Source: a bacterium endosymbiont of Escarpia laminata (GTDB lineage Bacteria > Pseudomonadota > Gammaproteobacteria > Chromatiales > Chromatiaceae). From it: DNA of 64,000 nt. Numbering within the stretch: the stretch's first letter is position 1; every line of letters begins with the position of its first letter. Below the pieces are notes generated by a model that saw only the letters and a list, made by a program, of their open reading frames with translations, was not told where the DNA came from and did not search any database. The stretch spans positions 1 through 64,000 of the forward strand of contig QGON01000066.1 in the NCBI GenBank assembly GCA_003660235.1, read 5' to 3'. Below, one piece after another: positions 1 to 64,000 of the stretch. The translations under genes were made by a program, and so were the position numbers.

Positions 1-139
1 ATCTGGCTGAATTCTGTTATCGCTTCAATCGCCGATTCAAGCTTGAAGAGATGATTTCGCGCCTCGGCTACGCTGCAGTGCGCACACCACCCATGCCACA
101 ACGCCTCCTCAGCATGGCTGAGGCTCGGGGGTAATCAGG
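1..139 (+). mobile_element. Right end of an IS1595/ISXO2-like insertion sequence
   Basis: The element ends in GGGGGTAATCAGG at 127-139, with GCTGAGGCTC just before it. Read inward this is CCTGATTACCCCC followed by GAGCCTCAGC, nearly the same as the ends of the MITE copies. It lies inside an IS4-family transposase reading frame that resumes at base 140, so it interrupted that gene. The left end and the target duplication partner are outside the window. Confidence 0.8.
3..134 (+). pseudogene. IS1595-family transposase, C-terminal end (cut by window edge)
   Basis: The frame from base 3 is open and encodes about 43 residues ending in a TAA at 132-134. It contains EFCYRFNRRF followed later by RTPPMPQRLLSMAE, which is the typical C-terminus of ISXO2-like (IS1595 family) DDE transposases. 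The element's right terminal repeat overlaps the stop codon and ends at 139. The rest of the gene lies upstream of the window, so I cannot tell whether the transposase is intact. Its terminal repeat matches those of the two MITE copies at 1400 and 17196, so this element or a sister copy is the likely source of the transposase that moves them. Confidence 0.8.
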
Positions 140-853
140 AAACCTTATGTATGGAAATTAAACCATAGTGGCCATATTCCAGAATTTGTTACAGTCACGG
201 ACGGCAAGGTAGGTGATGTTACCGTTGGCCGAACCATTGATTTTCCCAAAGGTAGTATCGTGGCAATTGATCGTGGGTATAATGACTACATCTGGTACAA
301 CCAATTGACTGAGAAAGAAATATTCTTTGTAACACGTCTTAAATCTAATGCTAAAACTCGTATTGTGCAACGCAATTCAGTGCTGAAGAACAAGGGCCTG
401 ACCAGTGATCATACTATTGAGTTTAGCGGTACACATACAGCAAAGAAATGTCCTATTCAGTTACGCCGCATTGGGTACCGTGATCCAGAAACAGGCAAGC
501 ACTACATTTTCCTGACCAACAATTTCAAGTTGGCTGCTAAGACTATTGCCGATATCTATAAGGCACGCTGGGATGTCGAGCTATTCTTTAAATGGATCAA
601 GCAGAACCTGAAAATCAAAACCTTCATCGGAACCAGCAAGAATGCTGTCATGACCCAGATATGGATTGCGATGTGTGTTTGTCTACTTCTGGCATTCATC
701 AAATTCCAGTCGAAGCTGAAGAAAAGCATGCAGCAAATTCTTCGTTTATTGCAGCTCAATCTGTTTGAAAAAACGAGACTTGATGGCTTTGCTGTGAAAG
801 TTAACGGGACAGCAGTGATATCATGTCCTTTCGGTAGCGAAGGAAGAAGCTGA
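140..853 (+). pseudogene. IS4-family transposase fragment interrupted by IS1595-like element
   Basis: From base 140 the frame reads PYVWKLNHSGHIPEFVTVTD and continues without a stop into VAIDRGYNDY, YKARWDVELFFKWIKQNLK and a C-terminal hydrophobic segment. This is the second half of the catalytic core of IS4-family DDE transposases, with the Y-(2)-R-(3)-E-(6)-K signature visible in ARWDVELFFKWIK. The N-terminal half is missing on this side of the IS1595 insertion and may lie left of the window. The last 20 or so residues, after LQLNLFEKTRLDG, do not look like a usual IS4 C-terminus, so the 3' end may also be rearranged. It is non-functional as it stands. Confidence 0.75.
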
Positions 854-1399
854 GTTTTTCGGGATTGAATATGCTGACAAATCGCTCAGTGATTTTGACC
901 CGGATACTGAACTGCTTTTTTCCGATTCCAACTTGTCACGAAAGAATTCCTGACGAAGTATTTCCGGGTTCTTTTTTCTGGCATCTTTATTTCATTTTGA
1001 TCCCTATAAGACCCTGCTAGTTGTGGCTCTTCCCTATTTATCGTGAACTTGGGGGATTATTTCAAGTGAGTCTTCGACCTCGTGATAGATTTTGGGACAT
1101 CCCAGTCCCCAAAATCGACTCGGCCTTCGACAACCTGTTTGTGCCCCGGCCGTCCCGGTCACTGGCACTACGCGACAACCTCGCAAGCTCGTTGCCGCTC
1201 CGTTGCCAGCTCCCGATGACTGGACGCCGCGCTCGGATGCCTACTTTGCTTCCCCTCTGGCGCAAGGCACGCCGGGTAAGCAGTGCGGCCTCGCGGCTAC
1301 CGGGGACTACCAGCCTTCGCTTCGCTCTCCATGGCTGGCAGCGATCGTGAATCTGAATGGCAAGCCTATGCAATCGATGCTCAGGCAACTATATTTCTT
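854..1399. other. Stretch between mobile elements with no convincing gene
   Basis: About 545 bases between the IS4 remnant and the first MITE. A frame at 822-953 is protein-like over about 43 residues (AKEEAEFFGIEYADKSL) but has no start and stops at 951-953, so it may be a gene remnant or the rearranged tail of the transposase. Overlapping open frames on both strands between about 1020 and 1450 show no recognisable domain, and two of them run into the MITE. I see no intact gene here. Confidence 0.5.
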
Positions 1400-1595
1400 C
1401 CTGATTACCCCTAAAGCTCAGCCACTGAGGAGAGCTATGAGTGTAACTCTATGAAATATAGCCATTACTTTGTGTTGCTGACTATTGAGCAGAAGAACAT
1501 GCCAATTTCTTCATACTTTTGAATTTGAAAACCAACGTCAAATCAAACAGTTGCTGTTACTGTGCCACAATAGCTGAGTCTCAGGGGTAATCAGG
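1400..1595. mobile_element. 196-bp MITE, copy 1, with perfect 8-bp target duplication
   Basis: The element starts CCTGATTACCCC and ends GGGGTAATCAGG. The inverted ends stay similar for about 22 bp (CTCAG at 1416-1420 against CTGAG at 1574-1578). It is flanked on both sides by TATTTCTT (1392-1399 and 1596-1603), a perfect 8-bp duplication, the size made by IS1595-family transposases. It is AT-rich and has no coding capacity. It is base-for-base identical to the copy at 17196-17391 and in the same orientation. It lies about 40 bp upstream of the hydrolase start at 1636, whose ribosome binding site is outside the element. Confidence 0.93.
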
Positions 1596-1635
1596 TATTT
1601 CTTTATCAGGAAAAACAAAAAAGGAGATCGACATC

Positions 1636-2460
1636 ATGAGCAAAGTCATCATCGGTATTCATGGGCTGGCCAACAAACCGCCGGAGAAGACGCTGGCCGA
1701 ATGGTGGGAACAAGCCATGCTGGAAGGACTGCGGAAGAATGCGGGCATCAACATGGATTCCCTCAATTTTCACTCGGTCTACTGGGCCGATGCCATGTAT
1801 GCCGAACCAGACCAAAACCCCGATGCTTACCACGAAGCAGAAGGCGGCGCACTGAAACGCTACGATGATGGCTGGCTGGACATTGTGAGAGCCAAGGCAT
1901 CATCGATCAACGGAAAAATGTGGGACTCGGCAAAGACGCTCTTCGGCATCGATAAGATTGCCGATATGGTACTGGAGAAAAAACTACAGGATCTGCATAA
2001 ATACTATACGGACAGTGAACTCCGCGAAGAGCTCAGGAAACGCCTGAAAAACGTTATTCTCGACAACAAAGGGGATCGCATCATGCTGGTCGCCCACTCC
2101 ATGGGCACCATCATCGCTTACGATGTCCTGCGGCAGCTCGGCAAAGAGGATCCCAATATCAAGATCGACCATTTCGTGACCATCGGCTCACCCCTTGGCC
2201 TACCCCACGTGAAATATAAAATCAGTGAAGAGAGTCCGCTGGTGCGTACCCCCAGTATCGTAAAAAAATGGACCAACCTTGCAGACCGGCGTGATCCAGT
2301 TGCAATCGACACCCATCTCGCAGACGACTACGACTCAAATGAGGATGGGGTCAAGGTGAGGGACGATCTGGTAATCAATGACTGGGGAAAGATCAACCAT
2401 AAATCATACGGTTATCTCAGAACGCCGGAGTTTACAGACTTGTTGAAAAAAGCGATGTAA
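1636..2460 (+). CDS. Alpha/beta-hydrolase fold protein (lipase/esterase-like)
   Basis: The 274-residue product has the outline of a serine hydrolase. An oxyanion-type IHGLANKP lies near residue 8, the nucleophile elbow AHSMG has Ser155, an aspartate lies in ADRRDPVA and a histidine in INHKSYGYL near the C-terminus, which would complete the triad. There is no signal peptide or membrane segment, so it is probably cytoplasmic. The ATG at 1636 follows a strong AAGGAG ribosome site. The substrate is unknown: the GxSxG and HG motifs fit lipases, esterases and related acyl hydrolases. It is a single gene just downstream of a MITE insertion that may have separated it from its original promoter. Confidence 0.75.
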   Translation: MSKVIIGIHGLANKPPEKTLAEWWEQAMLEGLRKNAGINMDSLNFHSVYWADAMYAEPDQNPDAYHEAEGGALKRYDDGWLDIVRAKASSINGKMWDSAKTLFGIDKIADMVLEKKLQDLHKYYTDSELREELRKRLKNVILDNKGDRIMLVAHSMGTIIAYDVLRQLGKEDPNIKIDHFVTIGSPLGLPHVKYKISEESPLVRTPSIVKKWTNLADRRDPVAIDTHLADDYDSNEDGVKVRDDLVINDWGKINHKSYGYLRTPEFTDLLKKAM

Positions 2461-2510
2461 AACAGCTGTCACGGCCTCATCATAATAAATGTTCACCCAG
2501 AAACAATAAT

Positions 2511-2593
2511 TCTCGCCAAGGCGCCGAGATCGCAAAGCTATAACTCATTGTTATTAAACGATTAAAAACGATTTTCTTGGCGTCTTTGCGAGA
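2511..2593. repeat. Inverted intergenic repeat of the CTTGGCG/CTTTGCGAG type
   Basis: TCTCGCCAAGGCGCCGAGAT (2511-2530) followed by CGCAAAG is answered in inverted orientation by CTTGGCGTCTTTGCGAGA at 2576-2593. Intergenic repeats built of these words occur in many bacterial genomes. The two arms could fold into an imperfect long hairpin between the hydrolase and hemH. No coding function. Confidence 0.6.
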
Positions 2594-2751
2594 GGAATAG
2601 TGGCAATTCCGGATGGGCACTATTTTAGGATAGGAATCGGTTAGGCTATCTGGTTTCGGTCGACTGTCGAGTGGTGTAGTCTTCCCACTTGATAAATCCA
2701 CCTGCAGTCTGCATCCACACTCGATCCGTTCTGCGAACAACAATTAACACC

Positions 2752-3795
2752 ATGACATATAGAAACCACTCGGACCTGGCACCCCCCGGGACTGGCTGCC
2801 TCGGCATCTTACTGACCAACCTCGGCACACCGGACAGCCCCACCACCAGTGATGTGCGGCGTTACCTGGCGGAATTCCTCAGCGATCCCCGTGTGGTGGA
2901 ATTCCCCAGACTGCTCTGGAAGGTCATTCTGCATGGCGTCATTTTGCGCATCCGTCCAAAGCGCTCCGCCGAATCCTACCGTACGATCTGGACAGAAAGT
3001 GGTTCACCGCTCCTGGACATCTCCAGACAACAGACTGACAAACTGCAGGCAGCCCTCAACGAACGGTTCGACAGCAAGGTCAAGGTCGTCCTGGCAATGC
3101 GCTACGGTAACCCCTCCATTGCACAAGGATTGGAAGTGCTGCGCCGCGAAAACGCCGAGCGCATCCTGATACTGCCGCTCTATCCCCAGTACTCCGCCAC
3201 GACCACCGCCTCAACTTTCGATGCGGTGACAAGTGAGCTGCAACACTGGCGGCGGCTGCCGGAACTGCGCTTCATCAACCACTACGGCCATGAAGCAGAC
3301 TACATACAGGTGCTGGCCGACTCAATCCAACGCTTCCGCGAACAGCATGGCGCGGCGGAAAAGCTGCTCTTCTCATTCCACGGCATTCCGGAAGATTACG
3401 CCGCCGCCGGTGATCCCTACCCCAGCGAGTGCCGTTTCACCGCCGAACAGGTTGCCGAAAGACTCCAATTGGAAGACTCACAGTGGCAACTCAGTTTTCA
3501 GTCCCGCTTCGGCAAAAAGGAGTGGATCAAGCCCTATACCGACCAAACCCTTATCTCCTGGGGCAAGGCAAAGGTACAACACGTCCAGGTGGTCAGTCCT
3601 GGTTTTTCCGCCGACTGTTTGGAAACACTGGAGGAGATCGCGGTGGAGAACAAGGGTTATTTCCAGCAAGCGGGCGGCGGCGCCTATGAATATATTCCCG
3701 CCCTCAACGCACAACCCGCTCACATCGAAATGCTGGCAGGCCTTGTGGAAAAACACACCCAAGGCTGGCCTGAATCAACCACCGGAAAGATCTAA
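2752..3795 (+). CDS. hemH: Ferrochelatase
   Basis: Inserts ferrous iron into protoporphyrin IX, the last step of protoheme synthesis. The product of about 347 residues begins GCLGILLTNLGTPDSP, the family N-terminus, and carries the conserved FSFHGIPEDY segment with the metal-handling histidine, SECRFTAEQVAERL, and FQSRFGKKEWIKPYT. I chose the ATG at 2752; a TTG at 2689 in the same frame would add 21 residues without family similarity. The stop codon overlaps the next gene's ATG by one base (TAATG), so the two are co-transcribed. Heme is needed here for the c-type cytochrome DsrJ and the DsrM subunit. Confidence 0.95.
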   Translation: MTYRNHSDLAPPGTGCLGILLTNLGTPDSPTTSDVRRYLAEFLSDPRVVEFPRLLWKVILHGVILRIRPKRSAESYRTIWTESGSPLLDISRQQTDKLQAALNERFDSKVKVVLAMRYGNPSIAQGLEVLRRENAERILILPLYPQYSATTTASTFDAVTSELQHWRRLPELRFINHYGHEADYIQVLADSIQRFREQHGAAEKLLFSFHGIPEDYAAAGDPYPSECRFTAEQVAERLQLEDSQWQLSFQSRFGKKEWIKPYTDQTLISWGKAKVQHVQVVSPGFSADCLETLEEIAVENKGYFQQAGGGAYEYIPALNAQPAHIEMLAGLVEKHTQGWPESTTGKI

Positions 3796-4181
3796 TGGAA
3801 AAAAAACCCCGCCCCGTCGACATCAAGGTGCATCAGCAGTCCCGCTTTCTCGATATCGCCTTCGACGATGGTGCCCACTTCTCACTGCCCTGTGAATATC
3901 TGCGGGTCTACTCACCCTCTGCCGAAACCCGCGGTCATACCCCGGCACAGGCAAAACTGGAGACCGGCAAGGAACGGGTCTCCATTACCGACATCAAACC
4001 CGTGGGCAGTTACGCGGTTAAAATCATCTTCGATGATGGTCATGACACAGGGCTCTACGATTGGAAGTATCTCTACAACCTGGGCAAGTTCCACCACGAA
4101 CTCTGGCAGGCCTATCTCGAAAAACTAGCCGCCACTGGCTATACGAGAGAGGACCCGGAACTGCCGGAACGGGAAAACTGA
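3795..4181 (+). CDS. DUF971 (GBBH-like N-terminal domain) protein
   Basis: A 128-residue protein made of a single DUF971 domain, the same fold as the N-terminal region of gamma-butyrobetaine hydroxylase. Visible hallmarks are LDIAFDDGAHFSLPCEYLRV, IKPVGSYAVKIIFDDGHDTG and YDWKYLYNLG. No catalytic hydroxylase domain follows. In other bacteria DUF971 domains occur alone or attached to Mrp/ApbC-type iron-sulfur carriers, and their biochemical role is not established. It is translationally coupled to hemH through the TAATG overlap, which hints at a role near heme or iron metabolism; that is inference. Confidence 0.85.
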   Translation: MEKKPRPVDIKVHQQSRFLDIAFDDGAHFSLPCEYLRVYSPSAETRGHTPAQAKLETGKERVSITDIKPVGSYAVKIIFDDGHDTGLYDWKYLYNLGKFHHELWQAYLEKLAATGYTREDPELPEREN

Positions 4182-4266
4182 CTTTCCGGTTTCCGGTTTC
4201 CAAAGTTTGCGTCGATCCGGAAACGCATCAAGCCCTATTTAACAATAATTTTGTAAACTCGCCCTG

Positions 4267-5490
4267 TCACCTGTCACCTTTCGCCGCAGCCACCCGCAAA
4301 CGCAGTGCATTGAGTTTGATGAAACCTTCCGCATCCTTCTGATCGTAAGCGCCCTCATCGTCCTCAAAAGTGGCGATGGACTCGTCAAACAGACTGTTGG
4401 TATCGGACTTACGGCCAACCACGTAGACGTTACCCTTGTAGAGTTTGAGCCTGACAACCCCGTTGACCACTTGCTGGGTCTGGTCGATGGCAACCTGCAG
4501 CATCTCCCGCTCCGGTGCGAACCAGTAACCGTTATAGACCAGCTTGGCATAACGCGGCATCAACTCGTCCTTCAGGTGGGCGGCCTCGCGGTCCAGGGTG
4601 AGTGACTCCATGGCACGATGTGCCTTCAACAGGATGGTGCCGCCGGGGGTTTCATAACAGCCGCGGGATTTCATGCCGACATAGCGATTCTCCACGATGT
4701 CCGCACGACCGATGCCGTTGTCGCCGCCCAGTTTGTTCAGGGTGGCCAAGAGAGTCGCCGGTGACATGGCCTCGCCATCGATGGCAACCACGTCGCCCTG
4801 CTCGAAGGTCAGCTCGATATACATCGATTTGTCCGGGGCCTGCTCCGGAGAGACCGACCAGCGCCACATATCCTCCCCCGGTTCTGTCCAGGGATCCTCC
4901 AAGTCGTAGCCTTCATAGGAGATGTGCAGCAGATTGGCATCCATGGAGTAGGGGGATTTCTTGCCCTCCCGCTTCATCTCTATAGGAATACCGTGGGTCT
5001 CAGCATAGGTCAGCAGCTTTTCACGGGAGTTGAGATCCCATTCACGCCAGGGGGCGATGATATGAATATCGGGACGCAGGGCATAGGCGCCCAGTTCAAA
5101 ACGCACCTGATCGTTGCCCTTGCCGGTGGCGCCGTGGGAGATGGCATCCGCCCCGGTCTCGTTGGCAATCTCGATCAGTCGCTTGGCGATCAGCGGCCGC
5201 GCAATGGAGGTGCCCAGCAGGTACTCGCCCTCGTATATGGCATTGGCGCGAAACATGGGGAAGACATAGTCCCGCACGAACTCTTCAGTGAGATCCTCGA
5301 TGTAGATCTCTTTGATGCCGGCGGCTTCCGCCTTGGCGCGTACAGGTTCCACCTCTTCGCCCTGACCGATGTCGGCAGTGAAGGTCACCACCTCACACTT
5401 GTATTCGTCCTGCAACCACTTGACGATAATGGAAGTATCCAGACCACCGGAATAGGCCAATACCACTTTCTTGACGCCCTCTGTCGACAT
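4267..5490 (-). CDS. argG: Argininosuccinate synthase
   Basis: Joins citrulline and aspartate with ATP to make argininosuccinate, the penultimate step of arginine synthesis. The 407-residue product is the usual bacterial type 1 length. The N-terminal P-loop [28 protein letters not shown], and [19 protein letters not shown] are all intact. The ATG at 5490 is preceded by TTTGGAGATGAACG on the coding strand. It is convergent with the DUF971 gene and divergent from the metallopeptidase at 5584. No argH or other arginine gene is next to it. Confidence 0.97.
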
Positions 5491-5583
5491 CGTTCATCTC
5501 CAAATTCTGTAATTCAGTCCGGAATCCCGGGAAACGGGTTAGTATACCGGATTATTCGCCTGTTGTTGCCAACGGAAGATACC

Positions 5584-6267
5584 GTGCACTATCTGCTTCT
5601 CATCACCCTTGTCCTTGCTCTGATATACGCACCCCAATGGTGGGTGCAGCATATCCTTTCACGTTATAACCGGCAGGATGAGGAGTTTCCCGGCACAGGG
5701 GGAGAACTGGCCCGCCATCTGCTTGACCGCTTTGAACTCAAAGACATTCGCGTTGAAGCCACCGAATCCGGTGACCACTACGACCCTGTCAGCAAGACCG
5801 TGCGACTCACCAGGGACAAAATGGAGGGCAGAACACTGACCGCCATCACAACCGCAGCCCACGAGGTCGGACACGCCATCCAACACGCCAGTGGTTACCG
5901 CCCTTTTCGTCTGCGCATGGGACTGGCCAGGATAGCGATAGTCAGCCAGAAACTGGGGTCATTCCTGCTCTTTCTTGCCCCCCTGCTGGCAGGCATTACC
6001 CGGGCACCAAGCAGTGGTGTAATAGTGCTGTTGGCCGCGATCACTACCATGGGAACCGGACTCATCGTCCAGCTTATCACCCTGCCGGTGGAGTGGGATG
6101 CCAGCTTCGGCAAGGCGATGCCGATCCTCACTCAGGGAAAATATATCGATGCCTCTCAGGAAAAAAAGGCCAAGCGGATACTGAAGGCCTGTGCGCTCAC
6201 CTATGTCGCCTCATCGTTGGCCGGACTTCTGAATTTCTGGCGCTGGATGCAGGTATTGAGACGATAA
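5584..6267 (+). CDS. YugP-family neutral zinc metallopeptidase (membrane)
   Basis: The product of about 227 residues is the usual size of the YugP family. It has an N-terminal membrane segment (YLLLITLVLALIYAP), the zinc site AAHEVGHAIQ, and two hydrophobic segments (FLLFLAPLLAG and VIVLLAAITTMGTGLIVQLI). The sequence LPVEWDASFGKAM near the third quarter is typical of the family. I chose the GTG at 5584 because GGAAG lies just upstream; the frame is open further upstream only because it runs antisense through argG. The physiological substrate is unknown. An inverted repeat at 6305-6339 follows the gene. Confidence 0.85.
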   Translation: MHYLLLITLVLALIYAPQWWVQHILSRYNRQDEEFPGTGGELARHLLDRFELKDIRVEATESGDHYDPVSKTVRLTRDKMEGRTLTAITTAAHEVGHAIQHASGYRPFRLRMGLARIAIVSQKLGSFLLFLAPLLAGITRAPSSGVIVLLAAITTMGTGLIVQLITLPVEWDASFGKAMPILTQGKYIDASQEKKAKRILKACALTYVASSLAGLLNFWRWMQVLRR

Positions 6268-6304
6268 CCGCTCTATCTGGTAGGAGATGATAGGATAGCC
6301 GATG

Positions 6305-6339
6305 AGGAGCCTCTGAATGAGATGCATTCAGGGGCTCCT
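6305..6339 (+). terminator. Stem-loop after the metallopeptidase, possible terminator
   Basis: AGGAGCCTCTGAATG (6305-6319) and CATTCAGGGGCTCCT (6325-6339) form a 15-bp stem with one G-T pair and a 5-base loop. No long T-run follows, so termination would be weak. The same word AGGAGCCTCTGA occurs in a similar hairpin at the rnhB stop (14190-14220) and inverted at 25619-25630, so this may instead be a small dispersed repeat. Confidence 0.5.
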
Positions 6340-6407
6340 TAAGCAATGTCGGTTCATAGAAGAAGCAGACGTATCTGAACGCCTGCCACACAATAGCGAA
6401 TAGAACC

Positions 6408-8615
6408 ATGCAACTTCGAAGACACCCGTTACGAGATAGACGGCTTCTCTCTTCTCTCGTGATGCTTCCTGCAATTTGTTTTCAGATTGGGAACGCCGCC
6501 GGATCCGACCCAATCTCCGAAGACTATTTTTTCGAAGAGCTGCCCGTGGTGCTCTCCGCAACTCGTCTCTCCCAATCCCTGGCAGATACCCCCACGGCAA
6601 TGACGATCATCGACAAAGAGATGATCCGTGCATCCGGTGCCAGAAATATCCCTGATCTGCTGCGACTAGTACCGGGTTTTGCAGTGGGCTTCTATTCTGG
6701 TTCCAGGGCCACCGCAACCTATCACGGTCTGGCGGACCAGTATGCACGCGACATGCAGGTGCTGATCGATGGGCGATCAGTTTACGATCCCGCATTTGGT
6801 GGCGTCGCATGGGCCGATATGCCGATCGAGGTCGACGAAATAGATCGTATCGAAGTGATCAGGGGACCCAATGCCGCCGCTTATGGTTCCAACTCATTTT
6901 CCGGCGTTGTCAATATCATTAGCGATCACCCGGCGGATCGTCCCGGCACAATGCTGAAAACCATCATAGGCGAAGGCAATGTACGCAAGATATATGGACG
7001 TCATGCCGGATCAGTTGGAAATTTCGCCTATAGGCTTTCAGCCAACTACGATGAGTATGACGGCTTTGAAGATCGTGAAGACAGCGCCGACACCCGCTGG
7101 TTCAACTTCCACGGAGAGCAAACATTGGATAACGACGACACGGTGGAGTTTCGTGTCGGTTTCAGTCAGGGCAACTACGGCGAAGGCTGGTCGGATATTT
7201 TTCAGCAGACCAGGGTATTGAACAATCGTTACAACTTCCAACAGATAACCTGGAAACACCAGCAATCCCCAAGCAATGAGTTTCAAATCAATTTTTATCA
7301 CAACTACCAGCAGATAGAGGACAGCTACCGTTCACCTATCATCTCTGACGTCATCAAAGGGTTGGACGACCTGCAAGGTTTTCCCGAGCCGATACGGCCT
7401 GACATCTTCGCCCTTGGGCTCTCTGGTGGGAACTACAATTTCCAGATGTTTCTGGATGAACTAAAACTCACCGACTCGCCTCTGACCCTCTCCTGGCTCG
7501 GTTTTGAGTCAGATAGATACGATCTGGAATTTCAGCAGACACTACAGACGTCAGAAAATCTACGGTTAGTGTGGGGAGCGGGTGCGCGGCAGGATCGCGG
7601 GGAGAGTGTCTGGATCTTCCATCAATACGATGCTATTACGCGGAACCAAATACGCCTCTTTGCTAACACAGAGTGGCACATCTCTCCCGCGTGGGTTATC
7701 AACGCTGGCGGAATGGTCGAGCGTTTTGAAGATAAGGATCCCTTCTTCTCTCCCCGCCTCGCAATCAATCATCATATGGATCAGAACAATACCTTCAGGG
7801 CCAGCGCTTCACGCGCCTACCGCATGCCCACACTGCTGGAGGACCACATCAACCTTGTGGTCTTTCTCGATGAGCCGCTCAATGATCTGAACACCTGGAT
7901 ATTGGCAACCGGAAACCTGGATCCACAATCCATCGACAGTTTTGAACTGGGATATCTGGGCAGTTTTCCTGAAATTGGCCTGATTCTGGATCTCAAACTG
8001 TTTCATGAAAAGATCAACAATATGATCAATGAAATACATAATTTAGACATTCCAGACCCGGACCGTGGACTGACCGATCCCATCGCCCTCGCAACATTGA
8101 ATAATTTCAACCAACTGATTCAGGAGGGCGCGGGCACCTACATAAACTCAGGTGAGGCGACAATCAATGGGCTGGAAGTAAATCTTGACTTCAGGCCGAC
8201 TCCCCGCGATTTGATTTTTCTCGGCTACAGCTATGCCAATACTTATGGCCAGGAAGCTTTCCTGATTCTGGATGGCACAATCCAATCCGATAATGGCATT
8301 AGTGATAATGCTGCAAGCCATACCTTCAGCATCCTCGGCAGCCATCGTTTCGACAGCGGTATTCAGATCAGTTCAGCCTACTACCATGTCGGCGAAATGA
8401 CATGGGGTGGTGAAGGCGACCTGATCCCAACCTTCAGACGCTGGGACGTGAGACTGGGGAAACAGTTCACTCTGCCGGGCATGGATGGGGAAATAGCGCT
8501 TATCGGACAAAACCTCAACGGTGGGCATGTGGATTTTTTCAACGCGCCGAATCGTGACTTAGTCAACCGATGGGAAACCCGTTTCTTCCTTCAGGCATCA
8601 CTGGGTTTCAGATGA
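6408..8615 (+). CDS. TonB-dependent outer-membrane receptor
   Basis: A 735-residue outer-membrane receptor. A signal peptide-like start (RRLLSSLVMLPAICFQIGNAAG) is followed by the plug domain with ELPVVLSATRLSQSLADTP, LLRLVPGF, DGRSVYDPAFGGVAW and IEVIRGPNAAAYGSNSFSGVVNI, the classical plug signature. The rest is a beta-barrel rich in alternating aromatic strands. It ends LQASLGFR, with a hydrophobic last strand as in other barrels. The ligand cannot be read from sequence; the plug is of the small-molecule (cobalamin, siderophore) receptor type. It lies 79 bp before a periplasmic binding protein and a hybrid sensor kinase in the same direction, with no permease or ATPase, suggesting sensing rather than, or in addition to, uptake. 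Confidence 0.9.
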   Translation: MQLRRHPLRDRRLLSSLVMLPAICFQIGNAAGSDPISEDYFFEELPVVLSATRLSQSLADTPTAMTIIDKEMIRASGARNIPDLLRLVPGFAVGFYSGSRATATYHGLADQYARDMQVLIDGRSVYDPAFGGVAWADMPIEVDEIDRIEVIRGPNAAAYGSNSFSGVVNIISDHPADRPGTMLKTIIGEGNVRKIYGRHAGSVGNFAYRLSANYDEYDGFEDREDSADTRWFNFHGEQTLDNDDTVEFRVGFSQGNYGEGWSDIFQQTRVLNNRYNFQQITWKHQQSPSNEFQINFYHNYQQIEDSYRSPIISDVIKGLDDLQGFPEPIRPDIFALGLSGGNYNFQMFLDELKLTDSPLTLSWLGFESDRYDLEFQQTLQTSENLRLVWGAGARQDRGESVWIFHQYDAITRNQIRLFANTEWHISPAWVINAGGMVERFEDKDPFFSPRLAINHHMDQNNTFRASASRAYRMPTLLEDHINLVVFLDEPLNDLNTWILATGNLDPQSIDSFELGYLGSFPEIGLILDLKLFHEKINNMINEIHNLDIPDPDRGLTDPIALATLNNFNQLIQEGAGTYINSGEATINGLEVNLDFRPTPRDLIFLGYSYANTYGQEAFLILDGTIQSDNGISDNAASHTFSILGSHRFDSGIQISSAYYHVGEMTWGGEGDLIPTFRRWDVRLGKQFTLPGMDGEIALIGQNLNGGHVDFFNAPNRDLVNRWETRFFLQASLGFR

Positions 8616-8694
8616 TAGTTGGTCTATTCAAGATATTTTCAATGGATTGAAAATCCGCTTGCCTAATAAAGCGAAAAAATAAGGAAACCGGGAC

Positions 8695-9714
8695 TTGTTT
8701 ACTGACGGCAAATTGACAGCCCTGCGGACAGGTAATGCCCTGCCCGTATTGGGGCGTTTCTGCCGTGTTTTATTGTTGCTTTTCCTGGCACAGCATTTTA
8801 TCCCTGGATATGCTGATTCACGGGAAATCGAAAGACAGCAGAACATTCTGATCATAAAAAGCGGAACCGCAACCGTTTACGATAAGGTGGTCAGTGCCAT
8901 TGAGCATTATATTATTCTGTACTGCAGAAATCATCCAGACATCTGCACTGAGATAGACATCACATCATCAATCCCAACTGATCTGAAACCCGAATGGTCC
9001 AGACATAGCGACCTGGTCATCACACTCGGAACAAAAGCCGCAACATTCACACGGGATCATGGCGTCTCGAAAAAGATCATCCACGCAATGATACCAAAGC
9101 AACCGAATCGAAACTCCAACATTAACGACGGTATTTTTCAGGGAACGGATACAATCTATCTGAATCAGCCACTTGAGCGCAGCCTCAGGCTGGCAAAACT
9201 CTCTACAGGCGGAGGGAAACGTATCGGAATATTGGTCCACAAGAATAACGGTCCTGCTGAATCCATCTTGCGAAGGAGCGAAAATAATCTGGGGGTCACA
9301 ATAACTCTTGCAGAAGTTGGCGACAGCAAAGAACTTGGCAGCAAACTTGGGAAATTATTGGGGAGGTCAGACGTTCTTCTTGCGCTGCCCGATGCCAACA
9401 TCCATAACAGAAAGACCATATCCAATATACTTACATCCACCTACCGCAAAAAGGTGCCCGTTGTGGGATTTTCCGCCGCCTATGTAAAGGCCGGTGCCAT
9501 TTCCGCTGTTCATTCCACCCCCGATGATATTGCGCGGCATATTGTCGATGTCTCCGCCAGCCATCTCAGCACCAAAACCGATCTTATAAAAGGACCGAAA
9601 TACCCGAAATATTTCTCTGTCAGCGTCAATAGAAAAGTCGCAAGGTCATTGGGGATTAAACTTCCTTCAGAAACCCACCTCAGAGATCAGATCAGTGCAG
9701 GTGAAACACCATGA
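8695..9714 (+). CDS. Periplasmic ABC-type substrate-binding protein (PF04392-like)
   Basis: A 339-residue protein with a hydrophobic export signal (VLLLLFLAQHFIPGYA, ending near residue 41) and a type 1 periplasmic binding fold: SDLVITLGTKAATFTRD, KRIGILVHKN and SDVLLALPDANIHNRKTISNIL resemble the ABC substrate-binding family PF04392. The TTG at 8695 is preceded by AAGGAAACCGGGAC, so I take it as the start. No transporter permease or ATPase gene is adjacent. Its stop overlaps the ATG of the downstream sensor kinase by four bases (ATGA), so the two proteins are made together. It probably presents a ligand to the kinase's periplasmic domain, which is inference. Confidence 0.75.
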   Translation: MFTDGKLTALRTGNALPVLGRFCRVLLLLFLAQHFIPGYADSREIERQQNILIIKSGTATVYDKVVSAIEHYIILYCRNHPDICTEIDITSSIPTDLKPEWSRHSDLVITLGTKAATFTRDHGVSKKIIHAMIPKQPNRNSNINDGIFQGTDTIYLNQPLERSLRLAKLSTGGGKRIGILVHKNNGPAESILRRSENNLGVTITLAEVGDSKELGSKLGKLLGRSDVLLALPDANIHNRKTISNILTSTYRKKVPVVGFSAAYVKAGAISAVHSTPDDIARHIVDVSASHLSTKTDLIKGPKYPKYFSVSVNRKVARSLGIKLPSETHLRDQISAGETP

Positions 9715-12503
9715 TCCTGAATCAATTTAAAACCTTCAGAACACAAGCATTGATTGCAGGATTACTGCCTGCAATCGCCCTGGCAGTGCCATTGATCATC
9801 TATCTGGTCAATACGCAATTGGATAATCTCTTCGACGCATTCAGTGAACGTGGACAGGCGATTGCCAATGAAGCCGCCGCATTGAGTACCACCGGATTGT
9901 TTACCCGTGACTCGACAACCCTGAAAACAAATCTAAAATCGATCCTTCGTCATAATGACGTCAGTGAAATCCGAGTACTCGACGAGTCAAATAACACACT
10001 TGCTAAAATAAATAGCCATTCCAATAACCCAATGGCAGGGAGTATCAACTCCACCGACAACCATATTATTTTTCGTGCATATGTCGGTAGAGAAATCATG
10101 CCGATTGATGTCTCAGACTATCCTGAACAAAGCGAGGAACCTGAAATAACCGCCTTGTCAGGTACCACCTCATTGGGCAGCATTGCCATCACTATCAGCA
10201 CGAAAAGACTGCTGGCCAACAAACGCCGAATTATGCGCAACAGCCTTCTTATACTCTGGTTCGGGTTAATTGGAACCATTCTCTTCTCACTTGCACTCAG
10301 CAGGCGGGTTACGCGGCCCATTTCGCGCCTGACGAAGGCAGTTGTGCAGATGCGAGCCGGTAATTTCTCCACCTTGGTTCCTGAAAAATCTTACCGGGAA
10401 ATCGCCAGTCTTGAAGAGAGTTTCAACACTATGGCTAGAGAGTTGAAACTGTCCCGGGAAACCATGCAACAGCAGATTAATCAGGCAACTTCAGACCTGA
10501 CTCAAACAATGGAAGCACTGGAAATACAGAATGTCGAACTCGACTTGGCAAGAAAACGTGCACTCATGGCAAGCCATGTGAAATCAGAATTTCTTGCCAA
10601 TATGAGCCATGAGATCAGAACACCCATGAATGGCGTTCTGGGTTTTGCGAACTTACTCAAAAAGATGGACCTTGATAAAAAGCAGAAAGATATCGTCAAT
10701 ACAATCACCAAATCTGCTACCAACTTACTGGAGATCATCAACCATATCCTTGACTATTCAAAGCTTGAATACGGCAGACTGGAACCAGACAGTTCAAGTT
10801 TTTCCGTGACCGATTGTTTTGAAGATCCTGTTGTACTGCTGGCTCCATCGGCCCAGGACAAAGATCTGGAACTTGTACTGATGGTCTACTCCGACGTCCC
10901 TGACAGACTGATCGGCGATATAACCAGAATCAGACAAATTCTTGTCAATCTGTTGAGTAATGCGATCAAATTCACTCACACAGGTGAAGTCATTGTCCGG
11001 GTCATGCTTGAGCATGAAACAGATAGCGAGTGTACACTGAGATTCACAGTAACCGACACAGGCATTGGTATCGACCATGATGCACAAGAGCATCTTTTTC
11101 ATGCATTTCAACAAGCTGATACATCTACAAGCAGAATGTATGGCGGCACCGGCCTTGGGCTGAGCATTTCCAGGAAGTTGGCTCAATCGATGGGTGGCAG
11201 CATCGAGGTAGACAGTGCACGCGGGCAGGGTTCCTGTTTCCGGGTCACGCTGACCCTGAAAAAAGATGGCACTGAAAGCAACAAACCGCAAGCAGCACAA
11301 TTTTATAACAAAAGCTGCCTTATCATCGATCAGCACAAACTATCTCGCCTATCCATCAAACATCAATTTCTTAAACGAGGATTTTTGACCAAAGATTTGG
11401 AGACAGTTGACACAGAGGAGCCGATCATCTCTCTTGCAGATTTGATCGTATGCGGCTTTACAAAAGACGAAATCACCTCAGGTTACGCAGATATAACAGC
11501 AAAGGGTTTTCTGACTTCTTTCAATAATCCTGTCCTGGTACTTCTCAGCACATCAGATCGAAACACCATAGAAAACTTCCACATCGACAATACTACCTGG
11601 TCTCTTTCCAAACCCTTGGGCAGCGAGACTCTCGACAACATCCTTAAAGAGATTTTTTCCACCGGTGAAGCTCACGACCACTCAACAATTGCTTCAAACA
11701 TTGATAGCGACACCTCATTAAAGGGGAAAAGAATCCTTGTCGTGGATGACAATCACATTAATCTGGAACTGATGAACATCCTCCTTTCTGAAAAGGGAGC
11801 TATTGTTTCAGAAGCGAATACCGGTACAGAAGCCATTGATCTGGCTACAAATAACCAGTTTGACCTGATACTAATGGACGTCCACATGCCGAAACTAAAA
11901 GGTACGGACGCCGCTAGAATAATTCGAGAGAACTGCGAGAATCGGTCCAGCCCACCGCCGATCGTCGCACTCACTGCCGACGTGGTACCCGAGACACGAA
12001 ATGAGGTAATAGCTGCAGGTATGGATGGTTATCTGCTAAAACCTCATACCGAATCTCAACTTCTGAACGTAATACTTCCACTGTTAAGGGGAGAAAAACC
12101 TCAACTGGCTCAGGTGATGGCAACCGCAAATGAGTCAGTTGACTCAGACGCTGACCTCCCAATCAGGGATGAAGAAAAAGCGTTAAATATTGCTGGTGGC
12201 AATACAAAACTTGTTGATGAAATGTTCAACCAGTTTTGCAACGAACTGCCGGAACAGGCCGGGGTAATCCGTGGGAATCATGCTGCCCGGCAGTGGGACG
12301 ATCTCAGGGAGAATGTTCACCGCCTGCATGGAGCCACTTCGATCTGCGGGGTTCCTGCATTGAATCTTGCTGTCACACACCTGGAAGCGGCCTGCAAATC
12401 AAGAGACGAAGCTAAAACCCTGGAAAAACTGCAGCGATTCAATCACGAAGTCGAGCGTCTCCTTGGTTTCAGTGACCGGGAACAGGAGCAGCACAGCGAT
12501 TAA
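9711..12503 (+). CDS. BarA-type hybrid sensor histidine kinase with REC and HPt domains
   Basis: A 930-residue inner-membrane kinase. Order: TM1 (about 12-32), a periplasmic sensor of about 135 residues, TM2 (about 176-197), HAMP, a short coiled coil, HisKA with H300 in NMSHEIRTPMNG, an ATPase domain with NLLSNAIKFT and GTGLGLSIS, a degenerate receiver-like segment (about 525-640), a true receiver with D723 in LILMDVHMP and lysine in LLKPH, and an HPt domain with H870 in NVHRLHGATSICG. This is the BarA/EvgS phosphorelay layout. No output response regulator is adjacent, so the phosphate must go to a partner encoded elsewhere. It overlaps the binding protein by ATGA. Its stop codon also overlaps the stop of the convergent ketosynthase gene (12500-12503). 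Confidence 0.93.
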   Translation: MILNQFKTFRTQALIAGLLPAIALAVPLIIYLVNTQLDNLFDAFSERGQAIANEAAALSTTGLFTRDSTTLKTNLKSILRHNDVSEIRVLDESNNTLAKINSHSNNPMAGSINSTDNHIIFRAYVGREIMPIDVSDYPEQSEEPEITALSGTTSLGSIAITISTKRLLANKRRIMRNSLLILWFGLIGTILFSLALSRRVTRPISRLTKAVVQMRAGNFSTLVPEKSYREIASLEESFNTMARELKLSRETMQQQINQATSDLTQTMEALEIQNVELDLARKRALMASHVKSEFLANMSHEIRTPMNGVLGFANLLKKMDLDKKQKDIVNTITKSATNLLEIINHILDYSKLEYGRLEPDSSSFSVTDCFEDPVVLLAPSAQDKDLELVLMVYSDVPDRLIGDITRIRQILVNLLSNAIKFTHTGEVIVRVMLEHETDSECTLRFTVTDTGIGIDHDAQEHLFHAFQQADTSTSRMYGGTGLGLSISRKLAQSMGGSIEVDSARGQGSCFRVTLTLKKDGTESNKPQAAQFYNKSCLIIDQHKLSRLSIKHQFLKRGFLTKDLETVDTEEPIISLADLIVCGFTKDEITSGYADITAKGFLTSFNNPVLVLLSTSDRNTIENFHIDNTTWSLSKPLGSETLDNILKEIFSTGEAHDHSTIASNIDSDTSLKGKRILVVDDNHINLELMNILLSEKGAIVSEANTGTEAIDLATNNQFDLILMDVHMPKLKGTDAARIIRENCENRSSPPPIVALTADVVPETRNEVIAAGMDGYLLKPHTESQLLNVILPLLRGEKPQLAQVMATANESVDSDADLPIRDEEKALNIAGGNTKLVDEMFNQFCNELPEQAGVIRGNHAARQWDDLRENVHRLHGATSICGVPALNLAVTHLEAACKSRDEAKTLEKLQRFNHEVERLLGFSDREQEQHSD

Positions 12504-13738
12504 CAGGCCCTAATCACCGCCGTGCAGTTTGTTCCACCAAAACCAAACGCATTCACTATGGCAGTACGACTTCTGGACAAAGGCTGGGCCTTGTTCGCCA
12601 CATAGTTCAAGTCACACTTGGGATCCGGGTTATCCAGGTTGATGGTGGGAATGGCGATACCCTTGTTGAGGCTCATCAGTGCCGATATCAGCCCGAAGAC
12701 ACCCGAAGCGCCCAAAGTATGCCCCAGCATCGACTTGCCTGAAGTAATCGGAACATCGGCGGCACGCTCGCCAAACACCACTTTTATGGCGTCGGTTTCT
12801 ATCACATCGTTAGCCTCAGTGCCCGTGCCATGGGCATGGATATAGTCAACATCATCAGGTGTGATACCCGCACTCTTCAGCGCATCCCCCATCACATCGA
12901 TCTCATGCTCCATACTCGGGCGAGTGAGATGGCCGTGACAGGTATTGGAGGCGTATCCACCCACAAACCCGAGAATTTCGGCACCGCGGCTACGGGCACG
13001 CGCCTCGCTCTCCAGAACGACGTAGGCAGCACCCTCCGCCAGTACCAAGCCGCTACGATCTGCACTGAACGGACGTGAGGCAGCTGCGGGATCACCCTCC
13101 CAGGCAGACATGACCCGCATACTCTGCCAAGCAGAGTAGAGAGGGCGGGAGAGGGGAGCATCGCTGCCACCGGCCACGATCAGATCCGCACGACCATCAC
13201 GAATCGAGCGGCAGGCTTCACCCAGGGCCTGCAGACCGGCGGCGCAGGCGGTTGAGACAGTAAGCGATTCGCCGGCAAAACCAAAATGCATGGCAATCCC
13301 GGAGGCGCCTGCATTATTCATTACCCGCACGATGGCAAGCGGACTGATACGGGGGTCGTCAGGCTTGGCGGCATATTTAAGGCAGGCGGTTTCATGGATT
13401 GTCACACCACCAATGCCAGTGCCGGAATAGACACCACAGCGGGTTCGCTTCTCACTGCCCATTTCGATGCCGGCCTGAGCCAGCGCCTGACTGGCGGCAA
13501 CCAGCCCCATTGCGCTACAGGGATCAATCTTAACGTACTTCTTTTTATAGAAAGGACTCTCGGCAAGTCCCTCAACCTGACCTGCAACCTTGCAGCCGAA
13601 ATTGGCTGAATCAAAACGCTTGATCAGTCGAATTCCACTAACGCCGGCGACCGAGTTCTTCCAGAAAGAGTGGATGTCGTTACCAACCGGCGACACCACA
13701 CCAAGGCCTGTGATCGCCACCCTGCCGCCAGCGCTCAT
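12500..13738 (-). CDS. Beta-ketoacyl-ACP synthase, FabF-like
   Basis: A 412-residue condensing enzyme of the KAS II type that elongates an acyl chain on ACP. The catalytic triad is present: cysteine in VSTACAAG, histidine in HGTGTEANDVIE and histidine in GKSMLGHTLGASG. The GFGGTN motif lies near the C-terminus. Its ATG overlaps the TGA of the upstream ACP gene (ATGA), so the two form one translational unit. There is no fabD, fabG or fabH next to it, which makes it an accessory synthase rather than the housekeeping fabF of the fab cluster. Position after rnhB and the lpx genes suggests a specialised acyl chain, possibly for lipid A; that is inference. Confidence 0.88.
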   Translation of the reverse strand: MSAGGRVAITGLGVVSPVGNDIHSFWKNSVAGVSGIRLIKRFDSANFGCKVAGQVEGLAESPFYKKKYVKIDPCSAMGLVAASQALAQAGIEMGSEKRTRCGVYSGTGIGGVTIHETACLKYAAKPDDPRISPLAIVRVMNNAGASGIAMHFGFAGESLTVSTACAAGLQALGEACRSIRDGRADLIVAGGSDAPLSRPLYSAWQSMRVMSAWEGDPAAASRPFSADRSGLVLAEGAAYVVLESEARARSRGAEILGFVGGYASNTCHGHLTRPSMEHEIDVMGDALKSAGITPDDVDYIHAHGTGTEANDVIETDAIKVVFGERAADVPITSGKSMLGHTLGASGVFGLISALMSLNKGIAIPTINLDNPDPKCDLNYVANKAQPLSRSRTAIVNAFGFGGTNCTAVIRAC

Positions 13739-14022
13739 GAAGCCGACTTGGCAGCAATAATCAGATCAGCAATATCATCTGTGGTTTTGATCTCTTTAAG
13801 CTGTTCATCACTGAAGCCCCCACCAGCGGACTTGACATCGAATTTGTCCTCGATATCAAAGATGATTTCAACAAAAGAGAGCGAGTCGACCTCCAGCTCG
13901 GATAGATTATCCAGATTGTTCTCGTCGTACTCGACCTCGTCGACTTCCAGCTGCGCCTTGATAATCTCGCGCAGTTTGGCCTTGATCTCTTCCCGATTCA
14001 ATTGTTGCTCCGGATTCCCCAT
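13735..14022 (-). CDS. Acyl carrier protein (accessory, AcpXL-like in size)
   Basis: A 95-residue acidic carrier protein with the phosphopantetheine serine in LEVDSLSFVEIIFDIEDKF. The ATG at 14022 follows AGGAGTTATTTT; an upstream in-frame codon at 14055 lacks a ribosome site. The serine context and the extra length relative to AcpP (about 78 residues) are reminiscent of AcpXL, the carrier for very-long-chain lipid A acyl groups in rhizobia, but I cannot show homology by eye. It is coupled by overlap to the KAS gene and is presumably that enzyme's dedicated carrier. Confidence 0.85.
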   Translation of the reverse strand: MGNPEQQLNREEIKAKLREIIKAQLEVDEVEYDENNLDNLSELEVDSLSFVEIIFDIEDKFDVKSAGGGFSDEQLKEIKTTDDIADLIIAAKSAS

Positions 14023-14189
14023 AAAATAACTCCTGACTCTTATCCTCTGTTCCATTTTCGCGCCAGCAGACGCTCATTTTTTGGGTGTCACTTTCTAAGA
14101 TGACTCTGCCCAGTCCGGTGTATCATCACCAGTTTGCGCCATTATCCACCCAAAAACCCTCCAATTTCCAGAATATATGCGCTGTCCAT

Positions 14190-14220
14190 AAGGAGCCTCT
14201 GATTCTTTCAGGGACGCCTT
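14190..14220. repeat. Hairpin repeat at the end of rnhB
   Basis: AAGGAGCCTCTGA (14190-14202) pairs imperfectly with TCAGGGACGCCTT (14208-14220) around a 5-base loop. Its last bases overlap the rnhB stop codon. The same AGGAGCCTCTGA word makes up the hairpin at 6305-6339. On the rnhB strand it could act as a weak transcript-end structure. Confidence 0.45.
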
Positions 14221-14788
14221 AATCCTCCAATAGACGTCTGACCGGCCCGAATGAACGGCGGTGGATCGCCGTGACACCCAATTCCCTGAGCGCTGCCAGA
14301 TGCATCTTGGTGGGGTAGCCTTTATGTCTCGCCAGACCATAACCGGGATAGCGTCGATCCATCTCCACCATCTCCCGGTCACGGGCAACCTTGGCAATGA
14401 TAGAAGCTGCGCCGATCGCTTTGACACTGCTGTCGCCGCCGATGATCGCCTCCACCTCACAGGCCAGGTTTGGAACATACTTACCATCCACCAGCGCCTT
14501 GTGCGGTAACATATGCAACGCTTCAACCGCCCGCTGCATAGCCAGCAGACTGGCTTGAAGGATATTGATCTCGTCAATCTCCTCGACCTCAGCACGCCCA
14601 AGGGCCCAGGCCAGGGAGCGTTCGCGAATCAACCCGGAGAGGGTTTCACGGCGTTTTTCACTGATTTTTTTGGAATCCGCCAAGCCCTCTATCGGGTTTG
14701 CCGGATCGAGAATCACCGCAGCAGCCACCACGGGCCCCGCCAATGGCCCACGGCCCACCTCATCCACGCCGGCTATGAAAAAGTCCAT
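14219..14788 (-). CDS. rnhB: Ribonuclease HII
   Basis: Cleaves the RNA strand of RNA/DNA hybrids, including single ribonucleotides misincorporated into DNA. The 189-residue length is normal. The type 2 RNase H active site starts with [19 protein letters not shown], followed by [11 protein letters not shown] and [21 protein letters not shown]. It is the last gene of the bamA-to-lpxB run, its usual place, 12 bp after lpxB. In many gammaproteobacteria dnaE follows; here the accessory ACP/KAS pair follows instead. Confidence 0.96.
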
Positions 14789-14800
14789 CTCAGAACTCCT

Positions 14801-15943
14801 TTAATATTGATCGATAAGTGCCAACACGGCATCTGCGGCACGATTGGCGGAATCACAACGCAGCCCTTCGTGCAACTGCCGATATCTGGCGACGACGTCA
14901 GCCCGCCTGGCCGGTGATTCGAGAAAATCGAGCAGCGCCTGCCCAAGCACTTCCGGCCTGACCTCATCCTGCAGAAACTCTGGCGCGAGACGCTCTTCAG
15001 CAATCAGATTGGCCATCGCCATGTGGGGGATCTTCACAAGATTGAAGGTCTTTACCAGCCAGTATGTCAGGGCTGCCAACCGGTAACCTACGACCATTGG
15101 ACGTTTCAATAGAAGTGTTTCCAGCGTCGCAGTGCCCGAGGCAGTCAGCACAACGTCAGCCGCCTGGATCGCCTTATGCGCCTCGCCATCGAGCAGGATG
15201 ATGGGCAGATCAGGTGCGACCTCACCGATCCGCCCAGAAAAAGCTGTCCGAATCTTCGCGTTCACCATCGGCGCCACGAACTGCAGTTCAGGATGCCGCT
15301 GCAAACACCAGTTCGCAGTCTGTAAAAAAGGCGCCGACAGCATGCCGAGTTCGCTCATGCGGCTGCCGGGCAGAATCGCAATAACGGGACGACCGGGATC
15401 AAGCCCCAGCTCGGACCTAACGCCTTCCGGCGCTGTCGGATTGAGGGGAATCTCATCCGCCAGAGGGTGCCCCACATAGTTGGCGGTCACTCTGTTCCGC
15501 TGGAGAAAATCCACTTCAAAGGGGAAGATGCATAACATCAGATCCACTGCCCGGCGCAGTTTTTTTACTCGCTTCTGACGCCAGGCCCAGACGGTCGGAC
15601 TGACAAAGTGGGCAGTCCGGATGCCCTCGGCTTTGAGTCGGGTTTCCAGCGCCAGATTGAAATCAGGTGCATCCACACCAAGAAAGAGGTCCGGGGGATC
15701 GGTCTGGAAATGATGAAAAAGTCTGCGCCGCAGAGAGAGCAGTCCCGGCAGGTGCTTCAGCACCTCCACCAACCCCATCACCGGATCCATGCGCGCCAGA
15801 CTCTTGCAGCCTTCGGCCTCCATGGCTGGACCGGTCATGCCCTCAAAGCGTAATTCAGGCCGTTTTGCCTTCAGTGCATGGATCAGGGAGGCGGCGAGTT
15901 GATCACCGGAAACTTCATTGGCGACTATACCAATTCGAGTCAT
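14801..15943 (-). CDS. lpxB: Lipid-A-disaccharide synthase
   Basis: A GT19 glycosyltransferase that joins UDP-2,3-diacylglucosamine and lipid X to form the disaccharide core of lipid A at the inner face of the inner membrane. The 380 residues begin RIGIVANEVSGDQLAASLIHAL and include the family segments GVDAPDFNLALE, SPTVWAWRQKRVKK, AILPGSRMSEL and LTASGTATLE. The ATG overlaps the stop codon of lpxA by one base. It is the normal partner of lpxA in this operon. Confidence 0.97.
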   Translation of the reverse strand: MTRIGIVANEVSGDQLAASLIHALKAKRPELRFEGMTGPAMEAEGCKSLARMDPVMGLVEVLKHLPGLLSLRRRLFHHFQTDPPDLFLGVDAPDFNLALETRLKAEGIRTAHFVSPTVWAWRQKRVKKLRRAVDLMLCIFPFEVDFLQRNRVTANYVGHPLADEIPLNPTAPEGVRSELGLDPGRPVIAILPGSRMSELGMLSAPFLQTANWCLQRHPELQFVAPMVNAKIRTAFSGRIGEVAPDLPIILLDGEAHKAIQAADVVLTASGTATLETLLLKRPMVVGYRLAALTYWLVKTFNLVKIPHMAMANLIAEERLAPEFLQDEVRPEVLGQALLDFLESPARRADVVARYRQLHEGLRCDSANRAADAVLALIDQY

Positions 15944-16719
15944 TAGCGGAGGATGCTGCGTCCGCCCTGCGCAATGAAATCCACCATAATGCCGACTTCA
16001 GGCGCCTCGCCCGCCATCTCACGAATCGATTCGATCGCCTCTTCCAGCCGCAACTGGGACTTGTAGAGCAGTTTGTAGGCACGCTTGATCTGGCGGATCG
16101 CCTGCTCGCTGTATTGATGGCGCCGCAGTCCTTCAGTGTTGATGCCGTAGGGTTTCGCCGGATGCCCCGAGACCATGACATAGGGCGGCAGATCCTTGGA
16201 GATCACCGAACCCATGGCGCAAAAGCTGTAGGCGCCGATGCGACAGAATTGATGGACGATGGTAAATCCGCCGAGAATCGTGTGATCACTGATTTGCACA
16301 TGACCCCCAAGAGAGGCAGCGTTGGCCATGATGACGTCGTTACCAATCTGGCAGTCGTGAGCCACATGAGTATAGGCCATGAAGAGGTTATCGTTGCCAA
16401 TGCGGGTTGTTCCCACATCCTGTTGCGTTCCCCGATTGATGGTGACGAACTCACGGATGACGTTACGGTCGCCGATCTCCAACCAGGTCGGCTCACCACC
16501 ATACTTTTTGTCCTGTGGATCCTCGCCGACCGAGGCAAACTGAAAGATACGATTATCTTCACCGATCCGGGTCGGGCCGTTGATAACGACATGGGGGCCG
16601 ATGGTGGTGCCACGACCGATCTTCACATCGGCCCCGATCACCGAGAATGGACCGATAGAGACCCCTTCGCCCAATTCCGCAGAGGGATCGATCACCGCCC
16701 GTTGATCGATTTGACTCAT
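15943..16719 (-). CDS. lpxA: UDP-N-acetylglucosamine O-acyltransferase
   Basis: First enzyme of lipid A synthesis, transferring a hydroxyacyl chain from ACP to UDP-GlcNAc. The 258 residues form a left-handed beta-helix of hexapeptide repeats, seen as recurring I-G-x-G steps such as [20 protein letters not shown]. The catalytic histidine lies in [13 protein letters not shown]. The C-terminal helical part begins around [11 protein letters not shown]. Its ATG overlaps the fabZ stop by four bases (ATGA), so acyl-ACP supply and first acylation are made together. Confidence 0.97.
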
Positions 16720-17168
16720 GCCTCAGTGGCGTCTCTTGCGGTGCAGATGACCTCGGCAGTAGCCGCCACCTTCCCATCCACCCTGGCAACGCCTGAGAAG
16801 ATGCCCATTCCACGTCTCATCGCAGTCTGAGTCACCTCCAGTTCAAGCTGATCACCGGGTACCACCGGGCGTTTGAAACGCGCCTTGTTGATGCCGACAA
16901 ACAGATAGATGGTATTTTCGTTAGCGGTCTCCGGATGGGACTCACGAGCCAGCAGGCCGGTGGCCTGCGCCATCGCCTCGACGATCAAAACACCCGGCAT
17001 TACCGGTTTGATGGGAAAATGTCCGTTGAAGAAGGGTTCGTTGTAGGTCACATTTTTCAATGCCAACAGACGTTTGTCCTTCTCGAACTCCAATACCCGG
17101 TCTATCAATAAAAACGGATAGCGGTGCGGTAACAGGCGCAGCACCTTCTCGATGTCCATCACAACCAA
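16716..17168 (-). CDS. fabZ: 3-hydroxyacyl-ACP dehydratase FabZ
   Basis: Dehydrates 3-hydroxyacyl-ACP in fatty acid elongation, competing with LpxA and LpxD for the same acyl-ACP. The hot-dog fold signature is complete: [42 protein letters not shown] with the active-site His and Glu. Start is uncertain: TTG at 17168 sits a few bases after GGGGAGAGAACG, while the ATG at 17159 gives the more usual [14 protein letters not shown]-terminus but is 14-15 bases from that site. A 196-bp MITE is inserted 27 bp upstream of the TTG, between this gene and lpxD, so the old operon junction is changed. Confidence 0.93.
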
Positions 17169-17195
17169 CGTTCTCTCCCCTTGATCAATACGTTA

Positions 17196-17391
17196 CCTGA
17201 TTACCCCTAAAGCTCAGCCACTGAGGAGAGCTATGAGTGTAACTCTATGAAATATAGCCATTACTTTGTGTTGCTGACTATTGAGCAGAAGAACATGCCA
17301 ATTTCTTCATACTTTTGAATTTGAAAACCAACGTCAAATCAAACAGTTGCTGTTACTGTGCCACAATAGCTGAGTCTCAGGGGTAATCAGG
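17196..17391. mobile_element. 196-bp MITE, copy 2, inserted between lpxD and fabZ
   Basis: Identical to the copy at 1400-1595 and in the same orientation. It is flanked by a perfect 8-bp duplication ATACGTTA (17188-17195 and 17392-17399). The right-hand duplication contains the lpxD stop codon, so the insertion fell exactly at the end of lpxD without changing the protein. It places 196 bp of AT-rich DNA with inverted ends inside an operon of essential genes. Complete identity of the two copies points to recent movement. Confidence 0.94.
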
Positions 17392-17396
17392 ATACG

Positions 17397-18434
17397 TTAT
17401 CCATCCTGGTCTGTGGCAACTGTTTCCACCTTTTTTTCCAGGCGCTGTAGACGCTTCGCCATCTCATCCAGTTGGCGAATACGCGCCACGGCCTTACGCC
17501 ACTGCTTGTTGTCCATGGCGGGCAGATTGCCACTGTAGTACCCCGGCTCAGAAAAGGAACGGGTAACCATGCTCGCTCCCGAAAAGTGTACATTATCGCC
17601 GATATCCAGGTGGCCGACGAGTCCAACCATACCCCCCAGGGTACAGTTACGGCCAATATGGGTCGAACCCGCTACCGCCACTCCACTCGCCATTGCGGTA
17701 TTGGCGCCGACAATAACGTTGTGGGCGATCTGGATCAGGTTGTCCAGTTTGACCCCGTCCTCAAGCACCGTGTCCTCCAGCGCGCCCCGGTCGATGGTAG
17801 TGTTGGCACCCACTTCCACATCGTTCCCAAGACGGACTCTGCCTGTCTGGGGTACCTTCTCCCATCGACCCTCGTCGTTTGCCAGACCGAAACCATCGCT
17901 CCCCAGAACGGCACCCGGATGGATCAGGCAGCGCTCTCCCACATGAGTCCCATGGCAGAGCGTCACATTGGCTACGAGGCGTGATTCATCAGCAACGACA
18001 CAATCATGCTCAATGATACACCCCGGCCCAATATATACACCTGCCCCGATACGGCTGCCTGCACCCACCACAGCGCAGGGACCGACAAAGGCCGACGGGT
18101 CGATACTGGCCAAGGTATCCACCACTGCAGAAGCGTGACAGCCCGGCTCAAAGACAGGAACGGGATTGAGTTGACGGGAGACCCTCGCATAAGCGAGGTA
18201 AGGGTTATCACTCAGTAATAGCGCGGTAGTGCAGTATTCAGCATCCTCCGGTCTCAGTATCACCGCAGCCGCAGCCGTCTTTTTCAGGTGGCACCGATAT
18301 TTCGGGTTCGCCAGAAAACTGACCTCATCCGGCCCGGCCTGTTGCAGGGTCGCAACCTTTGAGATCAGAATCTGCGGATCACCACGCAGTTCGGCCCCTG
18401 CAATCTCCGCCAAGACTCCCAGTCGAACCGCCAA
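17397..18434 (-). CDS. lpxD: UDP-3-O-acylglucosamine N-acyltransferase
   Basis: Third step of lipid A synthesis: adds the N-linked hydroxyacyl chain. The 345 residues have the N-terminal uridine-binding region (AEIAGAELRGDPQILISKVATLQQAGPDEVSF in part) and a long hexapeptide-repeat helix with the catalytic histidine in LIQIAHNVIVGANT, then a C-terminal helix (WRKAVARIRQLDEMAKRLQRLEKKV). The start appears to be a TTG at 18434 after GTAGGAGTCTGGGGA. Its stop codon lies in the target duplication of the MITE. skp is 11 bp upstream. Confidence 0.96.
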   Translation of the reverse strand: MAVRLGVLAEIAGAELRGDPQILISKVATLQQAGPDEVSFLANPKYRCHLKKTAAAAVILRPEDAEYCTTALLLSDNPYLAYARVSRQLNPVPVFEPGCHASAVVDTLASIDPSAFVGPCAVVGAGSRIGAGVYIGPGCIIEHDCVVADESRLVANVTLCHGTHVGERCLIHPGAVLGSDGFGLANDEGRWEKVPQTGRVRLGNDVEVGANTTIDRGALEDTVLEDGVKLDNLIQIAHNVIVGANTAMASGVAVAGSTHIGRNCTLGGMVGLVGHLDIGDNVHFSGASMVTRSFSEPGYYSGNLPAMDNKQWRKAVARIRQLDEMAKRLQRLEKKVETVATDQDG

Positions 18435-18445
18435 TCCCCAGACTC

Positions 18446-18961
18446 CTACTTAGCTTTAATCTGCCCCAACTTCTCCAGGACCTTGTCGGAAATATCGATC
18501 TCCTCACTGAAATAGACCACACCATCGGACAGGATCAGGTCGATCTTCTCCTCTTTACCGACCTGCTGAATCACTTCCCGTACCCGCTGCCGCAGTTTCT
18601 TGAATTCTTCATTCTGTCTCAGGTTGAGATCCTCGCGAAATTCAGTCTGCGCATTCTTGAGCTTACGGCGGCGGGAGAGAATATCGCGCTCCAGGCGCTT
18701 CACTTCCGACTCACTCATCACGGCACCATCACGTTGCAGCTTGTCTTCGAGCTGCTTCAACTGCTTTTTACTGGAAAGCAGATCTTTCTCACGCCGGGAG
18801 AACTCTGTCTGCAGACGTTTACGGGCCTCTTTGTACTGCGACGACTCCTCAAAAACCTTGGTTGCGTTGACAAAGGCTATGCTATAACTCTCCGCCAGGG
18901 CATTGCCCGCGAAAAAAGTCAGCAACAGCAGAAAACCACCAAACTTACCCAATCTTTTCAC
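18446..18961 (-). CDS. skp: Periplasmic chaperone Skp/OmpH
   Basis: A 171-residue periplasmic chaperone that holds unfolded outer-membrane proteins on their way to BamA. It has a signal peptide (FGGFLLLLTFFAGNALA) and then a long charged helical coiled coil rich in K, E, R and Q (KEARKRLQTEFSRREKDLLS and following), the Skp tentacle architecture. A GTG start at 18961 follows GGGAGTGATGTT. It lies 18 bp after bamA, its usual partner. Confidence 0.93.
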   Translation of the reverse strand: MKRLGKFGGFLLLLTFFAGNALAESYSIAFVNATKVFEESSQYKEARKRLQTEFSRREKDLLSSKKQLKQLEDKLQRDGAVMSESEVKRLERDILSRRRKLKNAQTEFREDLNLRQNEEFKKLRQRVREVIQQVGKEEKIDLILSDGVVYFSEEIDISDKVLEKLGQIKAK

Positions 18962-18979
18962 AACATCACTCCCACTTAA

Positions 18980-21280
18980 TCAATATGTGGTTCCGAAACT
19001 AAACTGCAGTGTCTCCACAGAATCACTGACTTTATCGTTCAAAGGATACCCCAGACTAAAAGCCAAGGCTCCCACCGGTGATAACCAGGAGAGCATGAGA
19101 CCCGTAGAGTAACGTAGCTCATCAAATTCGAAACCATTGCCAAACTTTACATCAAAAACATTTCCGGCATCCAGAAACACGCCCCAACGCATCGTGCTTT
19201 TGAAAGAGTCGACAGGCGGTGGAGCCAGCAACTCTATTTGACCCGTCAATTTCGAATTTGCTCCCAACGCATCGCCAAAAGAGTCCTTCGGACCCAGGGT
19301 ATTTTCCTGAAAGCCGCGTACTGTGCCAATGCCGCCAGCAAAAAAGTTACGGTAAAACGGCAGTATCGGGGTATCTGAGTAGCTGTCTCCATAACCCAGT
19401 TCACCGTTAAACCTAAGCGTAAGGGCTTTTGTCAAAGGAAGATAGCGCGTGTGTTTGTAGTGGATGCGGTAATACTGCAGATCACTGCCGGGCACGGTCA
19501 CCTCCAGCGCGGCCACCTGCTTACCTCCAACAGTGGGAAAGATGGCACGATCCCGGGTATCACGGGTCCAGCTGACAAGCGTCTCCAGATCCCGAAAAAG
19601 ATTGCCATTCACCTCTTCGAATTTCAGCACCTCATCTGATGGGGTGTCTCCCAACACGAACGTGGTATCCTCAAAGGCCAGACTGAAACGCAGCCTGTCG
19701 TATTCTGTGATGGGCAGGCCGAAGTTGACCCCTACCCGACTGACATCCGTCGCATAACTGGAAATATTGAGTTCACTAAAATCAGTGGCGCGGTAGGAAA
19801 ACTCAAACCCGCGACTAATGCCGTTAATAGTATAGTAGGGGTTGTTATAGGAAATATTGAACCTCTTATTTGCCTTACTGGTGTCAAAACCGGTACTGAC
19901 CCGCTTGCCGGTACCGAGAAAATTGTCCTGGGTGATGCTTGCATTGAACATCAGGCCCTGGGTCTGAGAGAAGCCGATACCCGCCGATAGATTACCGGAA
20001 GCCTTCTCTTTCACCTTGAAGTCAACATCCACCTGATCAGTCCGCCCAGGAACGGCTGGCGTCTCGACATTCACCTCTTCGAAATAACCCAGGCGCTGCA
20101 GGCGTTCACGGGACAATCGCACCTTCTCTCCCGAAAACCAGGCCGATTCCATCTGCCGCAGCTCCCTGCGGAGCACCTCGTCCCGCGTCGAGGCATTACC
20201 ACTCATATCGATATGGCGAACATAGACCCGTTTACCCGGATCGACAAAATAGGTGATCGCCACCTGGCGGTTTTCACGATCGATATCGGGAATGCTGTTG
20301 ACATTGGCAAACGCATAACCGGCATCCGACAGGAGGCTGTTGACCCGCTCCGCGCTGGCAGTGGTCTTTTTACGGGAGAAGACCTCACCCCGTCTGAGAT
20401 GAATCAGCGGAAAAAGCTCTTCCTGAGGCACGATCAACTCCCCCGCAAGCTTGATGTCACTGAGGGTGAACACCTCGCCTTCGGAGATTACGACCGTGAC
20501 GTAGATATCCTTCTTGTCCGGCGTAATGGAGACTTGGGTGGAGGCTATCTTGAAATCGATATAGCCACGATCAAGATAGTAGGAGCGCAGCTTCTCCAGA
20601 TCACCTGAAAGCGCCTGCTTCGAGTATTTGTCTCTATCGGAGAAGAAGTCGTACCAGCTCGGGATACCGAGAGCAAACTCATCCAGCAGCTCATCATCTT
20701 CAAAAGCCTGATTGCCGATGAGGTTGATCTTCTTGATGCGGGCGGTGATGCCCTCCGAAATTTCGATATCCACGGACACCCGGTTGCGCTCCAGGGGCGT
20801 AACCGTGGATTCGATCCTGACACCATACTTGCCACGGGAGAAATACTGGCGGTTCAACTCCTGCTCGACCCGCTCCAGCAGCGCGCGCTTGAAGACCCGG
20901 CCTTCAGCCAGACCAATATCCTTCAGACCCGCCTTCAGTCTATCGGTATCCAGATCTTTGTTGCCGCTCAGGTTGATCTCCGATACTGCCGGCCGTTCAC
21001 GCACGAACACCACCAGCACTTTATCCTCCCGTTCGAGGCGCACATCCTTGAAAAAGCCAGTTTTGAACAGCGTTCGGATGATGCCGGCCGTATCTCCCGA
21101 TGATACCTGGTCGCCCACCTTTACCGGCAGGTAGTTGAACACGGTACCTGCGGAGATACGCTGCAAACCTTCGATCCGTATATCTTCCACGACAAACGAC
21201 GAAGCGCCCATGACGACAGCCGTCATCAGCAACAAGACCAGACCGGAAAGGAATCTTTTCAGGACACCCAGCAACGACAT
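18980..21280 (-). CDS. bamA: Outer-membrane protein assembly factor BamA
   Basis: Central Omp85 protein of the BAM complex, which inserts beta-barrel proteins into the outer membrane. About 766 residues: signal peptide ([19 protein letters not shown]), five POTRA domains beginning [29 protein letters not shown], and a C-terminal 16-strand barrel with the conserved [12 protein letters not shown] loop and a final strand ending [10 protein letters not shown] use the ATG at 21280, which begins the signal peptide; an in-frame ATG at 21337 adds 19 non-signal residues. It follows rseP, the usual order. Confidence 0.96.
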
Positions 21281-21402
21281 AATATTAGATTTTTTATACC
21301 TGCGACCATTGCCGCCTGTGGCGATTGTCCCAAACATGAGGGATCAGCGGGAGTGGAGACAGGACTCCACATAAGCGGGGTAGTATAAGTGATATTTTGC
21401 CG

Positions 21403-22767
21403 CTAGCCCAGCAAACGACTAAGATCCACATAGAAGGCCAGACTCATCATTGCCAGTAGCAGAACCATCCCAATCTTCTGCCCGTGTTCCATAAAGGTTT
21501 CCGATAAGGGCCCCCCTTTGATTGCCTCCAGCAGAAAAAAGAGGAGGTGACCACCATCCAGAACCGGAATCGGCAGCAGATTTAGCACGCCGAGGCTGAT
21601 ACTCACCACAGCGAGGAATTTAAGGAAATCGATCAGACCGTAACTGGCGGTTTTACCCGCATACTCCGCAATGGATATAGGCCCACTGAGATTCTTTACC
21701 GAGACCTCGCCAATCACCATCTTACCGAGCATTTTCAGCATCAATAGTGAGAGATCCCAGGTCTTGTACAACGACTTGCCGACTGCCTCCAGAGGACCAT
21801 AACGAATCTCTGTCTGGTAGTCGTCCATCAGGTGGGGCGGCACCTGCACGCTCGCACCGATTCGACCGATGCGCTCACCCTCACTTTCAATCGCTGCCGG
21901 GGTCAGTTCAAGGCGGATCAGACTCCCTGCACGCTCGACTTCGAGATCCATGCGCTGTTCCGGCCGCGCCCGTACATACTTCACCCATTCGACCCAACTC
22001 TCGAGGGATTGGTCATCAACGGAGAGCAACAGATCGCCGGTTTTCAACCCATCCCTGTCTGCAGCTTCGCCCGACAACAAGGTGCCGATAACCGGCGGAA
22101 CTACTGGGCGCTTGGGCGTAATTCCCAGATTCTGCAGAATCTGGCCCTCCTCAGACATCTCCTGAAGCCGCCCGGCGTCAAGCCAGCGAACCGCCTCCCG
22201 GCCACTCTCATCTTCGACTCTTACTGCGATCTGTCCGACATTCAGTGACTCCGCCAACAGCATGTAGACAGCTGTCTCCCATGTTGGAGTGGACTCCTGA
22301 TTGACAGAGAGTATGCGGTCTCCAGACTGAAACCCGGCCTGCTCAGCAATGGATTCGGCCTTGACCTCCCCCACCAGCGGCTTGATGCCGGTATCCCCGG
22401 TCACGAAAATCAGCCAGAAGGCACAGACGGCAAACAGCAGATTGAACAGAGGGCCCGCCAGTACAATCGCCGTTCTGGAAGCCAGCGTCTGTCTGTTGAA
22501 GGCCCGACCCAGTTCAGCGGGATCGACCGGCGCCTCCCGCTCATCCAGCATCTTCACATAACCACCCAGGGGGATGGCGGCAAGGACATATTCAGTACCG
22601 TCTCTCTTGCCGACACGCGTCCAAAGCGGTTTGCCAAAGCCGATGGAGAAACGCAGTACCTTCACACCGATCCTGCGGGCCACCCAGAAGTGACCAAACT
22701 CGTGTACGGTAATCAAAATACCCAGCGCAACGACGAACGCCGCGATTGTAAAAAGAAGGGAATCCAT
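21403..22767 (-). CDS. rseP: Site-2 metalloprotease RseP
   Basis: An inner-membrane zinc protease that cleaves the anti-sigma factor RseA after DegS in the envelope stress response. 454 residues with the zinc motif HEFGHFWVARR in the first membrane segment, two PDZ domains (around GFQSGDRILSVNQEST and DRDGLKTGDLLLSVDDQS) and the LPIPVLDGGHLLFFLLEAI segment carrying the third zinc ligand. The order dxr, rseP, bamA is conserved in gammaproteobacteria and links stress sensing with outer-membrane assembly. Confidence 0.96.
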   Translation of the reverse strand: MDSLLFTIAAFVVALGILITVHEFGHFWVARRIGVKVLRFSIGFGKPLWTRVGKRDGTEYVLAAIPLGGYVKMLDEREAPVDPAELGRAFNRQTLASRTAIVLAGPLFNLLFAVCAFWLIFVTGDTGIKPLVGEVKAESIAEQAGFQSGDRILSVNQESTPTWETAVYMLLAESLNVGQIAVRVEDESGREAVRWLDAGRLQEMSEEGQILQNLGITPKRPVVPPVIGTLLSGEAADRDGLKTGDLLLSVDDQSLESWVEWVKYVRARPEQRMDLEVERAGSLIRLELTPAAIESEGERIGRIGASVQVPPHLMDDYQTEIRYGPLEAVGKSLYKTWDLSLLMLKMLGKMVIGEVSVKNLSGPISIAEYAGKTASYGLIDFLKFLAVVSISLGVLNLLPIPVLDGGHLLFFLLEAIKGGPLSETFMEHGQKIGMVLLLAMMSLAFYVDLSRLLG

Positions 22768-22806
22768 ATTAAAAAACGGTAGCCTATTATGAAGTAAGAC
22801 AGTGGA

Positions 22807-23973
22807 CTAAAGCGCTTGTTCCGCAAAGACACGGGCTTGGCGATCTTGATCCAGCAACAGCTCCAGACTGTCGGCAGACCTGACATCCAAAGCGTTCAGG
22901 GTCCGTTCCACCAGCGTGGGGATGCCGAGAAAACCGAGGCGCCCCTCAAGAAATGCCTGCACCGCCACCTCATTCGCGGCGTTCAGCACCGTGGGAGCGG
23001 TCCCACCCGCCTCGATCGCCTCATAGGCAAGTCGTAAACAGGGAAAACGCTCAAGATCAGGGGCCTCAAAATCGAGTCTGGCAACCTGAAACAGATCCAG
23101 GCGGTCCACGCCGGAATCGATGCGCTCCGGCCAGGCAAGGGCGTGGGCAATGGGTGTGCGCATATCGGGATTACCCAACTGTGCCAGCACCGAGCCATCA
23201 TTGTACTCCACCATTGAGTGGATCACGCTCTGTGGATGCAGCACCACCTGAATCTGCTGCGGTGAAGTGTGAAACAGCCAGCAGGCCTCGATCACCTCCA
23301 GTCCCTTGTTCATCATGGTGGCAGAATCGACGGAGATCTTGCGTCCCATATCCCAGTTTGGATGAGCGCAGGCCTGCTCGGGGGTAACGGCCTTCAAGCT
23401 CTCCAGCGGCATAGTGCGAAAAGGTCCACCCGATGCAGTCAGCAGAATCTTGCGTACCCCAACCTGGTCTAATCCGCGTTGGAAATCAGCCGGCATGCAT
23501 TGAAAGACCGCATTGTGTTCGCTGTCTATGGGCAGAATCTCCGCCGCATGCCCCTCAGCAGCCTCCATGAAGAGATGCCCGGAAACCACCAACGCCTCTT
23601 TATTCGCCAGCAGGATCCGCTTGCCCGCACGCACTGCTGCCATGGCAGGCAACAGACCGGCAGCCCCGACAATCGCCGCCATCACATAATCGGTCTCCGG
23701 CATGGCCGCCACCTGCTCAAGACCGGCAACACCGGTTAACACCTCAACATCACTGCCTTTTTCGGCCAACCGCTTTGCCAACTCCGCAGCAGATGTTGCA
23801 TCTGCCATCACCGCGATCTGCGGTTTGAAGCTGAGGCACTGACCGAGCAGACCGTCCACATCGCGGTTAGCAGTCAATGCAACCACGCGGTAGCGCTCAG
23901 GGTGTCGGGTCACCACATCCAGGGTACTGAGACCAATAGAGCCGGTGGAACCCAGCACGGTAAGCCCCTTCAT
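22807..23973 (-). CDS. dxr: 1-deoxy-D-xylulose 5-phosphate reductoisomerase
   Basis: Second step of the MEP isoprenoid pathway, converting DXP to MEP with NADPH. The 388 residues start [20 protein letters not shown], the NADPH-binding turn, and contain [30 protein letters not shown] and SASGGPFR-like [10 protein letters not shown], with the metal and substrate residues of the family. The ATG overlaps the cdsA stop (ATGA), so the genes are translationally coupled. Isoprenoid output feeds UppS upstream in the same operon. Confidence 0.97.
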
Positions 23974-24794
23974 CCGATCTTCCCCAGCAGCATCAATCCC
24001 AGCACAAAAACAGGACCGGCGGCAGTCAAACTGTCAAGGCGATCCAGCATGCCCCCATGCCCAGGCAGCAAAGTGCCGCTATCTTTCATGTTACGCAGGC
24101 GTTTGAGTAGGCTCTCAAAAAGATCCCCAATCACAGAGAAGATCACAGTTAACACGCAGAGCAACAGCGCCAGCGGGTACTCCGCAGGGGAGAATCCCTG
24201 CCACCAAGCAAAAAATAAGCCACATATCAGAGAAGCTGCGATAGCGCCGTAGACCCCTTCTCGGGTCTTACCCGGACTGACCTCGGGCGCAAGTTTGGTG
24301 CGACCAAAGCGACGACCGGCAAAATAGGCGCCGATATCGGCAGCCCAGATCAGGATCAACAGAAACAACAGCAATTGCGGGCCCTGTTCAGGCACCTGAT
24401 GGAGAGTCACCCATGCCAGCCACGCCGGCACCAAAACAATGATACCCTCCAGACTTTGGGTCAGGCTAAAACCCTCTGCAATGACGCCACTGCGAAAATG
24501 TCGTAACCGTATCAACACGACCAACCACCAGAAAACCACCAGCACAAACAGCCAGAGCAGTAGTGCAGGTGCCTCCAACAGCATCGCTACGGCAGCCATG
24601 AAGAGTCCCAAAACCAGGATATAGCCAAACTGGCCGACAGGACTGTTTGTGCCGGAAAGGCGCGCCCATTCAAATCCGCAAACGGCCAAAAACAGGGCCA
24701 ACGCCAGTGCTAGGTAGAGTGTGGGCGACCAGAGAACCCCGGTAATAATCAAAGGAGCCAGGACCAGAGCTGTCAGAACACGCTGTTTTAGCAT
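23970..24794 (-). CDS. cdsA: Phosphatidate cytidylyltransferase
   Basis: Makes CDP-diacylglycerol, the precursor of all phospholipids. About 274 residues with multiple membrane segments and the C-terminal family signature [20 protein letters not shown] followed by [10 protein letters not shown] chose the ATG at 24794 ([14 protein letters not shown]), seven bases after the uppS stop; a longer in-frame start at 24893 would overlap uppS. It lies between uppS and dxr as in related genomes. Confidence 0.95.
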
Positions 24795-24801
24795 CAGCGG
24801 C

Positions 24802-25575
24802 TCAGGAGGCCTCAGCCTTGTGATCCCCCACCTGCTCACCGGTGCGGCCAAAACGGCGCTGGCGTCCCGCAAAATCGGCGAGCGCGTTTTCAAAAGCCGC
24901 CGTATCGAAATCGGGCCATAGCAGATCAGTGAAGTAGAGTTCGGAATAGGCGGCCTGCCAGAGCAGGAAATTACTTAGCCGCTGCTCCCCGCCGGTACGA
25001 ATAAAGAGATCCGGATTCGGCAGATCGGGAAAAGAGAGCGCACCGGCCAACGACGCTTCATCGATATCCTCGGGAGAGAGCTCACCTGCCGCCACTGCCC
25101 TGGCCAGAGATTTGGCCGCTTGAATAATATCCCAGCGACCGCCGTAGTTGGCGGCGACCTGCAGGGTCAGGCCACGATTTTCGGCCGTCAATTCCTCCAC
25201 TTCCAGGATTCTGTGCTGCAGCTTTTCGGAAAAGGCCTCACGCTCCCCAATAATTTTCAGTCGAACACCATTTCGGTGCAGGCGACGTGCCTCTTTACCC
25301 AGGGCACGAATGAAAAGATCCATGATCAGGCCGACCTCTTTCTTGGGCCGGCGCCAGTTTTCACTGCTGAAGGCAAAAAGGGTAAGGACCTGGATCTTTT
25401 TCTGCACACAACATTCGACAATGTTGCGCACCGCATCCACGCCGACGGGATGACCCGCGTAGCGGGGCAGACCGCGGCGTTGCGCCCAGCGGCCGTTACC
25501 ATCCATGATGATTGCCACATGTCCAGGCAATTGGCCTTCGGCCTCCGAACTGTCCGATTGGGTTCCGTTCATCAT
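24802..25575 (-). CDS. uppS: Undecaprenyl diphosphate synthase
   Basis: Cis-prenyltransferase that builds the C55 lipid carrier for peptidoglycan and LPS. About 257 residues with the N-terminal substrate motif AIIMDGNGRWAQRRGLPRYAGH, the FAFSSENWRRPKKEV segment, and the C-terminal DLFIRTGGEQRLSNFLLWQAAYSELYF signature in parts. The ATG at 25575 or 25572 follows AAGG; a GTG at 25605 is possible but lacks a ribosome site. It is 56 bp or so after frr. Confidence 0.96.
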   Translation of the reverse strand: MMNGTQSDSSEAEGQLPGHVAIIMDGNGRWAQRRGLPRYAGHPVGVDAVRNIVECCVQKKIQVLTLFAFSSENWRRPKKEVGLIMDLFIRALGKEARRLHRNGVRLKIIGEREAFSEKLQHRILEVEELTAENRGLTLQVAANYGGRWDIIQAAKSLARAVAAGELSPEDIDEASLAGALSFPDLPNPDLFIRTGGEQRLSNFLLWQAAYSELYFTDLLWPDFDTAAFENALADFAGRQRRFGRTGEQVGDHKAEAS

Positions 25576-25630
25576 CACCTTGATTCGCTCTAAACGAACT
25601 GTCACCGGGCAACAGTGATCAGAGGCTCCT

Positions 25631-26188
25631 TTAGATCTCCATCAAATCCTTTTCTTTCACCGCCAGTGCCTCATCCACCTCTTTGACGTGCTGATCGGTC
25701 AACTTTTGAATGATCTCCTGCCCACGACGCTCATCGTCTTCAGAGATCATCTTCTCTTTCATGTGATCCTTGAGATTATGATTGGCATCACGACGAATGT
25801 TACGGATTGCCACCCGCGCATTTTCCGCCTCATGGCGTACCACGCGAATCAGATCCTTGCGTCGTTCCTCCGTCAACGGCGGCATGGGAACCCGGATCAC
25901 TGCGCCGGCACTCATGGGATTGAGGCCCAGATCAGAGGTTAAAATCGCCTTCTCGACCACTGCGATCATTGGTCGTTCCCAAGGGGTCACTGCAAGGGTG
26001 CGGCCATCTTCCACATTGATATTGGCAACCTGACTCAGCGGCACTTCGGAACCATAATAGTCAACCCGGATATGGTCCAGCAGACTTGGATGGGCCCGCC
26101 CGGTACGCACTTTCGCCAACTCGTGGGAGAGCGCCTCAACGCTCTTGCCCATACGGGTGTCAGCATCACTCTTGATATCGTCGATCAT
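25631..26188 (-). CDS. frr: Ribosome recycling factor
   Basis: Splits the post-termination ribosome with EF-G. The 185-residue length and sequence ([61 protein letters not shown]) match RRF throughout. It lies one base after the pyrH stop, in the conserved rpsB-tsf-pyrH-frr order. Confidence 0.98.
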
Positions 26189-26189
26189 G

Positions 26190-26912
26190 TTACTCGCCCT
26201 TTTCTACCAAGGAGCCGATGACCTCTCCGCGCATCAGGCGCAAGAGAGCCCCGGAATCATTGATGTTCATAATTCGCAGTGGCATATCGTTATCCCTGCA
26301 GAGCACAATCGCAGTTGCATCCATCACCTGCAGGTTCTCCGCCAAAGCCCGATTGTAGGTGAGACGGGGATAGAATTCAGCATCGGGATCCTTCACTGGA
26401 TCCGCTGAGTAGACGCCGTTTACCTTGGTCGCCTTGATCATCATGTCGGCCTGGATCTCGATCGCACGCAGACTTGCGGCGGAATCGGTGGTGAAATAGG
26501 GATTGCCGGTGCCTGCAGCAAAGATCGCCACCCGGCCCGCATCCAGGTGCCGTCTGGCATCCCGTACGGTGAAAGGCTCACAGACATCCGGCATGCTCAG
26601 CGCAGAGAGCACTCTGGCCTCAATGCCGATCTTTGTGAGAGCATCCTGCATCGCCAGGGAGTTCATCACCGTGGCAAGCATGCCCATGTGATCGCCGGTC
26701 ACCCGATCAAGACCGCCCTGTGCAAGGCCTGCGCCGCGGAAGATGTTTCCGCCACCAATTACCAACCCCACCTGTAGACCAGCCTCAACGAGATCCCGCA
26801 CCTCACCCGCAGTACGCGCCATCACCTCAGGTGCAATCCCAAAGTCGCCCGCACCCATCAGGGCTTCGCCACTAAGCTTGAGCAGGATACGCCGACAGAT
26901 CAAATCCGACAT
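26190..26912 (-). CDS. pyrH: Uridylate kinase
   Basis: Phosphorylates UMP to UDP. About 240 residues of the amino-acid-kinase fold: [13 protein letters not shown] at the start, [30 protein letters not shown], and [20 protein letters not shown] chose the ATG at 26912, preceded by AGGAATAGGTTCAGT; in-frame codons up to 27020 add unrelated sequence. Between this gene and tsf lies a GC hairpin at 27031-27052. Confidence 0.96.
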
Positions 26913-27030
26913 ACTGAACCTATTCCTAAATTTAAGATTAACCGAATGATAAGATGCAGAGAGTAAATATTCCATTACCCACGGATATTTCAGCTCCACA
27001 GGCTCCCTGCCCGCATCCACCCCTTTCTGT

Positions 27031-27052
27031 CACCGGAGCAATCGCTCCGGTG
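27031..27052 (-). terminator. GC-rich stem-loop between tsf and pyrH
   Basis: CACCGGAGC and GCTCCGGTG form a perfect 9-bp stem with an AATC loop, 23 bp after the tsf stop. The bases after it on the transcribed strand are not T-rich, so it is more likely an attenuator or mRNA-stabilising structure than a strong intrinsic terminator. It would allow rpsB-tsf to be expressed above pyrH-frr. Confidence 0.5.
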
Positions 27053-27074
27053 CAGTATGCGGGGGAACAGAAGT

Positions 27075-27959
27075 TTACATCTTGGCTTGCGCCCGAACCT
27101 CTGCGGCGAAATCTTCCTTCTTCTTCTCGATGCCTTCGCCAACCTCAAAGCGGCTGAATTGGGCAATAGCGGCGCCCTTGCTCTTCAACAGCTTCTCGAT
27201 GGTGAAATCCGCATCCTTGACGAAAACCTGGCCCAGCAGGGTATTTTCCGCCAGATATTTGCGCATGCGTCCTTCGACCATCTTCTCGACGATGTTGTCC
27301 GGCTTGCCACTCTCCTTGGCCTGGGCGGTAACGATCTCGCGCTCCTTGTCCAGCATCTCCTGGGGCATATCGTCAACGGAGAGGCAGACGGGGTTGGTCG
27401 CGGCAATATGCATCGCCAGATCCTTGCCCAGATCGCCCTCGTCGCCCTCAACCTCGACCACAACACCGATACGCACGCCGTGGCTGTAGCTGATCAGGGT
27501 ACCCTTGCCGGCCTGCAAACGGGCAAAACGACGCACGTTCATGTTCTCGCCCAACTTGGAGATCAGCGCCTCACGGGCCTGGTTTACAGTGGTCTCCTCA
27601 CCTTCATGAAGAGATTGTCCCATCAGCGCCTCAACATCGTCCGCACCGCCGTTGAGCGCCCTCTCTGCCACTGCACCGGCAAATGAGGTGAAGTTCTCGT
27701 CCTTGGCCACAAAGTCGGTTTCACTGTTGACCTCGACCATCGCCGCCTGGGTGTTGTCAGCATTGAAGCTGATCACAATCACACCTTCCGCTGCAATGCG
27801 GCCCGCTTTCTTGGCGGCCTTGGCCTGACCCGATTTGCGCATCGCCTCGATTGCCGCTTCGACATCGCCACCGGCCTCTACCAAGGCCTTCTTGCACTCC
27901 ATCATGCCTGCGCCGGTACGCTCGCGCAGCTCCTTAACCTGAGAGGCTGTTATCGCCAT
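27075..27959 (-). CDS. tsf: Elongation factor Ts
   Basis: Nucleotide exchange factor for EF-Tu. 294 residues with the N-terminal UBA-like domain ([25 protein letters not shown]) and the EF-Tu contact region [18 protein letters not shown]. The length is that of other gammaproteobacterial EF-Ts proteins. It follows rpsB by 95 bp. Confidence 0.98.
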
Positions 27960-28054
27960 CTTTCCTACCTCAAAATCGTATCTTCAAATATAGATCGACC
28001 GAATCACGCTGCAGGCATGATCCGGTCGTTAATCCAGAAAACCTGTCGACTGCT

Positions 28055-28801
28055 TCAGGACTTGTCGCCTTTGACCTCGACAAACTCCTCTTCGCTGCCA
28101 GCCGCCACATGCGCCGCGCTTGTGCGGCCTTCAAGGATCGCTGCTGATGCGCCCTGAGTATAGAGCTGAATTGCCCGGATTGCGTCATCATTCCCGGGGA
28201 TCACGTAATCAATGGCATCGGGGTTGTTATTGGTATCGACCACGCCGATAACAGGGATGCCCAGCTTACGGGCCTCAGAGATTGCGATGTCTTCATGACC
28301 CACATCGATCACGAACATGGCATCGGGCAACTTGCCCATATCTTTGATACCGCCGAGGCTGCGATCCAGCTTCTCCATCTCGCGGCGGAGATTCAGCGCC
28401 TCTTTCTTCTTGAAACGCTGATCGACGCTGCCGTCCTCGAACATGGCTTCCAGCTCTTTAAGACGTTTGATCGACTGCTTGATGGTTTTGAAGTTGGTCA
28501 GCATGCCACCGAGCCAACGATGATTGACGTAGGGCATGTTGCAGCGTACTGCCTCGTCACGCACCGCATCACGGGCTGCACGCTTAGTGCCGACAAACAT
28601 GATCTTGCCGCCATTCGCCGCAAGCGAACCGATAAAGTTCATGGCGTCGTTAAAGAGGGGGAGGGTCTTCTCAAGATTGACGATATGAATCTTGCTGCGA
28701 TGACCAAAGATGTAGGGCCCCATCTTGGGGTTCCAGTAACGGGTCTGATGCCCAAAGTGTACGCCTGCTTCCAGCATCTGGCGCATGGATACTGCACTCA
28801 T
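28055..28801 (-). CDS. rpsB: 30S ribosomal protein S2
   Basis: 248-residue S2. [22 protein letters not shown] and [21 protein letters not shown]-like text, [20 protein letters not shown] and [26 protein letters not shown] mark the protein. The ATG at 28801 follows CAGGAGTCACTC; the upstream in-frame codon at 28840 is in the leader. It is expressed from the promoter at 28980-29008 through a structured leader of about 170 bases. Confidence 0.97.
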
Positions 28802-28972
28802 GAGTGACTCCTGATTGTGTTGGGTTAGGCCTCCATACATCCCATGAATCGACCTCCCCGCGAAAGCTGGGAGGCACCCCGAACCATGTGCCGATGTATG
28901 TGTGGATTAGTTTTGCTCCCGCACGGGGAAAAACCCCGTAAAGTGAGCAGTGCGAACCGTTTGCGATTCAGC
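28802..28972 (-). promoter_or_regulatory. rpsB mRNA leader, likely S2 autoregulatory element
   Basis: The transcribed leader between the rpsB promoter and ATG is about 170 bases and structured. It has a hairpin ACGGGG-TTTTT-CCCCGT at its 5' part and a second pairing between GCCTCCCAGC and GCGGGGAGG nearer the gene. In gammaproteobacteria the rpsB leader binds S2 to repress rpsB-tsf. The position and double-hairpin form fit; I have not aligned it to the family model. Confidence 0.55.
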
Positions 28973-28979
28973 GGGGCGT

Positions 28980-29008
28980 TTTATACCATACCCGGCGGAT
29001 TGCGACAA
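28980..29008 (-). promoter_or_regulatory. Sigma-70 promoter of rpsB
   Basis: On the minus strand TTGTCG (29008-29003) and TATAAA (28985-28980) are separated by exactly 17 bases, close to the sigma-70 consensus. It lies about 170 bases upstream of the rpsB start and immediately before the divergent map gene. Confidence 0.75.
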
Positions 29009-29065
29009 ATCCCTGACACCCTGTTTCCAACCTCTTTTCTCCAAATTTTCATGACCCTTTGAATT

Positions 29066-29842
29066 ATGAGTGTAACGATCAAGACAACGGACGAAATAGA
29101 GAAGATGCGGATCGCTGGCCGCCTGGCCGCCGAGGTACTGGAGATGATCGAGCCTCATGTCAAGCCCGGAGTCACCACGGAGGAGCTGGACAGGATCTGC
29201 CACGACTACATCGTCGACGTGCAGCAGGCCATCCCTGCCCCACTAAACTATCGGGGGTTTCCAAAGTCGATCTGCAGCTCGATCAACCAGCAGGTCTGTC
29301 ACGGCATTCCCGCTGACAAAAAACTGAAAAAGGGAGACATCGTCAACCTCGACATCACCGTCATCAAGGATGGCTATCACGGAGATACCAGTAAGATGTT
29401 CAGCGTGGGGGAGACCTCCATCCTCGCCAAACGTTTGATAGAGATCACCCGAAAAGCCCTTTGGGTCGGCATCGGCGAGGTTCGCCCCGGCGCCCAGCTT
29501 GGAGACATCGGCCACAAGATTCAGGATTTTGTCGAGAGACACCACTACTCCGTGGTGCGCGAATATTGCGGTCACGGCATCGGCAAGGAGTTTCACGAAG
29601 ACCCCCAGGTTCTCCATTACGGCAGCCCGGGTTCGGGTCTGGTCCTCCAGCCCGGCATGTGTTTCACCATCGAACCCATGGTCAACGCCGGCAAACGCCA
29701 GATAAAACTCCGTCCCGACGGCTGGACCGTGGTCACCAAAGACCGCAGCCTCTCCGCGCAGTACGAACATACCCTGCTGGTGACTGAAACCGGTTGTGAT
29801 GTGCTGACCCTGCGCGCTGAAGAAGCCGACGCCACCCAGTGA
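29066..29842 (+). CDS. map: Methionine aminopeptidase, type I
   Basis: Removes the initiator methionine from new proteins. 258 residues with the metal ligands in NLDITVIKDGYHGDTSKMF (two Asp), GHGIGKEFHEDPQVLHYG (His) and FTIEPMVNAGKR (Glu), and a final Glu in SAQYEHTLLVT. Divergent from rpsB, the usual arrangement. Its stop codon overlaps the GTG start of glnD (GTGA). Confidence 0.97.
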   Translation: MSVTIKTTDEIEKMRIAGRLAAEVLEMIEPHVKPGVTTEELDRICHDYIVDVQQAIPAPLNYRGFPKSICSSINQQVCHGIPADKKLKKGDIVNLDITVIKDGYHGDTSKMFSVGETSILAKRLIEITRKALWVGIGEVRPGAQLGDIGHKIQDFVERHHYSVVREYCGHGIGKEFHEDPQVLHYGSPGSGLVLQPGMCFTIEPMVNAGKRQIKLRPDGWTVVTKDRSLSAQYEHTLLVTETGCDVLTLRAEEADATQ

Positions 29843-32493
29843 TCCCGGCAAAAAACTCAATGTTCGACTTCTCCGCGCTTGACCAGGCGCTGGCAGACAC
29901 ATCATCCACACCTATCCCGATTTTCCGCGACTTCCTGAAGCTGGGCAGTGAAACGATCAGGGAAGGATTCAATCAGGAACAGCCGATAACCGAGCTGGTG
30001 GCCGCCCGCGCCCATCTGGTCGATGCCGTCCTGGATCGTGCCTGGAGACTCCACTTCCAGGATTCCACTGACGCCGCACTGGTCGCTGTGGGTGGATATG
30101 GCCGGGGAGAACTCCATCCGGCCTCAGATATCGACCTGCAGATTCTACTCGACCAGGAAGATCACTTCGAACAGTTGCAGGAACCCTTGGGCCAGTTTCT
30201 CAGCCTGCTCTGGGACATCGGACTGGAAGTTGGCCACAGCGTCCGCACCATTGAGGATTGCATCCGGGAAGCATCAAATGACATCACGGTAGCCACCAAC
30301 CTGATGGAATCCCGGCTGCTTGTCGGACCTGAGAGCCTCTTCAAGATGATGCGGGAAGCCACCAACCCCGCTAAGATTTGGGACAGCAAACGCTTTTTTG
30401 AGGCGAAATTTGCGGAACAGCGGGCACGGCATCAAAAATTCGAGGACAGCGAAAGCAACCTGGAACCCAACATAAAGGAGAGTCCAGGCGGACTGCGGGA
30501 TATTCAGATGATCGGCTGGGTGGTGAAACGCCACTTCCAGGCCGACACCCTGCGTGATCTGGTGAGTCACGGCTTCCTCAACGAGGATGAATACCAGACA
30601 CTGATCGAAGGTCAGGATTATCTCTGGCGCATCCGTTTCGCCCTGCATACCCTTACAGGCAGACGCGGCGACATTTTACTCTTCGATTATCAGCGAACCC
30701 TGGCTAACCAGTTTGGCTATGATGACAATACCGGCAATCTGGCGGTGGAGCAGTTTATGCAGCTCTTCTACCGGACAACGACGGAGTTAAACCGCCTCAA
30801 CGAAATCCTTCTGCAGCACTTCCAGGAAGCGATCCTGTTGGAGAACAGGCTGGATGCCCCCGTTTCTCATGGCAACCGTTTCCAAAGCCGCAACAGGTTT
30901 CTTGAGGTCACCCATCCCGATGTCTTCTCCCGCACCCCCACCGCCCTGCTGGAACTCTTTCTTATCCTGCAGGAGAACCCGGAACTAAAAGGTGTCAGAG
31001 CCAGCACCATCCGCCTGCTGCGGGACAATATTCAGCTGATCAACAGCGCCTTCCGCGCAGACATCCGGGCACAGAGCCTGTTCATGGAGATCCTGCGCCA
31101 ACCCAGGGGCATAACCCGGGAACTGCGCCGCATGAATCGCTATGGCATCCTCGCTGCCTACATTCCAGCCTTTGAAAATATTGTCGGACGTATGCAGTAC
31201 GACCTGTTTCACGTCTATACCGTGGATGAACACACATTGATGGTGCTGCGTAACCTGCGCCGTCTGTCGGTTCCGGAACTCGCTGAAGAAACCCCCTTCT
31301 GCACCCAACTGTTCCGCACCCTGCCGAAGAAAGAGCTGATCTATCTGGCCGCCCTCTTCCACGACATCGCCAAAGGACGTGGCGGCAATCACTCCATACT
31401 CGGTGAGAAGGACGCGGTGGACTTCTGCCGCCTACACCATCTCAGCGAATATGACAGCCATTTGGTCGGCTGGCTGGTGCGCAACCATCTGGTCATGTCC
31501 ATGACCGCCCAGCGCCAGGACATCAACGACCCGGACGTCATCCAGGCGTTTGCTGAAAACGCCGGGAACACAATGCACCTCGACTATCTCTATCTGCTGA
31601 CAGTCGCTGACAGCTGGGCTACCAATCCGAAACGCTGGAACTCATGGAAAGAGTCACTGCTGCGGGATCTCTACAAATCCACCCGCCGTGCCCTGCAGCG
31701 CGGGCTGGACAACCCGCTGGCGCAGGAGGAGTTGATCCGGGAGACAAAATATGAAACGCTGGAACTGCTGGCCAAGGCCGGACACGATGAGAGAGAGATT
31801 CTCAGACTCTGGCAATCCTTCAGCCCGGAGTATTTTCTCTCACACTCTCCCAATGCGATCTGCCGGCAGATTCAGGCCATCATCACCACGCCACCGGAAG
31901 ACCTGCCGCTGGTCGCGATCCATGAAACCGCCGAACACGGCGGCAGCGACGTACTCTACTACGGACCGGATCGCGACAATCTGTTTGCCGTCATGACCAC
32001 CCTGCTGGATCAGTTGGGCCTGTCCATCGTCAACTCCCGCATCATGAGCACGACTCAAGGCTTTTCTCTCGACTCATTCCTGGTCATGGAGGAGGATGGC
32101 AGTCCTGTCCAGCTTGGCCATCGTGCTGAAGAGATCATCACCACCCTGAAAGCCGGATTGACTCAGAAAGACGACCGGCCACTCAAAGTGCATCGCCGCA
32201 TGCCCCGCCAGCACAAGAGCTTCGACACCCCGACCCGCATCTTCTTCTCCCAGGATCCCGCCTACAACCGCACAGTGATGCGTCTGATCGCCCTTGACCG
32301 GCCGGGACTGTTGTCGGAAGTGGGACAGGCCTTCGCCGCCTGCGACATTCGTCTGCAGCACGCAAAAATCGCGACCATCGGCGCAGAGGTGGAGGATATC
32401 TTTTTCATCACCGACCGGGAGAACCAGCCGTTATTGGACAAGCATCAGCTGGCGCGTCTGGAAGCCGCCGTCACCACGCGGCTGCCGGAATAG
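29839..32493 (+). CDS. glnD: Bifunctional PII uridylyltransferase/uridylyl-removing enzyme
   Basis: Senses glutamine and modifies the PII protein, setting nitrogen metabolism. 884 residues: nucleotidyltransferase domain with GGYGRGELHPASDIDLQIL, a helical linker with KESPGGLRDIQMIGWVV, an HD domain with LFHDIAKGRGGNHSILG for uridylyl removal, and two C-terminal ACT domains (VLYYGPDRDNLFAVMTTLLD; LIALDRPGLLSEVGQAFAACD) that bind glutamine. Starts with GTG overlapping the map stop. All catalytic motifs are intact. Confidence 0.97.
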   Translation: MIPAKNSMFDFSALDQALADTSSTPIPIFRDFLKLGSETIREGFNQEQPITELVAARAHLVDAVLDRAWRLHFQDSTDAALVAVGGYGRGELHPASDIDLQILLDQEDHFEQLQEPLGQFLSLLWDIGLEVGHSVRTIEDCIREASNDITVATNLMESRLLVGPESLFKMMREATNPAKIWDSKRFFEAKFAEQRARHQKFEDSESNLEPNIKESPGGLRDIQMIGWVVKRHFQADTLRDLVSHGFLNEDEYQTLIEGQDYLWRIRFALHTLTGRRGDILLFDYQRTLANQFGYDDNTGNLAVEQFMQLFYRTTTELNRLNEILLQHFQEAILLENRLDAPVSHGNRFQSRNRFLEVTHPDVFSRTPTALLELFLILQENPELKGVRASTIRLLRDNIQLINSAFRADIRAQSLFMEILRQPRGITRELRRMNRYGILAAYIPAFENIVGRMQYDLFHVYTVDEHTLMVLRNLRRLSVPELAEETPFCTQLFRTLPKKELIYLAALFHDIAKGRGGNHSILGEKDAVDFCRLHHLSEYDSHLVGWLVRNHLVMSMTAQRQDINDPDVIQAFAENAGNTMHLDYLYLLTVADSWATNPKRWNSWKESLLRDLYKSTRRALQRGLDNPLAQEELIRETKYETLELLAKAGHDEREILRLWQSFSPEYFLSHSPNAICRQIQAIITTPPEDLPLVAIHETAEHGGSDVLYYGPDRDNLFAVMTTLLDQLGLSIVNSRIMSTTQGFSLDSFLVMEEDGSPVQLGHRAEEIITTLKAGLTQKDDRPLKVHRRMPRQHKSFDTPTRIFFSQDPAYNRTVMRLIALDRPGLLSEVGQAFAACDIRLQHAKIATIGAEVEDIFFITDRENQPLLDKHQLARLEAAVTTRLPE

Positions 32494-32521
32494 TATTCAG
32501 CAGGGCGCCCCGCAAGCGAAA

Positions 32522-33694
32522 TCAGCGCTTGCTGCCCAACTTGCCGCCACTCCCCTGCAGTGAGAGCAGGTTGGAGTCGAAGACATAGGTCCGCTTGCCC
32601 TTTTCCCGAAACCTCTCCAGCGCCAGCTTGATGACACGAGTGGTTAAGGCTGCAAACGAAACACCGCTCGCCTCCCAGAGGTAAAACGCCAGTGATCCGG
32701 GGATGGTATTGACCTCGTTGACAAAGACATCACCACTCTCCTCATCAACAAGAAAGTCGATACGAACCACTCCACTCGCGCCAATCAGGCTGAACGTCTC
32801 TTTTGCCAACTGGCGGATCCTGTCCGCCAGTTCCGCGGGTATCTCCGCCGGCAGTACACGATCGGTGGAGCTGATGCCCTTGGTCTTGCCACCCTGGTAT
32901 TTGTCGGCAAAATTCAGGATTCCGCTGGAACGCAGAGGCTCCTCCAGTGCCGCAACCTCCGACTCATCCCGGTTACCCAGCACCGAGGCGTTGATCTCCT
33001 TGAGTCGGGTCACCATACGTTCGACCAGGATTGAAGGATCGTACTGGCCGGCATTTTCAATCGCCTCCTCCAACTCCGCTTCCGAGGCAGCGACACTGAT
33101 ACCGATGCTCGATCCAAGATTCGCCGGTTTGACCACTACCGGGTAACCCAATCTGGACTGGATCCGGTCGATAATCGCCCGCCTGTCCTGATACCAGGCA
33201 TCCATCCGGCAACTCTCCGACTCCACCACCGGGATGCCGTTACCCCGCAACAGTGTCTTGGTCAGAACCTTGTCCATGCCGATGACCGACGCAGTGACGT
33301 CACAGCCTGCATAGGGAACACCCGCCATCTCAAGCAGCCCCTGCAGGGTACCGTCCTCGCCATTGGTGCCGTGAATAACAGGAAAGACGATATCAAGTTT
33401 ATCGATGAGGTTGTTTTTAAGACGGGCCGGAGGAGCACGGTAGAGTTCAAGCTGCCCACCATTTCCGTGAGGCATAACTTCTGTGCTTTCGGAGAGCAGG
33501 GGTTCCAGTTGCTTGAAGTTGTCGATCTCAGACAACTTTTCACCGATGTACCACTCACCCGTTTTACTGATGTAAACCGGCGTCACGCGGTAGAGATCGG
33601 CATCGATTGCATGGACGACCTGCAGACCGGAAATGATAGAGACCTCATGTTCTACCGAGCGGCCACCAAAAAAGACGCCAACATTGGTTTTCAT
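32522..33694 (-). CDS. D-alanine-D-alanine ligase family ATP-grasp enzyme
   Basis: A 390-residue ATP-grasp ligase. VGVFFGGRSVEHEVSIISG at the N-terminus, VFPVIHGTNGEDGTLQGLLE, YPVVVKPANLGSSIGISVA, VVRIDFLVDEESGDVFVNEVNTIPGS define the Ddl family. The omega-loop region reads NFADKYQGGKTKGISSTDRV, longer and glycine-rich compared with E. coli DdlB, and the protein is about 80 residues longer than DdlB. It is the last gene of a hydrolase/Mur-ligase/Ddl operon separate from the usual dcw cluster, so it is probably a second ligase; whether its product is D-Ala-D-Ala or another D-Ala-D-X dipeptide cannot be read from sequence. Confidence 0.85.
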   Translation of the reverse strand: MKTNVGVFFGGRSVEHEVSIISGLQVVHAIDADLYRVTPVYISKTGEWYIGEKLSEIDNFKQLEPLLSESTEVMPHGNGGQLELYRAPPARLKNNLIDKLDIVFPVIHGTNGEDGTLQGLLEMAGVPYAGCDVTASVIGMDKVLTKTLLRGNGIPVVESESCRMDAWYQDRRAIIDRIQSRLGYPVVVKPANLGSSIGISVAASEAELEEAIENAGQYDPSILVERMVTRLKEINASVLGNRDESEVAALEEPLRSSGILNFADKYQGGKTKGISSTDRVLPAEIPAELADRIRQLAKETFSLIGASGVVRIDFLVDEESGDVFVNEVNTIPGSLAFYLWEASGVSFAALTTRVIKLALERFREKGKRTYVFDSNLLSLQGSGGKLGSKR

Positions 33695-33735
33695 CGACTA
33701 TACCTTCAGCTCAAACAAATTCGAAATACTGCTTT

Positions 33736-33853
33736 CACCACGAAGAGCACGAAGGTTTGAGATCTCTCCCTAGGGTCGAGATAACAATAATGCAATTAAT
33801 CAAATCCTCCCTGACGAAACATTTTCTTCGTGTCCTTCGTGTTCTTCGTGGTT
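33736..33853. repeat. Inverted repeat of CTTCGTG words between Ddl and Mur-ligase genes
   Basis: CACCACGAAGAGCACGAAGG (33736-33755) is the near-perfect inverse of CCTTCGTGTTCTTCGTGGTT (33834-33853), 18 of 20 bases pairing or matching, with about 78 AT-rich bases between. Repeats of CTTCGTGTCCTTCGTGGT words are known intergenic repeats in many genomes. The element forms most of the 182-bp gap in the operon and could affect mRNA stability there. Confidence 0.65.
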
Positions 33854-33876
33854 AATTATGTTTTTTCAATCGGACA

Positions 33877-35478
33877 CTAATTATAAGTATCCGGCAGATC
33901 ATTTTCATAGAGCACTACATCACCCTCTCGCGAGATCTTCGCAAAATGATCATTGGCCTCATTCAGATGGGCTGCAATATAGATCTGGTTCTCCGGATAA
34001 CCTGCCGAAACCAGCCCCTCATAGATCGGCTTGGCCTGCTCTATACCCACCAGAATGACATAGTCACAGCGGCTTGCAGCGTAGGCGCCAAGAAGACGAT
34101 TCTCCTCCGCCTCCGTTTCGCCAAGCTCAACCATGCCCGGAGTAATCAATACCTTTCTGTTGCCCTCAATCTCCCGCAGCACATCCAGGGCGGCTCGCAC
34201 CCCCATTGGATTGGAGCTGAAAGCATCGTCAATGATGGTGATGCCCGCAGCGCTCTGTTTCACGTTCAATCGGTGCGGCGCCGGCTGCAGCGAGCGCACC
34301 GCCGCCCTGATCCGGTTTTCCGGCACACCCAGCTCCATCGCCACTGCGACTGCAGAGACGATGTTGTAGATATTGTTTTTTCCCAGAAGACGGGTCTCCA
34401 GCAGCATCTCCCCGTTCGGTAAAGAGAGCGTGAGCGCAGTCAGACCATTGGCCAGATATTTGATCTCGCGCGCCGCATAATCCGCGCCCGCTGAATCGAC
34501 GCCGAAACTGACAACCCTCGCCTGAGTCCTGCCTCGCACTTCAGCAAAACTCTCATCATCCGCATTGAGAAACGCGATGCCATCGGACGGCAGGGATTCG
34601 ACCAACTCCGATTTGGTCTTCACAATATTGGCAAGACTCTTGAACATCTCCAGATGCTGTTTGCCGATGGTGGTGATCAAACCATACCTGGGGTGCACCA
34701 ACTCGCAGATCTCCCGGATATCACCCGGCTGTTTGGCGCCCATCTCCACCAGAAAGAGATCGTGTATCGGTTTGAGCTTCTCCCGGATAATACGAGTCAC
34801 CCCCAGCAGGGTGTTGAAACTGCCCGGCGTCATCAATGCATTATATTTGTCCAGCAACAGTTCATTCAGGATGAATTTGGTACTGGTCTTGCCATAGCTC
34901 CCGGTGATACCGACCACCTGAAGCCCCGGCATGCCGTTAATGATCTTCCCCGCATCGCCGATGTACCATCTGGCGATGGCCGACTCCACCGGCACCGCCA
35001 ACAGGTTGGCGACGACCAGCAGCCAGGGCAGCAACAGCAGGAGCAGGCCCAGCATGAGAAAGAGAGAGAAACAGGGGATAGATGACAATCCCGTTGATCC
35101 CAGAAAAAACGCCGGTAGCGACGCGCCCACCCAGATCAGAAAGATTGCCGTCATCAGGCGTCTGACCCGTCCTGTCACCACCAACGGTTTTTTTACCGGC
35201 ACTTTGGGACGTCTCAGACTGAGCAGCAGGAATCCCCCGATCCAGATGCCGAAAAACAGCCCGCTGTTCCAGTAAAACAGAAGCGCCACAAGCGGTAGCA
35301 GTGAGACCAGGCCAAGACGTTTAAGCCGATCCTCATTCAGCCAACGCAGATAACGTTCGTTGCGATAGGAGTTGAGCTGCAGCATGTGCAGGTAGTGCAG
35401 AACTGCGCGTCCGGCAATAACAGCGTAGAGCGTCAGGGCAAGCAGCACAGCAAGCGTCTGGAACAGGGCAGCCCCCAT
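33877..35478 (-). CDS. Membrane-anchored MurF-like Mur ligase
   Basis: A 533-residue protein with four or so N-terminal membrane segments (residues 1-165, for example LLLLLPWLLVVANLLAV) followed by a Mur-ligase ATPase: P-loop VVGITGSYGKTSTKF, VEMGAKQPGDI, STIGKQHLEMF-like TTIGKQHLEMFKSL, LLGKNNIYNIVSAVAVA, and APHRLNVKQSAAGITIIDDAFSSNP. The last motifs are those of MurF, which adds D-Ala-D-Ala to the stem peptide. Ordinary MurF has no membrane domain. Its neighbours are a Ddl-type ligase and a hydrolase, so the three may make and attach a dipeptide to a membrane-bound acceptor. Related trios occur in Firmicutes as far as I recall. Confidence 0.82.
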   Translation of the reverse strand: MGAALFQTLAVLLALTLYAVIAGRAVLHYLHMLQLNSYRNERYLRWLNEDRLKRLGLVSLLPLVALLFYWNSGLFFGIWIGGFLLLSLRRPKVPVKKPLVVTGRVRRLMTAIFLIWVGASLPAFFLGSTGLSSIPCFSLFLMLGLLLLLLPWLLVVANLLAVPVESAIARWYIGDAGKIINGMPGLQVVGITGSYGKTSTKFILNELLLDKYNALMTPGSFNTLLGVTRIIREKLKPIHDLFLVEMGAKQPGDIREICELVHPRYGLITTIGKQHLEMFKSLANIVKTKSELVESLPSDGIAFLNADDESFAEVRGRTQARVVSFGVDSAGADYAAREIKYLANGLTALTLSLPNGEMLLETRLLGKNNIYNIVSAVAVAMELGVPENRIRAAVRSLQPAPHRLNVKQSAAGITIIDDAFSSNPMGVRAALDVLREIEGNRKVLITPGMVELGETEAEENRLLGAYAASRCDYVILVGIEQAKPIYEGLVSAGYPENQIYIAAHLNEANDHFAKISREGDVVLYENDLPDTYN

Positions 35479-35481
35479 AAA

Positions 35482-36186
35482 TCAGGTTTCCATTTGCAGA
35501 AAATAGTCGACGATGATCTGGAACTCGCCAGGCCTTTCCAGATAGGAGAAGTGTCCTGCTCCCTTGATGAGAGCCAGACCACAATCGGGTATCTGCGCCT
35601 CCATCACCTTCGCCTGATAGAGAGGCGTATCCAGATCGTTCTCTCCCCAGACCAGCAGGGTGGGCGCTTTGATCCCGGACAGCAGGGGCGTCAGATCTTC
35701 ATTCACCACCTTTACCAGGGTCTGCCGCATGACGGGGGAGGCATTGCGGTAATCTTCGGAACCGGCACGTGCGCGCATCTTTTTCAGTAGCGGTGGATAG
35801 AGCCTGCCCAAAACATTTTTCATCAGCTTGTATGAATAGACCTTGAGGTAGTAGTTCAGGCTGCGGCGGGGTTTGACCCCGGCACTGTCCACCAGAATCA
35901 ATCTTCTGACCGCTATCCTCGCCGCCAGGCGGATCGCCAGCCGGCCACCGAAGGAGTGACCGATGATCGCAGGATTTTCGATCCCCATCTCTCCGATAAA
36001 ACGCTCCACCAACGCCGCATATTCCGTCGTTCCCCATGGGGATTCCGGCTCCCGGCTGTCACCGAAACCGGGAAGATCCAATGCGTAGACACAATATTTT
36101 TTCGCCAGATGCTGCCTGACAGCCGCGAAACTTCCGAGATCGCTGCCCCAGCCGTGCAGGATAAGCACACGACTCCCACTGCCCAT
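35482..36186 (-). CDS. Alpha/beta hydrolase, first gene of the Mur-ligase/Ddl operon
   Basis: A 234-residue alpha/beta hydrolase: oxyanion LILHGWGSD, nucleophile in IIGHSFGGRLAIRLA (Ser), aspartate in LVWGENDLDTPL, and histidine in IKGAGHFSYLERP. There is no export signal. It precedes the Mur ligase by three bases, so it is in the same transcript. The substrate is unknown; its placement suggests processing of a cell-wall intermediate or quality control of the ligase product. Confidence 0.8.
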   Translation of the reverse strand: MGSGSRVLILHGWGSDLGSFAAVRQHLAKKYCVYALDLPGFGDSREPESPWGTTEYAALVERFIGEMGIENPAIIGHSFGGRLAIRLAARIAVRRLILVDSAGVKPRRSLNYYLKVYSYKLMKNVLGRLYPPLLKKMRARAGSEDYRNASPVMRQTLVKVVNEDLTPLLSGIKAPTLLVWGENDLDTPLYQAKVMEAQIPDCGLALIKGAGHFSYLERPGEFQIIVDYFLQMET

Positions 36187-36263
36187 AACATCATAGTGGA
36201 GACGAATATTGTGGATAGTAGTGTAAATCGTTATCTCCCGGTCAGACAGTGAGGTTGCCGGTT

Positions 36264-36319
36264 CCGCTGTGCTTGAACCGGCCTACTACTGGACTTGCAG
36301 GCCGGTTCAAGCACAGCGG
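36264..36319. repeat. REP-like palindrome (21-bp perfect arms)
   Basis: CCGCTGTGCTTGAACCGGCC plus T (36264-36284) and its exact inverse (36299-36319) flank a 14-base spacer. The words CTTGAACCGGCC and the CAAGC(G/A)(C/T)AGCGGATC core recur at 46090-46180 and 63596-63685. This is a REP-type intergenic family of this genome. It lies between two convergent-free minus-strand genes and may end the transcript of the 36342 gene. Confidence 0.85.
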
Positions 36320-36341
36320 ATCAGACAAAGCGCTGGGCCAA

Positions 36342-39300
36342 CTAAGCGGGGCTGCCCGCTGGCCGCAGGGGATCCGCACCAATAGTGCCGACCAGACTGC
36401 GCAGATAGTCATCACTTCGTACCGCCGCGAGCCGCGCTTCGGCCGCCTCGAGTCGCGACGCTATACCCATCTTTTCAGCCACATCCGTATAACCGGGCCG
36501 ACTGAGGAAATCCTGCAGATAGTCAACGTGGCGTTCCCAGAGCGTTATTTCACGGGCCTGTTTCACCCGCAGACGCTCCTGGTACCAATCCGATGCCAAC
36601 AGGTAGTCGCTGGTGAACATGGCGCGAATCTCCGGGTCATGCACTGCCTTACCTTCGTACTCACCCTTCGCCATGATATGCAGCACAGCCTTCAACGGCG
36701 GACAGGCATCCTCAACACTGCCGTCATCCAGATACTGCTGAGCAACTCTCTGTTGTGCCTCTACGATATTGTTGATGCCGTCCGCAAAGACATCCAGGCC
36801 CTGCAGTTCCGGTTTCAGGATACTTTCGGTCAGCACCGTGTTGGCATTATCGAAAATCTTGCCGAGGAAGCCGTGTACAAAACGATCTGTAATACGATAG
36901 CCCAACCGACTCGCCAAAACCTGATGACCGTTATGCTCAAAGTCTTCCATCGGTTCGAGGTAGCCGTTCTCGATGAGATAGGCCGGCTCACGCTCATATT
37001 CGTCGAGCCGCGCCCAGACCTCGGGGATCAACAGGCTGATATCGTGGTCAACCCGCACGTTCGGACCGACATACCCGGCAGAACTGGAAAAACCCGGATA
37101 ACCCGTAAGAATGAACGAGACCAGCGCATTGTTGAGATCCGCAGTGGCGCGAAGGGCATTGAAAGGCCCCTTGGTCAGCGCACCCTCACTCCCCGCCCCG
37201 GTGGTGGAGGGGGACTTGCCGGTGAGACTGCAGACAAAGTCCATGAACAGTTCGGGCAGCTCCTGATAATGGATCGGGTTATAGACCGCCAGGGAGCGAA
37301 TACCGGGTTCAGGCGGGTTGTTGCGGCGTCCGGCCAGCACCGCATCGACCGTATGACAAACCTTCTTTCCCAACGACAGCTTACGATGGAATCGCGCGCC
37401 AATCTCGGCCACGTAGGCCCGTATCGGCGCCACCAGATCCTGCCGGGTCTGCAGATAGCGAGGGTTCTTGCTCGGCTTTCCATCCACCAGCCGCGGATGA
37501 GCGGATGAGACCACGTAACCGCTCTGCGCTTCGTGGGCACCCGTAAGCAACTCTCGCATGGGCTGGGTGAAGTTGCAGAGATTCAGCACATCCTCCACCA
37601 CCTCAGTCAATTTCTCTCCGTTCAGCGGTTCAAAATTGGCAAGAAAATTCCCAGGCTGGGACATATCGAATTCGGTCTGCTTGTCGAAGCCGGGAATGAC
37701 GGCATCATCCGGACGCTGGAACAGACGATATTCGCAGTTGGCGGTCAACTTGACGCTGCGATCATTGTCAGATCCACAGCGGCAGTCATCAAGGGATTTC
37801 GCTCTGACCACCACCGAAGTGGTGATGTCGTCCTCCATCTGAATCTTGTCAGCGGCGATGAAATCCTGCCGTACCTTGAAGATGCGCCACTCACCGCGCG
37901 CATCGAAACCGACACGCAGATAGGAGGCGATAATGCGGCGATCCAACAACTTCAGTTCATGGCCAGCCGCACCGTCAATCTCATCCACTGAAATATATTT
38001 GCGCCAGTTGGTGCCCCAGAATGGCCGGTAGAAGCGTTTGATGACAAAGGCCAGCGCCAGTATGCGCGGCGGAATCGACTCCAGCCAGGCATTGTACTCA
38101 TCCGTATAGCTGGGAGAGGGGGTCATCAATTTGATGAAGGAGCCCAGGCTGCGTTCCTTACTCAGCGGCTTACGGCTGGGATCCCGGTCCACACCCTCAA
38201 AACTGGACTTCAAACGATCACTATAGTCCCGCTCGTAGATCTCCTGCACCCGGTCGAGATCAATCTGCAGATCATCCACAAAGAGCGGCCCATAGATCAC
38301 CGCATCGTCGAGGGACTTGGAGATCTCCGATTTGCCGCCACCGGAAACGGTGCTGGGTTTGTGACAAAAAGTCCCCTCGGGGTCGGTGCCGATCAGACGC
38401 CACGAGGGGGCGCCCGGATGCTTTTGCATCTCTATTTTATAACCGTTGGGCTGGATATAGATCTTTCCCGGCTGCAGACGAATAACATGGGACTCGCCAT
38501 CCCGCAGGAAGGCGATGCTCTGCTCCTGCAGATCCATGCGCAGATCCTGCGGCACGTAGATCACATCGGGGAAGCGCTTGTCGATACCATGCCCTTCAGG
38601 CTGCAGATTCATGATATCGCCGTAGCGTTCCACCACATCCTGAAAGCTGTAACCCGGCTCCCGGGTCGTGGAGTCGACACCATATTCGATGCCGTGGTTA
38701 CGGCGCGGGAAGGCCAATGCTCCACCGGCATGCTCCTCCTCCGCCAGGCCAAAAAGATTGGCGGCGAAGCTGATCTGGGTCTTGACCTCTTTCTTGCAAT
38801 AGCCGTAGTAGTTATCCGCTAGAATGGTGACGATCACGCCGCTCTCATCACGGGCAGTGATCTTGAAGGCCTGTCCATCGTTGTAGCGTTCATCTTCCGA
38901 CTGCCAGCACATGCCTTCCGCCCGTTGACGCTCACTGGCATCATCGAAGTGGGGCAGTCCTACAGACTTTTTGGTGAGCTGGGTGAGATGGGGTGCGAGG
39001 ATGACGCAGCCGGTCTGTCCGCTCCAGTGATCCACATCCAGGGCGGAATCAAACTCCGGCAGCATAGGGTTGCCGCCATTGCCGAAGATGCTCTCGACAA
39101 AATCGAGGTTGCTGACCAGGTTACCCGGCGCGAAGAAGCGGATCTCCATGCGCTTCTCGCTATCCTGGCCGGGGATCTCCGGACAGACGGTGGGGCGCAG
39201 CAGCAGGGAGACAAACATCTTCGCCTGCTCTTCCAACGCTGAGGTGAAGGGTATCTGCAGCAGTTCCTCCGGCGGATTCATTGCGGCTGTCAGCATGAAG

Positions 39301-39875
39301 GCAAAACAACGCTTCGGCACCACCTTCTTGTCACCGGGAACCGGCAACCCACCATCGGCAATATGAAAAGAACCCTTGGTGGTCCGGCGATCGCTGGCGG
39401 GATTGTGCAGCACACCCTGCTTCACCCGGAAACTGTTGACGATATCGGAGTGGAACTCGTCCTCGCCCAACGGCAGGGAGAGCTCCCGGGCTACGCCATG
39501 CCTGTCAAGGATGAAGGTCATGGCGGGCAGCTTGGGCATCTCCCCTTCAGGAAGACCCTCAAGATAACGCTGCAAAAATGACTGGATACGTTGGTCAGCG
39601 GGACAGAGGTAGTCCGTGAGCAACCGGTTCTTCTCCCGGTAACTCTTGAGCAGATCCTGGGCGGTGGAAAGAAACGCCTCATCTCCGCCGGCAACTGTGG
39701 GCTGCCCCGAAGATGCCAGTTTCAGGTTGATATAGAGCTGTAGCTTTTTGCTCTCTTCTTCCGGATCTGCCGGAGTATCTTTAAGACCGAGGGAACGCTC
39801 GAAGTCCATGACTTCTCCAAATCTGTTAACCGCGCGCATCCTGCCCGAAGCGGCGTCCAGATTCAAGTCTGACAC
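36342..39875 (-). CDS. 1177-residue protein, candidate pyrophosphate-type PEP carboxykinase
   Basis: I recognise the overall form but not with certainty. No signal or membrane segment. A P-loop-like STVSGGGKSEISKSL (about residue 510) is followed some 16 residues later by YGPLFVDDLQIDLDRV, an arrangement like the kinase-1a and kinase-2 (acidic pair) motifs of PEP carboxykinases, and LADNYYGYCKKEVKTQIS (about 350) resembles a carboxykinase substrate strand. A later GKSPSTTGAGSEGALTKGPF is also notable. The size (about 130 kDa) matches PPi-PEPCK of Propionibacterium and Entamoeba, which converts oxaloacetate and PPi to PEP, CO2 and phosphate. Such an enzyme would fit a sulfur oxidiser with PPi-based carbon metabolism. 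Start GTG at 39875 has a weak ribosome site. Single gene, REP palindrome downstream. Confidence 0.5.
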   Translation of the reverse strand: MSDLNLDAASGRMRAVNRFGEVMDFERSLGLKDTPADPEEESKKLQLYINLKLASSGQPTVAGGDEAFLSTAQDLLKSYREKNRLLTDYLCPADQRIQSFLQRYLEGLPEGEMPKLPAMTFILDRHGVARELSLPLGEDEFHSDIVNSFRVKQGVLHNPASDRRTTKGSFHIADGGLPVPGDKKVVPKRCFAFMLTAAMNPPEELLQIPFTSALEEQAKMFVSLLLRPTVCPEIPGQDSEKRMEIRFFAPGNLVSNLDFVESIFGNGGNPMLPEFDSALDVDHWSGQTGCVILAPHLTQLTKKSVGLPHFDDASERQRAEGMCWQSEDERYNDGQAFKITARDESGVIVTILADNYYGYCKKEVKTQISFAANLFGLAEEEHAGGALAFPRRNHGIEYGVDSTTREPGYSFQDVVERYGDIMNLQPEGHGIDKRFPDVIYVPQDLRMDLQEQSIAFLRDGESHVIRLQPGKIYIQPNGYKIEMQKHPGAPSWRLIGTDPEGTFCHKPSTVSGGGKSEISKSLDDAVIYGPLFVDDLQIDLDRVQEIYERDYSDRLKSSFEGVDRDPSRKPLSKERSLGSFIKLMTPSPSYTDEYNAWLESIPPRILALAFVIKRFYRPFWGTNWRKYISVDEIDGAAGHELKLLDRRIIASYLRVGFDARGEWRIFKVRQDFIAADKIQMEDDITTSVVVRAKSLDDCRCGSDNDRSVKLTANCEYRLFQRPDDAVIPGFDKQTEFDMSQPGNFLANFEPLNGEKLTEVVEDVLNLCNFTQPMRELLTGAHEAQSGYVVSSAHPRLVDGKPSKNPRYLQTRQDLVAPIRAYVAEIGARFHRKLSLGKKVCHTVDAVLAGRRNNPPEPGIRSLAVYNPIHYQELPELFMDFVCSLTGKSPSTTGAGSEGALTKGPFNALRATADLNNALVSFILTGYPGFSSSAGYVGPNVRVDHDISLLIPEVWARLDEYEREPAYLIENGYLEPMEDFEHNGHQVLASRLGYRITDRFVHGFLGKIFDNANTVLTESILKPELQGLDVFADGINNIVEAQQRVAQQYLDDGSVEDACPPLKAVLHIMAKGEYEGKAVHDPEIRAMFTSDYLLASDWYQERLRVKQAREITLWERHVDYLQDFLSRPGYTDVAEKMGIASRLEAAEARLAAVRSDDYLRSLVGTIGADPLRPAGSPA

Positions 39876-40046
39876 ATCTCAAACCGGACCAACACAACCC
39901 TTTAAAAGAAGTTTTTTTACTTTAACAAACAATCTATTATAGAAATAGTACCTGGTTTTTCCAGGCCTTCAGAAAACCTATGAAATCTTTCATTACCTGA
40001 GGCAAACAAGAGGAAACCGGCTAGAAGTCCCTACCCGGTGGCGCCT

Positions 40047-40490
40047 TTACTTAGCTGCCGATTGCATGCAGCTATCCATCTCGGCACTGCTGGCACTCTT
40101 TCCCAAACAGCCTTTTATCGCCTCGCTACGCTTGATCGATAGTTTCAGATCTTTCACCATCTGGACCTTCATTTCCGGACTCCACTCGATATCCTTCGGG
40201 TCTGGCGCGAGCGGTGGTTTGCCGTGAGAACTCTCCTTACCTCCGCCTATGGAGCGCATGGCCTGCTCTCTGGCCTCGGTCATAATGGCAACACACTTCA
40301 TCAGATCATCCTTGCTGGATGTCCCCTCCAGACAGGTCAGGGTCTTTTTCATCGCAGGTATGCTCGTCTCCATCACAGGAAGCATCCTCTGTTTTGCCAT
40401 CTTGAACATCTGTTCCCTGTCCATCTGTCCCTGCGGGGACTGCGCAAAGACCATCGCCGGCAGCAGCAAGATCGGTAGCAGATATTTCAT
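40047..40490 (-). CDS. Small secreted protein of unknown function
   Basis: 147 residues with a clear signal peptide (KYLLPILLLPAMVFA, cleavage near residue 16) and a helical, lysine- and methionine-rich mature part of about 130 residues with four or so cysteines in two pairs (MKKTLTCLEG, DLMKCVAIM, IKGCLGKS, MDSCMQS). The spacing of the cysteines in two repeated units suggests two disulfide hairpins. I do not recognise the family. It follows the membrane protein at 40529 by about 40 bp and may be co-transcribed. Confidence 0.7.
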   Translation of the reverse strand: MKYLLPILLLPAMVFAQSPQGQMDREQMFKMAKQRMLPVMETSIPAMKKTLTCLEGTSSKDDLMKCVAIMTEAREQAMRSIGGGKESSHGKPPLAPDPKDIEWSPEMKVQMVKDLKLSIKRSEAIKGCLGKSASSAEMDSCMQSAAK

Positions 40491-40528
40491 TGACTTCTCC
40501 TGGAGATTATCGGGACGGTCATACTACC

Positions 40529-41539
40529 CTATTCCACAACGGGAGGCTTTTGTGCATTGCCTTCTCTGCCCGGCGACCCGGCCACACGGGAGGGTCTTTT
40601 CCCAACCGAACGCAGATCGACCAATTTGTTGAGCAGGTCAAACCAGAAGGGTGCACCCATAGAGATAGAAAGGATAGTGATCAGCAGACCGGTGATCTTG
40701 ACCAACACCGCCCATAATCGGTTCTCTCTGTCTCCTTTTGCATCTTCCCGGTTCTGCCAGAATTTTGTTACCGACTCGCTATCCCAGCCCAAGGGCAGTG
40801 AGAGACCTTCAATTTTCTTAACGACCTCCTTGTAATTCTGATCCTTTGTCAGGGCATCTTTATCACTCTTTGCAAGTTGCTCTGCCTGCGCCACCAAGGC
40901 CGTACGCACACCGGAATCATGCCACAACACATGGGCGATATGGATAGTGTCGATGTTCATCGAGGTGACTACTACGGCGGCGACAAGGAGGATAATCATC
41001 TGCGACTGGCGTCGATACCAGCCCGATGCCCGATCCATCGAGGTATCAAACCACGCCTCGATGTTGGACTGAATCTTCTCCAGATCATCTCCCGCATTAT
41101 CGAGCAATGGCAGGAGGGAGCGTTTGAGGTGTTCGCTCTCCTCCTTGTTGATCAGGCTTCGGATCGAGGTAACCGTTTTCATCTTGCCATCCCTGCTCCT
41201 GGCCCCGATGGCATCGAGCAGGGTAACGGCAAAGGTGTGAGGCGGGATATAGTTCGGTACCTTCTCATCCCTGTGCTTGCCGAAAAAGCGTACCGGAGGC
41301 TGTTTCAAGGCACTGATGAAGGGATGTGACGTGACCTTGCTGATCAGAGTGGCAGCCGCCGAATCCTCCGCAGGCTTTGCCTCATTCGTCAACAATTGAT
41401 TGAGCGCTATCAGCAGGTTCTTGGAGCGCAGATTGAAAAAACCGGCGATCATCTCATTGAGCGAGGAGCAGAGCAGGCTCAGTAAAACATAGATGAATGC
41501 CAAGCCAATGGCGACCTCAAGCATGACTGATCCAAACAT
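40529..41539 (-). CDS. Conserved inner-membrane protein of unknown function
   Basis: 336 residues with an N-terminal membrane segment (MLEVAIGLAFIYVLLSLLCSSLNEMIAGFF), two more in the middle (QMIILLVAAVVVTSMNI) and near the C-terminus (LVKITGLLITILSISMGAPFWFDLLNKLV). The last motif, SxGAPFWFDLLNK, and the first segment occur together in many bacterial hypothetical membrane proteins. Between them is a soluble helical region of about 130 residues. No catalytic motif is visible. Confidence 0.75.
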   Translation of the reverse strand: MFGSVMLEVAIGLAFIYVLLSLLCSSLNEMIAGFFNLRSKNLLIALNQLLTNEAKPAEDSAAATLISKVTSHPFISALKQPPVRFFGKHRDEKVPNYIPPHTFAVTLLDAIGARSRDGKMKTVTSIRSLINKEESEHLKRSLLPLLDNAGDDLEKIQSNIEAWFDTSMDRASGWYRRQSQMIILLVAAVVVTSMNIDTIHIAHVLWHDSGVRTALVAQAEQLAKSDKDALTKDQNYKEVVKKIEGLSLPLGWDSESVTKFWQNREDAKGDRENRLWAVLVKITGLLITILSISMGAPFWFDLLNKLVDLRSVGKRPSRVAGSPGREGNAQKPPVVE

Positions 41540-41592
41540 AGCCCCATCCTCCTGGAGTAACGAATGTGGATTATTACGAATAGTTTTTAAGT

Positions 41593-41988
41593 TTAGTAGC
41601 TTCTCACCTGAGAATCCTTAAATTCCCATCTCGCGCAGTCAAGCACCATACCGGATATTCCTTCGGCACCACCCAGATAGGGGGCAATGCTGATCCTGAC
41701 CCCGGGATGCTTCCGTTGAGTAACCTCCACCTCCTGTGGAATATCGAGGCTCACATGTCGGCCTGCGGAGAGGAAATAGGGCAGCACGACCACCTCTTCC
41801 GCGCCCTCGGTGATGCACTGCCCGATCCCTGCAGGAATGGAGGGATCGGCAAGTTCCAGGAAGGCACAAATCACAGAATGGTAGCTATCTCCCGCCTCTG
41901 CTCTCACCCGCTCCGTCAGCCGCCGGATCTCCTCGTTGGAGGCCTCCCGGCGGCTGCCATGCGCCACAATCAACAGCGCCCGGTTCAC
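41593..41988 (-). CDS. Single-domain sirohydrochlorin chelatase (CbiX/SirB type)
   Basis: A 131-residue CbiX-type class II chelatase. The two metal-handling histidines are visible in LIVAHGSRREASNEEI (about residue 10) and YFLSAGRHVSLDIP (about residue 76). The size is that of the short one-domain form that works as a dimer, so it could insert iron into sirohydrochlorin to make siroheme. That is the cofactor of DsrAB encoded 16 kb away, which gives this gene a clear local use, but I cannot separate cobalt from iron chelation by sequence. A GTG start overlaps the pepN stop (GTGA). Confidence 0.8.
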   Translation of the reverse strand: MNRALLIVAHGSRREASNEEIRRLTERVRAEAGDSYHSVICAFLELADPSIPAGIGQCITEGAEEVVVLPYFLSAGRHVSLDIPQEVEVTQRKHPGVRISIAPYLGGAEGISGMVLDCARWEFKDSQVRSY

Positions 41989-44636
41989 TTGACCTCCAGA
42001 CTCTTGGAAGCGATCTCGAAGAGATCCCGTGAGATATCCGGTGTAGAGAGCACCCGTTGAAATTCATGCTTCATCAACGTCTGACGCACCTCGTCGTAAC
42101 GCTGCCAGCGGGCCATGATGCGCATCATACGGGCCGCAACCTGGGGGTTGAGCCGGTCCAGTTCCAGGACCCTGTCGGTCAGGAAACGGTAGCCGGAGCC
42201 ATCCACTGCATGAAACCCGGTGATATTGCCACTGCAAAAGGCGCCGATCAGACTGCGCACCTTGTTGGGGTTCTGCATGGAGAAGGCAGGATGGGTCATC
42301 AAACGCTTCACGACATCCAGTGTCGAGGGTAATCGGGAGAACGCCTGTACGGAGAACCATTTGTCCATCACCAGCATATCGTCCCGCCAGCGGTTCTCGA
42401 ATGCCCCAAGCGCGGTATCTCTCTCAGGAGAGTCTGTGTTGGCCAGCGCCGAGAGTGCCGCCATGACATCGGTCATGTTGTGCGACGCCTCGAACTGGGC
42501 CATGCAAAGATCACGGATAGACTGCTCATCGAGCAGCATGAGATAACCGAGGCAGACATTCTTCAGGCTGCGCCGGGCGATGGCGGCGGAGTCGATGGAG
42601 TAAACACCCGATTCTGTATTGGCATGGTAGACCTCAAGCAGCGAGGTTTTCAGCGCCACGGCAAGTTGTCGTTTCACCGCTTCCCGCGCTATATGGATAC
42701 CATCGACATCCACCTCCGCCATCTGATCACCCAGCAGGGATTCAGACGGGAGGATCAGTACCTCGGCCAGCAACGCCTTATCGGCCTGTTGGTCGGTCAG
42801 TGCCTTATGAAAGGCATCGATAAGCCCTTGAGGCACCTCCAATTTATTCCCTGCACGATAGGCATGCAGCAGTTGCAGGATGATGCGCTGAGCCAGTGTC
42901 TGGGCGGCATCCCAACGGTTGAAGTCATCGTTGTCGTGGGCCATCAGGAACATCAGTTCCGCATCGCTGTAACCATAATCGATCTTGACCGGCGCAGATA
43001 GCCCCCGCAGCAGTGAAGGCACCGGTCTGGATGGCACATTGATGAAATGAAAAGTCTCCACCGCCTGGCGCAACTCAACGACCCGTGTCCCTCCACCTGA
43101 CCCCGCCTCGCCCTCCAACTGCAGCGGAATATCCTCTCCCGTCTCATCGAGCAACCCCATGGCCAGGGGGATGTGGAACGGTGGCTTGTTCTTCTGTCCA
43201 GGTGTGTCCGGACAGTGCTGGGTGACCTGCAGACTGTAGACTTGTGCAGCGGCATCGTAATCGGCCTTCACCTGCAGTTCGGGGGTACCAGCAAGACTGT
43301 ACCAGTGCTTGAATTGAGAGAGATCCCGTCCGCCGGCGTCCTCCATACATCGAACAAAATTCTCAGTGGTGACCGCCTGGCCGTCATGCCGTCCAAAATA
43401 GAGGTCGGTGGCCTTGCGGTAGTCAGTTTCGCCCAGCAGATTGTGCTGCATGCGCACCACTTCGGCACCCTTCTCATAGACAGTCACGGTGTAGAAATTG
43501 TTGATTTCCATATAGGCGTCGGGACGAATCGGGTGGGCCATGGGACCGGCATCCTCGGCAAACTGGTGTGCGCGCAGCAACCGCACGTCTTCGATACGCT
43601 TGACGCCCCAGGAGCCCATATCTGCCGAGAACTCCTGATCCCGAAACACCGTCAGTCCCTCTTTCAGGCTGAGCTGAAACCAATCCCGGCAGGTGATGCG
43701 ATTGCCGGTCCAGTTATGGAAATATTCGTGAGCGATGACCCCTTCGATACCCTGGAAGTCACGGTCGGTGGCGCTATCGGGGCGGGCCAGCACGAACTTT
43801 GAGTTGAAGATGTTGAGGCCTTTGTTCTCCATCGCCCCCATGTTGAAGTCGTTGACCGCCACGATCATGTAGATGTCCAGATCATACTCACAACCATAGT
43901 GCTGCTCATCCCAGGCCATGGCGTGTTTCAGGGATTGCATGGCGTGATCGCACTTCTCGATATTTTCCGGTTCCACGTAGATGCGCAGATCCACATCGCG
44001 TCCCGAAATGGTGGTATAGCTGTCTCGAATAAAACGCAGATCCCCCGCCACCAAGGCAAAAAGATAACAGGGCTTGGGAAAGGGGTCTTCCCAGCGAACC
44101 CGGTGGCGGCCCTGATCGAGCTCCTCTTCCTGAACCCGGTTGCCGTTGGAGAGCAGTACCGGACAGCGCTTTCTGTCTGCGCTGATGGTGGTGCTGAAGC
44201 GTGCCATGACATCGGGCCGGTCAGGAAAATAGGTGATGCGGCGAAACCCTTCGGCCTCGCATTGAGTACAGAACATGCCACCTGAGCGATAGAGCCCTTC
44301 CAGTGCAGTATTCTCCTGGGGGCGTATCAACACCCGGATTTTCAGTTCAAACTTTTCAGGTGGATTATCGATGGTCAGGGATGTGGCATCCAGCCGATAG
44401 GCATCGGTTCCCAGCACAGCATCATCGAGCTGCACGGATTCCAGCTCCAGCTGCTCGCCATTCAACAGGAAGGCGCGCTCGTCGCCTTCAAAGGCAGGGT
44501 TACGGCGTACCTTCAGACGGCTCTCAACACGAGCATAGTCCTCGTGGAGATCTAAATTCAGGTCGATCTGATCCACCAGATAAGCCGGTGGCAAATAGTC
44601 CTTCAAATGGATGGTAACAGGGGTATCTGAGCGCAT
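41985..44636 (-). CDS. pepN: Aminopeptidase N (M1 family)
   Basis: A broad cytosolic zinc aminopeptidase. About 883 residues. The substrate motif GAMENKGLNIFN and the zinc site VIAHEYFHNWTGNRITCRDWFQLSLKEGLT are intact, and the C-terminal helical domain characteristic of E. coli PepN is full length. I chose the ATG at 44636 (MRSDTPVTIHLKDYLPPAY), which matches the family N-terminus; in-frame codons at 44669 and 44702 give unrelated extensions. The stop overlaps the sirB-like gene. Confidence 0.95.
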   Translation of the reverse strand: MRSDTPVTIHLKDYLPPAYLVDQIDLNLDLHEDYARVESRLKVRRNPAFEGDERAFLLNGEQLELESVQLDDAVLGTDAYRLDATSLTIDNPPEKFELKIRVLIRPQENTALEGLYRSGGMFCTQCEAEGFRRITYFPDRPDVMARFSTTISADRKRCPVLLSNGNRVQEEELDQGRHRVRWEDPFPKPCYLFALVAGDLRFIRDSYTTISGRDVDLRIYVEPENIEKCDHAMQSLKHAMAWDEQHYGCEYDLDIYMIVAVNDFNMGAMENKGLNIFNSKFVLARPDSATDRDFQGIEGVIAHEYFHNWTGNRITCRDWFQLSLKEGLTVFRDQEFSADMGSWGVKRIEDVRLLRAHQFAEDAGPMAHPIRPDAYMEINNFYTVTVYEKGAEVVRMQHNLLGETDYRKATDLYFGRHDGQAVTTENFVRCMEDAGGRDLSQFKHWYSLAGTPELQVKADYDAAAQVYSLQVTQHCPDTPGQKNKPPFHIPLAMGLLDETGEDIPLQLEGEAGSGGGTRVVELRQAVETFHFINVPSRPVPSLLRGLSAPVKIDYGYSDAELMFLMAHDNDDFNRWDAAQTLAQRIILQLLHAYRAGNKLEVPQGLIDAFHKALTDQQADKALLAEVLILPSESLLGDQMAEVDVDGIHIAREAVKRQLAVALKTSLLEVYHANTESGVYSIDSAAIARRSLKNVCLGYLMLLDEQSIRDLCMAQFEASHNMTDVMAALSALANTDSPERDTALGAFENRWRDDMLVMDKWFSVQAFSRLPSTLDVVKRLMTHPAFSMQNPNKVRSLIGAFCSGNITGFHAVDGSGYRFLTDRVLELDRLNPQVAARMMRIMARWQRYDEVRQTLMKHEFQRVLSTPDISRDLFEIASKSLEVK

Positions 44637-44939
44637 GTGTGGTCCCGGAAAACGTTCAAGGCGCTCCATGTTATAGCCAAACCGAAGAATCTTAAAACCC
44701 ACCGCCGGTAAAGTTCTTCTGCGCTTCCGTATAAAACCATTCTCATGTCATGGTGTTCGTGGAACTCTGCTGATGCGGCTGTTAAGATTAAGGGATTAAA
44801 CGAAACAATGCTTTTTTCGATGATTTACTGAAAACTCAAAGAGTTACATAACAATTTCTGAAAATCATCTCTGCCCCGTCGCCCATTCCATCAGGGTTCG
44901 GAGCCTTGCTGATCACTTTTACCAAGAGGAATCTACCCC

Positions 44940-45203
44940 ATGCCTAAAGTGGTGATGTATACCACGGCGGTCTGCCCCTATTGCGTACGCGCCAAATTCA
45001 TGCTGAAAAACAAGCAGGTGGACTATGAGGAGATCCGCATCGATACCGACCACGAAGCGATGCAGGTCATGATGCAACGCAGTCGGCGCAACACAGTGCC
45101 GCAGATCTTCATCGACGAATACCATGTCGGCGGTTATGACGATATGGCCGCCCTTGAAATGGCTGGTCGCCTGGACGAACTGCTCGGTCTGGCGGAAAGC
45201 TGA
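44940..45203 (+). CDS. grxC: Glutaredoxin 3
   Basis: A dithiol glutaredoxin of 87 residues: active site TAVCPYCVRAK (CPYC), then VPQIFIDEYHVGGYDDMAAL with the cis-proline and glutathione-binding GG. It reduces disulfides using glutathione. GAGGAA lies about ten bases upstream of the ATG. hslR follows after five bases, so the two form an operon. Confidence 0.95.
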   Translation: MPKVVMYTTAVCPYCVRAKFMLKNKQVDYEEIRIDTDHEAMQVMMQRSRRNTVPQIFIDEYHVGGYDDMAALEMAGRLDELLGLAES

Positions 45204-45208
45204 TCTGC

Positions 45209-45607
45209 ATGAATGAAACGGCAGGCAAGGTCCGGCTCGACAAATGGCTGTGGGCAGCCCGCTTTTTCAAGACTCGTCAACACGCCTGCGAAGCAATCAA
45301 TGGCGGCAAAGTACATCTCAATGGCCAACGCACAAAACCTGGCCGTGAGGTCAAAGTCGGTTCACATCTGCAGATCCATAAAGGCTCACTTGAATGGGAT
45401 GTTGAGGTACGGGTACTGGCCTCAAAACGGCGCCCCGCCAGGGAGGCACTTGAATTCTACGAAGAGTCGGTGGAGAGTGAACAGCAGCGACAGAAGATTA
45501 CCGAAGAGCTGCGCTTGCAGCGTGCCATGGAACCACGACCCGTTCGTGGCAAGATGAACAAGAAAGATCGCCGTATGATCCACCGTTTTACCAACAAGGG
45601 GACCTGA
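45209..45607 (+). CDS. hslR: Heat-shock protein 15 (S4 RNA-binding domain)
   Basis: 132 residues with an N-terminal S4 domain, VRLDKWLWAARFFKTRQHACEAINGGKVHLNG, and a basic C-terminal tail (MNKKDRRMIHRF). Hsp15 binds 50S subunits carrying a nascent peptidyl-tRNA after premature dissociation and returns them to translation. The length matches Hsp15. Adjacent to grxC and to a hypothetical gene in the same direction. Confidence 0.93.
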   Translation: MNETAGKVRLDKWLWAARFFKTRQHACEAINGGKVHLNGQRTKPGREVKVGSHLQIHKGSLEWDVEVRVLASKRRPAREALEFYEESVESEQQRQKITEELRLQRAMEPRPVRGKMNKKDRRMIHRFTNKGT

Positions 45608-45614
45608 AGCCAGC

Positions 45615-46073
45615 ATGGACCAGGATGCATACCATCGCACATACCGAGAGATCAACGACCGTTACTGCCCTTTCGAGCGGAGCATTCTGAACGACAAATG
45701 CAGCTGCGGTGAGTCAAAGCGATTCTACCTGGCGGAGCGTGTTGGGGTGCATTGTGAATCAGACCAGGGACAGGCCCAATGCATGGAACTGCTCGAACTG
45801 CTCCGTCATCACGCCCGCTTTGCACTGAAATCCAATGACCGGAATGCAACACTGCCTCATGGCCAGGCGATGCGCCTGCAGGTCGGTGGACTGCGTGGAC
45901 TGTTTTCCGAGACCTACCCGGAAGAACCTATGCCCGAACCGATTGGTGACATATTCACACTAGTTAGCAGCGCCATCGAAAAATTCAATTCACTGGATGA
46001 ATTGCCGTTCCAACCCATCATCCAGCAGGTTGCCGCCTATCGAGGGCGCCAGCGTTCCAAACCCAATAAATAA
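45615..46073 (+). CDS. Hypothetical protein with N-terminal cysteine cluster
   Basis: 152 residues, not recognised. The N-terminus has five cysteines in a compact pattern (CPFERSILNDKCSCGES, then HCES and QCMELLE), which could bind zinc or an Fe-S centre. The C-terminal part (GLRGLFSETYPEEPMPEPIGDIFTLVSSAIEKF) is ordered but has no known motif. It lies eight bases after hslR in one operon and ends just before a REP-like repeat. A function close to sulfur metabolism is possible only because of its position. Confidence 0.75.
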   Translation: MDQDAYHRTYREINDRYCPFERSILNDKCSCGESKRFYLAERVGVHCESDQGQAQCMELLELLRHHARFALKSNDRNATLPHGQAMRLQVGGLRGLFSETYPEEPMPEPIGDIFTLVSSAIEKFNSLDELPFQPIIQQVAAYRGRQRSKPNK

Positions 46074-46089
46074 TGCACCCGTTCAAGAT

Positions 46090-46180
46090 GTAGGCCCGAT
46101 CAAGCGCAGCGGATCGGGCACTTTCGAATTGACACAACTTATGAGAGGTTACCGCTTCCTCTCAGCTTGAACCGGCCTAC
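46090..46180. repeat. REP-like repeat pair ending at the dsrS stop
   Basis: GTAGGCCCGATCAAGCGCAG (46090-46109) forms a hairpin through GCCCGATC and GATCGGGC (46094-46119), and the element closes with CTTGAACCGGCCTAC (46166-46180). It is bounded by GTAGG and its inverse CCTAC, like the copy at 63596-63685. It separates the convergent 45615 gene and dsrS and touches the dsrS stop codon. Confidence 0.8.
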
Positions 46181-47304
46181 TACTTTAGTCCCCGCAGCAC
46201 GTTTAGATATGCCATCAATGGTGTAAATACTGGTTCCAACTTACGGCGCATCAGAGAGCCGATCGCATCAGAATGACTGAATACAGGACGCACGACGCCA
46301 TACCCCATGCCGGAAAAAATACGCATCGCCTTTAACTCCCCCGCCAACTCAGGCACAGCATCCAGGCAACGTTCAAAGGCGTGACGGGTGGCCTTTCCTG
46401 CAAGCAGCTGTTCGGCTTCCTCTTCCAGCGCTTCAAGGGTCAGATCAGGGTCTCCTTCAGGCCTCAGTGGCGCGAAATAGTCTCGCAGGACATTGAGCAG
46501 CAGGGTAACCACATCCTGATTAGCGGGCCTGGCCATCACCCGCCCGACGGTATCGATAAAGCTTTGGCCCGGAGCAGAGAGTATTTTCAACACGATTTCC
46601 GCATAAGGGTTTCCAGCCTCTGAAAGCGCTACGAGCGTATCTGCATGGATATCCCGATCTCCACGCGGTTGCAACTGGTCCGGCAACTGGTTCGGTATGC
46701 TGGCAAGAAATCCGAGATAATAGACGGGTTTGCGACTGCAACGTATCCATAACTTCTGTCTGACTTCATCCGAAACCAATCCCGGTTGAAGTACGAGTTT
46801 CAGGCTTTCCACCATCATCTCCGATTCAGTCTCAAAGGGGAGGTATTCGATCAGGAACTTCGCCAACTCGGCACCCATCTCTCCGGCAACCACGGCTGGA
46901 TTAGCCAACATACGCCGGGCATTTTCCGGCTCCTGGCCGGACCACCAGGCCAAGCGCGCCAGCTCATCGGTCAGTCCGCTGGCACAGGTAACGGCGACAA
47001 CCGCTTCCGGTTCACCAAGCAGGAGCAGTTGTCCAAGATTTTCGCCCCGGGTCTGCCCCATTCGGGTCCAGCGTTTGAGAAAAAGCGGGTAGCCACCGGG
47101 TGATCCCGTCGCATGACCGGACAGTAGTTCCCGCACCCGGCCAAGATATTGGTCGTCACGGCAGTTGGGATTGAGCTGAATCTTGGCCTCACCCTTGTCG
47201 GAGAGACCGTAAAGCGTCATTGAAGACTCATTGATTCTGATAGCGCGGGGTTTAGTGGCAAGCAGCACATTCAGACGCAGCGCGTCTTCATTGGATAGAT
47301 CCAT
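46180..47304 (-). CDS. dsrS: DsrS, sulfur-oxidation accessory protein
   Basis: The last gene of the dsr cluster, after dsrR as in Allochromatium vinosum. About 374 residues, all helical, cytoplasmic, with no recognised catalytic motif (LVLQPGLVSDEVRQKLWIRC, EILSAPGQSFIDTVGRVMA-like IVLKILSAPGQSFIDTVGRV). In A. vinosum DsrS affects the level of Dsr proteins and sulfur oxidation after transcription. I call it from position, length and sequence form. Start at the ATG 47304. Confidence 0.85.
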   Translation of the reverse strand: MDLSNEDALRLNVLLATKPRAIRINESSMTLYGLSDKGEAKIQLNPNCRDDQYLGRVRELLSGHATGSPGGYPLFLKRWTRMGQTRGENLGQLLLLGEPEAVVAVTCASGLTDELARLAWWSGQEPENARRMLANPAVVAGEMGAELAKFLIEYLPFETESEMMVESLKLVLQPGLVSDEVRQKLWIRCSRKPVYYLGFLASIPNQLPDQLQPRGDRDIHADTLVALSEAGNPYAEIVLKILSAPGQSFIDTVGRVMARPANQDVVTLLLNVLRDYFAPLRPEGDPDLTLEALEEEAEQLLAGKATRHAFERCLDAVPELAGELKAMRIFSGMGYGVVRPVFSHSDAIGSLMRRKLEPVFTPLMAYLNVLRGLK

Positions 47305-47399
47305 CAAGAAGGTGGCTCCGGGAGTGGTTGAGTGCTTTTATCCTGTTAGAGGACAGGCTGTTTTGGTCTAGGCAGTACCGCTACTCGATGAATGGAGAA

Positions 47400-47732
47400 T
47401 CACTCCCCTTGATCGGTATTCTCAGCTACAGGAGGAACATAGTTGGCGTCTTTCGGATTGATGAAGATGAATTGATTCTCGCCATCTTCCGTCTCCACGT
47501 AATCCATGGTCGTTTCATTTAGCATCGGAACATATTCGGGTTCCATAACCAAGTCGATGCCCTCTGAGATAAAGGTTATATCGTCATCCTTCACCTCATC
47601 GAATCCCATCAGATAGTCAAACGCCCCATCTTCCTTCTTACGAGTTGCAAAACGCAGCACCATACCCTCTGTTCCGCCCTGCTCTGCTGCCTGGGCAATC
47701 TGTTTAGCCGCCCTTTTGGTCAATTTAAACAT
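47400..47732 (-). CDS. dsrR: DsrR, A-type carrier-like protein without cysteines
   Basis: 110 residues resembling IscA/HesB A-type carriers (MFKLTKRAAKQIAQAAEQGGTEGMVLRFATRKKEDG), but the three cysteines that bind Fe-S in IscA are all absent; the protein contains no cysteine at all. That matches DsrR, which is needed for sulfur oxidation in A. vinosum and does not bind clusters. ATG at 47732; an upstream in-frame codon at 47813 lies in dsrN. The gene starts eight bases after the dsrN stop. Confidence 0.88.
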   Translation of the reverse strand: MFKLTKRAAKQIAQAAEQGGTEGMVLRFATRKKEDGAFDYLMGFDEVKDDDITFISEGIDLVMEPEYVPMLNETTMDYVETEDGENQFIFINPKDANYVPPVAENTDQGE

Positions 47733-47740
47733 CTTTATTA

Positions 47741-49144
47741 CTACCTTGATTTCCCATTTCCAGTGCTTTTTATCACCCTGACATGCGACAAAAAGCGCTC
47801 TACCCAGTGACATCCACCCACATTTCGCATGTGCGTGTAGTTAGCAAGCAGGTTTTTGTAGATATAGCCATCATGTCTGCTGTCGATTCCTGTGCCGCGG
47901 ACCACTTTATAGGCAAAATCGCTGCTTTCAGCATCCAATCCTTCGAGAGCCGAGTAGTGGAACTCATGAGCGTTGATGATGCCATCGCCATCTTTTTCCG
48001 CGATTTCTCCCCAGCGGGAGTTGCCTGATTCCGTGAGACGGACGTAGCCCCGACCTTGTGGTCTTTCATGCATGACCGCATCAGCAGGAATTATACCGAC
48101 CATTCTACATTTTTTGCCTTGCCAGGTCAGGCTTCTGCAAAGGTACATCAACCCTCCACATTCTGCGTAAACCGCCCCACCCTGTTCGATATAGTCTCTG
48201 ATTGCTCCTCGGATCGAACTATTTGCCTCAAGCGCATCCATCGACGCCTCGGGAAATCCCCCACCGATAAAGAGCCCATCGATCTCAGGCAGTCGTTCAT
48301 CGTTCAGGGTGTCGAAAGGAACCAGTTCAGCCCCATGATGCCGCAAAGCCTCCAGGTCATCGGGGTAGTAGAATCCAAAGGCCTTATCTTTCGGGTAACC
48401 TATTCGCAATGCCCCATCTTGATGTGAAGTCTCCTCCACAGCCGCCAAGCGGGGAACACTGCGGGCCTCTCCGGCAATCTCTATCAGCCTGTCGAGATCG
48501 ACACAGTCGGTTACCGTCTTTGCCAGATAGTCGATGACCTCTTCTGCCTGCGAGCGCTCATTGTTGGGCACCAACCCCAAATGCCGCTCATCAATTCCCA
48601 GTAACGGATCATTGGCGACAGCCCCCAGCACGGGAATGTCAGTATAATGCTCTACGACATTTACCAACTTCGATTCGTGGCGGCTGCCACCGACTTGATT
48701 GAGGATGACACCTGAGATAGAGATGTTGTGGTCAAAAGCCTGGTATCCCAGCAGCAGCGGAGCAATTCCGCGGGTCATGCCCTTTGTATTGATAACCAGA
48801 ATAACAGGAACATCCAGCAGGGCTGCCAGAGCGGCATTGCTATTGCTGCCTTCAATATCCAAGCCATCATAGAGTCCCTTGTTACCCTCGATGAGGCCAA
48901 TATCTGCTCCCTGCATTCGACGACGATAGAGCGCTTCGATCTCTTCCCGATGCATGGTGTAGAAATCGAGATTGTAACAGCCACGCCCAGTTGCTGAGTG
49001 CAGCCAAAGCGGGTCAATGTAGTCGGGACCTTTTTTGAAGGACTGTACCGTCAGGCCTCGACTGGCGAGAGCACGCCCCAACCCGATAGAGAGGGTGGTC
49101 TTCCCAGAGGACTTATGCGCAGCAGAGATATAGATAGAGGCCAC
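47741..49144 (-). CDS. dsrN: DsrN, siroheme-amidating cobyrinate diamide synthase homologue
   Basis: A 467-residue CbiA-type amidase: the N-terminal ATP site AHKSSGKTTLSIGLGRAL and a C-terminal glutamine amidotransferase domain with the cysteine in VYAECGGLMYLC and the histidine in INAHEFHYSALEG. In sulfur oxidisers DsrN amidates a side chain of siroheme for DsrAB. GTG start at 49144 with a poor ribosome site. It lies after a terminator-like hairpin (49163-49202) that separates it from dsrP, so it may have its own promoter or lower expression. Confidence 0.9.
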   Translation of the reverse strand: MASIYISAAHKSSGKTTLSIGLGRALASRGLTVQSFKKGPDYIDPLWLHSATGRGCYNLDFYTMHREEIEALYRRRMQGADIGLIEGNKGLYDGLDIEGSNSNAALAALLDVPVILVINTKGMTRGIAPLLLGYQAFDHNISISGVILNQVGGSRHESKLVNVVEHYTDIPVLGAVANDPLLGIDERHLGLVPNNERSQAEEVIDYLAKTVTDCVDLDRLIEIAGEARSVPRLAAVEETSHQDGALRIGYPKDKAFGFYYPDDLEALRHHGAELVPFDTLNDERLPEIDGLFIGGGFPEASMDALEANSSIRGAIRDYIEQGGAVYAECGGLMYLCRSLTWQGKKCRMVGIIPADAVMHERPQGRGYVRLTESGNSRWGEIAEKDGDGIINAHEFHYSALEGLDAESSDFAYKVVRGTGIDSRHDGYIYKNLLANYTHMRNVGGCHWVERFLSHVRVIKSTGNGKSR

Positions 49145-49162
49145 AGGCTTTTTCTTTCGTGC

Positions 49163-49202
49163 AAAAAAATACCCACCGTCAGCACATGCCGACGGTGGGT
49201 AT
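49163..49202 (-). terminator. Intrinsic terminator between dsrP and dsrN
   Basis: ATACCCACCGTC (49169-49180) and its exact inverse GACGGTGGGTAT (49191-49202) make a perfect 12-bp stem with a 10-base loop. On the dsr strand it is followed directly by a run of seven T residues, the textbook Rho-independent signal. It ends the dsrA-dsrP transcript and makes dsrNRS separately controlled or dependent on readthrough. Confidence 0.9.
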
Positions 49203-49237
49203 TCTTATTGTCTTACAACCAGATTACAAGCTGTAAA

Positions 49238-50440
49238 TCAGGCACTCTCCCCTGGATCTTCCAGGGATTCAGGGAACACCTTGAACATACGGGCACCTAC
49301 AGCAACCATCGTCATGGCGATGGCGATGCCACCAATGCCAAGCAGCATTTCCGGAAGGCTGGGCGCATAGGCATTCACGGTCCCATCATAGAAGCTGCTC
49401 TCAAGCACTTCCTTACCCGGAAAAATTGACATCGGAAAGGCCTGTCCACCTATTACTATCACATAGATCTGAAAGAAACCGCCAATCAACACCATCACAG
49501 AAGCCGCAACCACGGCCCAGCGGGCTTTATCAAACGCCGGAGAGTAGATCAGAAACAGGGGGATAATACCGCCGATTAATATCTGGCCAATCCAGAACAT
49601 TGCGGTATACACACCGCCATTGAGCAGGATGAAACTCTCGATGCCGTGATGCTGGGTCACATACAGGTTGGTGAGATGATAGGCCAGAGCAAAGTAGAGT
49701 ACCGCACCGACAAACACACCAAGCAGATTTTTCAAGCGCGCCAAGCGCAGATCACCCAACTCACGATTACCCCAGATATAGGCGGCAATCAGCGTGATAA
49801 TGAAGAAGGCCAGACCGTAGCTGAAAGACATGATAATGAACATCGGCGCCATGATCGCGGCATCATAGGCCTCACGGGCGACCAGGAAACCAAAGATGGA
49901 GCCAGTACCGGTAGTCAGTGCGAGACGCCAGAAAAACGCAGCGAAACCAAGCGTGCGGTAGTAACGGTTGGCCTTTCTGTCCATCATGGTCCAAAGGTAG
50001 ATACCCACGATAGCGAAAAAGCCCGAATAGAGAATAATGTTCCAGGCAAAGATCGATTTGAAATTATAGTAGGTCATGGCAATGATCAGACGGTCGGGCC
50101 GTCCAAGATCCAGCAGCAGCACTACCAAGCCACCCGCCAGCAAACCAATCGCCAGCAAACTCGAGAAGCGTCCGAGGGGCTTGTACATGGGCCCGCCAAA
50201 CACAGAGCCGATCGATGCCACATTCAAGGCACCGGATGCAGCGACAATCAGGTAGATTGCAAAGACATGCGGCAGTCCCCAAACCACCTGATTGGTCATT
50301 CCAGTTACCCAGTGACCATTGTGTTCCATGTAGAAGGCCGCCCCAAGTGCGACCGCAACAATCGTACCGAGCAATGCCATCCCTGCCCAATAGCGGACAG
50401 GTGTTCCACAGTAGAGCTCACGATAATACATCTTACTCAT
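49238..50440 (-). CDS. dsrP: DsrP, NrfD-like quinone-interacting membrane subunit
   Basis: A 400-residue integral membrane protein of the NrfD/PsrC family with about ten membrane segments (YWAGMALLGTIVAVALGAAFY, LLAIGLLAGGLVVLLLDLG and so on). It exchanges electrons with the quinone pool and with the DsrO ferredoxin and DsrJ in the DsrMKJOP complex. It lies 20 bp after dsrO and is followed by a strong terminator. Confidence 0.94.
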   Translation of the reverse strand: MSKMYYRELYCGTPVRYWAGMALLGTIVAVALGAAFYMEHNGHWVTGMTNQVVWGLPHVFAIYLIVAASGALNVASIGSVFGGPMYKPLGRFSSLLAIGLLAGGLVVLLLDLGRPDRLIIAMTYYNFKSIFAWNIILYSGFFAIVGIYLWTMMDRKANRYYRTLGFAAFFWRLALTTGTGSIFGFLVAREAYDAAIMAPMFIIMSFSYGLAFFIITLIAAYIWGNRELGDLRLARLKNLLGVFVGAVLYFALAYHLTNLYVTQHHGIESFILLNGGVYTAMFWIGQILIGGIIPLFLIYSPAFDKARWAVVAASVMVLIGGFFQIYVIVIGGQAFPMSIFPGKEVLESSFYDGTVNAYAPSLPEMLLGIGGIAIAMTMVAVGARMFKVFPESLEDPGESA

Positions 50441-50460
50441 GTTCTATACGCCCCCTGCTA

Positions 50461-51213
50461 TCACAGATTCGAATACCGAACACCGGTATTCAGTTTGAGG
50501 TCAGCGCGAATCTGCCGACTATTCTGTGATTTAAGTGCTTGACTGATTTCGCTATCGGGATCTTTCAGGTCGCCAAAGACAATCGCTCCATGTCCATCCT
50601 TGTGACAGGCTTCCTGACAGGCGGTCATCGTCTCGCCGCGATCAATACGGTGTACACACATCGTGCAGCCCTCTACACACCCCTTACCTCGAGGAGCGTT
50701 AACGGATTGATCCTTGAGGTCTTCATGCACGAAAGAGCGCGCCTTATAGGGACAGGCCATCATGCAGTAGCGGCAGCCGATACAGGTATGACGGTCAACC
50801 AACACAATGCCATCTGCGCGTTTGAAAGAGGCGCCCGTCGGGCAGACATCGACACAAGGCGGATGTTCACAATGCTGACACATCATTACCAGGCGATTGA
50901 TATGGCCGGTATTGAGATCCTTCAGTTTGACGGTGCGGATCCACTGGGCATCCGTTTCCGGACGACCGTGGCTGGTCAAGCCGTGTTCACTGTTGCAGGC
51001 ATCGACACAGGCACTGCAGCCTTCCGCACATTTATTCGCATCGATCAACATTCCCCAACGATGCTTGGCAGACGCGCCCTGGGATTCAGGATCAGCGCCG
51101 GCCACTGTATGCAGAAGTACACCAGGAGCGACGACAACCGCTCCCGCCGCTGCAACTGTCGCTCCGACAAATTTGCGGCGGTTCATATCCGGCTGGTCAT
51201 TTTTAACACTCAC
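50461..51213 (-). CDS. dsrO: DsrO, Tat-exported periplasmic ferredoxin
   Basis: A 250-residue periplasmic iron-sulfur protein. The twin-arginine signal MNRRKFVGATVAAAGAVVVA is near the N-terminus. Four cysteine groups follow: CAEGCSACVDAC, CQHCEHPPCVDVC, CIGCRYCMMAC and CTMCVHRIDRGETMTAC, giving several [4Fe-4S] clusters as in the NrfC/DmsB type. It carries electrons between DsrJ and DsrP. GTG start at 51213 after GGAGAGACTGATC. Confidence 0.95.
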   Translation of the reverse strand: MSVKNDQPDMNRRKFVGATVAAAGAVVVAPGVLLHTVAGADPESQGASAKHRWGMLIDANKCAEGCSACVDACNSEHGLTSHGRPETDAQWIRTVKLKDLNTGHINRLVMMCQHCEHPPCVDVCPTGASFKRADGIVLVDRHTCIGCRYCMMACPYKARSFVHEDLKDQSVNAPRGKGCVEGCTMCVHRIDRGETMTACQEACHKDGHGAIVFGDLKDPDSEISQALKSQNSRQIRADLKLNTGVRYSNL

Positions 51214-51231
51214 GATCAGTCTCTCCGCATA

Positions 51232-51732
51232 TTACCTGGCAGACTCGCTGCCGGCATGGATAACAGGATGCCACTCTTTCAACGATGAGGCGTTGAGGTG
51301 CTGGAACTTCATCTGTTCAAGGTCAACCGCCCCAAGGGAGCCACTGCCTTGCATAGGTGTCGTACGATGACACTGAAAACAGGCGGGACTCACGGCCACA
51401 TAGTCATGGCAAGCCTGGCAGAACTGACCTTCATCAGTCACCGGAACCGCATTACCATCATTATCTTTGGATGCATGGCATTCAACACAGTCGACAAGAC
51501 TGAACTTAGCTCCGCGAATCCCGCCACGCACGGTCTCAACCCGCTGGTGCTTGAGGTAATCCATGTGGTTTCGACGCATATCACTCGTCTCCGCCACACA
51601 GCTTTCCATCGAAGCCGCCTTCGAGCCCTTGATTACGGCGGTATCACCTGTAGCCTGCAGGCTGGTCACTGCAAAAGCAGCACCTGCCAACAGGTAGGTG
51701 AAACGCCTGATGCTGTTGAAAGAACTTCGCAT
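51232..51732 (-). CDS. dsrJ: DsrJ, triheme periplasmic cytochrome c
   Basis: About 166 residues with a signal or anchor segment (FTYLLAGAAFAVTSLQA) and three CxxCH heme sites: CVECH, CQACH and CFQCH. A lone cysteine further upstream (SMESCVAETSDMRRNHM) matches the unusual cysteine heme ligand proposed for DsrJ. It faces the periplasm in the DsrMKJOP complex. ATG at 51732 follows AGGAGCTGTG. Placed between dsrL and dsrO. Confidence 0.95.
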   Translation of the reverse strand: MRSSFNSIRRFTYLLAGAAFAVTSLQATGDTAVIKGSKAASMESCVAETSDMRRNHMDYLKHQRVETVRGGIRGAKFSLVDCVECHASKDNDGNAVPVTDEGQFCQACHDYVAVSPACFQCHRTTPMQGSGSLGAVDLEQMKFQHLNASSLKEWHPVIHAGSESAR

Positions 51733-51744
51733 CACAGCTCCTAT

Positions 51745-53700
51745 TTATTCGCCGAGACCCATCTGAATGTAGCCTGTAGGACAGACATCGGTGCAAACGT
51801 GGCAGCCAATGCACTTGAAGTAGTCGGTATCTACATAACGACCGGTGGTTGATTCGCCACGTTTGACACGGAAGACCGCATCCTGGGGACAGAAAATCAC
51901 GCAGTTGTCACACTCGAAGCACATGCCGCAACTCATGCAACGCTTCGCCTCTGCCTGAACCTGTTCCGTATTCAGAGGAATCAGACGCTCTTTGAAGTGG
52001 CCAAGCACGTCGTCCGAACTGGGAACTTCTTCATTACGGATATTGCGGGCCGTCGGCTCAAAGTAACCCAGAAAGAGTTGATCGGCGGGAATGATCTCCT
52101 GCTTGGAACGATCCTCAAAGTTATGCACCGCATATTTGGCAGAATTGGTGCCTCGCAGGTCACCTTCGGTGTTGTCAAAGTGCTCAGGTTCCATGTGCGC
52201 CTCTTTCAGCTTCTCCAGGAGGCTGAAATGGTGAACATCGACCTTCGGACGTTTGCCTTGTTTTTCATGCTTGAGGAAGTGATCAATACTTTCGGCGGCG
52301 ATGGAAGCCTGACCAATCGCAGTCGTCAGTAGATGCGGGCGGATGATGTCCCCTGCCACGAAGTGACCCGGCTTACCTGGTATCTGATAAAGGCTGTCGG
52401 AGTCGATGAGACCACGACCATTATCGAAATCCTCTAGGCCAGTCATGTCACCACCCTGACCAATCGCGGCAACGATGAGGTCCGCTTCAAGAACGCGCTC
52501 GGTGCCCTCTATGGGGATAGGCGTCATGCCATCCATGGTGCAGTCGCACACTCTCAGCGCCTTTGCCCGACCGTCTTCGCCCTTGATCACTTCCAGGGGC
52601 ATCACACCGTCGAGGATGGTAACTCCCTCAGTCGTCGCATCACTGATCTCGTGTTCTGCGGCCATCATCTCAGATTTACCGAAGAGAGAGGTCAGTGTCA
52701 CATCAGAACCCTGCGCTGCAGCAGCACTTGCGGCATCATGAGCCACGAAACCATCCTTCACCACCAGTTCAGGGCGGTCAGTCGGATTGGTATGTTCGAT
52801 GTGACCAAGGCGGCGGGCGACGGACACCACGTCGATAGAGGTATCACCACCACCGATACAGATCACCTTGTCAGCAGTCACTTTCATACGGCCTTCGTTA
52901 AAGGCCTTCAGGAAGGCAACACCGCTAACACAGTTATCAGTACCTTCCCAACCGGGGATCGGCAGTCCGCGGCCACTCTGGCAACCCAACGCCCAAAGAA
53001 CGGCGTCATACTCTTTCTCCACATCTGCAATCGCCACGTCTTTACCTACACGTGTTTCCATGCGCAGTTCAACGCCCATATCGACAATACGCTGAAGTTC
53101 AGCGCCCAGCTTGTCACGGGGAATACGATAGCCGGGGATGCCATAGCGCATCATGCCGCCAAGCTCCTTGTTCTCGTCAAACAGGGTGACGCCATGGCCC
53201 ATGCGGCGCAGCTGGAAGGCTGCCGCCATACCGGCAGGACCACCACCGATAACCGCTACCTTCTTGCCGGTATCTTCACCTGTGGTAAACGAGTAACCCT
53301 TTTCAATGGCGTTGTCGCCGATGAACTGTTCAACAGAGTTGATGCCAACGAAGTCTTCAACCTCGTTACGATTACAGCCATCCTGACAGGGGGCGGGGCA
53401 GACACGTCCCATCATTGAAGGGAAAGGATTGGAGCTGGTGGCACGCTCGAACGCATACTGCTGCCACTCTTCACCCTCTACCGGCTTCTCCTGCTCGCGA
53501 ACGATCGCCAACCAGCCCCGGATATCGTGTCCGGAAGGGCAGCTACCCTGGCATGGTGGTGTGCGGTGGACATAGGTAGGACACTTATGGGAGGTATCCT
53601 GAGCAAAGATCATGTCTGTCCAGTCATCCCACTGATCGTCACCCTCTGCATACCGACGCCAGGTGATATCTTTTTTCATCTCTTCACTAGGAGTAGCCAT
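51745..53700 (-). CDS. dsrL: DsrL, NAD(P)H-dependent iron-sulfur flavoprotein
   Basis: About 651 residues. The N-terminal cysteine motifs (CPTYVHRTPPCQGSCPSGHD; CPAPCQDGCNR) bind [4Fe-4S], followed by FAD (VAVIGGGPAGMAAAFQLRR) and NAD(P) (CIGGGDTSIDVVSVARRLG) domains like the small subunit of glutamate synthase. A C-terminal ferredoxin domain (CMSCGMCFECDNCVIFC and CIGCHVCTDVCPTGYI) is the DsrL hallmark. DsrL is required for reverse DsrAB and passes its electrons to NAD(P). Start ATG 53700 after AGGAGACAAAA. Its presence argues for the oxidative direction. Confidence 0.95.
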   Translation of the reverse strand: MATPSEEMKKDITWRRYAEGDDQWDDWTDMIFAQDTSHKCPTYVHRTPPCQGSCPSGHDIRGWLAIVREQEKPVEGEEWQQYAFERATSSNPFPSMMGRVCPAPCQDGCNRNEVEDFVGINSVEQFIGDNAIEKGYSFTTGEDTGKKVAVIGGGPAGMAAAFQLRRMGHGVTLFDENKELGGMMRYGIPGYRIPRDKLGAELQRIVDMGVELRMETRVGKDVAIADVEKEYDAVLWALGCQSGRGLPIPGWEGTDNCVSGVAFLKAFNEGRMKVTADKVICIGGGDTSIDVVSVARRLGHIEHTNPTDRPELVVKDGFVAHDAASAAAAQGSDVTLTSLFGKSEMMAAEHEISDATTEGVTILDGVMPLEVIKGEDGRAKALRVCDCTMDGMTPIPIEGTERVLEADLIVAAIGQGGDMTGLEDFDNGRGLIDSDSLYQIPGKPGHFVAGDIIRPHLLTTAIGQASIAAESIDHFLKHEKQGKRPKVDVHHFSLLEKLKEAHMEPEHFDNTEGDLRGTNSAKYAVHNFEDRSKQEIIPADQLFLGYFEPTARNIRNEEVPSSDDVLGHFKERLIPLNTEQVQAEAKRCMSCGMCFECDNCVIFCPQDAVFRVKRGESTTGRYVDTDYFKCIGCHVCTDVCPTGYIQMGLGE

Positions 53701-53788
53701 TTTTGTCTCCTTAAACCTATATCTAATTTTTTGAATCACCGGTCAGTTGTGCAACTTACCGGCGAATATTTAACCGCTAGTCTAAACT

Positions 53789-55327
53789 TTAATCGCCGTC
53801 ATCTTCGCCATAACCAGGAGCCTCTTCCGGCGGCGTTTTTCTGTTCAGCACGATGGCATTGCTTACCAACTGGTGAACACTGACGATCTGATACATGTCC
53901 ATGCCGTAGTAGGGCAGAACCTTGGTAAACTGACTCTTACAGATGGCACAGATCGCCGCCATGTGGGTAACACCTTTCTCGTTCATGACATTCTGAAGCG
54001 CTGTCATGCGAGGCAATGCACCCTTGACCCGAATTTCCATCAAGTCATCAGTAAGAAGACCACCGCCACCACCGCAGCAGAAGGTTCGTTCGTGGATCGT
54101 ATCCCACTCCATGTCATGGTAGTTGTTGCAAACCGCCTTGATGACATTACGAGGGATATCAAACTGGCCGCCGGGTGTGTCACCCATGCGGGTGGCGCGC
54201 GCCACGTTGCAGGAGTCGTGGAACGTGAGCGTCATTTCATCGTTCTCTGACTTATCCAGTTCCAGGGTACCCTGCTGGATCTCATTCCAGGTGAATTCGC
54301 AAATATGCTGCGGTACAGGGTAATCCGGATCCAGGAAATCGAAGGGGCCAGCCAATGTATTCAGAAAACTGTAGGCCACGCGCCAGGCGTGTCCACACTC
54401 ACCAAACACGATGCGCTTGACCCCCAACTCCAATGCGGCCTCACGTATCCGCAGGGAGATACGGCGCATGTTTTCGTAGGAACCGATAAACATGCCGAAG
54501 TTGGCCGCCTCAGACGCCGTGGTGCTCAGAGTCCAACTAACACCCGCTTCGTGAAATACCTTTCCGTAACCGATCAGGCCGTCTACATGGGGCTCTGCGA
54601 AGAAATCGGCAGAGGGGGTAACCAGCAGAATATCCGCGCCCTTGACATCCAGGGGATATTTGACGGCGACTCCATCCTCATCGTAAACATCCTCTTCCAG
54701 ACCTTCGAGGGTATTGGCAAGCGCAGGCCCCGGCAGGCCCAGATTATTGCCGATCTTGTATACCTTGGCGATGATCTCGTTACAGTATTTCTGTCCAATA
54801 CCCACGCTCGCCAGAATCTCACGGGCAGCCATGGAGATTTCTGCGGTATCGATGCCATAGGGACAAAAAACCGAGCAACGACGGCACTGTGAGCACTGAT
54901 GGAAATAGCTATACCAGTCGTCGAGCACCTCTTCCGTCAGATCGGCTGCGCCAACCAGTTTTGGGAAGTATTTACCCGCAAAGGTAAAGTAGCGACGATA
55001 GACCTTTCGCAACAGATCCTGGCGCCCGACGGGCATGTTCTTGGGATCATTGGTGCCCAGGAAGTAGTGGCACTTGTCCGTGCAGGAACCACACTTTACA
55101 CAGGAGTCCAGGTAGACCCGGAATGAGCGGTAGCGACTAAGCAGATCACCCATCTTCTCGATGGCCTTGTCATGCCAATCCTCCACCCTCTCACCTGGAA
55201 AGTTCAGTGGTTCCTGGTGCTCAGGTTTGGCCACGAAGCACGTGGAGTGCGACATAGCCCCTTCTTCGATATTCGGAACATCAACAAATTCTGAAAGTTC
55301 CGGTGTTTCAAATTTCGCCTTAGCCAT
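53789..55327 (-). CDS. dsrK: DsrK, HdrD-like catalytic subunit of DsrMKJOP
   Basis: A 512-residue cytoplasmic iron-sulfur protein. Two ferredoxin-type motifs (CVKCGSCTDKCHYF; CSQCRRCSVFCPYG) and two CCG-type domains with CNVARATRMG and RTFCCGGGGGLLTDD hold the special [4Fe-4S] cluster that acts on thiols. It handles the DsrC disulfide or persulfide. It sits 30 bp downstream of dsrM and 88 bp upstream of dsrL. Confidence 0.95.
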   Translation of the reverse strand: MAKAKFETPELSEFVDVPNIEEGAMSHSTCFVAKPEHQEPLNFPGERVEDWHDKAIEKMGDLLSRYRSFRVYLDSCVKCGSCTDKCHYFLGTNDPKNMPVGRQDLLRKVYRRYFTFAGKYFPKLVGAADLTEEVLDDWYSYFHQCSQCRRCSVFCPYGIDTAEISMAAREILASVGIGQKYCNEIIAKVYKIGNNLGLPGPALANTLEGLEEDVYDEDGVAVKYPLDVKGADILLVTPSADFFAEPHVDGLIGYGKVFHEAGVSWTLSTTASEAANFGMFIGSYENMRRISLRIREAALELGVKRIVFGECGHAWRVAYSFLNTLAGPFDFLDPDYPVPQHICEFTWNEIQQGTLELDKSENDEMTLTFHDSCNVARATRMGDTPGGQFDIPRNVIKAVCNNYHDMEWDTIHERTFCCGGGGGLLTDDLMEIRVKGALPRMTALQNVMNEKGVTHMAAICAICKSQFTKVLPYYGMDMYQIVSVHQLVSNAIVLNRKTPPEEAPGYGEDDGD

Positions 55328-55357
55328 CTGCAGCCCTCTTAGGCCAAGTTGATATTC

Positions 55358-56080
55358 TTAGGATTCTTCGAGCTTTTTCGCCCAAGGAGCCAAGTGTCGT
55401 TTCTCGCGTGGATTATCGACCTGGTTTCTGGACGGGCTGAAGAATATGCCAGGGATATGCAGCAATTTGCTGAAGGGCAAAATGATCATCAGCACAACAA
55501 CAAGTGTCAGATGCATGATCAGCGCAAAATCCATCGGCAGTTCGCCACCACTGAGGGTAAACAGTCCGCCGAAGAACTGTTTGACCATAACAACGTCAGT
55601 GTGGACAAGGAACTTCATCATCAGGCCGCTAAAGCCGATGAAGATGAGCAATAGCAACATCAGGTAATCTGAAGGCGCTGAAATATAGCGTACACGATCA
55701 ACGAAAATACGACGCAGGAAGAGACCGCCGAGTCCGGCAACCATGGCAAATCCTGCATAGATGCCAAAAGGCTGGATCAGTGCGATCGGAAGCGGAACAG
55801 GATCGACAAAATAACGGACATGCCGCGCCAACACTACAAACAACCCCATGTGGAACATCCAGGAAAAGATCCAGGTCCACTTGGTGCTTTTGAAAAGGCT
55901 TTCAAAGAAAACCACTTCACGGAACATACGCAGTACCACACCGGCCTGAGTCACAGGAGCCGGAGTAGTGGGAATCTTTAATGGTGCAGGTGTCTTGGCG
56001 TACTGCACAATTTTACGTGCCAGACCAAGTACCAGAACGATGGTCGCTACGATAAACAGCAACGCGTAGACTGTTGACAT
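55358..56080 (-). CDS. dsrM: DsrM, b-type cytochrome membrane subunit
   Basis: A 240-residue NarI-like membrane protein with five predicted segments (VYALLFIVATIVLVLGLA, WIFSWMFHMGLFVVLARHV, LLLLLIFIGFSGLMMKFLV and others) and histidines positioned for two b hemes. It passes electrons between DsrK and the quinone pool. It starts 31 bp after a hairpin that follows dsrC. Confidence 0.94.
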   Translation of the reverse strand: MSTVYALLFIVATIVLVLGLARKIVQYAKTPAPLKIPTTPAPVTQAGVVLRMFREVVFFESLFKSTKWTWIFSWMFHMGLFVVLARHVRYFVDPVPLPIALIQPFGIYAGFAMVAGLGGLFLRRIFVDRVRYISAPSDYLMLLLLIFIGFSGLMMKFLVHTDVVMVKQFFGGLFTLSGGELPMDFALIMHLTLVVVLMIILPFSKLLHIPGIFFSPSRNQVDNPREKRHLAPWAKKLEES

Positions 56081-56110
56081 GTTCCTGCGTTCCTCAGAAG
56101 GATTAAATGA

Positions 56111-56134
56111 CCGGGAGGAAAAAACTCCTCCCGG
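56111..56134 (-). promoter_or_regulatory. Stem-loop between dsrC and dsrM
   Basis: CCGGGAGGA (56111-56119) and TCCTCCCGG (56126-56134) make a perfect 9-bp stem with an AAAAAC loop, 15 bases after the dsrC stop and 31 before the dsrM start. No T-run follows on the transcribed strand. Such a structure would protect the 3' end of a dsrC message or cause partial termination, fitting the higher DsrC demand as a sulfur carrier. Confidence 0.75.
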
Positions 56135-56148
56135 ACTTCAGCTACTGC

Positions 56149-56481
56149 TTAGATGCAGCCAGTAGGCTTGGGCAGACCGGCAAAGCGGCAAGCCTGCTTA
56201 CCAGGACCGTAAGGGAACAGACCGTACAAATACTTGCTGTTGCCCTTCTCTTTGCCCAGTTTCTTGCCAACAGCCTTGGTCAGAACGCGGACAGCAGGAG
56301 CGATCTGATACTCTTCGTAGTATTCACGCAGGAAGTTGATGATATCCCAGTGCTCATCAGTCAGCTCAAGGTCATCTTCCTTCGCCATCTCTTCTGCAAC
56401 TACGGGCTCCCAATCAGCCAGAGTTACCAGGTAACCCTCTTCGTCAGTCTCATAAACTTTACCGTTAGCTTCGATAGCCAT
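56149..56481 (-). CDS. dsrC: DsrC, sulfur-carrier protein with both cysteines
   Basis: 110 residues. The flexible C-terminal arm reads ACRFAGLPKPTGCI, with Cys98 and Cys109 eleven residues apart as in canonical DsrC, giving the trisulfide and disulfide chemistry between DsrEFH, DsrAB and DsrK. ATG 56481 follows GGAGAAATACT; a longer in-frame start at 56607 overlaps dsrH and is unlikely. It is the intact counterpart of the cysteine-less paralogue at 62313. Confidence 0.97.
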   Translation of the reverse strand: MAIEANGKVYETDEEGYLVTLADWEPVVAEEMAKEDDLELTDEHWDIINFLREYYEEYQIAPAVRVLTKAVGKKLGKEKGNSKYLYGLFPYGPGKQACRFAGLPKPTGCI

Positions 56482-56524
56482 AGTATTTCTCCAATTTAGA
56501 GTTAAATTATTCAGTTGGGATTTA

Positions 56525-56830
56525 TCAAACCCAGGCTGAAACTTTATCGTTTTCAACAGCCAGCTTGACAAAACCCGCGTAATCCACAACTTCAATGCCT
56601 TCAGCAAGCTTCTCTTGCGAGATGCCGCGGGCCTTCAGGTCAGAACCAAGTGCATAAAACTTGACACCCGATGCTGCAGCCACCTTCTCAGCAACGGCGT
56701 TACCCTTCATTGCCCCATAAACGCCATCTTCATACATCAGAACGGCGCTACCCTCTTTTGCATAACCCAGGCAATCTGCCAGTGAGTTCTTCTCAAAAGG
56801 GGATTTGTTAACAGTATGCAAAGTACTCAT
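56525..56830 (-). CDS. dsrH: DsrH (TusB-like) sulfurtransferase subunit
   Basis: 101 residues, third subunit of the DsrEFH hexamer that hands sulfur to DsrC. The conserved cysteine is Cys20 in SLADCLGYAKEG, the same number as in A. vinosum DsrH. It begins 15 bases after dsrF. Confidence 0.95.
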   Translation of the reverse strand: MSTLHTVNKSPFEKNSLADCLGYAKEGSAVLMYEDGVYGAMKGNAVAEKVAAASGVKFYALGSDLKARGISQEKLAEGIEVVDYAGFVKLAVENDKVSAWV

Positions 56831-56845
56831 GCGATCTCTCCGCCT

Positions 56846-57256
56846 TTAGAAGCTATAGATAACATCCTGGTCATCCAGGACGTCCGCCAATTCAGCGCGA
56901 CTGACGAGACGGATGGAGTCCTTCTCTGCCCAATCGTCATCTTCGTCTTCCCAGGTGAGAGGCATCAGGTCATCAAGGGTCAGGCCCCGCTCTTCCAGAG
57001 ACTCTTTCTCCACATAGAGCTTGGTAACATCGTAATCACCCAACGCCTTGTAAGTGGTGGAGAAGTTCTTCATATCGGACTCAGAGGTATCCTGACCTTC
57101 GAGCAGCTGATAGACCCCATCTCCGATAAACGCCAGACTGACATCCTGATCGAATGCAGCACCGATCAGCACAACCTCCAATGACTCCCACGCATAGATA
57201 GTGCCATAGGGGGCACGGCGGTTGAGATACATGAATTTCTTGATTTTTTCAGACAT
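56846..57256 (-). CDS. dsrF: DsrF (TusC-like) sulfurtransferase subunit
   Basis: 136 residues of the DsrE/TusC fold: FMYLNRRAPYGTIYAWESLEVVLIGAAFDQ and VSLAFIGDGVYQLLEGQDTS, which is the DsrF signature. It contains no cysteine, as in the A. vinosum subunit's lack of an essential one. It lies between dsrE and dsrH with 16-17 base gaps. Confidence 0.95.
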   Translation of the reverse strand: MSEKIKKFMYLNRRAPYGTIYAWESLEVVLIGAAFDQDVSLAFIGDGVYQLLEGQDTSESDMKNFSTTYKALGDYDVTKLYVEKESLEERGLTLDDLMPLTWEDEDDDWAEKDSIRLVSRAELADVLDDQDVIYSF

Positions 57257-57272
57257 CGTTCAACCTCTATAC

Positions 57273-57665
57273 TCAATCACCAAAAACCATGAGACGCTCG
57301 GACTGTATACCCGCCTCAATCAGCTGACCGAGACCGGAGATCCGGAATCCGTCAGCGATATTCTGGGCATCTTTACCGTTACGCTGCATCTCACCCTCGT
57401 CCACGATACCGCGACGTTGTGCGGCTGCCACGCAGACAACCATGTCGAGATCGTGCTCCTTGGCCAGTTCAGACCAGCGGTTGACGATGTTCCTGTCATC
57501 CTGGGGAGGTGTCGTCAGATTGGTACCGTTGTTCACGCCATCATGATAGAAGAAGACACGCATGATCTCGTGCCCGGCATCCAGCGCGGCTTTGGCGAAA
57601 TGGTAGGCTGAATCAGTCGCTTGATGCTGATAGGGCCCTTCGTTTACCTGAATCGCAAATTTCAT
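57273..57665 (-). CDS. dsrE: DsrE (TusD-like) sulfurtransferase subunit
   Basis: 130 residues. The active-site cysteine is Cys78 in DMVVCVAAAQRRG, counting from the ATG at 57665, identical in position to A. vinosum DsrE Cys78, which carries the sulfur to DsrC. A TTG one codon upstream is possible. DsrEFH with dsrL marks the cluster as oxidative rather than sulfate-reducing. Confidence 0.96.
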   Translation of the reverse strand: MKFAIQVNEGPYQHQATDSAYHFAKAALDAGHEIMRVFFYHDGVNNGTNLTTPPQDDRNIVNRWSELAKEHDLDMVVCVAAAQRRGIVDEGEMQRNGKDAQNIADGFRISGLGQLIEAGIQSERLMVFGD

Positions 57666-57708
57666 CAATTATAACCTTTCTGTTGAAAGACTTGAGCTTC
57701 GATCCGAA

Positions 57709-58782
57709 TCAGAAACGGATATGAGCAGAAGCGTTCAGGTTGGCACGACCGCCACGCCAGTTATCGATATGATACTTGGTGAAAGGCAATCCGGTCTTCT
57801 CGAAGAAGCTCGGCCATCCGATACGCTCGGCCCACTCGCCCATGCGCTCGTAGTCTTTTGCGTCTGCCTTGTAGGCAGCCAGGATCTGCTTGACGATCTT
57901 GGAGACCTCGGGCCAGCGCGGAGGATTGTTCGGCACGCCGGAGGCAACCAGCTTGTGGAAGGTTGGCTTGGAACGTGCGTTGGAGTGCTTGCCACCGACC
58001 CAGATTGCGAAATTGGAGTGCTCCGGATCGTTGATCTGCATCGGCGGACAGGGCGGGAAGCAGGCGCCGCAACAGATGCACTTCTTCTCATCTACTTCGA
58101 GAGAAGGCTTGCCGTTGACCATCGCGGGACGGATTGCCGCCACCGGGCAACGCGCCACAACTGTAGGACGCTCACAGACATTACCGACCTGAGAGTGATC
58201 GATCTTCGGCGGCTTGACGTGCTGAATGTTGATCGCGATATCACCCTGACCACCGCAGTTGATCTGACAGCAGGAAGAGGTCAGACGAACACGGTTCGGC
58301 ATCTCTTCATGGGTGAACTCATCGATGATCTCATCCATCAGCGCTTTAACAGCACCGGATGCGTCCGTTCCGGGAATATCGCAGTGTAACCAACCCTGGG
58401 TATGGGATACGGTGGAGACGGAATTACCGGTACCACCAATCGGGTTGCCGTGAGCCGTCAATGCGTCGATCAGCGGCTGAACCTTGGATTCCTCGCTAAC
58501 CATGAACTCCATGTTGGAGCGAATGGTAAAACGGATATAGCCTTCCGCATAATCATCAGCGATATCCATCAACTCGCGAATCTGATGAATGTCCATCTGA
58601 CGGGACGTGGCCGCACGGACAGTCCATATCTCGTCACCACTATGAGCCACATGATGCAAAACACCAGGGCGCGGACGATCGTGATACTTCCAGTTGCCGT
58701 AATTTTTCTTCATTACAGGATGCAGGAACTCCTGTATATCACGTACGCCTATCTCGTCTGGCATGCGAGGTGCGTCAGCCAT
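57709..58782 (-). CDS. dsrB: Dissimilatory sulfite reductase beta subunit
   Basis: About 357 residues. The siroheme-cluster motifs RLTSSCCQINCGGQGDIAI and the ferredoxin insert CICCGACFPPCPPM are present, together with PRPGVLHHVAHSGDEIWTV and TVSHTQGWLHC. It forms the DsrAB tetramer that, in this setting, oxidises DsrC-bound sulfur to sulfite. ATG 58782 follows TGGAGGTTAGC. A hairpin separates it from dsrA. Confidence 0.97.
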   Translation of the reverse strand: MADAPRMPDEIGVRDIQEFLHPVMKKNYGNWKYHDRPRPGVLHHVAHSGDEIWTVRAATSRQMDIHQIRELMDIADDYAEGYIRFTIRSNMEFMVSEESKVQPLIDALTAHGNPIGGTGNSVSTVSHTQGWLHCDIPGTDASGAVKALMDEIIDEFTHEEMPNRVRLTSSCCQINCGGQGDIAINIQHVKPPKIDHSQVGNVCERPTVVARCPVAAIRPAMVNGKPSLEVDEKKCICCGACFPPCPPMQINDPEHSNFAIWVGGKHSNARSKPTFHKLVASGVPNNPPRWPEVSKIVKQILAAYKADAKDYERMGEWAERIGWPSFFEKTGLPFTKYHIDNWRGGRANLNASAHIRF

Positions 58783-58849
58783 GCTAACCTCCAAATTTCA
58801 AAATCGAATTCTATTTTACGCAACAGCGTTGATATGTGGTTGACATGAG

Positions 58850-58883
58850 ACAAGTCACCGGGAAATAAATCCCAGCGACTTGT
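58850..58883 (-). promoter_or_regulatory. Stem-loop between dsrA and dsrB
   Basis: ACAAGTC (58850-58856) and GACTTGT (58877-58883) form a perfect outer stem, and CGGGA with TCCCAG inside pair further, leaving an AATAAA loop. It begins 13 bases after the dsrA stop. A structure at this place would stabilise or punctuate the message between the two subunits. Confidence 0.65.
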
Positions 58884-58895
58884 TTCATCGTCTTA

Positions 58896-60134
58896 CTAAG
58901 CTTTTCGCTCAGTCCACTTGGCAGCTTCCTCATCCCAGTTGTCCATACGAACATAGGGATTGGTACGAGGCTGAGAGATCATATTCGGATCGATTTCGAT
59001 ACCGATACCTTCCAGGAAGTTGGTCAGACCAATACGCTCGATCATCTCACCGGTACGCTCGTGCTCCAGTGCGTTCTCCGCAAAGAAGTCCAGAACTTCG
59101 GTACCCAACTCTTCCAGCCACTCAAAATCCTCATCGGTTTCCATCTTGTGGAAAGGCACGATGACTGTACCCATCAGATCGCCGATCTTCAGGGTACGCT
59201 TACCGCCAATCAGGATGCTAACGCCACCATCATCACCCGGAGAGAGGGCCTTGTTCATGACGTTCAGGCAGTGCATGCAACGCACGCAGTTGCCGTTATC
59301 AACAGCCAGGGTATCGTCGTCGTTCAGTGAGAGTGCCTTGGTCGGGCAGCGAGTGATGACATTGTCGATCACATACTTGCGGCCTTTTTTCTCCACGAAA
59401 GCCTTGACCTCAGCCTGGTCGACCTTCATGTCGTCGCGCCATGTACCGATGACAGCGAAATCAGAACGATGAATGGCATTCATGCAGTCGTTCGCGCAGC
59501 CGGAAACCTTATACTTCATCTTGTATGGCAGAGCCGGACGATGCAGATCGTCAAGCGCATTGTTCACCAGGGTGCGCATTGCCCGGCCTTCGTCGAAGTT
59601 GGACTGCTCGCAGCGGGCAGCACCGACGCAGGACATGGAGGTACGCACGGCGGGACCCGCGCCACCCATGTCGAAGCCCAGCTCATTGATTTCATTAAAG
59701 AAGGGCTGAACGTTCGCAGAGGAGCAACCCTGGAACATGATATCGCCGGACTGGCCGATACCGCAGATCAGACCGGATCCGTACTTCTCCCAGATATCGC
59801 ACATGGTGCGCAGTGTCTTGGTATCGAAGTGAGAGCCTGGAGGTGGCATGATGCGAATGGTGTGAAATTCAGCCGCATCAGGGAATTTGGGGGTTCCGTC
59901 CTCGTTCTTCAGCTCGGTAAAGCGGGGGATGACACCACCACCGTAGCCTATAACACCAACGGTGCCGCCCTTCCAGTAACCCTTCTTGGTCTCGTAGGAG
60001 GTCTCCAGCTGGCCCAGCAGGTCAACTGCAATGTCGTTATCTTTCGCAAGGCGCTTGATACCGCTGATAAAGCTTGGCCAGGGGCCGCTCTCCAGCTGAT
60101 CAAGCATGGGGGTGTCATGCATCTGTTTTGCCAT
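58896..60134 (-). CDS. dsrA: Dissimilatory sulfite reductase alpha subunit
   Basis: About 412 residues. The siroheme-[4Fe-4S] binding cysteines lie in SCVGAARCEQSNFDE and KVSGCANDCMNAIHRSD, and the ferredoxin domain has CPTKALSLND and CVRCMHCLNVMNKAL. Sulfite-binding arginine-rich text RTSMSCVGAARC precedes it. ATG 60134 after GGGAGAAAGAGTG. First gene of the dsr run, so its upstream region (60135-60641) holds the control of the cluster. Confidence 0.97.
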   Translation of the reverse strand: MAKQMHDTPMLDQLESGPWPSFISGIKRLAKDNDIAVDLLGQLETSYETKKGYWKGGTVGVIGYGGGVIPRFTELKNEDGTPKFPDAAEFHTIRIMPPPGSHFDTKTLRTMCDIWEKYGSGLICGIGQSGDIMFQGCSSANVQPFFNEINELGFDMGGAGPAVRTSMSCVGAARCEQSNFDEGRAMRTLVNNALDDLHRPALPYKMKYKVSGCANDCMNAIHRSDFAVIGTWRDDMKVDQAEVKAFVEKKGRKYVIDNVITRCPTKALSLNDDDTLAVDNGNCVRCMHCLNVMNKALSPGDDGGVSILIGGKRTLKIGDLMGTVIVPFHKMETDEDFEWLEELGTEVLDFFAENALEHERTGEMIERIGLTNFLEGIGIEIDPNMISQPRTNPYVRMDNWDEEAAKWTERKA

Positions 60135-60346
60135 CACTCTTTCTCCCAATGGTCGTTTGTGTAGGGTGTTTGGCCGGTTAATATCCTGTTTTAGTTAGCC
60201 CGGCCATAACACCGAGCGCAGGAACAGCCCTTTCCCCTGCAATACAATACCGTTGCAGGCGAAGACCTGCTCCTACTGGCGGCCAATTTTAGGAGTTCCT
60301 AATGCAGCACCATATCCTTCCGATGGGGGGGGGATCCGGCATTCTT

Positions 60347-60364
60347 CTATCCCATATGGGATAG
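60347..60364. promoter_or_regulatory. Perfect palindrome CTATCCCATATGGGATAG, candidate operator
   Basis: CTATCCCATATGGGATAG is an 18-bp perfect dyad (20 bp with the flanking T and A), about 213 bp upstream of dsrA and 278 bp upstream of the 60642 gene. Its half-sites of nine bases are the right size for a dimeric regulator. The regulator is unknown. Confidence 0.6.
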
Positions 60365-60572
60365 ATGCCACTCGCTCCACGCTTTATTGCACACTTATCA
60401 GCGCACTAAATATCTAACAATTACAATCAGTAAGAAAATATAATTGAGTTTGCAGACATATAAAGCACCGTAAATCCTAAATCAGCTATATCCCTATTAA
60501 TAAAATATGATTGATTCAACAACCTGGGCCGTGAACACCAAATACCTCACGAATAGTTGAGTAAATTACTAT

Positions 60573-60601
60573 GTAATTACTCTCTCCAATTCGTTATAAT
60601 C
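60573..60601 (+). promoter_or_regulatory. Possible promoter of the divergent module
   Basis: A consensus TATAAT at 60596-60601 lies 41 bases before the ATG at 60642. The -35 place, TGTAAT at about 60573, is a poor match, so an activator may be needed. Weak evidence. Confidence 0.4.
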
Positions 60602-60641
60602 TCACCCCTGAAACAATTTTGACCCAAGCGTGGCCTAAACA

Positions 60642-60818
60642 ATGCTCTATTTAAGTGAAGTAATGATGCAGAATCCTGACTTCGAAACATTTGAACAGCT
60701 TCAGACCGCCGTCAAAGAGCACTCAAAATCAGAGATGTTTTTCCGTATCGACGTAAAGCCGCCCTATCCGGATACACCGGAGAACTGGGAAGACCGACTG
60801 GAAGCCAGTTTCACCTAA
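60642..60818 (+). CDS. 58-residue conserved-looking small protein
   Basis: ATG at 60642 to TAA at 60816-60818 encodes 58 residues, MLYLSEVMMQNPDFETFEQL at the start and ending LEASFT. The text is compact and acidic with PPYPDTPENWEDRL near the end, unlike random frames. No ribosome site is strong. It starts the plus-strand gene group that runs away from dsrA and is 26 bases ahead of the next gene. I do not recognise a family. It is short enough to be missed by gene finders with a 60-codon cut-off. Confidence 0.6.
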   Translation: MLYLSEVMMQNPDFETFEQLQTAVKEHSKSEMFFRIDVKPPYPDTPENWEDRLEASFT

Positions 60819-60844
60819 CACCTGTTACACAACGAGAAGTGCCC

Positions 60845-61555
60845 GTGAAATATCTCGAATCAGAAACCTTCATCGGTGATGCGGAATGCTCAGATGATGC
60901 CATCAAGCCGACCCAACAGCTTGAGGAACGACTCAAAAAGCTGCTTGGAGAGGTCAACACACTTCCAAACGACGTCTCTATCGAGCAACGCCTCAAGCCC
61001 CTCCTTGAAAGCGGCTATATCATGCTTGATCTTGACCGCTTGGATGAAGCCTGGGAGATAACCCGCCCCACACTCGACCAATCCATCTCAGCCGGGCTGT
61101 GGCTGCAGGCGGTCGAAGCCTGCGACATTCTCTATCAGACCGGCAATGATGACGCCCTCAGAGCGCTGGCCCACGGCATCTGGCTCGGCGTCACCTTCCC
61201 CATCGAACCGGGGCTGAGCGTCGCCATGCTGCAGCATCTCGTTGACGAAACTCCGGACAATTCCGATGGCGCGGCAGTTGCCGCCGCCACTGCCGGCTAT
61301 ATTGCCGACATGCGTGCCGAGGGGCCGGACCGGGAGGAGTTGAAGTTTTTCACCAACCAATTGATGGGCCAGGTCGCCCGCCGCCACAGCCAGGTCGAGG
61401 AGCAGGAGATCTTCGACTTCTGGGTGGAGCGCATGGAACTGGATGACCCGTCCAAGTTTTTACCCCGACTGGCCCAGGTGCTTGACATAGTCAACGAGAA
61501 CGGCTGGTGGTTCGATCGCGAAGAACTGAGAGGCAGGATCCCAGCGGATCCGTAA
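60845..61555 (+). CDS. Helical protein of unknown function in the dsr-divergent module
   Basis: About 236 residues, all predicted helices, acidic, with no membrane segment. One stretch around residues 50-110 (DLDRLDEAWEITRPTLDQSI, LWLQAVEACDILYQTGNDDA) looks like tetratricopeptide-type repeats. The GTG at 60845 follows GAGAAGTGCCC; a GTG at 60839 is the alternative. Not a known Dsr protein. It is co-directional with the 58-residue gene and the Cmx6-like gene (17-base gap), so the three are likely one operon. Confidence 0.75.
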   Translation: MKYLESETFIGDAECSDDAIKPTQQLEERLKKLLGEVNTLPNDVSIEQRLKPLLESGYIMLDLDRLDEAWEITRPTLDQSISAGLWLQAVEACDILYQTGNDDALRALAHGIWLGVTFPIEPGLSVAMLQHLVDETPDNSDGAAVAAATAGYIADMRAEGPDREELKFFTNQLMGQVARRHSQVEEQEIFDFWVERMELDDPSKFLPRLAQVLDIVNENGWWFDREELRGRIPADP

Positions 61556-61572
61556 TTCAAGAGCTATCTATC

Positions 61573-62232
61573 ATGCACTGGCAAGAAGAAATCGATGAAA
61601 CGGTCTATATCGTTCCCGACAACGTAATGGACCTTGCCTACCAGATAAAATGCCGGACACTGCCGGTCGACCACGCCTGGCCGCTGGCTGCAGCGATACA
61701 TCAGGCACTGCCCTGGTTTGCAGAGGAGCCGTTGGCTGGATTACACCTCATCTATGGCGCCGACTCCGGCAATGGTTGGGAGCGCCCCCGGGATGCCGCT
61801 GCCACCCTCTATCTCTCACGCCGTACCCGCCTTGTCCTGCGCCTGCCCAAACACCGCCTCCCCGACGCCGAGGCCCTTACAGGACAGACACTGGAGGTAG
61901 CGGACAATCTATTGGAGATCGGCAAGGGCACACCCCGGCTGCTCGGCATGACCACCACCCTCTACTCTCGCTTTGTCGTGGATGAAACGGACGGCGACGA
62001 GGATCAGTTCATAACAGCTGCAGTCGAAGGCCTGCGCGCCCTGAATCTGCGTTTCACGAAAGTACTCAGCGGCAGGCGCTACGCTTTCTCCACACCGGAG
62101 GGTGAGATTTCCACGCGCAGCCTGATGGTGGCCGGTCTGCCTCTGGATCACGCGGTGAGGTTACAGGAGAATGGTCTCGGCCCCCTCCGAAATCGCGGAT
62201 TCGGCTTGTTCGTCCCCCAAAAGTCTGTTTAA
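61573..62232 (+). CDS. Orphan type I-MYXAN Cas6/Cmx6-family protein
   Basis: About 219 residues. The order and spacing of motifs match Cmx6 (Cas6 of the Myxococcus-type I system): LPVDHAWPLAAAIHQALPWF near residue 40, LHLIYG, RRTRLVLRLPKHRLPDA, ALTGQTLEVADNLLEIG, SRFVV, an ADMRALN-like alpha region, and a C-terminal glycine-rich loop LQENGLGPLRNRGFGLFVP typical of RAMP-fold Cas6 endoribonucleases. No cas gene or CRISPR array is near. Between the helical gene and the DsrC-like gene, it is part of the dsr-divergent unit. Function unknown: RNA binding or cleavage is likely from family. Confidence 0.8.
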   Translation: MHWQEEIDETVYIVPDNVMDLAYQIKCRTLPVDHAWPLAAAIHQALPWFAEEPLAGLHLIYGADSGNGWERPRDAAATLYLSRRTRLVLRLPKHRLPDAEALTGQTLEVADNLLEIGKGTPRLLGMTTTLYSRFVVDETDGDEDQFITAAVEGLRALNLRFTKVLSGRRYAFSTPEGEISTRSLMVAGLPLDHAVRLQENGLGPLRNRGFGLFVPQKSV

Positions 62233-62312
62233 TATATAGTGTTTTAATGATTTTCTTGATTGGCGGGTGTATGCAAATAGATCCGTCACAAATGCACACG
62301 AAGGAGAAATCA

Positions 62313-62657
62313 ATGTCGTACGAAGTAAATGGTGCAACCGTCGAGGCCGACGATCACGGTTACCTGGTCAACACAGCCGATTGGAACGAGGATGTCGCCA
62401 AAGCCATCGCTGCCGCTGAAGGTGTTGAACTGTCCGAGAAGGGCTGGGATATCGTCAACTACCTGCGTGATGAGTACATCAACAACAACGGCAACCAGCC
62501 CAATGAACGTAACATGGTCAAGCACTTCAAGAAAGTCTGGACCGATCTCCCAAAGGTGGACACCAAGGCACTCTACAATGAGTTCCCCACCGGCCCCGCA
62601 AAACAGGCGGGTAAAATCGCCGGCACGCCTGAGACCAAACGTAAGGGCGGGTATTAA
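62313..62657 (+). CDS. DsrC/TusE-family paralogue lacking both catalytic cysteines
   Basis: 114 residues. It aligns well by eye with DsrC: YEVNGATVEADDHGYLVNTA (as in DsrC's VYETDEEGYLVTLADWE), GWDIVNYLRDEY and GPAKQAGKIAGTPETK. Where DsrC has Cys98 (KQACRFAGLP) this has Gly or Ala (KQAGKIAGTP), and the C-terminal Cys-containing tail is replaced by KRKGGY. So it cannot carry sulfur through the usual chemistry. ATG 62313 follows AAGGAGAAATCA. It closes the plus-strand group. A regulatory or RNA-linked role is possible. Confidence 0.88.
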   Translation: MSYEVNGATVEADDHGYLVNTADWNEDVAKAIAAAEGVELSEKGWDIVNYLRDEYINNNGNQPNERNMVKHFKKVWTDLPKVDTKALYNEFPTGPAKQAGKIAGTPETKRKGGY

Positions 62658-62763
62658 TCAGGTGAAAGGTTAAAGGCGAAAGGTGGCCGTGCCAATGGAT
62701 AGGCCGAACTCCGTCGTTGCTGCCGGTGATGACTGAAAGACTTTAAAGGTTTGATGCATGATC

Positions 62764-62786
62764 CTGGCAAATCTCCGATTTGCCAG
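62764..62786 (+). terminator. Stem-loop after the DsrC-like gene
   Basis: CTGGCAAATC and GATTTGCCAG form a perfect 10-bp stem around a TCC loop. It is followed by CCTTTAACCTTTTGCC on the plus strand, which is T-rich but not a clean run. It separates the plus-strand module from the convergent 62804 gene and may end both. Confidence 0.6.
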
Positions 62787-62803
62787 CCTTTAACCTTTTG
62801 CCT

Positions 62804-63187
62804 TTAGCCTTCCTTAACCTTCTCCAACAGCGGCTCCAGATCTGATTCCCCAACAGGAAAAGTGCAAACCCCAAACAGCGGATAGCGCTGCTGCACCTTA
62901 TCGAGCCGATATTGGTGGTTGGGATCGTATAGGACGATGACCCGGCTATCTGGACTGTATTTCTGCAGGGCCGCCATCAGTGACTCGAGATTACTCATCC
63001 TGTCACGAAATTCTGCATCAAAATTGAACTCAGTGACCACCACTGCAGGCGTGTGTGTTTTCAGCCAGGCCTGCGCCTTTCTCACCGAATTGACTGTCTC
63101 GACCTGATAGCCGTGACGTTGATAAAGCGGCGTGAAATTGGGATAACCACCAAACTCCACCACCGCAAGTAATTCCCGATCTTTCAT
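62804..63187 (-). CDS. Receiver-like hypothetical protein
   Basis: 127 residues with alternating strand/helix text of a response-regulator-type fold: LLAVVEFGGYPNF, AVVVTEFNFDAEFRDR, DSRVIVLYDPNHQY and LFGVCTFPVGESDLEPLLEKV. The usual phospho-aspartate triad is not clear; the third strand ends in TEFNFD rather than LLD-type text. It could be a pseudo-receiver. It is divergent from the 63257 gene and shares the region between them, so the two may be functionally paired. ATG at 63187. Confidence 0.65.
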   Translation of the reverse strand: MKDRELLAVVEFGGYPNFTPLYQRHGYQVETVNSVRKAQAWLKTHTPAVVVTEFNFDAEFRDRMSNLESLMAALQKYSPDSRVIVLYDPNHQYRLDKVQQRYPLFGVCTFPVGESDLEPLLEKVKEG

Positions 63188-63256
63188 GTGCTTGATTTTG
63201 TCCCGTTAGGAAACGAAGATTCAAACCGAAGTTTAACTGCCAAGGCGAGTTTGTTC

Positions 63257-63574
63257 ATGCGGCTGAATCTGATTATTGGTGAATATTCCTTGGATATGGA
63301 GATCCAGGACGGCTATCTGGAGACGATGACCGATTCTTTCGGCAAAATGGATCAGGACATGAGTCAGGGTGTGCAACTCGGTCAGCAGTGGGTGGAAAAT
63401 CCCTCTCAACTCCAGCGTTGCCAAGTCGCAGCGGACAAACTGCTGTCTGCGATTGAAAACCACAATGAGACTTTGGCGATGTTGACGGGCGGGTATATCG
63501 TCTCCCACCTTTCCAGCATCAAGCAGGTCAAGATCAACACCGAGGGGGAACCGGCGGAGACTGAATTCCACTAG
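63257..63574 (+). CDS. Hypothetical helical protein
   Basis: About 105 residues, acidic and helical: LIIGEYSLDMEIQDGYLETM, MDQDMSQGVQLGQQWV, CQVAADKLLSAIENHNETLAML. The ATG at 63257 lies eight bases after GGCGAG; the frame is open upstream to 63188 but that part is short of a ribosome site. No family recognised. It is divergent from the receiver-like gene and precedes a REP-like repeat. Confidence 0.65.
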   Translation: MRLNLIIGEYSLDMEIQDGYLETMTDSFGKMDQDMSQGVQLGQQWVENPSQLQRCQVAADKLLSAIENHNETLAMLTGGYIVSHLSSIKQVKINTEGEPAETEFH

Positions 63575-63595
63575 GGATAGCGCATAGTTTAGTTC

Positions 63596-63685
63596 GTAGG
63601 CCTGATCAAGCGTAGCGGATCAGGCACAGGGTTCGGCACAACCAACGGGCTTCGCGCCGGTTCCGCTACGCTTGAACCGACCTAC
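63596..63685. repeat. REP-like repeat pair after the 63257 gene
   Basis: The element opens with GTAGGCCTGATCAAGCGTAG and forms a hairpin through GCCTGATC and GATCAGGC, then closes with CCGCTACGCTTGAACCGACC plus TAC. Bounds are GTAGG and CCTAC as at 46090-46180. It lies between the 63257 gene and the minus-strand gene at the window edge. Confidence 0.8.
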
Positions 63686-63697
63686 ATCTCTGTTCTC

Positions 63698-64000
63698 TCA
63701 TAGTTTATTCTGCTCGACTAATACCGCCATCGGCTGCGCGGACTCAGTACCATGCTTGTCGAACAGGTTGAGCAGACGCGTTCCCAGATGCGCCCAGTGC
63801 TGTTCCCCGCTGGCGGCTATACGCGTCAATCTTGACAGGTCCCCGGTTGCGACCCATCTATCATAGGCTTTGATCAAGGCGGGAAAGAGGGTCTTGCGCA
63901 TCCCCCCAAGACTGCCGACATAGAAGTGCAGTGAGGCAGCATCCGCCTTTTTCACAAGCGCCGGGAGGGTCACCAGGCAATCGGCCCAATGATCCCGTAC
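63698..64000 (-). CDS. C-terminal part of a hypothetical gene (runs off the window)
   Basis: The frame is open from 64000 to the stop at 63698, giving about 100 residues that begin VRDHWADCLVTLPALVKKAD and include FPALIKAYDRWVATGDLSRL. The start lies beyond the window. Helical, no recognised motif. It is separated from the 63257 gene by the REP-like repeat. Confidence 0.6.
   Translation of the reverse strand, partial: VRDHWADCLVTLPALVKKADAASLHFYVGSLGGMRKTLFPALIKAYDRWVATGDLSRLTRIAASGEQHWAHLGTRLLNLFDKHGTESAQPMAVLVEQNKL

Follow-up and report, generated by a model that had tools for sequence, protein, structure and literature searches.

How does a mobile element come to lie exactly at the stop codon of lpxD, within an essential operon, and does its presence matter for the genes that follow? 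The locus belongs to a stretch of 64,000 nucleotides (the window) from the 4.25-Mb genome of an endosymbiont of Escarpia laminata. The answer is very probably a lineage-specific, recent insertion of a MITE mobilized by the IS1595 family, which is near-neutral and tolerated with both neighboring proteins intact; it is otherwise ordinary mobile-element biology.

The element consists of 196 bp (17196 to 17391) and is assigned to the minus strand, with the end that resembles the IS1595 left end placed first, which is also the direction of lpxD-fabZ. It is bounded by an 8-bp target-site duplication, ATACGTTA, at 17188 to 17195 on the fabZ side and at 17392 to 17399 on the lpxD side, so that the range of 17188-17399 given for the MITE in the sequence-only reading, an earlier examination of this DNA, coincides exactly with the element plus both duplications. 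The terminal inverted repeat CCTGATTACCCCT is perfect over 13 bp (17196 to 17208 on the plus strand, 17379 to 17391 on the minus strand) and reaches 37 bp (78% complementarity) when the count starts inside the direct repeats. MITEs are a few hundred bp long at most, and this element shows the expected combination of traits: small size, a perfect 13-bp inverted repeat, no transposase (with stop codons in all three minus-strand frames), dispersed copies with duplications, and ends in common with an element of the autonomous type. An Rfam search at gathering scores produced no match at the element.

Both proteins are spared, as the sequence-only reading had maintained. The minus-strand gene order is bamA, skp, lpxD, fabZ, lpxA, lpxB and rnhB; the names of lpxD and fabZ are confirmed by NCBIfam, and the other five are read from the translations. 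The lpxD gene (17397 to 18434, minus strand; TIGR01853, 375 bits with a cut-off of 242.5) retains its C-terminus unchanged, the product ending in DQDG* as in all five congeneric species, and its TAA stop, at 17399-17397 on the minus strand, is within the lpxD-side repeat, where it had been placed before. The fabZ gene (16716 to 17168, minus strand; TIGR01750, 197 bits with a cut-off of 155.15) has an intact start region and Shine-Dalgarno sequence, and its upstream sequence is that of the congeners; the start is separated from the element by 28 bases (TTG, 17168) or 37 bases (ATG, 17159), in agreement with the earlier figures, and the Shine-Dalgarno-like AAGGGGAGAG is located immediately 5' of the TTG. 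Both genes are whole because one repeat holds the lpxD stop and the other leads into the Shine-Dalgarno sequence and the TTG/ATG of fabZ, and the same arrangement would account for the survival of the copy in an essential operon. More generally, an 8-bp duplication can let a mobile element enter such an operon without damage. What does change, again as proposed before, is the mRNA between the two genes, which gains 204 nt: the distance from the lpxD stop to the fabZ TTG is 228 nt, compared with 24 nt without the insertion.

Five full, letter-identical copies of the MITE are found in the genome, each with its own, different, perfect 8-bp duplication (5/5), an observation that is far beyond chance. 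The second copy in the window (1400 to 1595, minus strand) is flanked by TATTTCTT, and its site aligns as empty in 5/5 congeners. The recurrence of the element, together with the fact that some contigs end at IS1595 copies, could raise the suspicion that the insertion is not real but an assembly artefact or a collapsed repeat. Every full copy, however, is contig-internal, with different flanks and its own duplication, and other assemblies, including one that is a single contig, contain related insertions with duplications, so that an artefact is extremely unlikely.

The sequence-only reading called for a comparison of the lpxD-fabZ gap in close relatives and would have been refuted by the same element in every one of them; among five congeneric species, each represented by one genome, the element is missing at this site from all. 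With a flank identity of 96-97%, the gap reads straight through in 5/5, which points to an insertion that is lineage-specific and probably recent. The target is TAACGCAT in all five congeners and TAACGTAT in both repeats here, so that the duplicated target differs from what the congeners have by a single substitution. For the copy on contig C43, the two of the five congeners whose sequence matches the entire flank lack the MITE, and the remaining three match partially; a cleanly empty C3 site is seen in 2/5, with rearrangement or no alignment in the remainder, and the flank of the C63 copy is without a counterpart in all five. Because of the C3 and C63 results, the empty-site evidence of lineage-specificity does not extend to every copy. 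The identical C43 copy (L004 1501-1696) interrupts an apparent methyl-accepting chemotaxis receptor gene, and its joined flanks align without gaps in G002 and G003.

Related MITEs are present in three of the five congeners (96, 91, 89 and 89% identity), each with a perfect 8-bp duplication. The locus documents a recently active, IS1595-linked MITE in a genus with vestimentiferan tubeworm symbionts among its members. The named congeners are endosymbionts of Lamellibrachia tubeworms, namely L. barhami (G001) and L. anaximandri (G003 and G004). Searches of plasmid sequences gave no match to the element, and viral contigs contained no exact match to a 31-base end pattern. Weak matches in G039 (query 109-149) were set aside, as they include neither end of the element and appear to reflect a chance resemblance of AT-rich sequence.

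The likely partner of the MITE is an insertion sequence resident in the same genome (L006 1501-2530, 1030 bp, ends CCTGATTACCCC). It encodes an intact-looking transposase of 315 amino acids, with a zinc ribbon (PF12760) and a DDE_Tnp_IS1595 domain (PF12762; NF033547), and this domain pair, along with the 8-bp duplication, is what derivation from IS1595 would entail; the family was reportedly founded in a paper by Siguier and others in 2009. At its lpxD-side end, the element agrees with the left end of the resident insertion sequence in 27 of the outer 28 bases, and its other end resembles the right end of that insertion sequence. Four related IS1595 elements were fetched from plasmids; CCTGATTACC ends with perfect 8-bp duplications are present in three, and no such pair was found for the fourth. 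An 8-bp duplication is usual in the IS1595 family, according to the part of the source available (PMC8101967). Given the ends that match the resident insertion sequence and the three plasmid elements with their 8-bp duplications, the element is best viewed as an IS1595-mobilized MITE. The transposase would recognize CCTGATTACCCC ends and move the MITE in trans, duplicating an AT-rich 8-bp target on insertion. This mobilization in trans is inferred because the full-length insertion sequence lacks a matching duplication here (5/8 mismatches), as does one full-length copy in G004, and because the interior of the MITE, when compared with the resident insertion sequence, has no match, so that the MITE is not a simple internal deletion of the latter. 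In G012, an IS-sized pair of ends is flanked by a perfect 8-bp duplication.

The resident transposase is 62.7% identical to an ISEc70-annotated and 58.5% identical to an ISKpn3-annotated transposase; these plasmid elements are like the MITE in the CCTGATTACC ends and 8-bp duplications, whereas the MITE lacks a transposase and its interior is unrelated. The right end of an IS1595-family insertion sequence, a candidate autonomous partner truncated where the contig begins, occupies positions 1 to 139 of the window (plus strand) and is identical to the full copy in L006 in 137 of 139 bases; another right end of the resident insertion sequence is found on contig C29. At the edge of the window (1-850), the right end at 1-139 adjoins a fragment of a DDE_Tnp_1 (IS4-like) transposase (about 140-850), which suggests that one insertion sequence was inserted into another. 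On contig C11 (L007 1480-1528), a lone IS1595-like end carries AGGGATAATCAGG, with no partner end in the fetched stretch, and is probably a decayed element.

Placement at the stop codon can be gauged from target preference. The nine target-site duplications (five in this genome and four in congeners) have a mean AT content of 83%, compared with 46% for the window, a value reached by none of 20000 random sets of nine 8-mers, whether these were sampled across the window or at no more than 60 bp from each site. An insertion into the lpxD-fabZ gap would spare lpxD and the fabZ Shine-Dalgarno sequence at 19 target positions; six of the 19 contain the stop and eight touch it, and three of the eight most AT-rich positions contain it. 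The placement is as expected because the element targets AT-rich 8-mers and selection acts against damage; a special mechanism for hitting the stop was rejected on these counts. A similar placement is seen in the L. barhami symbiont (L008 1493-1696), where a 96%-identical MITE lies between prs and rplY, with a duplication whose first base is also the final base of the prs stop (prs being read from the translation). In G003 and G004, the prs gap has small indels and no copy of the element, and the other three are unaligned past the end of prs. A broader scenario, in which this MITE family is active in tubeworm symbionts and inserts time and again at or immediately after the stop codons of housekeeping genes in operons (as at lpxD-fabZ and prs-rplY), the hairpin tuning downstream genes species by species, appears highly improbable.

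Does the insertion affect expression? The empty and occupied sites form a natural with/without pair for asking whether a hairpin-forming insertion changes the expression of a lipid A operon. The RNA of the element folds strongly (z = -7.75), with a predicted hairpin of -79 kcal/mol, whereas the interior alone is not significant (z = -0.40), so that the strong folding comes from the ends. The element could, in principle, alter the output of the operon, lowering fabZ-lpxA-lpxB via polarity, hairpin cutting by RNase III or uncoupling of translation, and both this hairpin and the widening of the gap from 24 to 228 nt are compatible with such an effect. Genes downstream of lpxD are normally essential, however, and blocking them strongly would be lethal. 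Outside the ends, the structure is not significant, with 0 of 60 pairs showing compensatory changes among five element sequences (a small sample), and the C-over-G content is ordinary, since 14% of random windows of 196 nt score as high. A scan of the element for a terminator-like site found none. When the lpxD end, the element and the fabZ start are folded together, the mean unpaired probability predicted for the stretch from the Shine-Dalgarno sequence to the ATG is 0.58, about as open as in the joined empty site (0.48), and the Shine-Dalgarno sequence is predicted to be mostly open with the element present. A precedent is regulation by RNase III through the NEMIS stem-loops of Neisseria, described as proposed in the available part of PMC2229807. 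Altogether, such an effect on output seems unlikely, although a mild polarity on fabZ-lpxA-lpxB may occur.

Even less probable, in fact very unlikely, is a promoter within the element that drives fabZ. There is one sigma-70-like match on the fabZ-directed strand (TAGTCA-18-TATATT, 9/12), but shuffled sequences contain 0.5 such matches on average, both G004 and G005 have an altered -35 hexamer, and G005 has also lost the -10 hexamer. Furthermore, the promoter of the IS transposase, wherever located, was probably not carried over into the MITE because the match to the left end of the insertion sequence is limited to the outer 28 bases. Predictions for the five related copies yield neither the conserved structure nor the promoter beyond the terminal inverted repeats that would be expected of a regulatory RNA element or a mobile promoter, and by these models a regulatory role is unsupported beyond the position. 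Thus, from the sequence-only reading, the MITE at the lpxD stop, the spared proteins and the longer intergenic mRNA stand, and the suggested fabZ promoter and shift in the LpxD:FabZ/LpxA ratio are unsupported. Under the preferred near-neutral insertion, the effect of the added 204 nt with its self-contained hairpin would be small or modest, such as a slight polarity on fabZ-lpxA-lpxB, and any effect of the hairpin in the mRNA would be incidental rather than a designed regulatory role.

Several known systems resemble this one in part. The Correia/NEMIS elements of Neisseria have different termini and belong to a different family (NEMIS duplicates TA), and any hairpin processing here would be conjectural. 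They are alike in being small, able to sit in mRNAs and folding into a hairpin (PMC2229807, available part). As far as the accessible text of the respective papers goes, MITEPye1 with IS1182 (PMC11578231) and RUP with IS630-Spn1 (PMC2229807) are likewise short and without a transposase, with duplications and a terminal inverted repeat common to an insertion sequence, and MITEPye1 also shares the hairpin-forming RNA and the low copy number; the present element differs from both in its IS1595 partner family and its 8-bp duplication. A literature search combining Endoriftia with MITE found nothing, and in the matches for IS1595, ISSod11, ISPna2 and nonautonomous elements the word MITE is absent. 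The portion available of the paper on the closed Endoriftia genome reports 77 insertion sequences, with IS1595 unmentioned there (PMC9796809). Elsewhere in the window, at 28824-28922 on the minus strand, there is a match to the t44 RNA family (RF00127, 74.1 bits).

Follow-up and report, generated by a model that had tools for sequence, protein, structure and literature searches.

A Cas6-Family Gene Divergent from dsrA: A Conserved Module with a Possible Role in RNA-Level Control of the Reverse Dsr Pathway

Purple sulfur bacteria, SUP05-type plankton, and the symbionts of tubeworms and clams all oxidise sulfur by way of the reverse Dsr pathway, whose control is, to our knowledge, barely known. 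In purple sulfur bacteria the dsr genes form the operon dsrABEFHCMKLJOPNRS, which includes dsrC; the product of this gene belongs to the DsrC/TusE family. RspA, a relative of DsrC, differs from it in three respects: both arm cysteines are gone; the arm has an invariant RKGGY end; and the gene lies opposite dsrA, not inside the operon. The solved relatives of RspA are 1yx3, 1sau, and 2v4j. The name RspA for Cys-less family members reportedly comes from Venceslau (2014), and the paralogue of the locus considered here is of this already described type.

The second relevant system is the type I-MYXAN Cas6/Cmx6 (TIGR02807, PF09559), which shares its family and its glycine-rich loop with the Cmx6 of dsr loci. 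CRISPR-locus Cmx6 has cas3 next door, whereas dsr-type Cmx6, in the loci read, has dsr-module neighbours and neither cas3 nor cmx8/cas8a1. According to passages of PMC3945376, Haloferax Cas6 depends in vivo on His41 and on two glycines of the loop, and two other Cas6 proteins use the aligned histidine for catalysis.

The window analysed here is a stretch of 64,000 nucleotides (contig QGON01000066.1, positions 1 to 64,000) from a bacterial endosymbiont of Escarpia laminata. Four plus-strand frames stand in line, divergent from dsrA (Table 1), as a sequence-only reading of this DNA had proposed; dsrA, on the minus strand, has its start at 60134, which leaves a shared region of 507 bp. The frames, orf58, h237, cmx6, and rspA, are separated by 26, 17, and 80 bp. 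(The h237 query sequences started one codon upstream, at 60842.) The rspA start listed in the table is conserved and is preceded by GAAGGAG; the longer mechanical frame that opens at 62247 does not represent the gene. Against five same-genus genomes, dN/dS is 0.06-0.22 for orf58, 0.09-0.16 for h237, 0.12-0.13 for cmx6, and 0.01-0.07 for rspA. These low values mark all four as real genes under purifying selection, and exclude chance frames.

Table 1. Features of the module, its partner operon, and the region between them
Feature	Coordinates	Strand	Length	Description
orf58	60642..60818	+	58 aa	new conserved family, 58-63 aa, motif [IM]DVKP..DTP..WE.RLEA.F
h237	60845..61555	+	236 aa	GTG start; all-helical, possibly TPR-like protein
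cmx6	61573..62232	+	219 aa	Cas6-family (RAMP) protein; H34, GhGx5GhG loop, extra NGW loop
rspA-type	62313..62657	+	114 aa	Cys-less DsrC/TusE paralogue, C-terminus RKGGY
dsrA	58896..60134	-		oxidative (reverse) type, partner operon
canonical dsrC	56149..56490	-		both arm cysteines (contrast to rspA); PF04358 E 4e-45
dsrA/orf58 shared region, putative control region	60135..60641		507 bp	
operator site 1 of dsrA (proposed)	60348..60363	-		perfect palindrome TATCCC-N4-GGGATA
second site (proposed)	60315..60330	-		degenerate; offset 33 bp from site 1
-10-like box, dsrA promoter	60286..60291	-		TAAAAT

The Cmx6-like identity assigned earlier to the third frame is borne out by profile scores: Pfam Cas6 PF09559 (E 9.9e-52, 176.1 bits, cut-off 26.7) and TIGR02807 (102.7 bits, cut-off 98.85). 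The protein also matches the type I-B Cas6 8fcj (E 4.8e-22), which by profile alignment has Asn at the position of the Cmx6 histidine. That histidine, H34, is invariant in a 16-row alignment that includes CRISPR-locus Cmx6; it is common to all six Cmx6 proteins from cas3-cmx8/cas8a1 loci of cyanobacterial plasmids; and among 141 dsr-type sequences in which the position is covered, 140 keep it and one (locus L261) has clearly lost it. The GhGx5GhG loop near the C-terminus (GLGPLRNRGFG in the source protein) is present in 137/142 sequences. The NGW loop, in contrast, is an extra of gammaproteobacterial dsr-type Cmx6, absent from CRISPR-locus and betaproteobacterial members. On this sequence evidence, Cmx6 is a true Cas6-family protein that retains the Cas6 histidine and glycine-rich loop.

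The RspA protein matches PF04358 (E 3.9e-31, 108.1 bits, cut-off 24.9) and TIGR03342, and aligns to the DsrC structure 1yx3 (E 9e-30). It contains no cysteine, in agreement with the earlier description of a cysteine-less DsrC paralogue. The arm end, R110 K111 G112 G113 Y114, is invariant in 26/26 aligned genomes; the canonical DsrC encoded nearby ends in CRFAGLPKPTGCI.

The two remaining proteins are less easily placed. orf58 has a mean column identity of 64% over 27 genomes and no match in Pfam, NCBIfam, PADLOC, or the PDB; of 299 genomes of the phylum, 5 carry it, and each of these also has dsrA. h237, which matches nothing in Pfam or NCBIfam, was described earlier as helical, and its AlphaFold2 model (64 sequences; pLDDT 92, pTM 0.86) is indeed made up of 11 helices. 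The best solved matches of the model are TPR and other helical repeats, led by TPR-like chains with Z up to 13.9 (rmsd 4.0 over 164 residues), a level within the background for helical models; Foldseek gave no match at E <= 0.001. Among 80 homologous h237 loci, 18 are paralogues distant from dsr and cmx6.

Comparison of gene order shows that the four-gene set recurs in other dsr genomes: all four genes and divergent dsrA are found together in 40 of the 46 named loci with enough flank. Carriers of the module include members of the genera Thiocystis, Marichromatium, Thiorhodococcus, Thiobaca, and Thiohalocapsa, and the arrangement is retained over dozens of families. Its composition varies. Many relatives have a gene for a TauD-like dioxygenase as the first of the module; some lack h237 or orf58; in betaproteobacteria the module is cmx6-rspA only. 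Adjacency of cmx6 and rspA holds in most gamma- and betaproteobacterial loci. In alphaproteobacteria tauD-orf58 lies opposite dsrA without cmx6, and rspA, also found in dsr alphaproteobacteria that lack cmx6, is placed elsewhere. The four-gene set is thus one form of a flexible module.

Co-occurrence in whole genomes tells the same story. Among 276 gamma- and betaproteobacterial genomes, 88 have both cmx6 and dsrA, 4 have cmx6 alone, 3 have dsrA alone, and 181 have neither (Fisher p 5.7e-63, a value that overstates independence because the genomes are related by descent). In all three dsrA-only genomes (G129, G141, G219), the contig ends next to dsrA, on the side where the module would lie. 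Same-contig pairs are divergent in 66 of 67 cases, at separations of 572-4436 bp, and both genes are kept even where cmx6 sits apart from dsrA, for example at 41 kb in G128. Within the source family, two genomes without a true dsrA match (G006 and G017) are also without cmx6 and h237. No such association is seen with cas1, present in 36/92 cmx6-positive and 64/184 cmx6-negative genomes (p = 0.51); four genomes of 1.0-1.1 Mb with no cas1 match retain tauD-orf58-cmx6-rspA. The source genome does carry a cas1, on another contig. Judged by gene content, then, cmx6 goes with dsrA and is independent of cas1.

Outside the class, cmx6 was not found in five dsr genomes (DsrA 67-73% identical). It is therefore not universal among organisms with oxidative-type DsrAB, and not part of the core reverse Dsr set; alphaproteobacteria run the pathway without cmx6, so the chemistry does not need it. 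Within the Gammaproteobacteria (taken as in GTDB, with the betaproteobacteria), the module is best read as dedicated to the reverse Dsr operon, and its link to dsr is near certain. The sequence-only reading had linked the module to the Dsr pathway, and gene order and co-occurrence together support this strongly; not one of the four genes carries a dsr name, which that reading had said of the first three. Its further suggestion of one job is a weaker claim: the alphaproteobacteria split the set. Nor are all the parts new, since cmx6 belongs to the Cas6 family and the paralogue of DsrC to the described RspA type.

The region between orf58 and dsrA contains a palindrome with 0 mismatches in 41 of 93 loci and 1 mismatch in another 21; as a background check, the best match within 700 nt of dsrB has 3 mismatches. 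In the source genome, site 1 is the sole perfect copy. The mean match to a second, degenerate site peaks at the tabulated offset (5.1/12 versus 3.0 in shuffled sequences, sd 0.19; 62 sequences). The pattern TAnnnT lies at offsets 72-74 from site 1 in 26, 17, and 8 of 62 sequences, against a mean of 1.3 per offset. LysR-type promoters have a two-site layout, and the dsrA promoter likewise has a strong palindrome and a weak site near -35 at fixed spacing; unlike LysR-type systems, the module includes no such regulator gene. A search for a regulon in the source genome found six one-mismatch copies of the operator where about nine were expected by chance (our own estimate); there is no excess, and hence no regulon is seen. 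All this gives the conserved palindrome the look of a DNA operator. Two genomes that keep cmx6 and an adjacent rspA, G159 and G259, lack it.

The same palindrome was at first an attractive candidate for the RNA target of Cmx6: it can form a hairpin with a 7-bp stem and a 4-nt loop, and some of its changes are G-U or two-sided. However, other stem mismatches break the pairing, two lineages keep cmx6 without the palindrome, and its distance upstream of the -10-like box is fixed; we read it as a DNA operator instead. Hairpins in operon gaps fared no better. Stems of at least 7 occur in 58% of dsrA-dsrB gaps (86 loci) versus 15% of shuffled sequences, and in 64% of dsrC-dsrM gaps (81 loci) versus 22%, with shuffles that keep base composition only; the hairpin sequences differ between genomes, and such hairpins occur also in some alphaproteobacteria lacking cmx6. 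A search of Rfam gave no match at E <= 1. Thus, neither Rfam, nor the operon gaps, nor the dsrA palindrome yielded an RNA target for Cmx6. In favour of RNA-level control, passages of PMC3397948, citing Grimm 2010, report that dsrEFH and dsrC transcripts in A. vinosum exceed those of dsrA, an inequality within one operon that needs explaining.

These observations suggest a model, to which we would give a probability of roughly 0.4, in which a CRISPR-derived ribonuclease has been recruited to the reverse Dsr pathway and probably controls dsr at the RNA level. Cmx6, a Cas6-family endoribonuclease that departed from CRISPR, would be the core of the module; it would bind, and probably cut, structured RNA, and thereby set dsr expression post-transcriptionally. 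RspA, whose altered but conserved arm lacks the two sulfur-carrying cysteines, may dock on the DsrC partners DsrEFH or DsrAB and signal sulfur load to Cmx6. h237, possibly TPR-like, may serve as a scaffold, and orf58, in loci that include the TauD-like dioxygenase, may assist that enzyme as a small partner. A transcriptional layer would be added by the two-site operator in the divergent promoter of dsrA. A related proposal, held more tentatively, is that recruitment occurred early in the Gammaproteobacteria, with Cmx6 cutting RNA that comes from, or acts on, the dsr operon, and RspA reporting the sulfur on the carrier. Against RNA-level control stand the failure of the target searches just described and the alphaproteobacterial pathway that works without cmx6; moreover, Cmx6 might bind RNA without cutting it.

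Other explanations must be weighed. The module might aid assembly or activity of the Dsr enzymes and not their expression. RspA would then take up the sites on DsrAB or DsrEFH where DsrC docks, tauD-orf58 and h237 would help to assemble the enzymes or insert their cofactor, and Cmx6 would be an accessory that binds RNA only incidentally. DsrAB has siroheme as its cofactor, and the siroheme synthase gene cysG comes directly after tauD-orf58 in three loci of alphaproteobacteria (called by Pfam/NCBIfam in L247, and in L248 and L249 judged by eye because their N-terminal sequence is the same). RspA, moreover, retains the DsrC domain and arm despite the loss of both cysteines, and is present in alphaproteobacteria that lack cmx6. 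Yet it does not account for why the histidine and RNA loop of Cas6 are so strictly kept, and cmx6 adjoins rspA in most gamma and beta loci; we consider this explanation somewhat unlikely. RspA might instead be a DNA-binding regulator acting on TATCCC-N4-GGGATA, with cmx6 and h237 merely passengers. The operator is conserved at fixed spacing before dsrA, and in A. vinosum DsrC was reportedly found by Grimm in 2010 to bind DNA upstream of dsrA. But G400, G464, G490, and G498 have an RspA ending in RKGGY and only background-level matches to the palindrome upstream of dsrA (4-5 mismatches), and G159 and G259, which also lack the palindrome, keep an adjacent rspA; the idea is improbable.

An equally improbable proposal is that Cmx6 and RspA work on RNA, either tRNA or other thiolated species, with RspA docking in the manner of TusE and Cmx6 as the RNA binder, either linking DsrEFH sulfur flow to RNA modification or shielding tRNA. 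In its favour, PMC3397948 describes DsrC and DsrEFH as homologues of the tRNA-thiolation proteins TusE and TusBCD, respectively, and RspA does match the NCBIfam TusE model PRK11508, below cut-off; but RspA has no cysteine with which to carry sulfur, and no tRNA-modification gene is seen in the module. Two further explanations are very improbable indeed. The family scores, and the cas1 elsewhere in the source genome, would fit an ordinary Cas6 processing crRNA in trans for an unlinked CRISPR system; such an accessory role is rejected on the independence from cas1, the small genomes that keep cmx6 without a cas1 match, and surroundings free of array-like repeats (between positions 56000 and 64000, no direct-repeat family exceeds two copies), and the location opposite dsrA also speaks against it. 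Shared ancestry alone might make these genes neighbours with no functional tie, since gene order may persist among related genomes. The span of families, co-occurrence even when the genes are unlinked, retention in reduced genomes, and the joint absence of cmx6, h237, and a true dsrA match in two genomes of the source family all argue otherwise.

A dsr-linked Cas6 was not found in literature search results, nor in passages of PMC11406059, PMC10504309, PMC3397948, PMC4287430, PMC10952691, PMC5944118, PMC5728499, or PMC3945376, and an earlier description is possible. In the term passages of two dsr gene surveys, CRISPR is unmentioned, as is Cas6 in one of them. The gene is easily overlooked because it is annotated as a CRISPR protein.

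Together, these results make cmx6 a near-obligate partner of dsrA across a whole class, and a "Cas6/Cmx6" annotation in a sulfur oxidiser should not be taken as a sign of CRISPR. If Cmx6 is an active ribonuclease, it shows Cas6 diverted to housekeeping work. The recruitment model, if true, would give a Cas6 enzyme a class-wide, CRISPR-free role; the pairing of cmx6 with the dsr genes hints at a layer of RNA control over sulfur oxidation.

The module divergent from dsrA in the window almost certainly serves the reverse Dsr pathway; we put the probability at 0.95. As the sequence-only reading had described, four plus-strand genes face dsrA across a common control region, here 507 bp. Each is under purifying selection (dN/dS 0.01-0.22 against five genomes of the same genus). 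The symbiont of the tubeworm Lamellibrachia anaximandri belongs to this genus, and its h237 (record JAESPD010000010.1) is 92% identical. Two further small uncharacterised genes, kept in many relatives, lie behind rspA (62804-63187, minus strand; 63188-63574, plus strand). The window's genome and genus also carry a second dsrAB set (G000:C2:83384-84610; locus L128), its dsrA 68% identical and without an adjoining module.

Module genes and proposed dsrA promoter elements in the window
Feature	Position	Strand	Description
orf58	60642-60818	+	module gene opposite dsrA
h237	60845-61555	+	module gene opposite dsrA
cmx6	61573-62232	+	module gene opposite dsrA
Cys-less DsrC paralogue	62313-62657	+	module gene opposite dsrA
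Palindrome	60348-60363		putative operator copy 1 of dsrA promoter
Degenerate palindrome copy	60315-60330		putative operator copy 2
-10	60286-60291		proposed, dsrA promoter

An h237 profile scan, one genome per species, confirmed 167 loci, of which 80 were kept: 62 contain cmx6, and the remaining 18 hold paralogues of h237 at a distance from dsr. The same four genes do recur together in other dsr genomes, all four with a divergent dsrA being present in 40 of the 46 loci whose flanks are long enough. Of the other six, three are betaproteobacterial loci in which orf58 was undetected (L163, L172, L207), two lack rspA (L185, L210), and one is a Thiomargarita-labelled contig (L176) with orf58-h237-cmx6, no rspA behind, and no dsrA found within 10 kb upstream. 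Source lineages include Thiodiazotropha, Sedimenticola, Thioglobus, Chromatiaceae, Acidiferrobacterales, Muproteobacteria, Arenicellales, and betaproteobacteria, among others. The four-gene set is one version of a broader arrangement. Of 44 loci with over 1 kb between dsrA and the module, 43 have a gene for a TauD-like dioxygenase (Pfam TauD matched two family members) in that interval, on the module's strand. In several genomes the set is orf58-cmx6-rspA, lacking h237; three genomes of 1-3 contigs, taken as betaproteobacterial because of their divergence, have cmx6-rspA alone, 400-550 bp from dsrA.

Among 276 genomes of the class, at least 90% complete, cmx6 occurs in 92 and dsrA in 91 (both, 88; cmx6 only, 4; dsrA only, 3; neither, 181; Fisher p 5.7e-63, inflated by relatedness of the genomes). 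In all three dsrA-only genomes (G129, G141, G219) the contig ends on the side of dsrA where the module would lie. Among the four genomes with cmx6 only, G094, G115, and G145 have a contig end just past a tauD; in G297, dsrA is absent from the 2.3 kb preceding orf58. Same-contig pairs are divergent in 66 of 67 cases, 572-4436 bp apart, and 21 pairs lie on different contigs; G128 retains both genes 41 kb apart. By comparison, cas1 is present in 36 of 92 genomes with cmx6 versus 64 of 184 without (p = 0.51). The 1.0-1.1 Mb genomes G070, G159, G287, and G259 keep tauD-orf58-cmx6-rspA beside dsrA, and searches for cas1 in these four gave no match. The cas1 of the window's genome (G000:C22:162845-163702) lies within an 807-residue reading frame and may be part of a fusion.

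In the phylum sample, cmx6 is present in all four dsrA-positive genomes within the class and in none of the 32 outside it. Five of those 32, presumably alphaproteobacteria, have a DsrA 67-73% identical to that of the window, and four of these five carry tauD-orf58 opposite dsrA in place of the cmx6 module. In these loci (L246-L249) the TauD-like dioxygenase gene and orf58 are divergent from dsrA; siroheme synthase cysG follows in L247-L249, with a DUF6967 protein between in L247. All five genomes with orf58, among 299 sampled, are dsrA-positive. RspA ending in RKGGY occurs, not adjacent to dsrA, in the same four genomes that carry tauD-orf58 opposite dsrA and in several gammaproteobacteria. 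Thus, RspA and tauD-orf58 track reverse Dsr broadly, and cmx6 tracks it in one class.

The Cmx6-like and cysteine-less DsrC assignments of the sequence-only reading both held. Cmx6 scores above the curated thresholds for Pfam Cas6 and TIGR02807, and its sole solved sequence relative is a type I-B Cas6 (8fcj, E 4.8e-22). Comparison was with Cmx6 from cyanobacterial plasmids, six of which adjoin cas3 plus cmx8 or cas8a1. D33 and the Cas6-type histidine H34 are invariant in the joint alignment. Among 141 dsr-type sequences covering the site, only L261 lacks H34; Glu or His replaces the preceding aspartate in some. The glycine-rich loop GhGx5GhG is present in 137 of 142. By position, H34 appears to correspond to His41 of Haloferax Cas6, which PMC3945376 describes as required in vivo along with two loop glycines. 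The kept histidine and loop make RNA binding a fair prediction for Cmx6, which would probably also cut RNA. Of the 142 dsr-type sequences, 135 have an NGW loop characteristic of the gammaproteobacterial type; the seven betaproteobacterial Cmx6 lack it, as do the CRISPR-locus Cmx6. On Gloeobacter morelensis plasmid pGMOR1 (L272), Cmx6 lies beside PAPS-reductase-family and cupin genes, with no cas gene in the stretch viewed; this is perhaps a second CRISPR-free use near sulfur chemistry.

The DsrC paralogue, of the Cys-less type known as RspA, aligns with DsrC structures over its length, has lost both arm cysteines, and ends its arm in RKGGY in all 26 aligned rows. Family searches with h237 gave no match. 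Its AlphaFold2 model, from an alignment of 64 sequences, is confident and all-helical (pLDDT 92, pTM 0.86); the closest solved shapes are TPR-like repeats, but no better than helical-protein background. Stand-alone h237 paralogues occur in gamma- and betaproteobacteria (L145, L148, L154, L180-L182, L184, L186, L191, L194-L196, L198-L200, L202, L204, L209), in partly common, housekeeping-looking surroundings without dsr or cmx6. Family and structure searches with orf58 gave no match; its mean column identity exceeds that of h237 (64% vs 57%).

The search for a Cmx6 RNA returned no Rfam family. The dsrA-dsrB and dsrC-dsrM gaps of the operon are rich in strong hairpins, position-conserved in many loci (very strong after dsrA in the window, 58780-58895). 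These were rejected as the Cmx6 RNA because they vary in sequence, both from genome to genome and inside a single genome, and some loci without cmx6 have them too. A palindrome, TATCCC-N4-GGGATA, precedes dsrA with at most one mismatch in 62 of 93 loci; none of 86 control dsrB stretches has fewer than three mismatches. A second, degenerate copy lies about 33 bp downstream, and 51 of 62 non-redundant sequences have TAnnnT 72-74 bp after the palindrome. This spacing is that of a regulated promoter rather than a Cas6 stem-loop, so we read the palindrome as a putative operator of dsrA. RspA is a poor candidate for its regulator, because four alphaproteobacterial genomes have RspA, and G159 and G259 an adjacent rspA, without the palindrome.

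Searches of the open-access literature yielded no dsr-linked Cas6. How the module serves Dsr is a more tentative matter. The main rival to RNA-based control is a role in assembly of the Dsr enzyme or its cofactor, as the tauD-orf58-cysG order hints. Control of dsr through RNA, at somewhat below even odds, would have Cmx6 acting on RNA; guessing from fold and family, RspA would report sulfur load and h237 would act as a scaffold.

What the first reader, a model, noticed from the sequence alone, without database searches (positions are those of the whole stretch)
61573..62232. Orphan Cas6/Cmx6-family RNA endonuclease beside the dsr operon
The protein has the motif order and glycine-rich C-terminal loop (GLGPLRNRGFGLF) of type I-MYXAN Cas6/Cmx6, but I see no CRISPR repeat array and no other cas gene in 64 kb. 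It sits in a plus-strand group divergent from dsrA and next to a DsrC-type protein. A Cas6-type fold tied to sulfur oxidation would suggest RNA processing of dsr or related transcripts, or a domesticated CRISPR enzyme. I know of no described role for such a protein in the dsr system.
Basis: partly seen in the sequence, partly recalled or inferred. Interest (0 to 1): 0.9.

Follow-up and report, generated by a model that had tools for sequence, protein, structure and literature searches.

The report
Cas6-type RNase in sulfur-oxidation operon
A protein that databases call a CRISPR enzyme is, in beta/gamma-type sulfur-oxidizing bacteria, a conserved companion of the dsr sulfur-oxidation genes and not of CRISPR; it has kept the likely RNA-cutting histidine, so it may control sulfur oxidation by processing an RNA that is still unknown.

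Summary
Window 61573-62232 encodes a Cas6-fold protein: Pfam Cas6 176 bits, cas6_cmx6 just over its cut-off, and an AlphaFold model that matches a solved Cas6 at Z 25.7. It is not a stray CRISPR gene. In 369 genomes of the class, 118 carry it, 117 carry dsrA, 110 carry both and 244 carry neither. Where both lie within 6 kb (80 genomes) they are always divergent. Presence of Cas1 is unrelated to it (39% against 32%), and 72 of the 118 carriers lack Cas1. Bona fide type I-MYXAN Cas6 proteins form a separate clade. Genomes of other classes of the phylum that have dsrA lack it (0 of 47). The gene sits in a conserved accessory operon: dsrQ (tauD, lost in the window), a 58-aa protein, an optional helical protein, cas6 and a Cys-less DsrC paralog. 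The candidate catalytic His34 is invariant (131 of 131), with a clade-specific NGWxRP loop, and dN/dS is about 0.15. Most likely it is an exapted Cas6 endoribonuclease serving the oxidative Dsr pathway. Its RNA target was not found: hairpins in the dsr operon also occur without Cas6, and the palindrome upstream of dsrA behaves as a DNA operator. I found no paper describing the link.

The parts
61573..62232 (+). cas6-like gene, 219 aa; candidate catalytic His34, dsr-clade loop NGWERP (67-72), glycine-rich C-terminal loop GLGPLRNRGFGLF
60642..60818 (+). o4: 58-aa conserved protein of unknown family, next to or near cas6 in 115 of 128 loci; also paired with tauD/dsrQ where cas6 is absent
60839..61555 (+). 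238-aa helical (weakly TPR-like) protein, optional member of the operon (38 of 128 loci)
62313..62657 (+). DsrC-family paralog without cysteines, C-terminus RKGGY
58896..60149 (-). dsrA, divergent from the cas6 operon
57709..58794 (-). dsrB
56149..57668 (-). dsrE, dsrF, dsrH and canonical dsrC (C-terminus CRFAGLPKPTGCI)
   Evidence: dsrEFH named from gene order and sequence by eye
60348..60363 (.). palindrome TATCCCATATGGGATA, likely DNA operator of the divergent promoter region; only exact match in the genome
58850..58883 (-). 14-bp hairpin between dsrA and dsrB (candidate, not specific to Cas6 carriers)
56111..56134 (-). 10-bp hairpin between dsrC and dsrM (candidate, not specific to Cas6 carriers)

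Best explanation
This is a Cas6-family endoribonuclease recruited from CRISPR-Cas (direction of recruitment inferred) before the radiation of the beta/gamma-type oxidative-Dsr sulfur oxidizers, and kept ever since as part of a dsr accessory operon (dsrQ/tauD - o4 - [helical protein] - cas6 - Cys-less dsrC paralog) divergent from dsrA. Shown: fold, family, retained histidine, clade separate from CRISPR Cas6, operon conservation, dsr linkage, independence from Cas1, purifying selection. Inferred: it still recognises and probably cuts one specific RNA stem-loop, as Cas6 enzymes do, and the cut or the bound protein adjusts expression or activity of the Dsr pathway, perhaps together with the Cys-less DsrC paralog, which cannot carry sulfur on the usual cysteines and may act as the sensor or adaptor. 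Which RNA is cut is not known.
For: Family and fold: 8fcj_B TM 0.83, E 3e-16; Z 25.7 over 198 residues. Linkage: 188 of 210 genomes of the order carry it; class sample 118 with Cas6, 117 with dsrA, 110 both, 244 neither of 369; 80 of 82 same-contig pairs within 6 kb, all 80 divergent. Operon in 128 loci: o4 in 115, Cys-less DsrC in 95, dsrA divergent in 85 (90 loci have more than 3.5 kb upstream). Not CRISPR: Cas1 39% against 32%, p 0.24; 72 of 118 carriers without Cas1, several of them single-contig genomes. True type I-MYXAN copies are separate and in full cas loci. His34 131 of 131. dN/dS 0.14-0.15 in two genera. Kept in genomes of 1.0-1.1 Mb.
Against: No RNA target found. dsrC-dsrM and dsrA-dsrB hairpins also occur in dsr loci without Cas6, and several Cas6 carriers lack the dsrA-dsrB hairpin. 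o4 occurs without cas6, so it is not a dedicated Cas6 partner. Oxidative dsr operons of other classes do without Cas6. Invariance of a histidine does not prove cleavage. Relatedness of genomes inflates the Fisher test.
Confidence: 0.58

Rival explanations
1. A Cas6-fold RNA-binding or scaffold subunit without cleavage, part of a protein complex with the Cys-less DsrC paralog and other Dsr proteins; as in CAST systems the protein stays bound to RNA or serves as a structural piece.
For: The closest solved relative is a Cascade subunit of a type I-B CAST and has asparagine at the histidine position in the profile alignment. The dsr clade has a new conserved loop NGWxRP, which suggests a new partner surface. 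The most constant neighbour across gamma and the three beta-like loci is the Cys-poor DsrC paralog.
Against: His34 is invariant in 131 dsr-linked proteins, more than binding alone would require.
Confidence: 0.2
2. An RNase or RNA-binding protein aimed at tRNA or another non-dsr RNA, coupling sulfur relay (TusE/DsrC family, tRNA thiolation) to sulfur oxidation.
For: The operon holds a TusE/DsrC-family protein. Relocated copies lie beside RNase III-era, dus or obg genes.
Against: No tRNA-related gene is constant in the operon; the relocated cases are few and may be chance.
Confidence: 0.12
3. An orphan CRISPR Cas6 that processes crRNA in trans for CRISPR systems elsewhere in the genome.
For: The family is CRISPR-derived. 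The window's genome has a type III RT-Cas1 locus in which no Cas6 was recognised.
Against: No association with Cas1 across 369 genomes; retention in Cas1-less closed and 1-Mb genomes; strict dsr synteny; separate clade.
Confidence: 0.06

Closest known systems
Type I-MYXAN Cas6/Cmx6 (TIGR02807, PF09559)
   Same: Same family and fold, same glycine-rich loop, same invariant histidine and Arg90.
   Different: CRISPR members sit in cas3-cmx8-devR-devS-cas4/1 loci with arrays, score about 190 bits on TIGR02807 against 103-144 for the dsr-linked ones tested, lack the NGWxRP loop and form a separate clade.
Cas6 of type I-B CAST (PDB 8fcj, 8fcu)
   Same: Closest solved structure, full length, Z 25.7.
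   Different: It is part of a Cascade-transposon complex and has Asn in place of His34 in the alignment.
dsrQ (tauD-like gene) divergent from dsr, Lenk et al. 2012 as cited in PMC7596348
   Same: It is the first gene of the same operon in 67 loci examined.
   Different: That description, as read in PMC7596348, does not mention Cas6; the window has lost dsrQ from this place; other classes have dsrQ-o4 without cas6.
DsrC with DNA binding upstream of dsr in A. vinosum (Grimm et al. 2010, mentioned in PMC5944118)
   Same: The operon encodes a DsrC-family protein next to a dsr regulatory region.
   Different: This paralog lacks both functional cysteines.

Membership tests
Cas6 family (PF09559/TIGR02807) | profile score over curated cut-offs | tested here: met
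Cas6 family (PF09559/TIGR02807) | tandem RRM-like Cas6 fold | tested here: met
Cas6 family (PF09559/TIGR02807) | histidine at the start of the first helix and C-terminal glycine-rich loop | tested here: met
   equivalence to the catalytic His of other Cas6 proteins judged from position, not superposed
Cas6 family (PF09559/TIGR02807) | metal-independent cleavage of an RNA repeat | not testable with these tools
   needs purified protein
Type I-MYXAN CRISPR-Cas system | neighbouring cas genes and repeat array | tested here: not met
   no array in the window; operon is dsr-type
Type I-MYXAN CRISPR-Cas system | groups with CRISPR-linked Cmx6 in a tree | tested here: not met
   split supported at 99 (rooting assumed on the CRISPR side)
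Oxidative dsr accessory module | co-occurrence and fixed divergent position with dsrA across the class | tested here: met
Oxidative dsr accessory module | present in dsr loci outside the class | tested here: not met
   0 of 47 dsrA-bearing genomes of other classes, oxidative and other types together
Canonical DsrC (for 62313-62657) | two C-terminal cysteines | tested here: not met

The most novel reading that the evidence does not exclude
An exapted Cas6 endoribonuclease works with a Cys-less DsrC paralog as a sulfur-responsive RNA-processing switch that controls the oxidative Dsr pathway in hundreds of beta/gamma-type sulfur oxidizers.
Probability: 0.3. Interest if true: 0.9.

Novelty: new variant of a known kind. 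Interest (0 to 1): 0.77.

Why it matters
It would be a CRISPR RNA-processing enzyme permanently recruited into energy metabolism, in bacteria that dominate sulfur oxidation in sediments, vents and symbioses. It explains a systematic database error (the family is named a CRISPR protein by automatic annotation), adds a conserved operon to the dsr system, and makes the open question of how dsr genes are regulated testable with one deletion and one point mutant.

Tried and rejected
RNA hairpin reading of the TATCCC-N4-GGGATA palindrome: rejected because arm changes are strand-symmetric (17 against 18 wobble or mismatch cases). Conserved RNA structure around the cas6 operon: none with covariation in two groups of relatives. 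dsrA-dsrB and dsrC-dsrM hairpins as Cas6 targets: common (45% and 67% of loci at z below -2) but also seen without Cas6. o4 as dedicated Cas6 partner: rejected, it accompanies tauD without cas6. o4 fold: confident model, no PDB match. Rfam: only t44 in the window. Literature searches for Cas6 with dsr gave no description. Lenk et al. 2012 not held. No relative in phage records; plasmid hits are cyanobacterial CRISPR copies.

Full report
What is there. The ORF at 61573-62232 encodes 219 aa that score well over Pfam's Cas6 cut-off and just over the NCBI cas6_cmx6 cut-off. An AlphaFold model from 30 sequences (mean pLDDT 90.9) is a full-length Cas6 fold: best PDB matches are the Cas6 of type I-B CAST (TM 0.83, Z 25.7), then Cas6 of Pyrococcus and Cas6e.

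Linkage to dsr. In the window's order 188 of 210 genomes carry the family, nearly always once; ten genomes there with no true dsrA, from four genera (G011, G032, G033, G035, G202-G207), also lack it. In an even sample of 369 genomes of the class, 118 have it and 117 have dsrA, 110 both, 244 neither (Fisher odds ratio 479, not corrected for relatedness). On one contig the two genes lie within 6 kb in 80 of 82 genomes, always divergent, median gap 1.7 kb. Several exceptions are contig ends: of the Cas6-only genomes three were fetched, and in all three the Cas6 operon runs into a contig end, one with a dsrA fragment (L036, L049, L060); most dsrA-only cases fetched begin at dsrA. A few lineages have moved the gene (L040, L046-L048, L050, L051); they nest inside the dsr-linked clade.

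Not CRISPR. Cas1 occurs in 39% of carriers and 32% of non-carriers (p 0.24), and 72 of 118 carriers have none, including single-contig genomes and genomes of 1.0-1.1 Mb. Five second copies (L041-L045) are the contrast: the two whose neighbours were scanned (L041, L045) sit among type I-MYXAN cas genes (L041: Cas3, Cmx8, Cas7-type, Cas5, Cas4-Cas1; L045: Cas3, Cas5, Cas4-Cas1), and four of the five have arrays in the fetched stretch. With cyanobacterial plasmid copies they form one side of a branch supported at 99, all dsr-linked proteins the other. The dsr clade has an insert NGWxRP that the CRISPR clade lacks; His34, Arg90, Gly209 and Gly211 are invariant in both.

The operon. Across 128 loci the order is tauD/dsrQ (67 loci; absent in the window, where only 493 bp separate dsrA from o4), a 58-65 aa protein o4, in some a 238-aa helical protein, cas6, then a DsrC-family protein that ends in RKGGY and has no cysteine in 100 of 108 cases. 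dsrQ was noted before (Lenk et al. 2012, cited in PMC7596348). All 80 kept named loci are labelled Gammaproteobacteria or subgroups, apart from one labelled only Proteobacteria, one unclassified bacterium and one MAG labelled archaeal; 555 stretches matched. Thiohalobacter thiocyanaticus (L107), Thioalkalivibrio denitrificans (L127) and a Thiothrix (L132) are examples.

Boundaries. In a phylum sample, the 3 dsrA-bearing genomes of the same class (other than the window's own) have cas6 next to dsrA, with the DsrC paralog, and 0 of 47 dsrA-bearing genomes of other classes do. Four of those (L193, L195-L197) have tauD-o4 divergent from dsrA but no cas6. So cas6 was added to an older dsrQ-o4 arrangement in one branch (direction inferred).

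Function. dN/dS of 0.14-0.15 in two genera and the invariant histidine argue for a working enzyme. The target was looked for and not found. The palindrome upstream of dsrA is conserved but behaves as DNA. Hairpins after dsrC and after dsrA are frequent but not limited to Cas6 carriers. I therefore hold the domestication as well supported (about 0.9), RNA cleavage as likely (about 0.65) and a target within the Dsr pathway as open (about 0.4).

Noticed in passing
window 60348-60363 and about 200 bp upstream of dsrA in most gamma dsr loci: Palindrome TATCCC-N4-GGGATA, unique in the genome as an exact match; at least 10 of 12 arm positions in 72 of 85 dsr loci; a likely operator of an unnamed dsr regulator.
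   Followed up: partly
L193, L195, L196, L197: dsrQ (tauD) plus the small protein o4 divergent from dsrA in other classes, without cas6; o4 has no known family or fold match.
   Followed up: partly
L020 (window's genome, contig 2): A second dsrAB pair with overlapping genes, not linked to cas6; similar second pairs in several other genera.
   Followed up: no
junctions dsrA-dsrB and dsrC-dsrM, window 58850-58883 and 56111-56134: Strong operon-internal hairpins, the second with a G-rich 5' arm in many loci.
   Followed up: partly
L046-L048, L040, L050: Relocated cas6 copies: neighbours scanned in L046 (RNase III, era), L040 (dihydrouridine synthase) and L050 (Obg) are RNA- or ribosome-related genes.
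   Followed up: no
L017: Type III CRISPR locus with an RT-Cas1 fusion and a 6-copy array in which no Cas6 was recognised; a 269-aa neighbour has no family match.
   Followed up: no
window 62804-63187 (-): Short protein with a weak VpsR/receiver-domain match next to the operon.
   Followed up: no
window 28824-28922 (-): t44 RNA, an ordinary known family.
   Followed up: no

Follow-up and report, generated by a model that had tools for sequence, protein, structure and literature searches.

A cysteine-less DsrC-fold protein of the RspA type, linked to reverse-Dsr genes and to a Cas6-like gene in Gammaproteobacteria

The locus and the family of the cysteine-less protein

The window, by which we mean the whole stretch of 64,000 nucleotides analyzed here, carries on its minus strand a reverse-Dsr cluster that comprises dsrC, dsrEFH, dsrB, and dsrA and extends up to position 60149, the names dsrEFH and dsrB being our own reading of the open reading frames. 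On the plus strand, divergent to dsrA, lies a block of four genes: a 58-aa open reading frame (Sm58), a gene for a 238-aa protein, a Cas6-like gene (Cas6L), and a gene of the RspA type, in that order (Table 1).

Table 1. Positions of the genes of the divergent block and of the reverse-Dsr genes discussed
Feature	Position	Strand	Length, score, or other evidence
Sm58, conserved small protein of 58 aa, first gene of the divergent block	60642-60818	+	tblastn in relatives
238-aa protein between Sm58 and Cas6L	60839-61555	+	family not recognized
Cas6L, 219 aa, directly upstream of rspA	61573-62232	+	PF09559 176 bits, Cas6 fold
rspA-type gene, cysteine-less DsrC-fold protein, tail RKGGY	62313-62657	+	114 aa, PF04358 108.1 bits
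Canonical dsrC, with Cys98 and Cys109	56149-56481	-	110 aa, TIGR03342 164 bits
dsrA, divergent to the plus-strand block	58896-60149	-	TIGR02064 545.6 bits (C57:58902-60104)

The rspA-type gene starts with the ATG at 62313, which is preceded by AAGGAG, and its stop codon occupies 62655-62657; an alternative ATG of the same frame lies upstream at 62247, and it is the start at 62313 that relatives conserve. The product contains no cysteine at all and ends in AKQAGKIAGTPETKRKGGY. The sequence-only reading had described it as a paralog of the canonical DsrC at 56149 that has lost both catalytic cysteines and kept the core fold, and both halves of this description are borne out. The canonical protein begins MAIEANG, has C98 and C109, and ends in KQACRFAGLPKPTGCI. 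The cysteine-less protein scores above cut-off in profile searches with both PF04358 (cut-off 24.9 bits) and TIGR03342 (92 bits, cut-off 53.5), and phmmer matches it to A. vinosum DsrC (1yx3) with E=1.4e-16. Its AlphaFold model (mean pLDDT 91.6, with the minimum in the last residues) has the DsrC fold, matching eight DsrC/TusE structures in Foldseek at E<=4e-5; beyond these eight, Foldseek gave no significant match. Homology to the DsrC family is far above chance.

Within that family, the protein is not DsrC proper, which has Cys98 and Cys109, and it is not TusE, which has a penultimate Cys; against the E. coli-type TusE model it reaches 78 bits, where the cut-off is 191. TusE-like sulfur transfer is ruled out because the penultimate Cys is gone, and a DsrC fold without thiols makes sulfur carriage impossible at the known sites. 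Cysteine-less DsrC-like proteins of this kind were reportedly named RspA, function unknown, in a BBA review by Venceslau et al. in 2014. That definition (DsrC-like, without conserved arm cysteines, from sulfur oxidizers) fits the protein, whose group is very probably RspA.

Other genes of the locus and genome deserve mention. The host genome (G000, 4.25 Mb, 71 contigs) encodes four PF04358 proteins; among its paralogs, one (L068, G000:C53:122443) has arm cysteines at another spacing, 98 and 111, and another (L069, G000:C33:94829) has no cysteine and a longer tail. A second dsrA lies on another contig (G000:C2:83405-84610, 605 bits). Directly 3' of rspA are two short genes, 62804-63187 on the minus and 63188-63574 on the plus strand, which are near rspA in some relatives only; the product of the former has a weak response-regulator-like match. 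The 238-aa protein has no Pfam or NCBIfam match, and it is rejected as a constant part of the module: it is present in 28 of the 33 relatives' loci, but its profile matches none of 12 open reading frames found in the corresponding gap of other lineages. Eleven of these 12 are similar to one another, and the two that were scanned (L106 and L113) both match TauD. Members of this family, most of them about 300 aa long, take the place of the 238-aa gene between dsrA and cas6L in L095, L096, L100, L106, L109, L110, L113, L124, L128, L134, and L145.

Conservation of RspA and its genomic companions

RspA constitutes an ancient group of orthologs whose tail is nearly invariant. The window protein and its 33 relatives all lack both arm cysteines and all end in RKGGY (34/34), and among the 117 distinct RspA sequences of all fetched sets the tail is RKGGY in 116 and GKAGY in one. 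At the Cys98 column these sequences have G, T, S, L, A, N, or R, never Cys (0/117), and at the Cys109 column all have Gly (117/117). Fourteen contain a Cys within their last 95 residues, in no case at a DsrC position, and nine of the 14 make up one subclade with GGCP (L171-L179). Within the genus, dN/dS of RspA is 0.013-0.074 (15 pairs). The phylogeny proposed in the sequence-only reading places the 34 RspA-type rows in one clade apart from DsrC with support 99/94; the tree has 70 rows and 113 columns, and with so few columns many of its other forks are unresolved. In a separate clade of DsrC-like proteins without arm cysteines (L151-L157 and L159, support 99/99), the tail is TKGEH. RspA and DsrC share 18 positions that are conserved and identical in both, including F91, P92, P95, K97, Q98, G104, and P106 at the base of the arm. 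The near-invariant five-residue end, together with the retained base of the arm (FP, P, KQ, G, P), points to a fixed partner into which RspA docks.

The gene directly upstream, in which a putative RNA-handling protein had been suspected, indeed encodes a Cas6-like protein. In addition to its PF09559 match, Cas6L scores 102.7 bits against TIGR02807, the type I-MYXAN Cas6 model, just over the cut-off of 98.85. It has the ferredoxin-like RAMP fold (Foldseek match to 8fcu, E=6.9e-17), and its nearest solved relative by both sequence and fold is the Cas6 of a type I-B CRISPR-associated transposon (8fcj). In 102 Cas6L sequences, His34, Gly68, Trp69, Arg84, Arg90, Gln198, and Gly203 are invariant, and the glycines of the Gly-rich loop are kept in 100-102. 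By analogy with Cas6 enzymes, His34 presumably occupies the position of the catalytic His. A search for array-like direct repeats (>=20 bp within 200 bp) found none in 55000-64000, no cas genes are among the profiled neighbors of Cas6L, and Rfam has no match in 56000-64000. Folding 29 Cas6L-rspA spacers singly and judging them by eye revealed no hairpin common across genera. By its repeats (checked in 55000-64000 only) and by Cas1 (in the 369 genomes described below), Cas6L does not belong to a CRISPR-Cas locus, and the idea that it is a CRISPR remnant is not supported.

The association of the two genes extends well beyond the window. Cas6L lies directly upstream of RspA in 29 of the 33 relatives' loci, 28 of which have the 238-aa gene as well. 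Among the named loci, which are the best 80 of at least 564 relatives, Cas6L lies at most 1 kb upstream of RspA on the same strand in 53. The remaining 27 show no such arrangement, in two cases because sequence is missing. In the 25 loci with a broken link that were examined, RspA stands alone among unrelated genes. Hosts of the named loci include Sedimenticola, Ca. Thiodiazotropha, Thioalkalivibrio, Thiothrix, Beggiatoa-like bacteria, Thioglobus/Ruthia, Lamprocystis, and Thiocystis; two cultured strains with the module are Sedimenticola selenatireducens DSM 17993 (L078) and Lamprocystis purpurea DSM 4197 (L127).

To survey the class, we used 369 evenly drawn gammaproteobacterial genomes, calling RspA by a match of at least 126 bits that reaches the end of its profile (matches were listed down to about 115 bits) and Cas6L by E<=1e-30. 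RspA is present in 109 genomes, Cas6L in 118, DsrA in 117, and Cas1 in 133; RspA coincides with Cas6L in 106 and with DsrA in 102, and Cas6L coincides with DsrA in 110. Where RspA and Cas6L share a contig, Cas6L is directly upstream in 88 of 95 genomes. The survey rejects chance adjacency of RspA to an RNA-handling gene, and the neighborhood noticed in the window thereby becomes a linkage conserved across Gammaproteobacteria. Cas1, for its part, is found in 49 of the 118 genomes with Cas6L and missing from 69, which amounts to no association (Fisher p=0.16; the Fisher p-values ignore kinship). Five genomes of only 1.0-1.1 Mb (G072, G174, G287, G319, and G382) have RspA, Cas6L, and DsrA, and no Cas1.

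DsrA and RspA do not coincide perfectly. Fifteen DsrA-positive genomes of the set have no RspA at >=126 bits, and seven genomes (G100, G160, G218, G251, G331, G349, and G350) have RspA and no DsrA match. In six of these seven, at most 1.7 kb of contig remains on the side of dsrA, and two (G251 and G350) have a cut dsrA there; thus, the RspA genomes without DsrA are at least partly an assembly effect. In a draw of 170 genomes from the phylum, a tail-reaching RspA match occurs in one (G487) of the 41 that are DsrA-positive besides the genome of the window, so reverse Dsr has no general need for RspA, and the family is nearly confined to Gammaproteobacteria. On a viral contig (L205, IMGVR_UViG_3300032087_002997), an RKGGY-tailed RspA is encoded at 2977-3318 among neighbors that PHROGs identify as phage-type; we noticed no Cas6-like gene in the 6.3 kb read there.

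Sm58 follows Cas6L closely. By tblastn, it is present in 89 of the 102 fetched Cas6L loci, always upstream and on the same strand; the 13 loci that lack it have space for it in seven cases and none in six. It is absent from every fetched locus that lacks Cas6L. In a further check of 17 chosen genomes, six of the seven that have Cas6L but no DsrA match proved to encode Sm58, as did G487 and one of the seven that have DsrA but no Cas6L; neither of the two controls had it. Pfam, NCBIfam, and PHROGs hold no Sm58 family, one of 14 members having a chance-level NCBIfam match. Cas6L with Sm58 is the most constant genomic companion of RspA outside dsr.

Published data bear on expression. In Ca. Thiodiazotropha endolucinida, three DsrC/TusE genes rank among those with the highest transcription (PMC13137333, Table 1). 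One, peg.3241, lies beside tusB and near tusD and should be dsrC; another, peg.3252, lies eleven genes away and has a median TPM of 4825-6626 (PMC13137333). In Ca. T. endoloripes (L077), the RKGGY protein is the sole further DsrC-family gene found near dsrC. Peg.3252 is therefore probably rspA, which would place an orthologue among the most transcribed symbiont genes. Four DsrC-family proteins have been detected in the Riftia symbiont (PMC7787665), A. vinosum has four extra DsrC-family genes whose role is open (PMC3368242), and an extra DsrC-like gene, THSYN_22565, has a locus number near dsr (PMC5944118). We found no occurrence of RspA in the accessible text of PMC10504309 or PMC13293266, and the mention of cas6 and dsrC in PMC10952691 is confined to a module table. 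In the literature searched for RspA with DsrC, DsrC with Cas6, and orphan Cas6, which excludes most subscription journals, we recognized no paper on this pairing. A described function for a cysteine-less group, or lack of expression, had been named as what would overturn the sequence-only reading; apparently neither holds, as the searched literature yielded no described function for RspA and the orthologue is probably highly transcribed.

Possible roles of RspA and Cas6L

In Gammaproteobacteria, RspA is accessory to sulfur oxidation by reverse Dsr, and we are highly confident both of its identity and of the conserved module in which it stands. Cas6L appears to serve sulfur-oxidation genes and no longer CRISPR immunity. 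How the two might act together is a more tentative matter. In RspA, the DsrC fold has been retained and the thiol arm exchanged for the RKGGY tail. Most likely, RspA is redox-inert and serves as an adaptor that binds proteins, its tail docking into a single fixed partner, and the most likely partner or co-worker is Cas6L, a predicted RNA-binding protein. The two, perhaps with Sm58, could bind or cut cellular RNA, for which dsr transcripts are a candidate, and this binding or cutting may couple dsr expression to sulfur supply. We infer a physical interaction, an RNA target, and a regulatory role. Of the decoy, regulator, or adaptor proposed in the sequence-only reading, regulator or adaptor is the right class of idea, given a fold that is unable to perform DsrC thiol chemistry at either known site and is conserved in its own right; any such activity would be putative.

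As a whole, the explanation that we favor makes RspA a redox-inert adaptor with a DsrC fold that serves reverse-Dsr oxidation, probably together with a repurposed, CRISPR-independent Cas6 and by control at the level of RNA. We hold it only tentatively, and the element of RNA control, taken by itself, is likewise somewhat short of probable. Several observations count against this explanation: the 27 of 80 named loci where RspA is apart from Cas6L, the viral RspA for which the 6.3 kb read gave no Cas6L match, the lack of a hairpin common to the 29 spacers and of an Rfam match in 56000-64000, and the single RspA among 41 DsrA-positive genomes of the phylum. A bolder form, which seems doubtful, is that across Gammaproteobacteria a Cas6 taken over from CRISPR now specializes in regulating reverse-Dsr oxidation through RNA processing, with RspA as adaptor or sensor and Sm58 as third part, a system kept in tiny symbiont genomes and whose DsrC-like part a phage has acquired. 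It is speculation that the Tyr-capped GG end supports carrier chemistry like that of ubiquitin-like sulfur carriers.

Alternatively, RspA could be a competitor or plug that occupies DsrAB, DsrEFH, or DsrK without sulfur and so tunes flux, the linkage to Cas6L reflecting shared regulation only. The presence of DsrA in 102 of 109 RspA genomes and the 18 positions shared with DsrC, arm base included, are consistent with this, and rspA in trans in many genomes and on the phage contig, with no Cas6L in the stretch read, keeps such a model alive. However, RspA shows relaxed conservation at 44 further positions that DsrC conserves, DsrEFH binding in A. vinosum depends on the penultimate Cys (PMC3397948), and the constancy of Cas6L as a neighbor is left unexplained. 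We regard this alternative as rather unlikely.

An improbable alternative is that RspA is a DNA-binding regulator of the dsr promoter region, preserving a regulatory function of DsrC but not its redox chemistry. A. vinosum DsrC is stated to bind DNA upstream of the dsr cluster (PMC5944118), the gene block is divergent from dsrA across the intergenic region 60150-60641, and the RspA tail is basic. RspA is acidic overall, however (pI 4.8-6.1, median 5.2, in 34 sequences), and the Foldseek matches to the winged helices of LexA and SelB are insignificant (E>4).

It is more improbable still that Cas6L is an ordinary CRISPR gene, a chance neighbor of a DsrC paralog with an unrelated role. Its score just over the type I-MYXAN Cas6 cut-off and the 49 genomes with Cas1 would fit, but the distribution of Cas6L tracks DsrA (110/118) rather than Cas1, the window has no array-like repeats in 55000-64000, and Cas6L is kept in the five small genomes that lack Cas1. 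Finally, a decaying or neutral dsrC/tusE duplicate, which the loss of both catalytic cysteines might suggest if viewed in isolation, is already refuted by the low dN/dS, the near-invariant tail, and the single clade across the class.

If the favored explanation of an RspA adaptor working with Cas6L is true, a Cas protein has been repurposed to control energy metabolism. Sulfur oxidation by reverse Dsr sustains ecosystems at vents, in seagrass, and in oxygen-minimum zones, and the co-occurrence supplies a concrete, testable pairing in which RspA is joined by a Cas6 free of CRISPR and by the 58-aa Sm58. There is also a warning for annotation, since family score alone is likely to label rspA a sulfur carrier and cas6L a CRISPR protein.

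Comparison with known systems

With the RspA group, as reportedly defined by Venceslau et al. 2014, the protein has in common that it is DsrC-like, lacks the arm cysteines, and comes from sulfur-oxidizer hosts; we did not find the RKGGY tail, a Cas6-like partner, and the 58-aa gene mentioned together in the searchable literature. DsrC itself (A. vinosum 1yx3, A. fulgidus 1sau) resembles RspA in fold, in 38% identity over the structural match, and in the base of the C-terminal arm, but RspA is without Cys98 and Cys109, and its arm is two residues longer and ends in RKGGY where that of DsrC ends in PTGC(I/V). TusE is of the same family; in contrast to it, RspA falls far under the TusE cut-off and lacks the penultimate Cys, which is strictly conserved in the DsrC family as the sulfur-binding site (PMC3397948).

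Cas6L, in turn, resembles the Cas6/Cmx6 of type I-MYXAN systems and the type I-B transposon Cas6 (8fcj) in sequence, fold, and Gly-rich loop. It differs from them in being linked to dsr, in having no association with Cas1, and in lacking cas genes among its profiled neighbors. The DsrC/TusE-like auxiliary genes of phages are a parallel to RspA in that they encode the DsrC fold with one or both cysteines missing (PMC8190135, PMC4164917): five such proteins have neither Cys motif (PMC8190135), and dsrC_1 is without the second Cys (PMC4164917). RspA and RKGGY are unmentioned in the accessible parts of these two papers, but the viral contig L205 does encode an RspA with the RKGGY tail.
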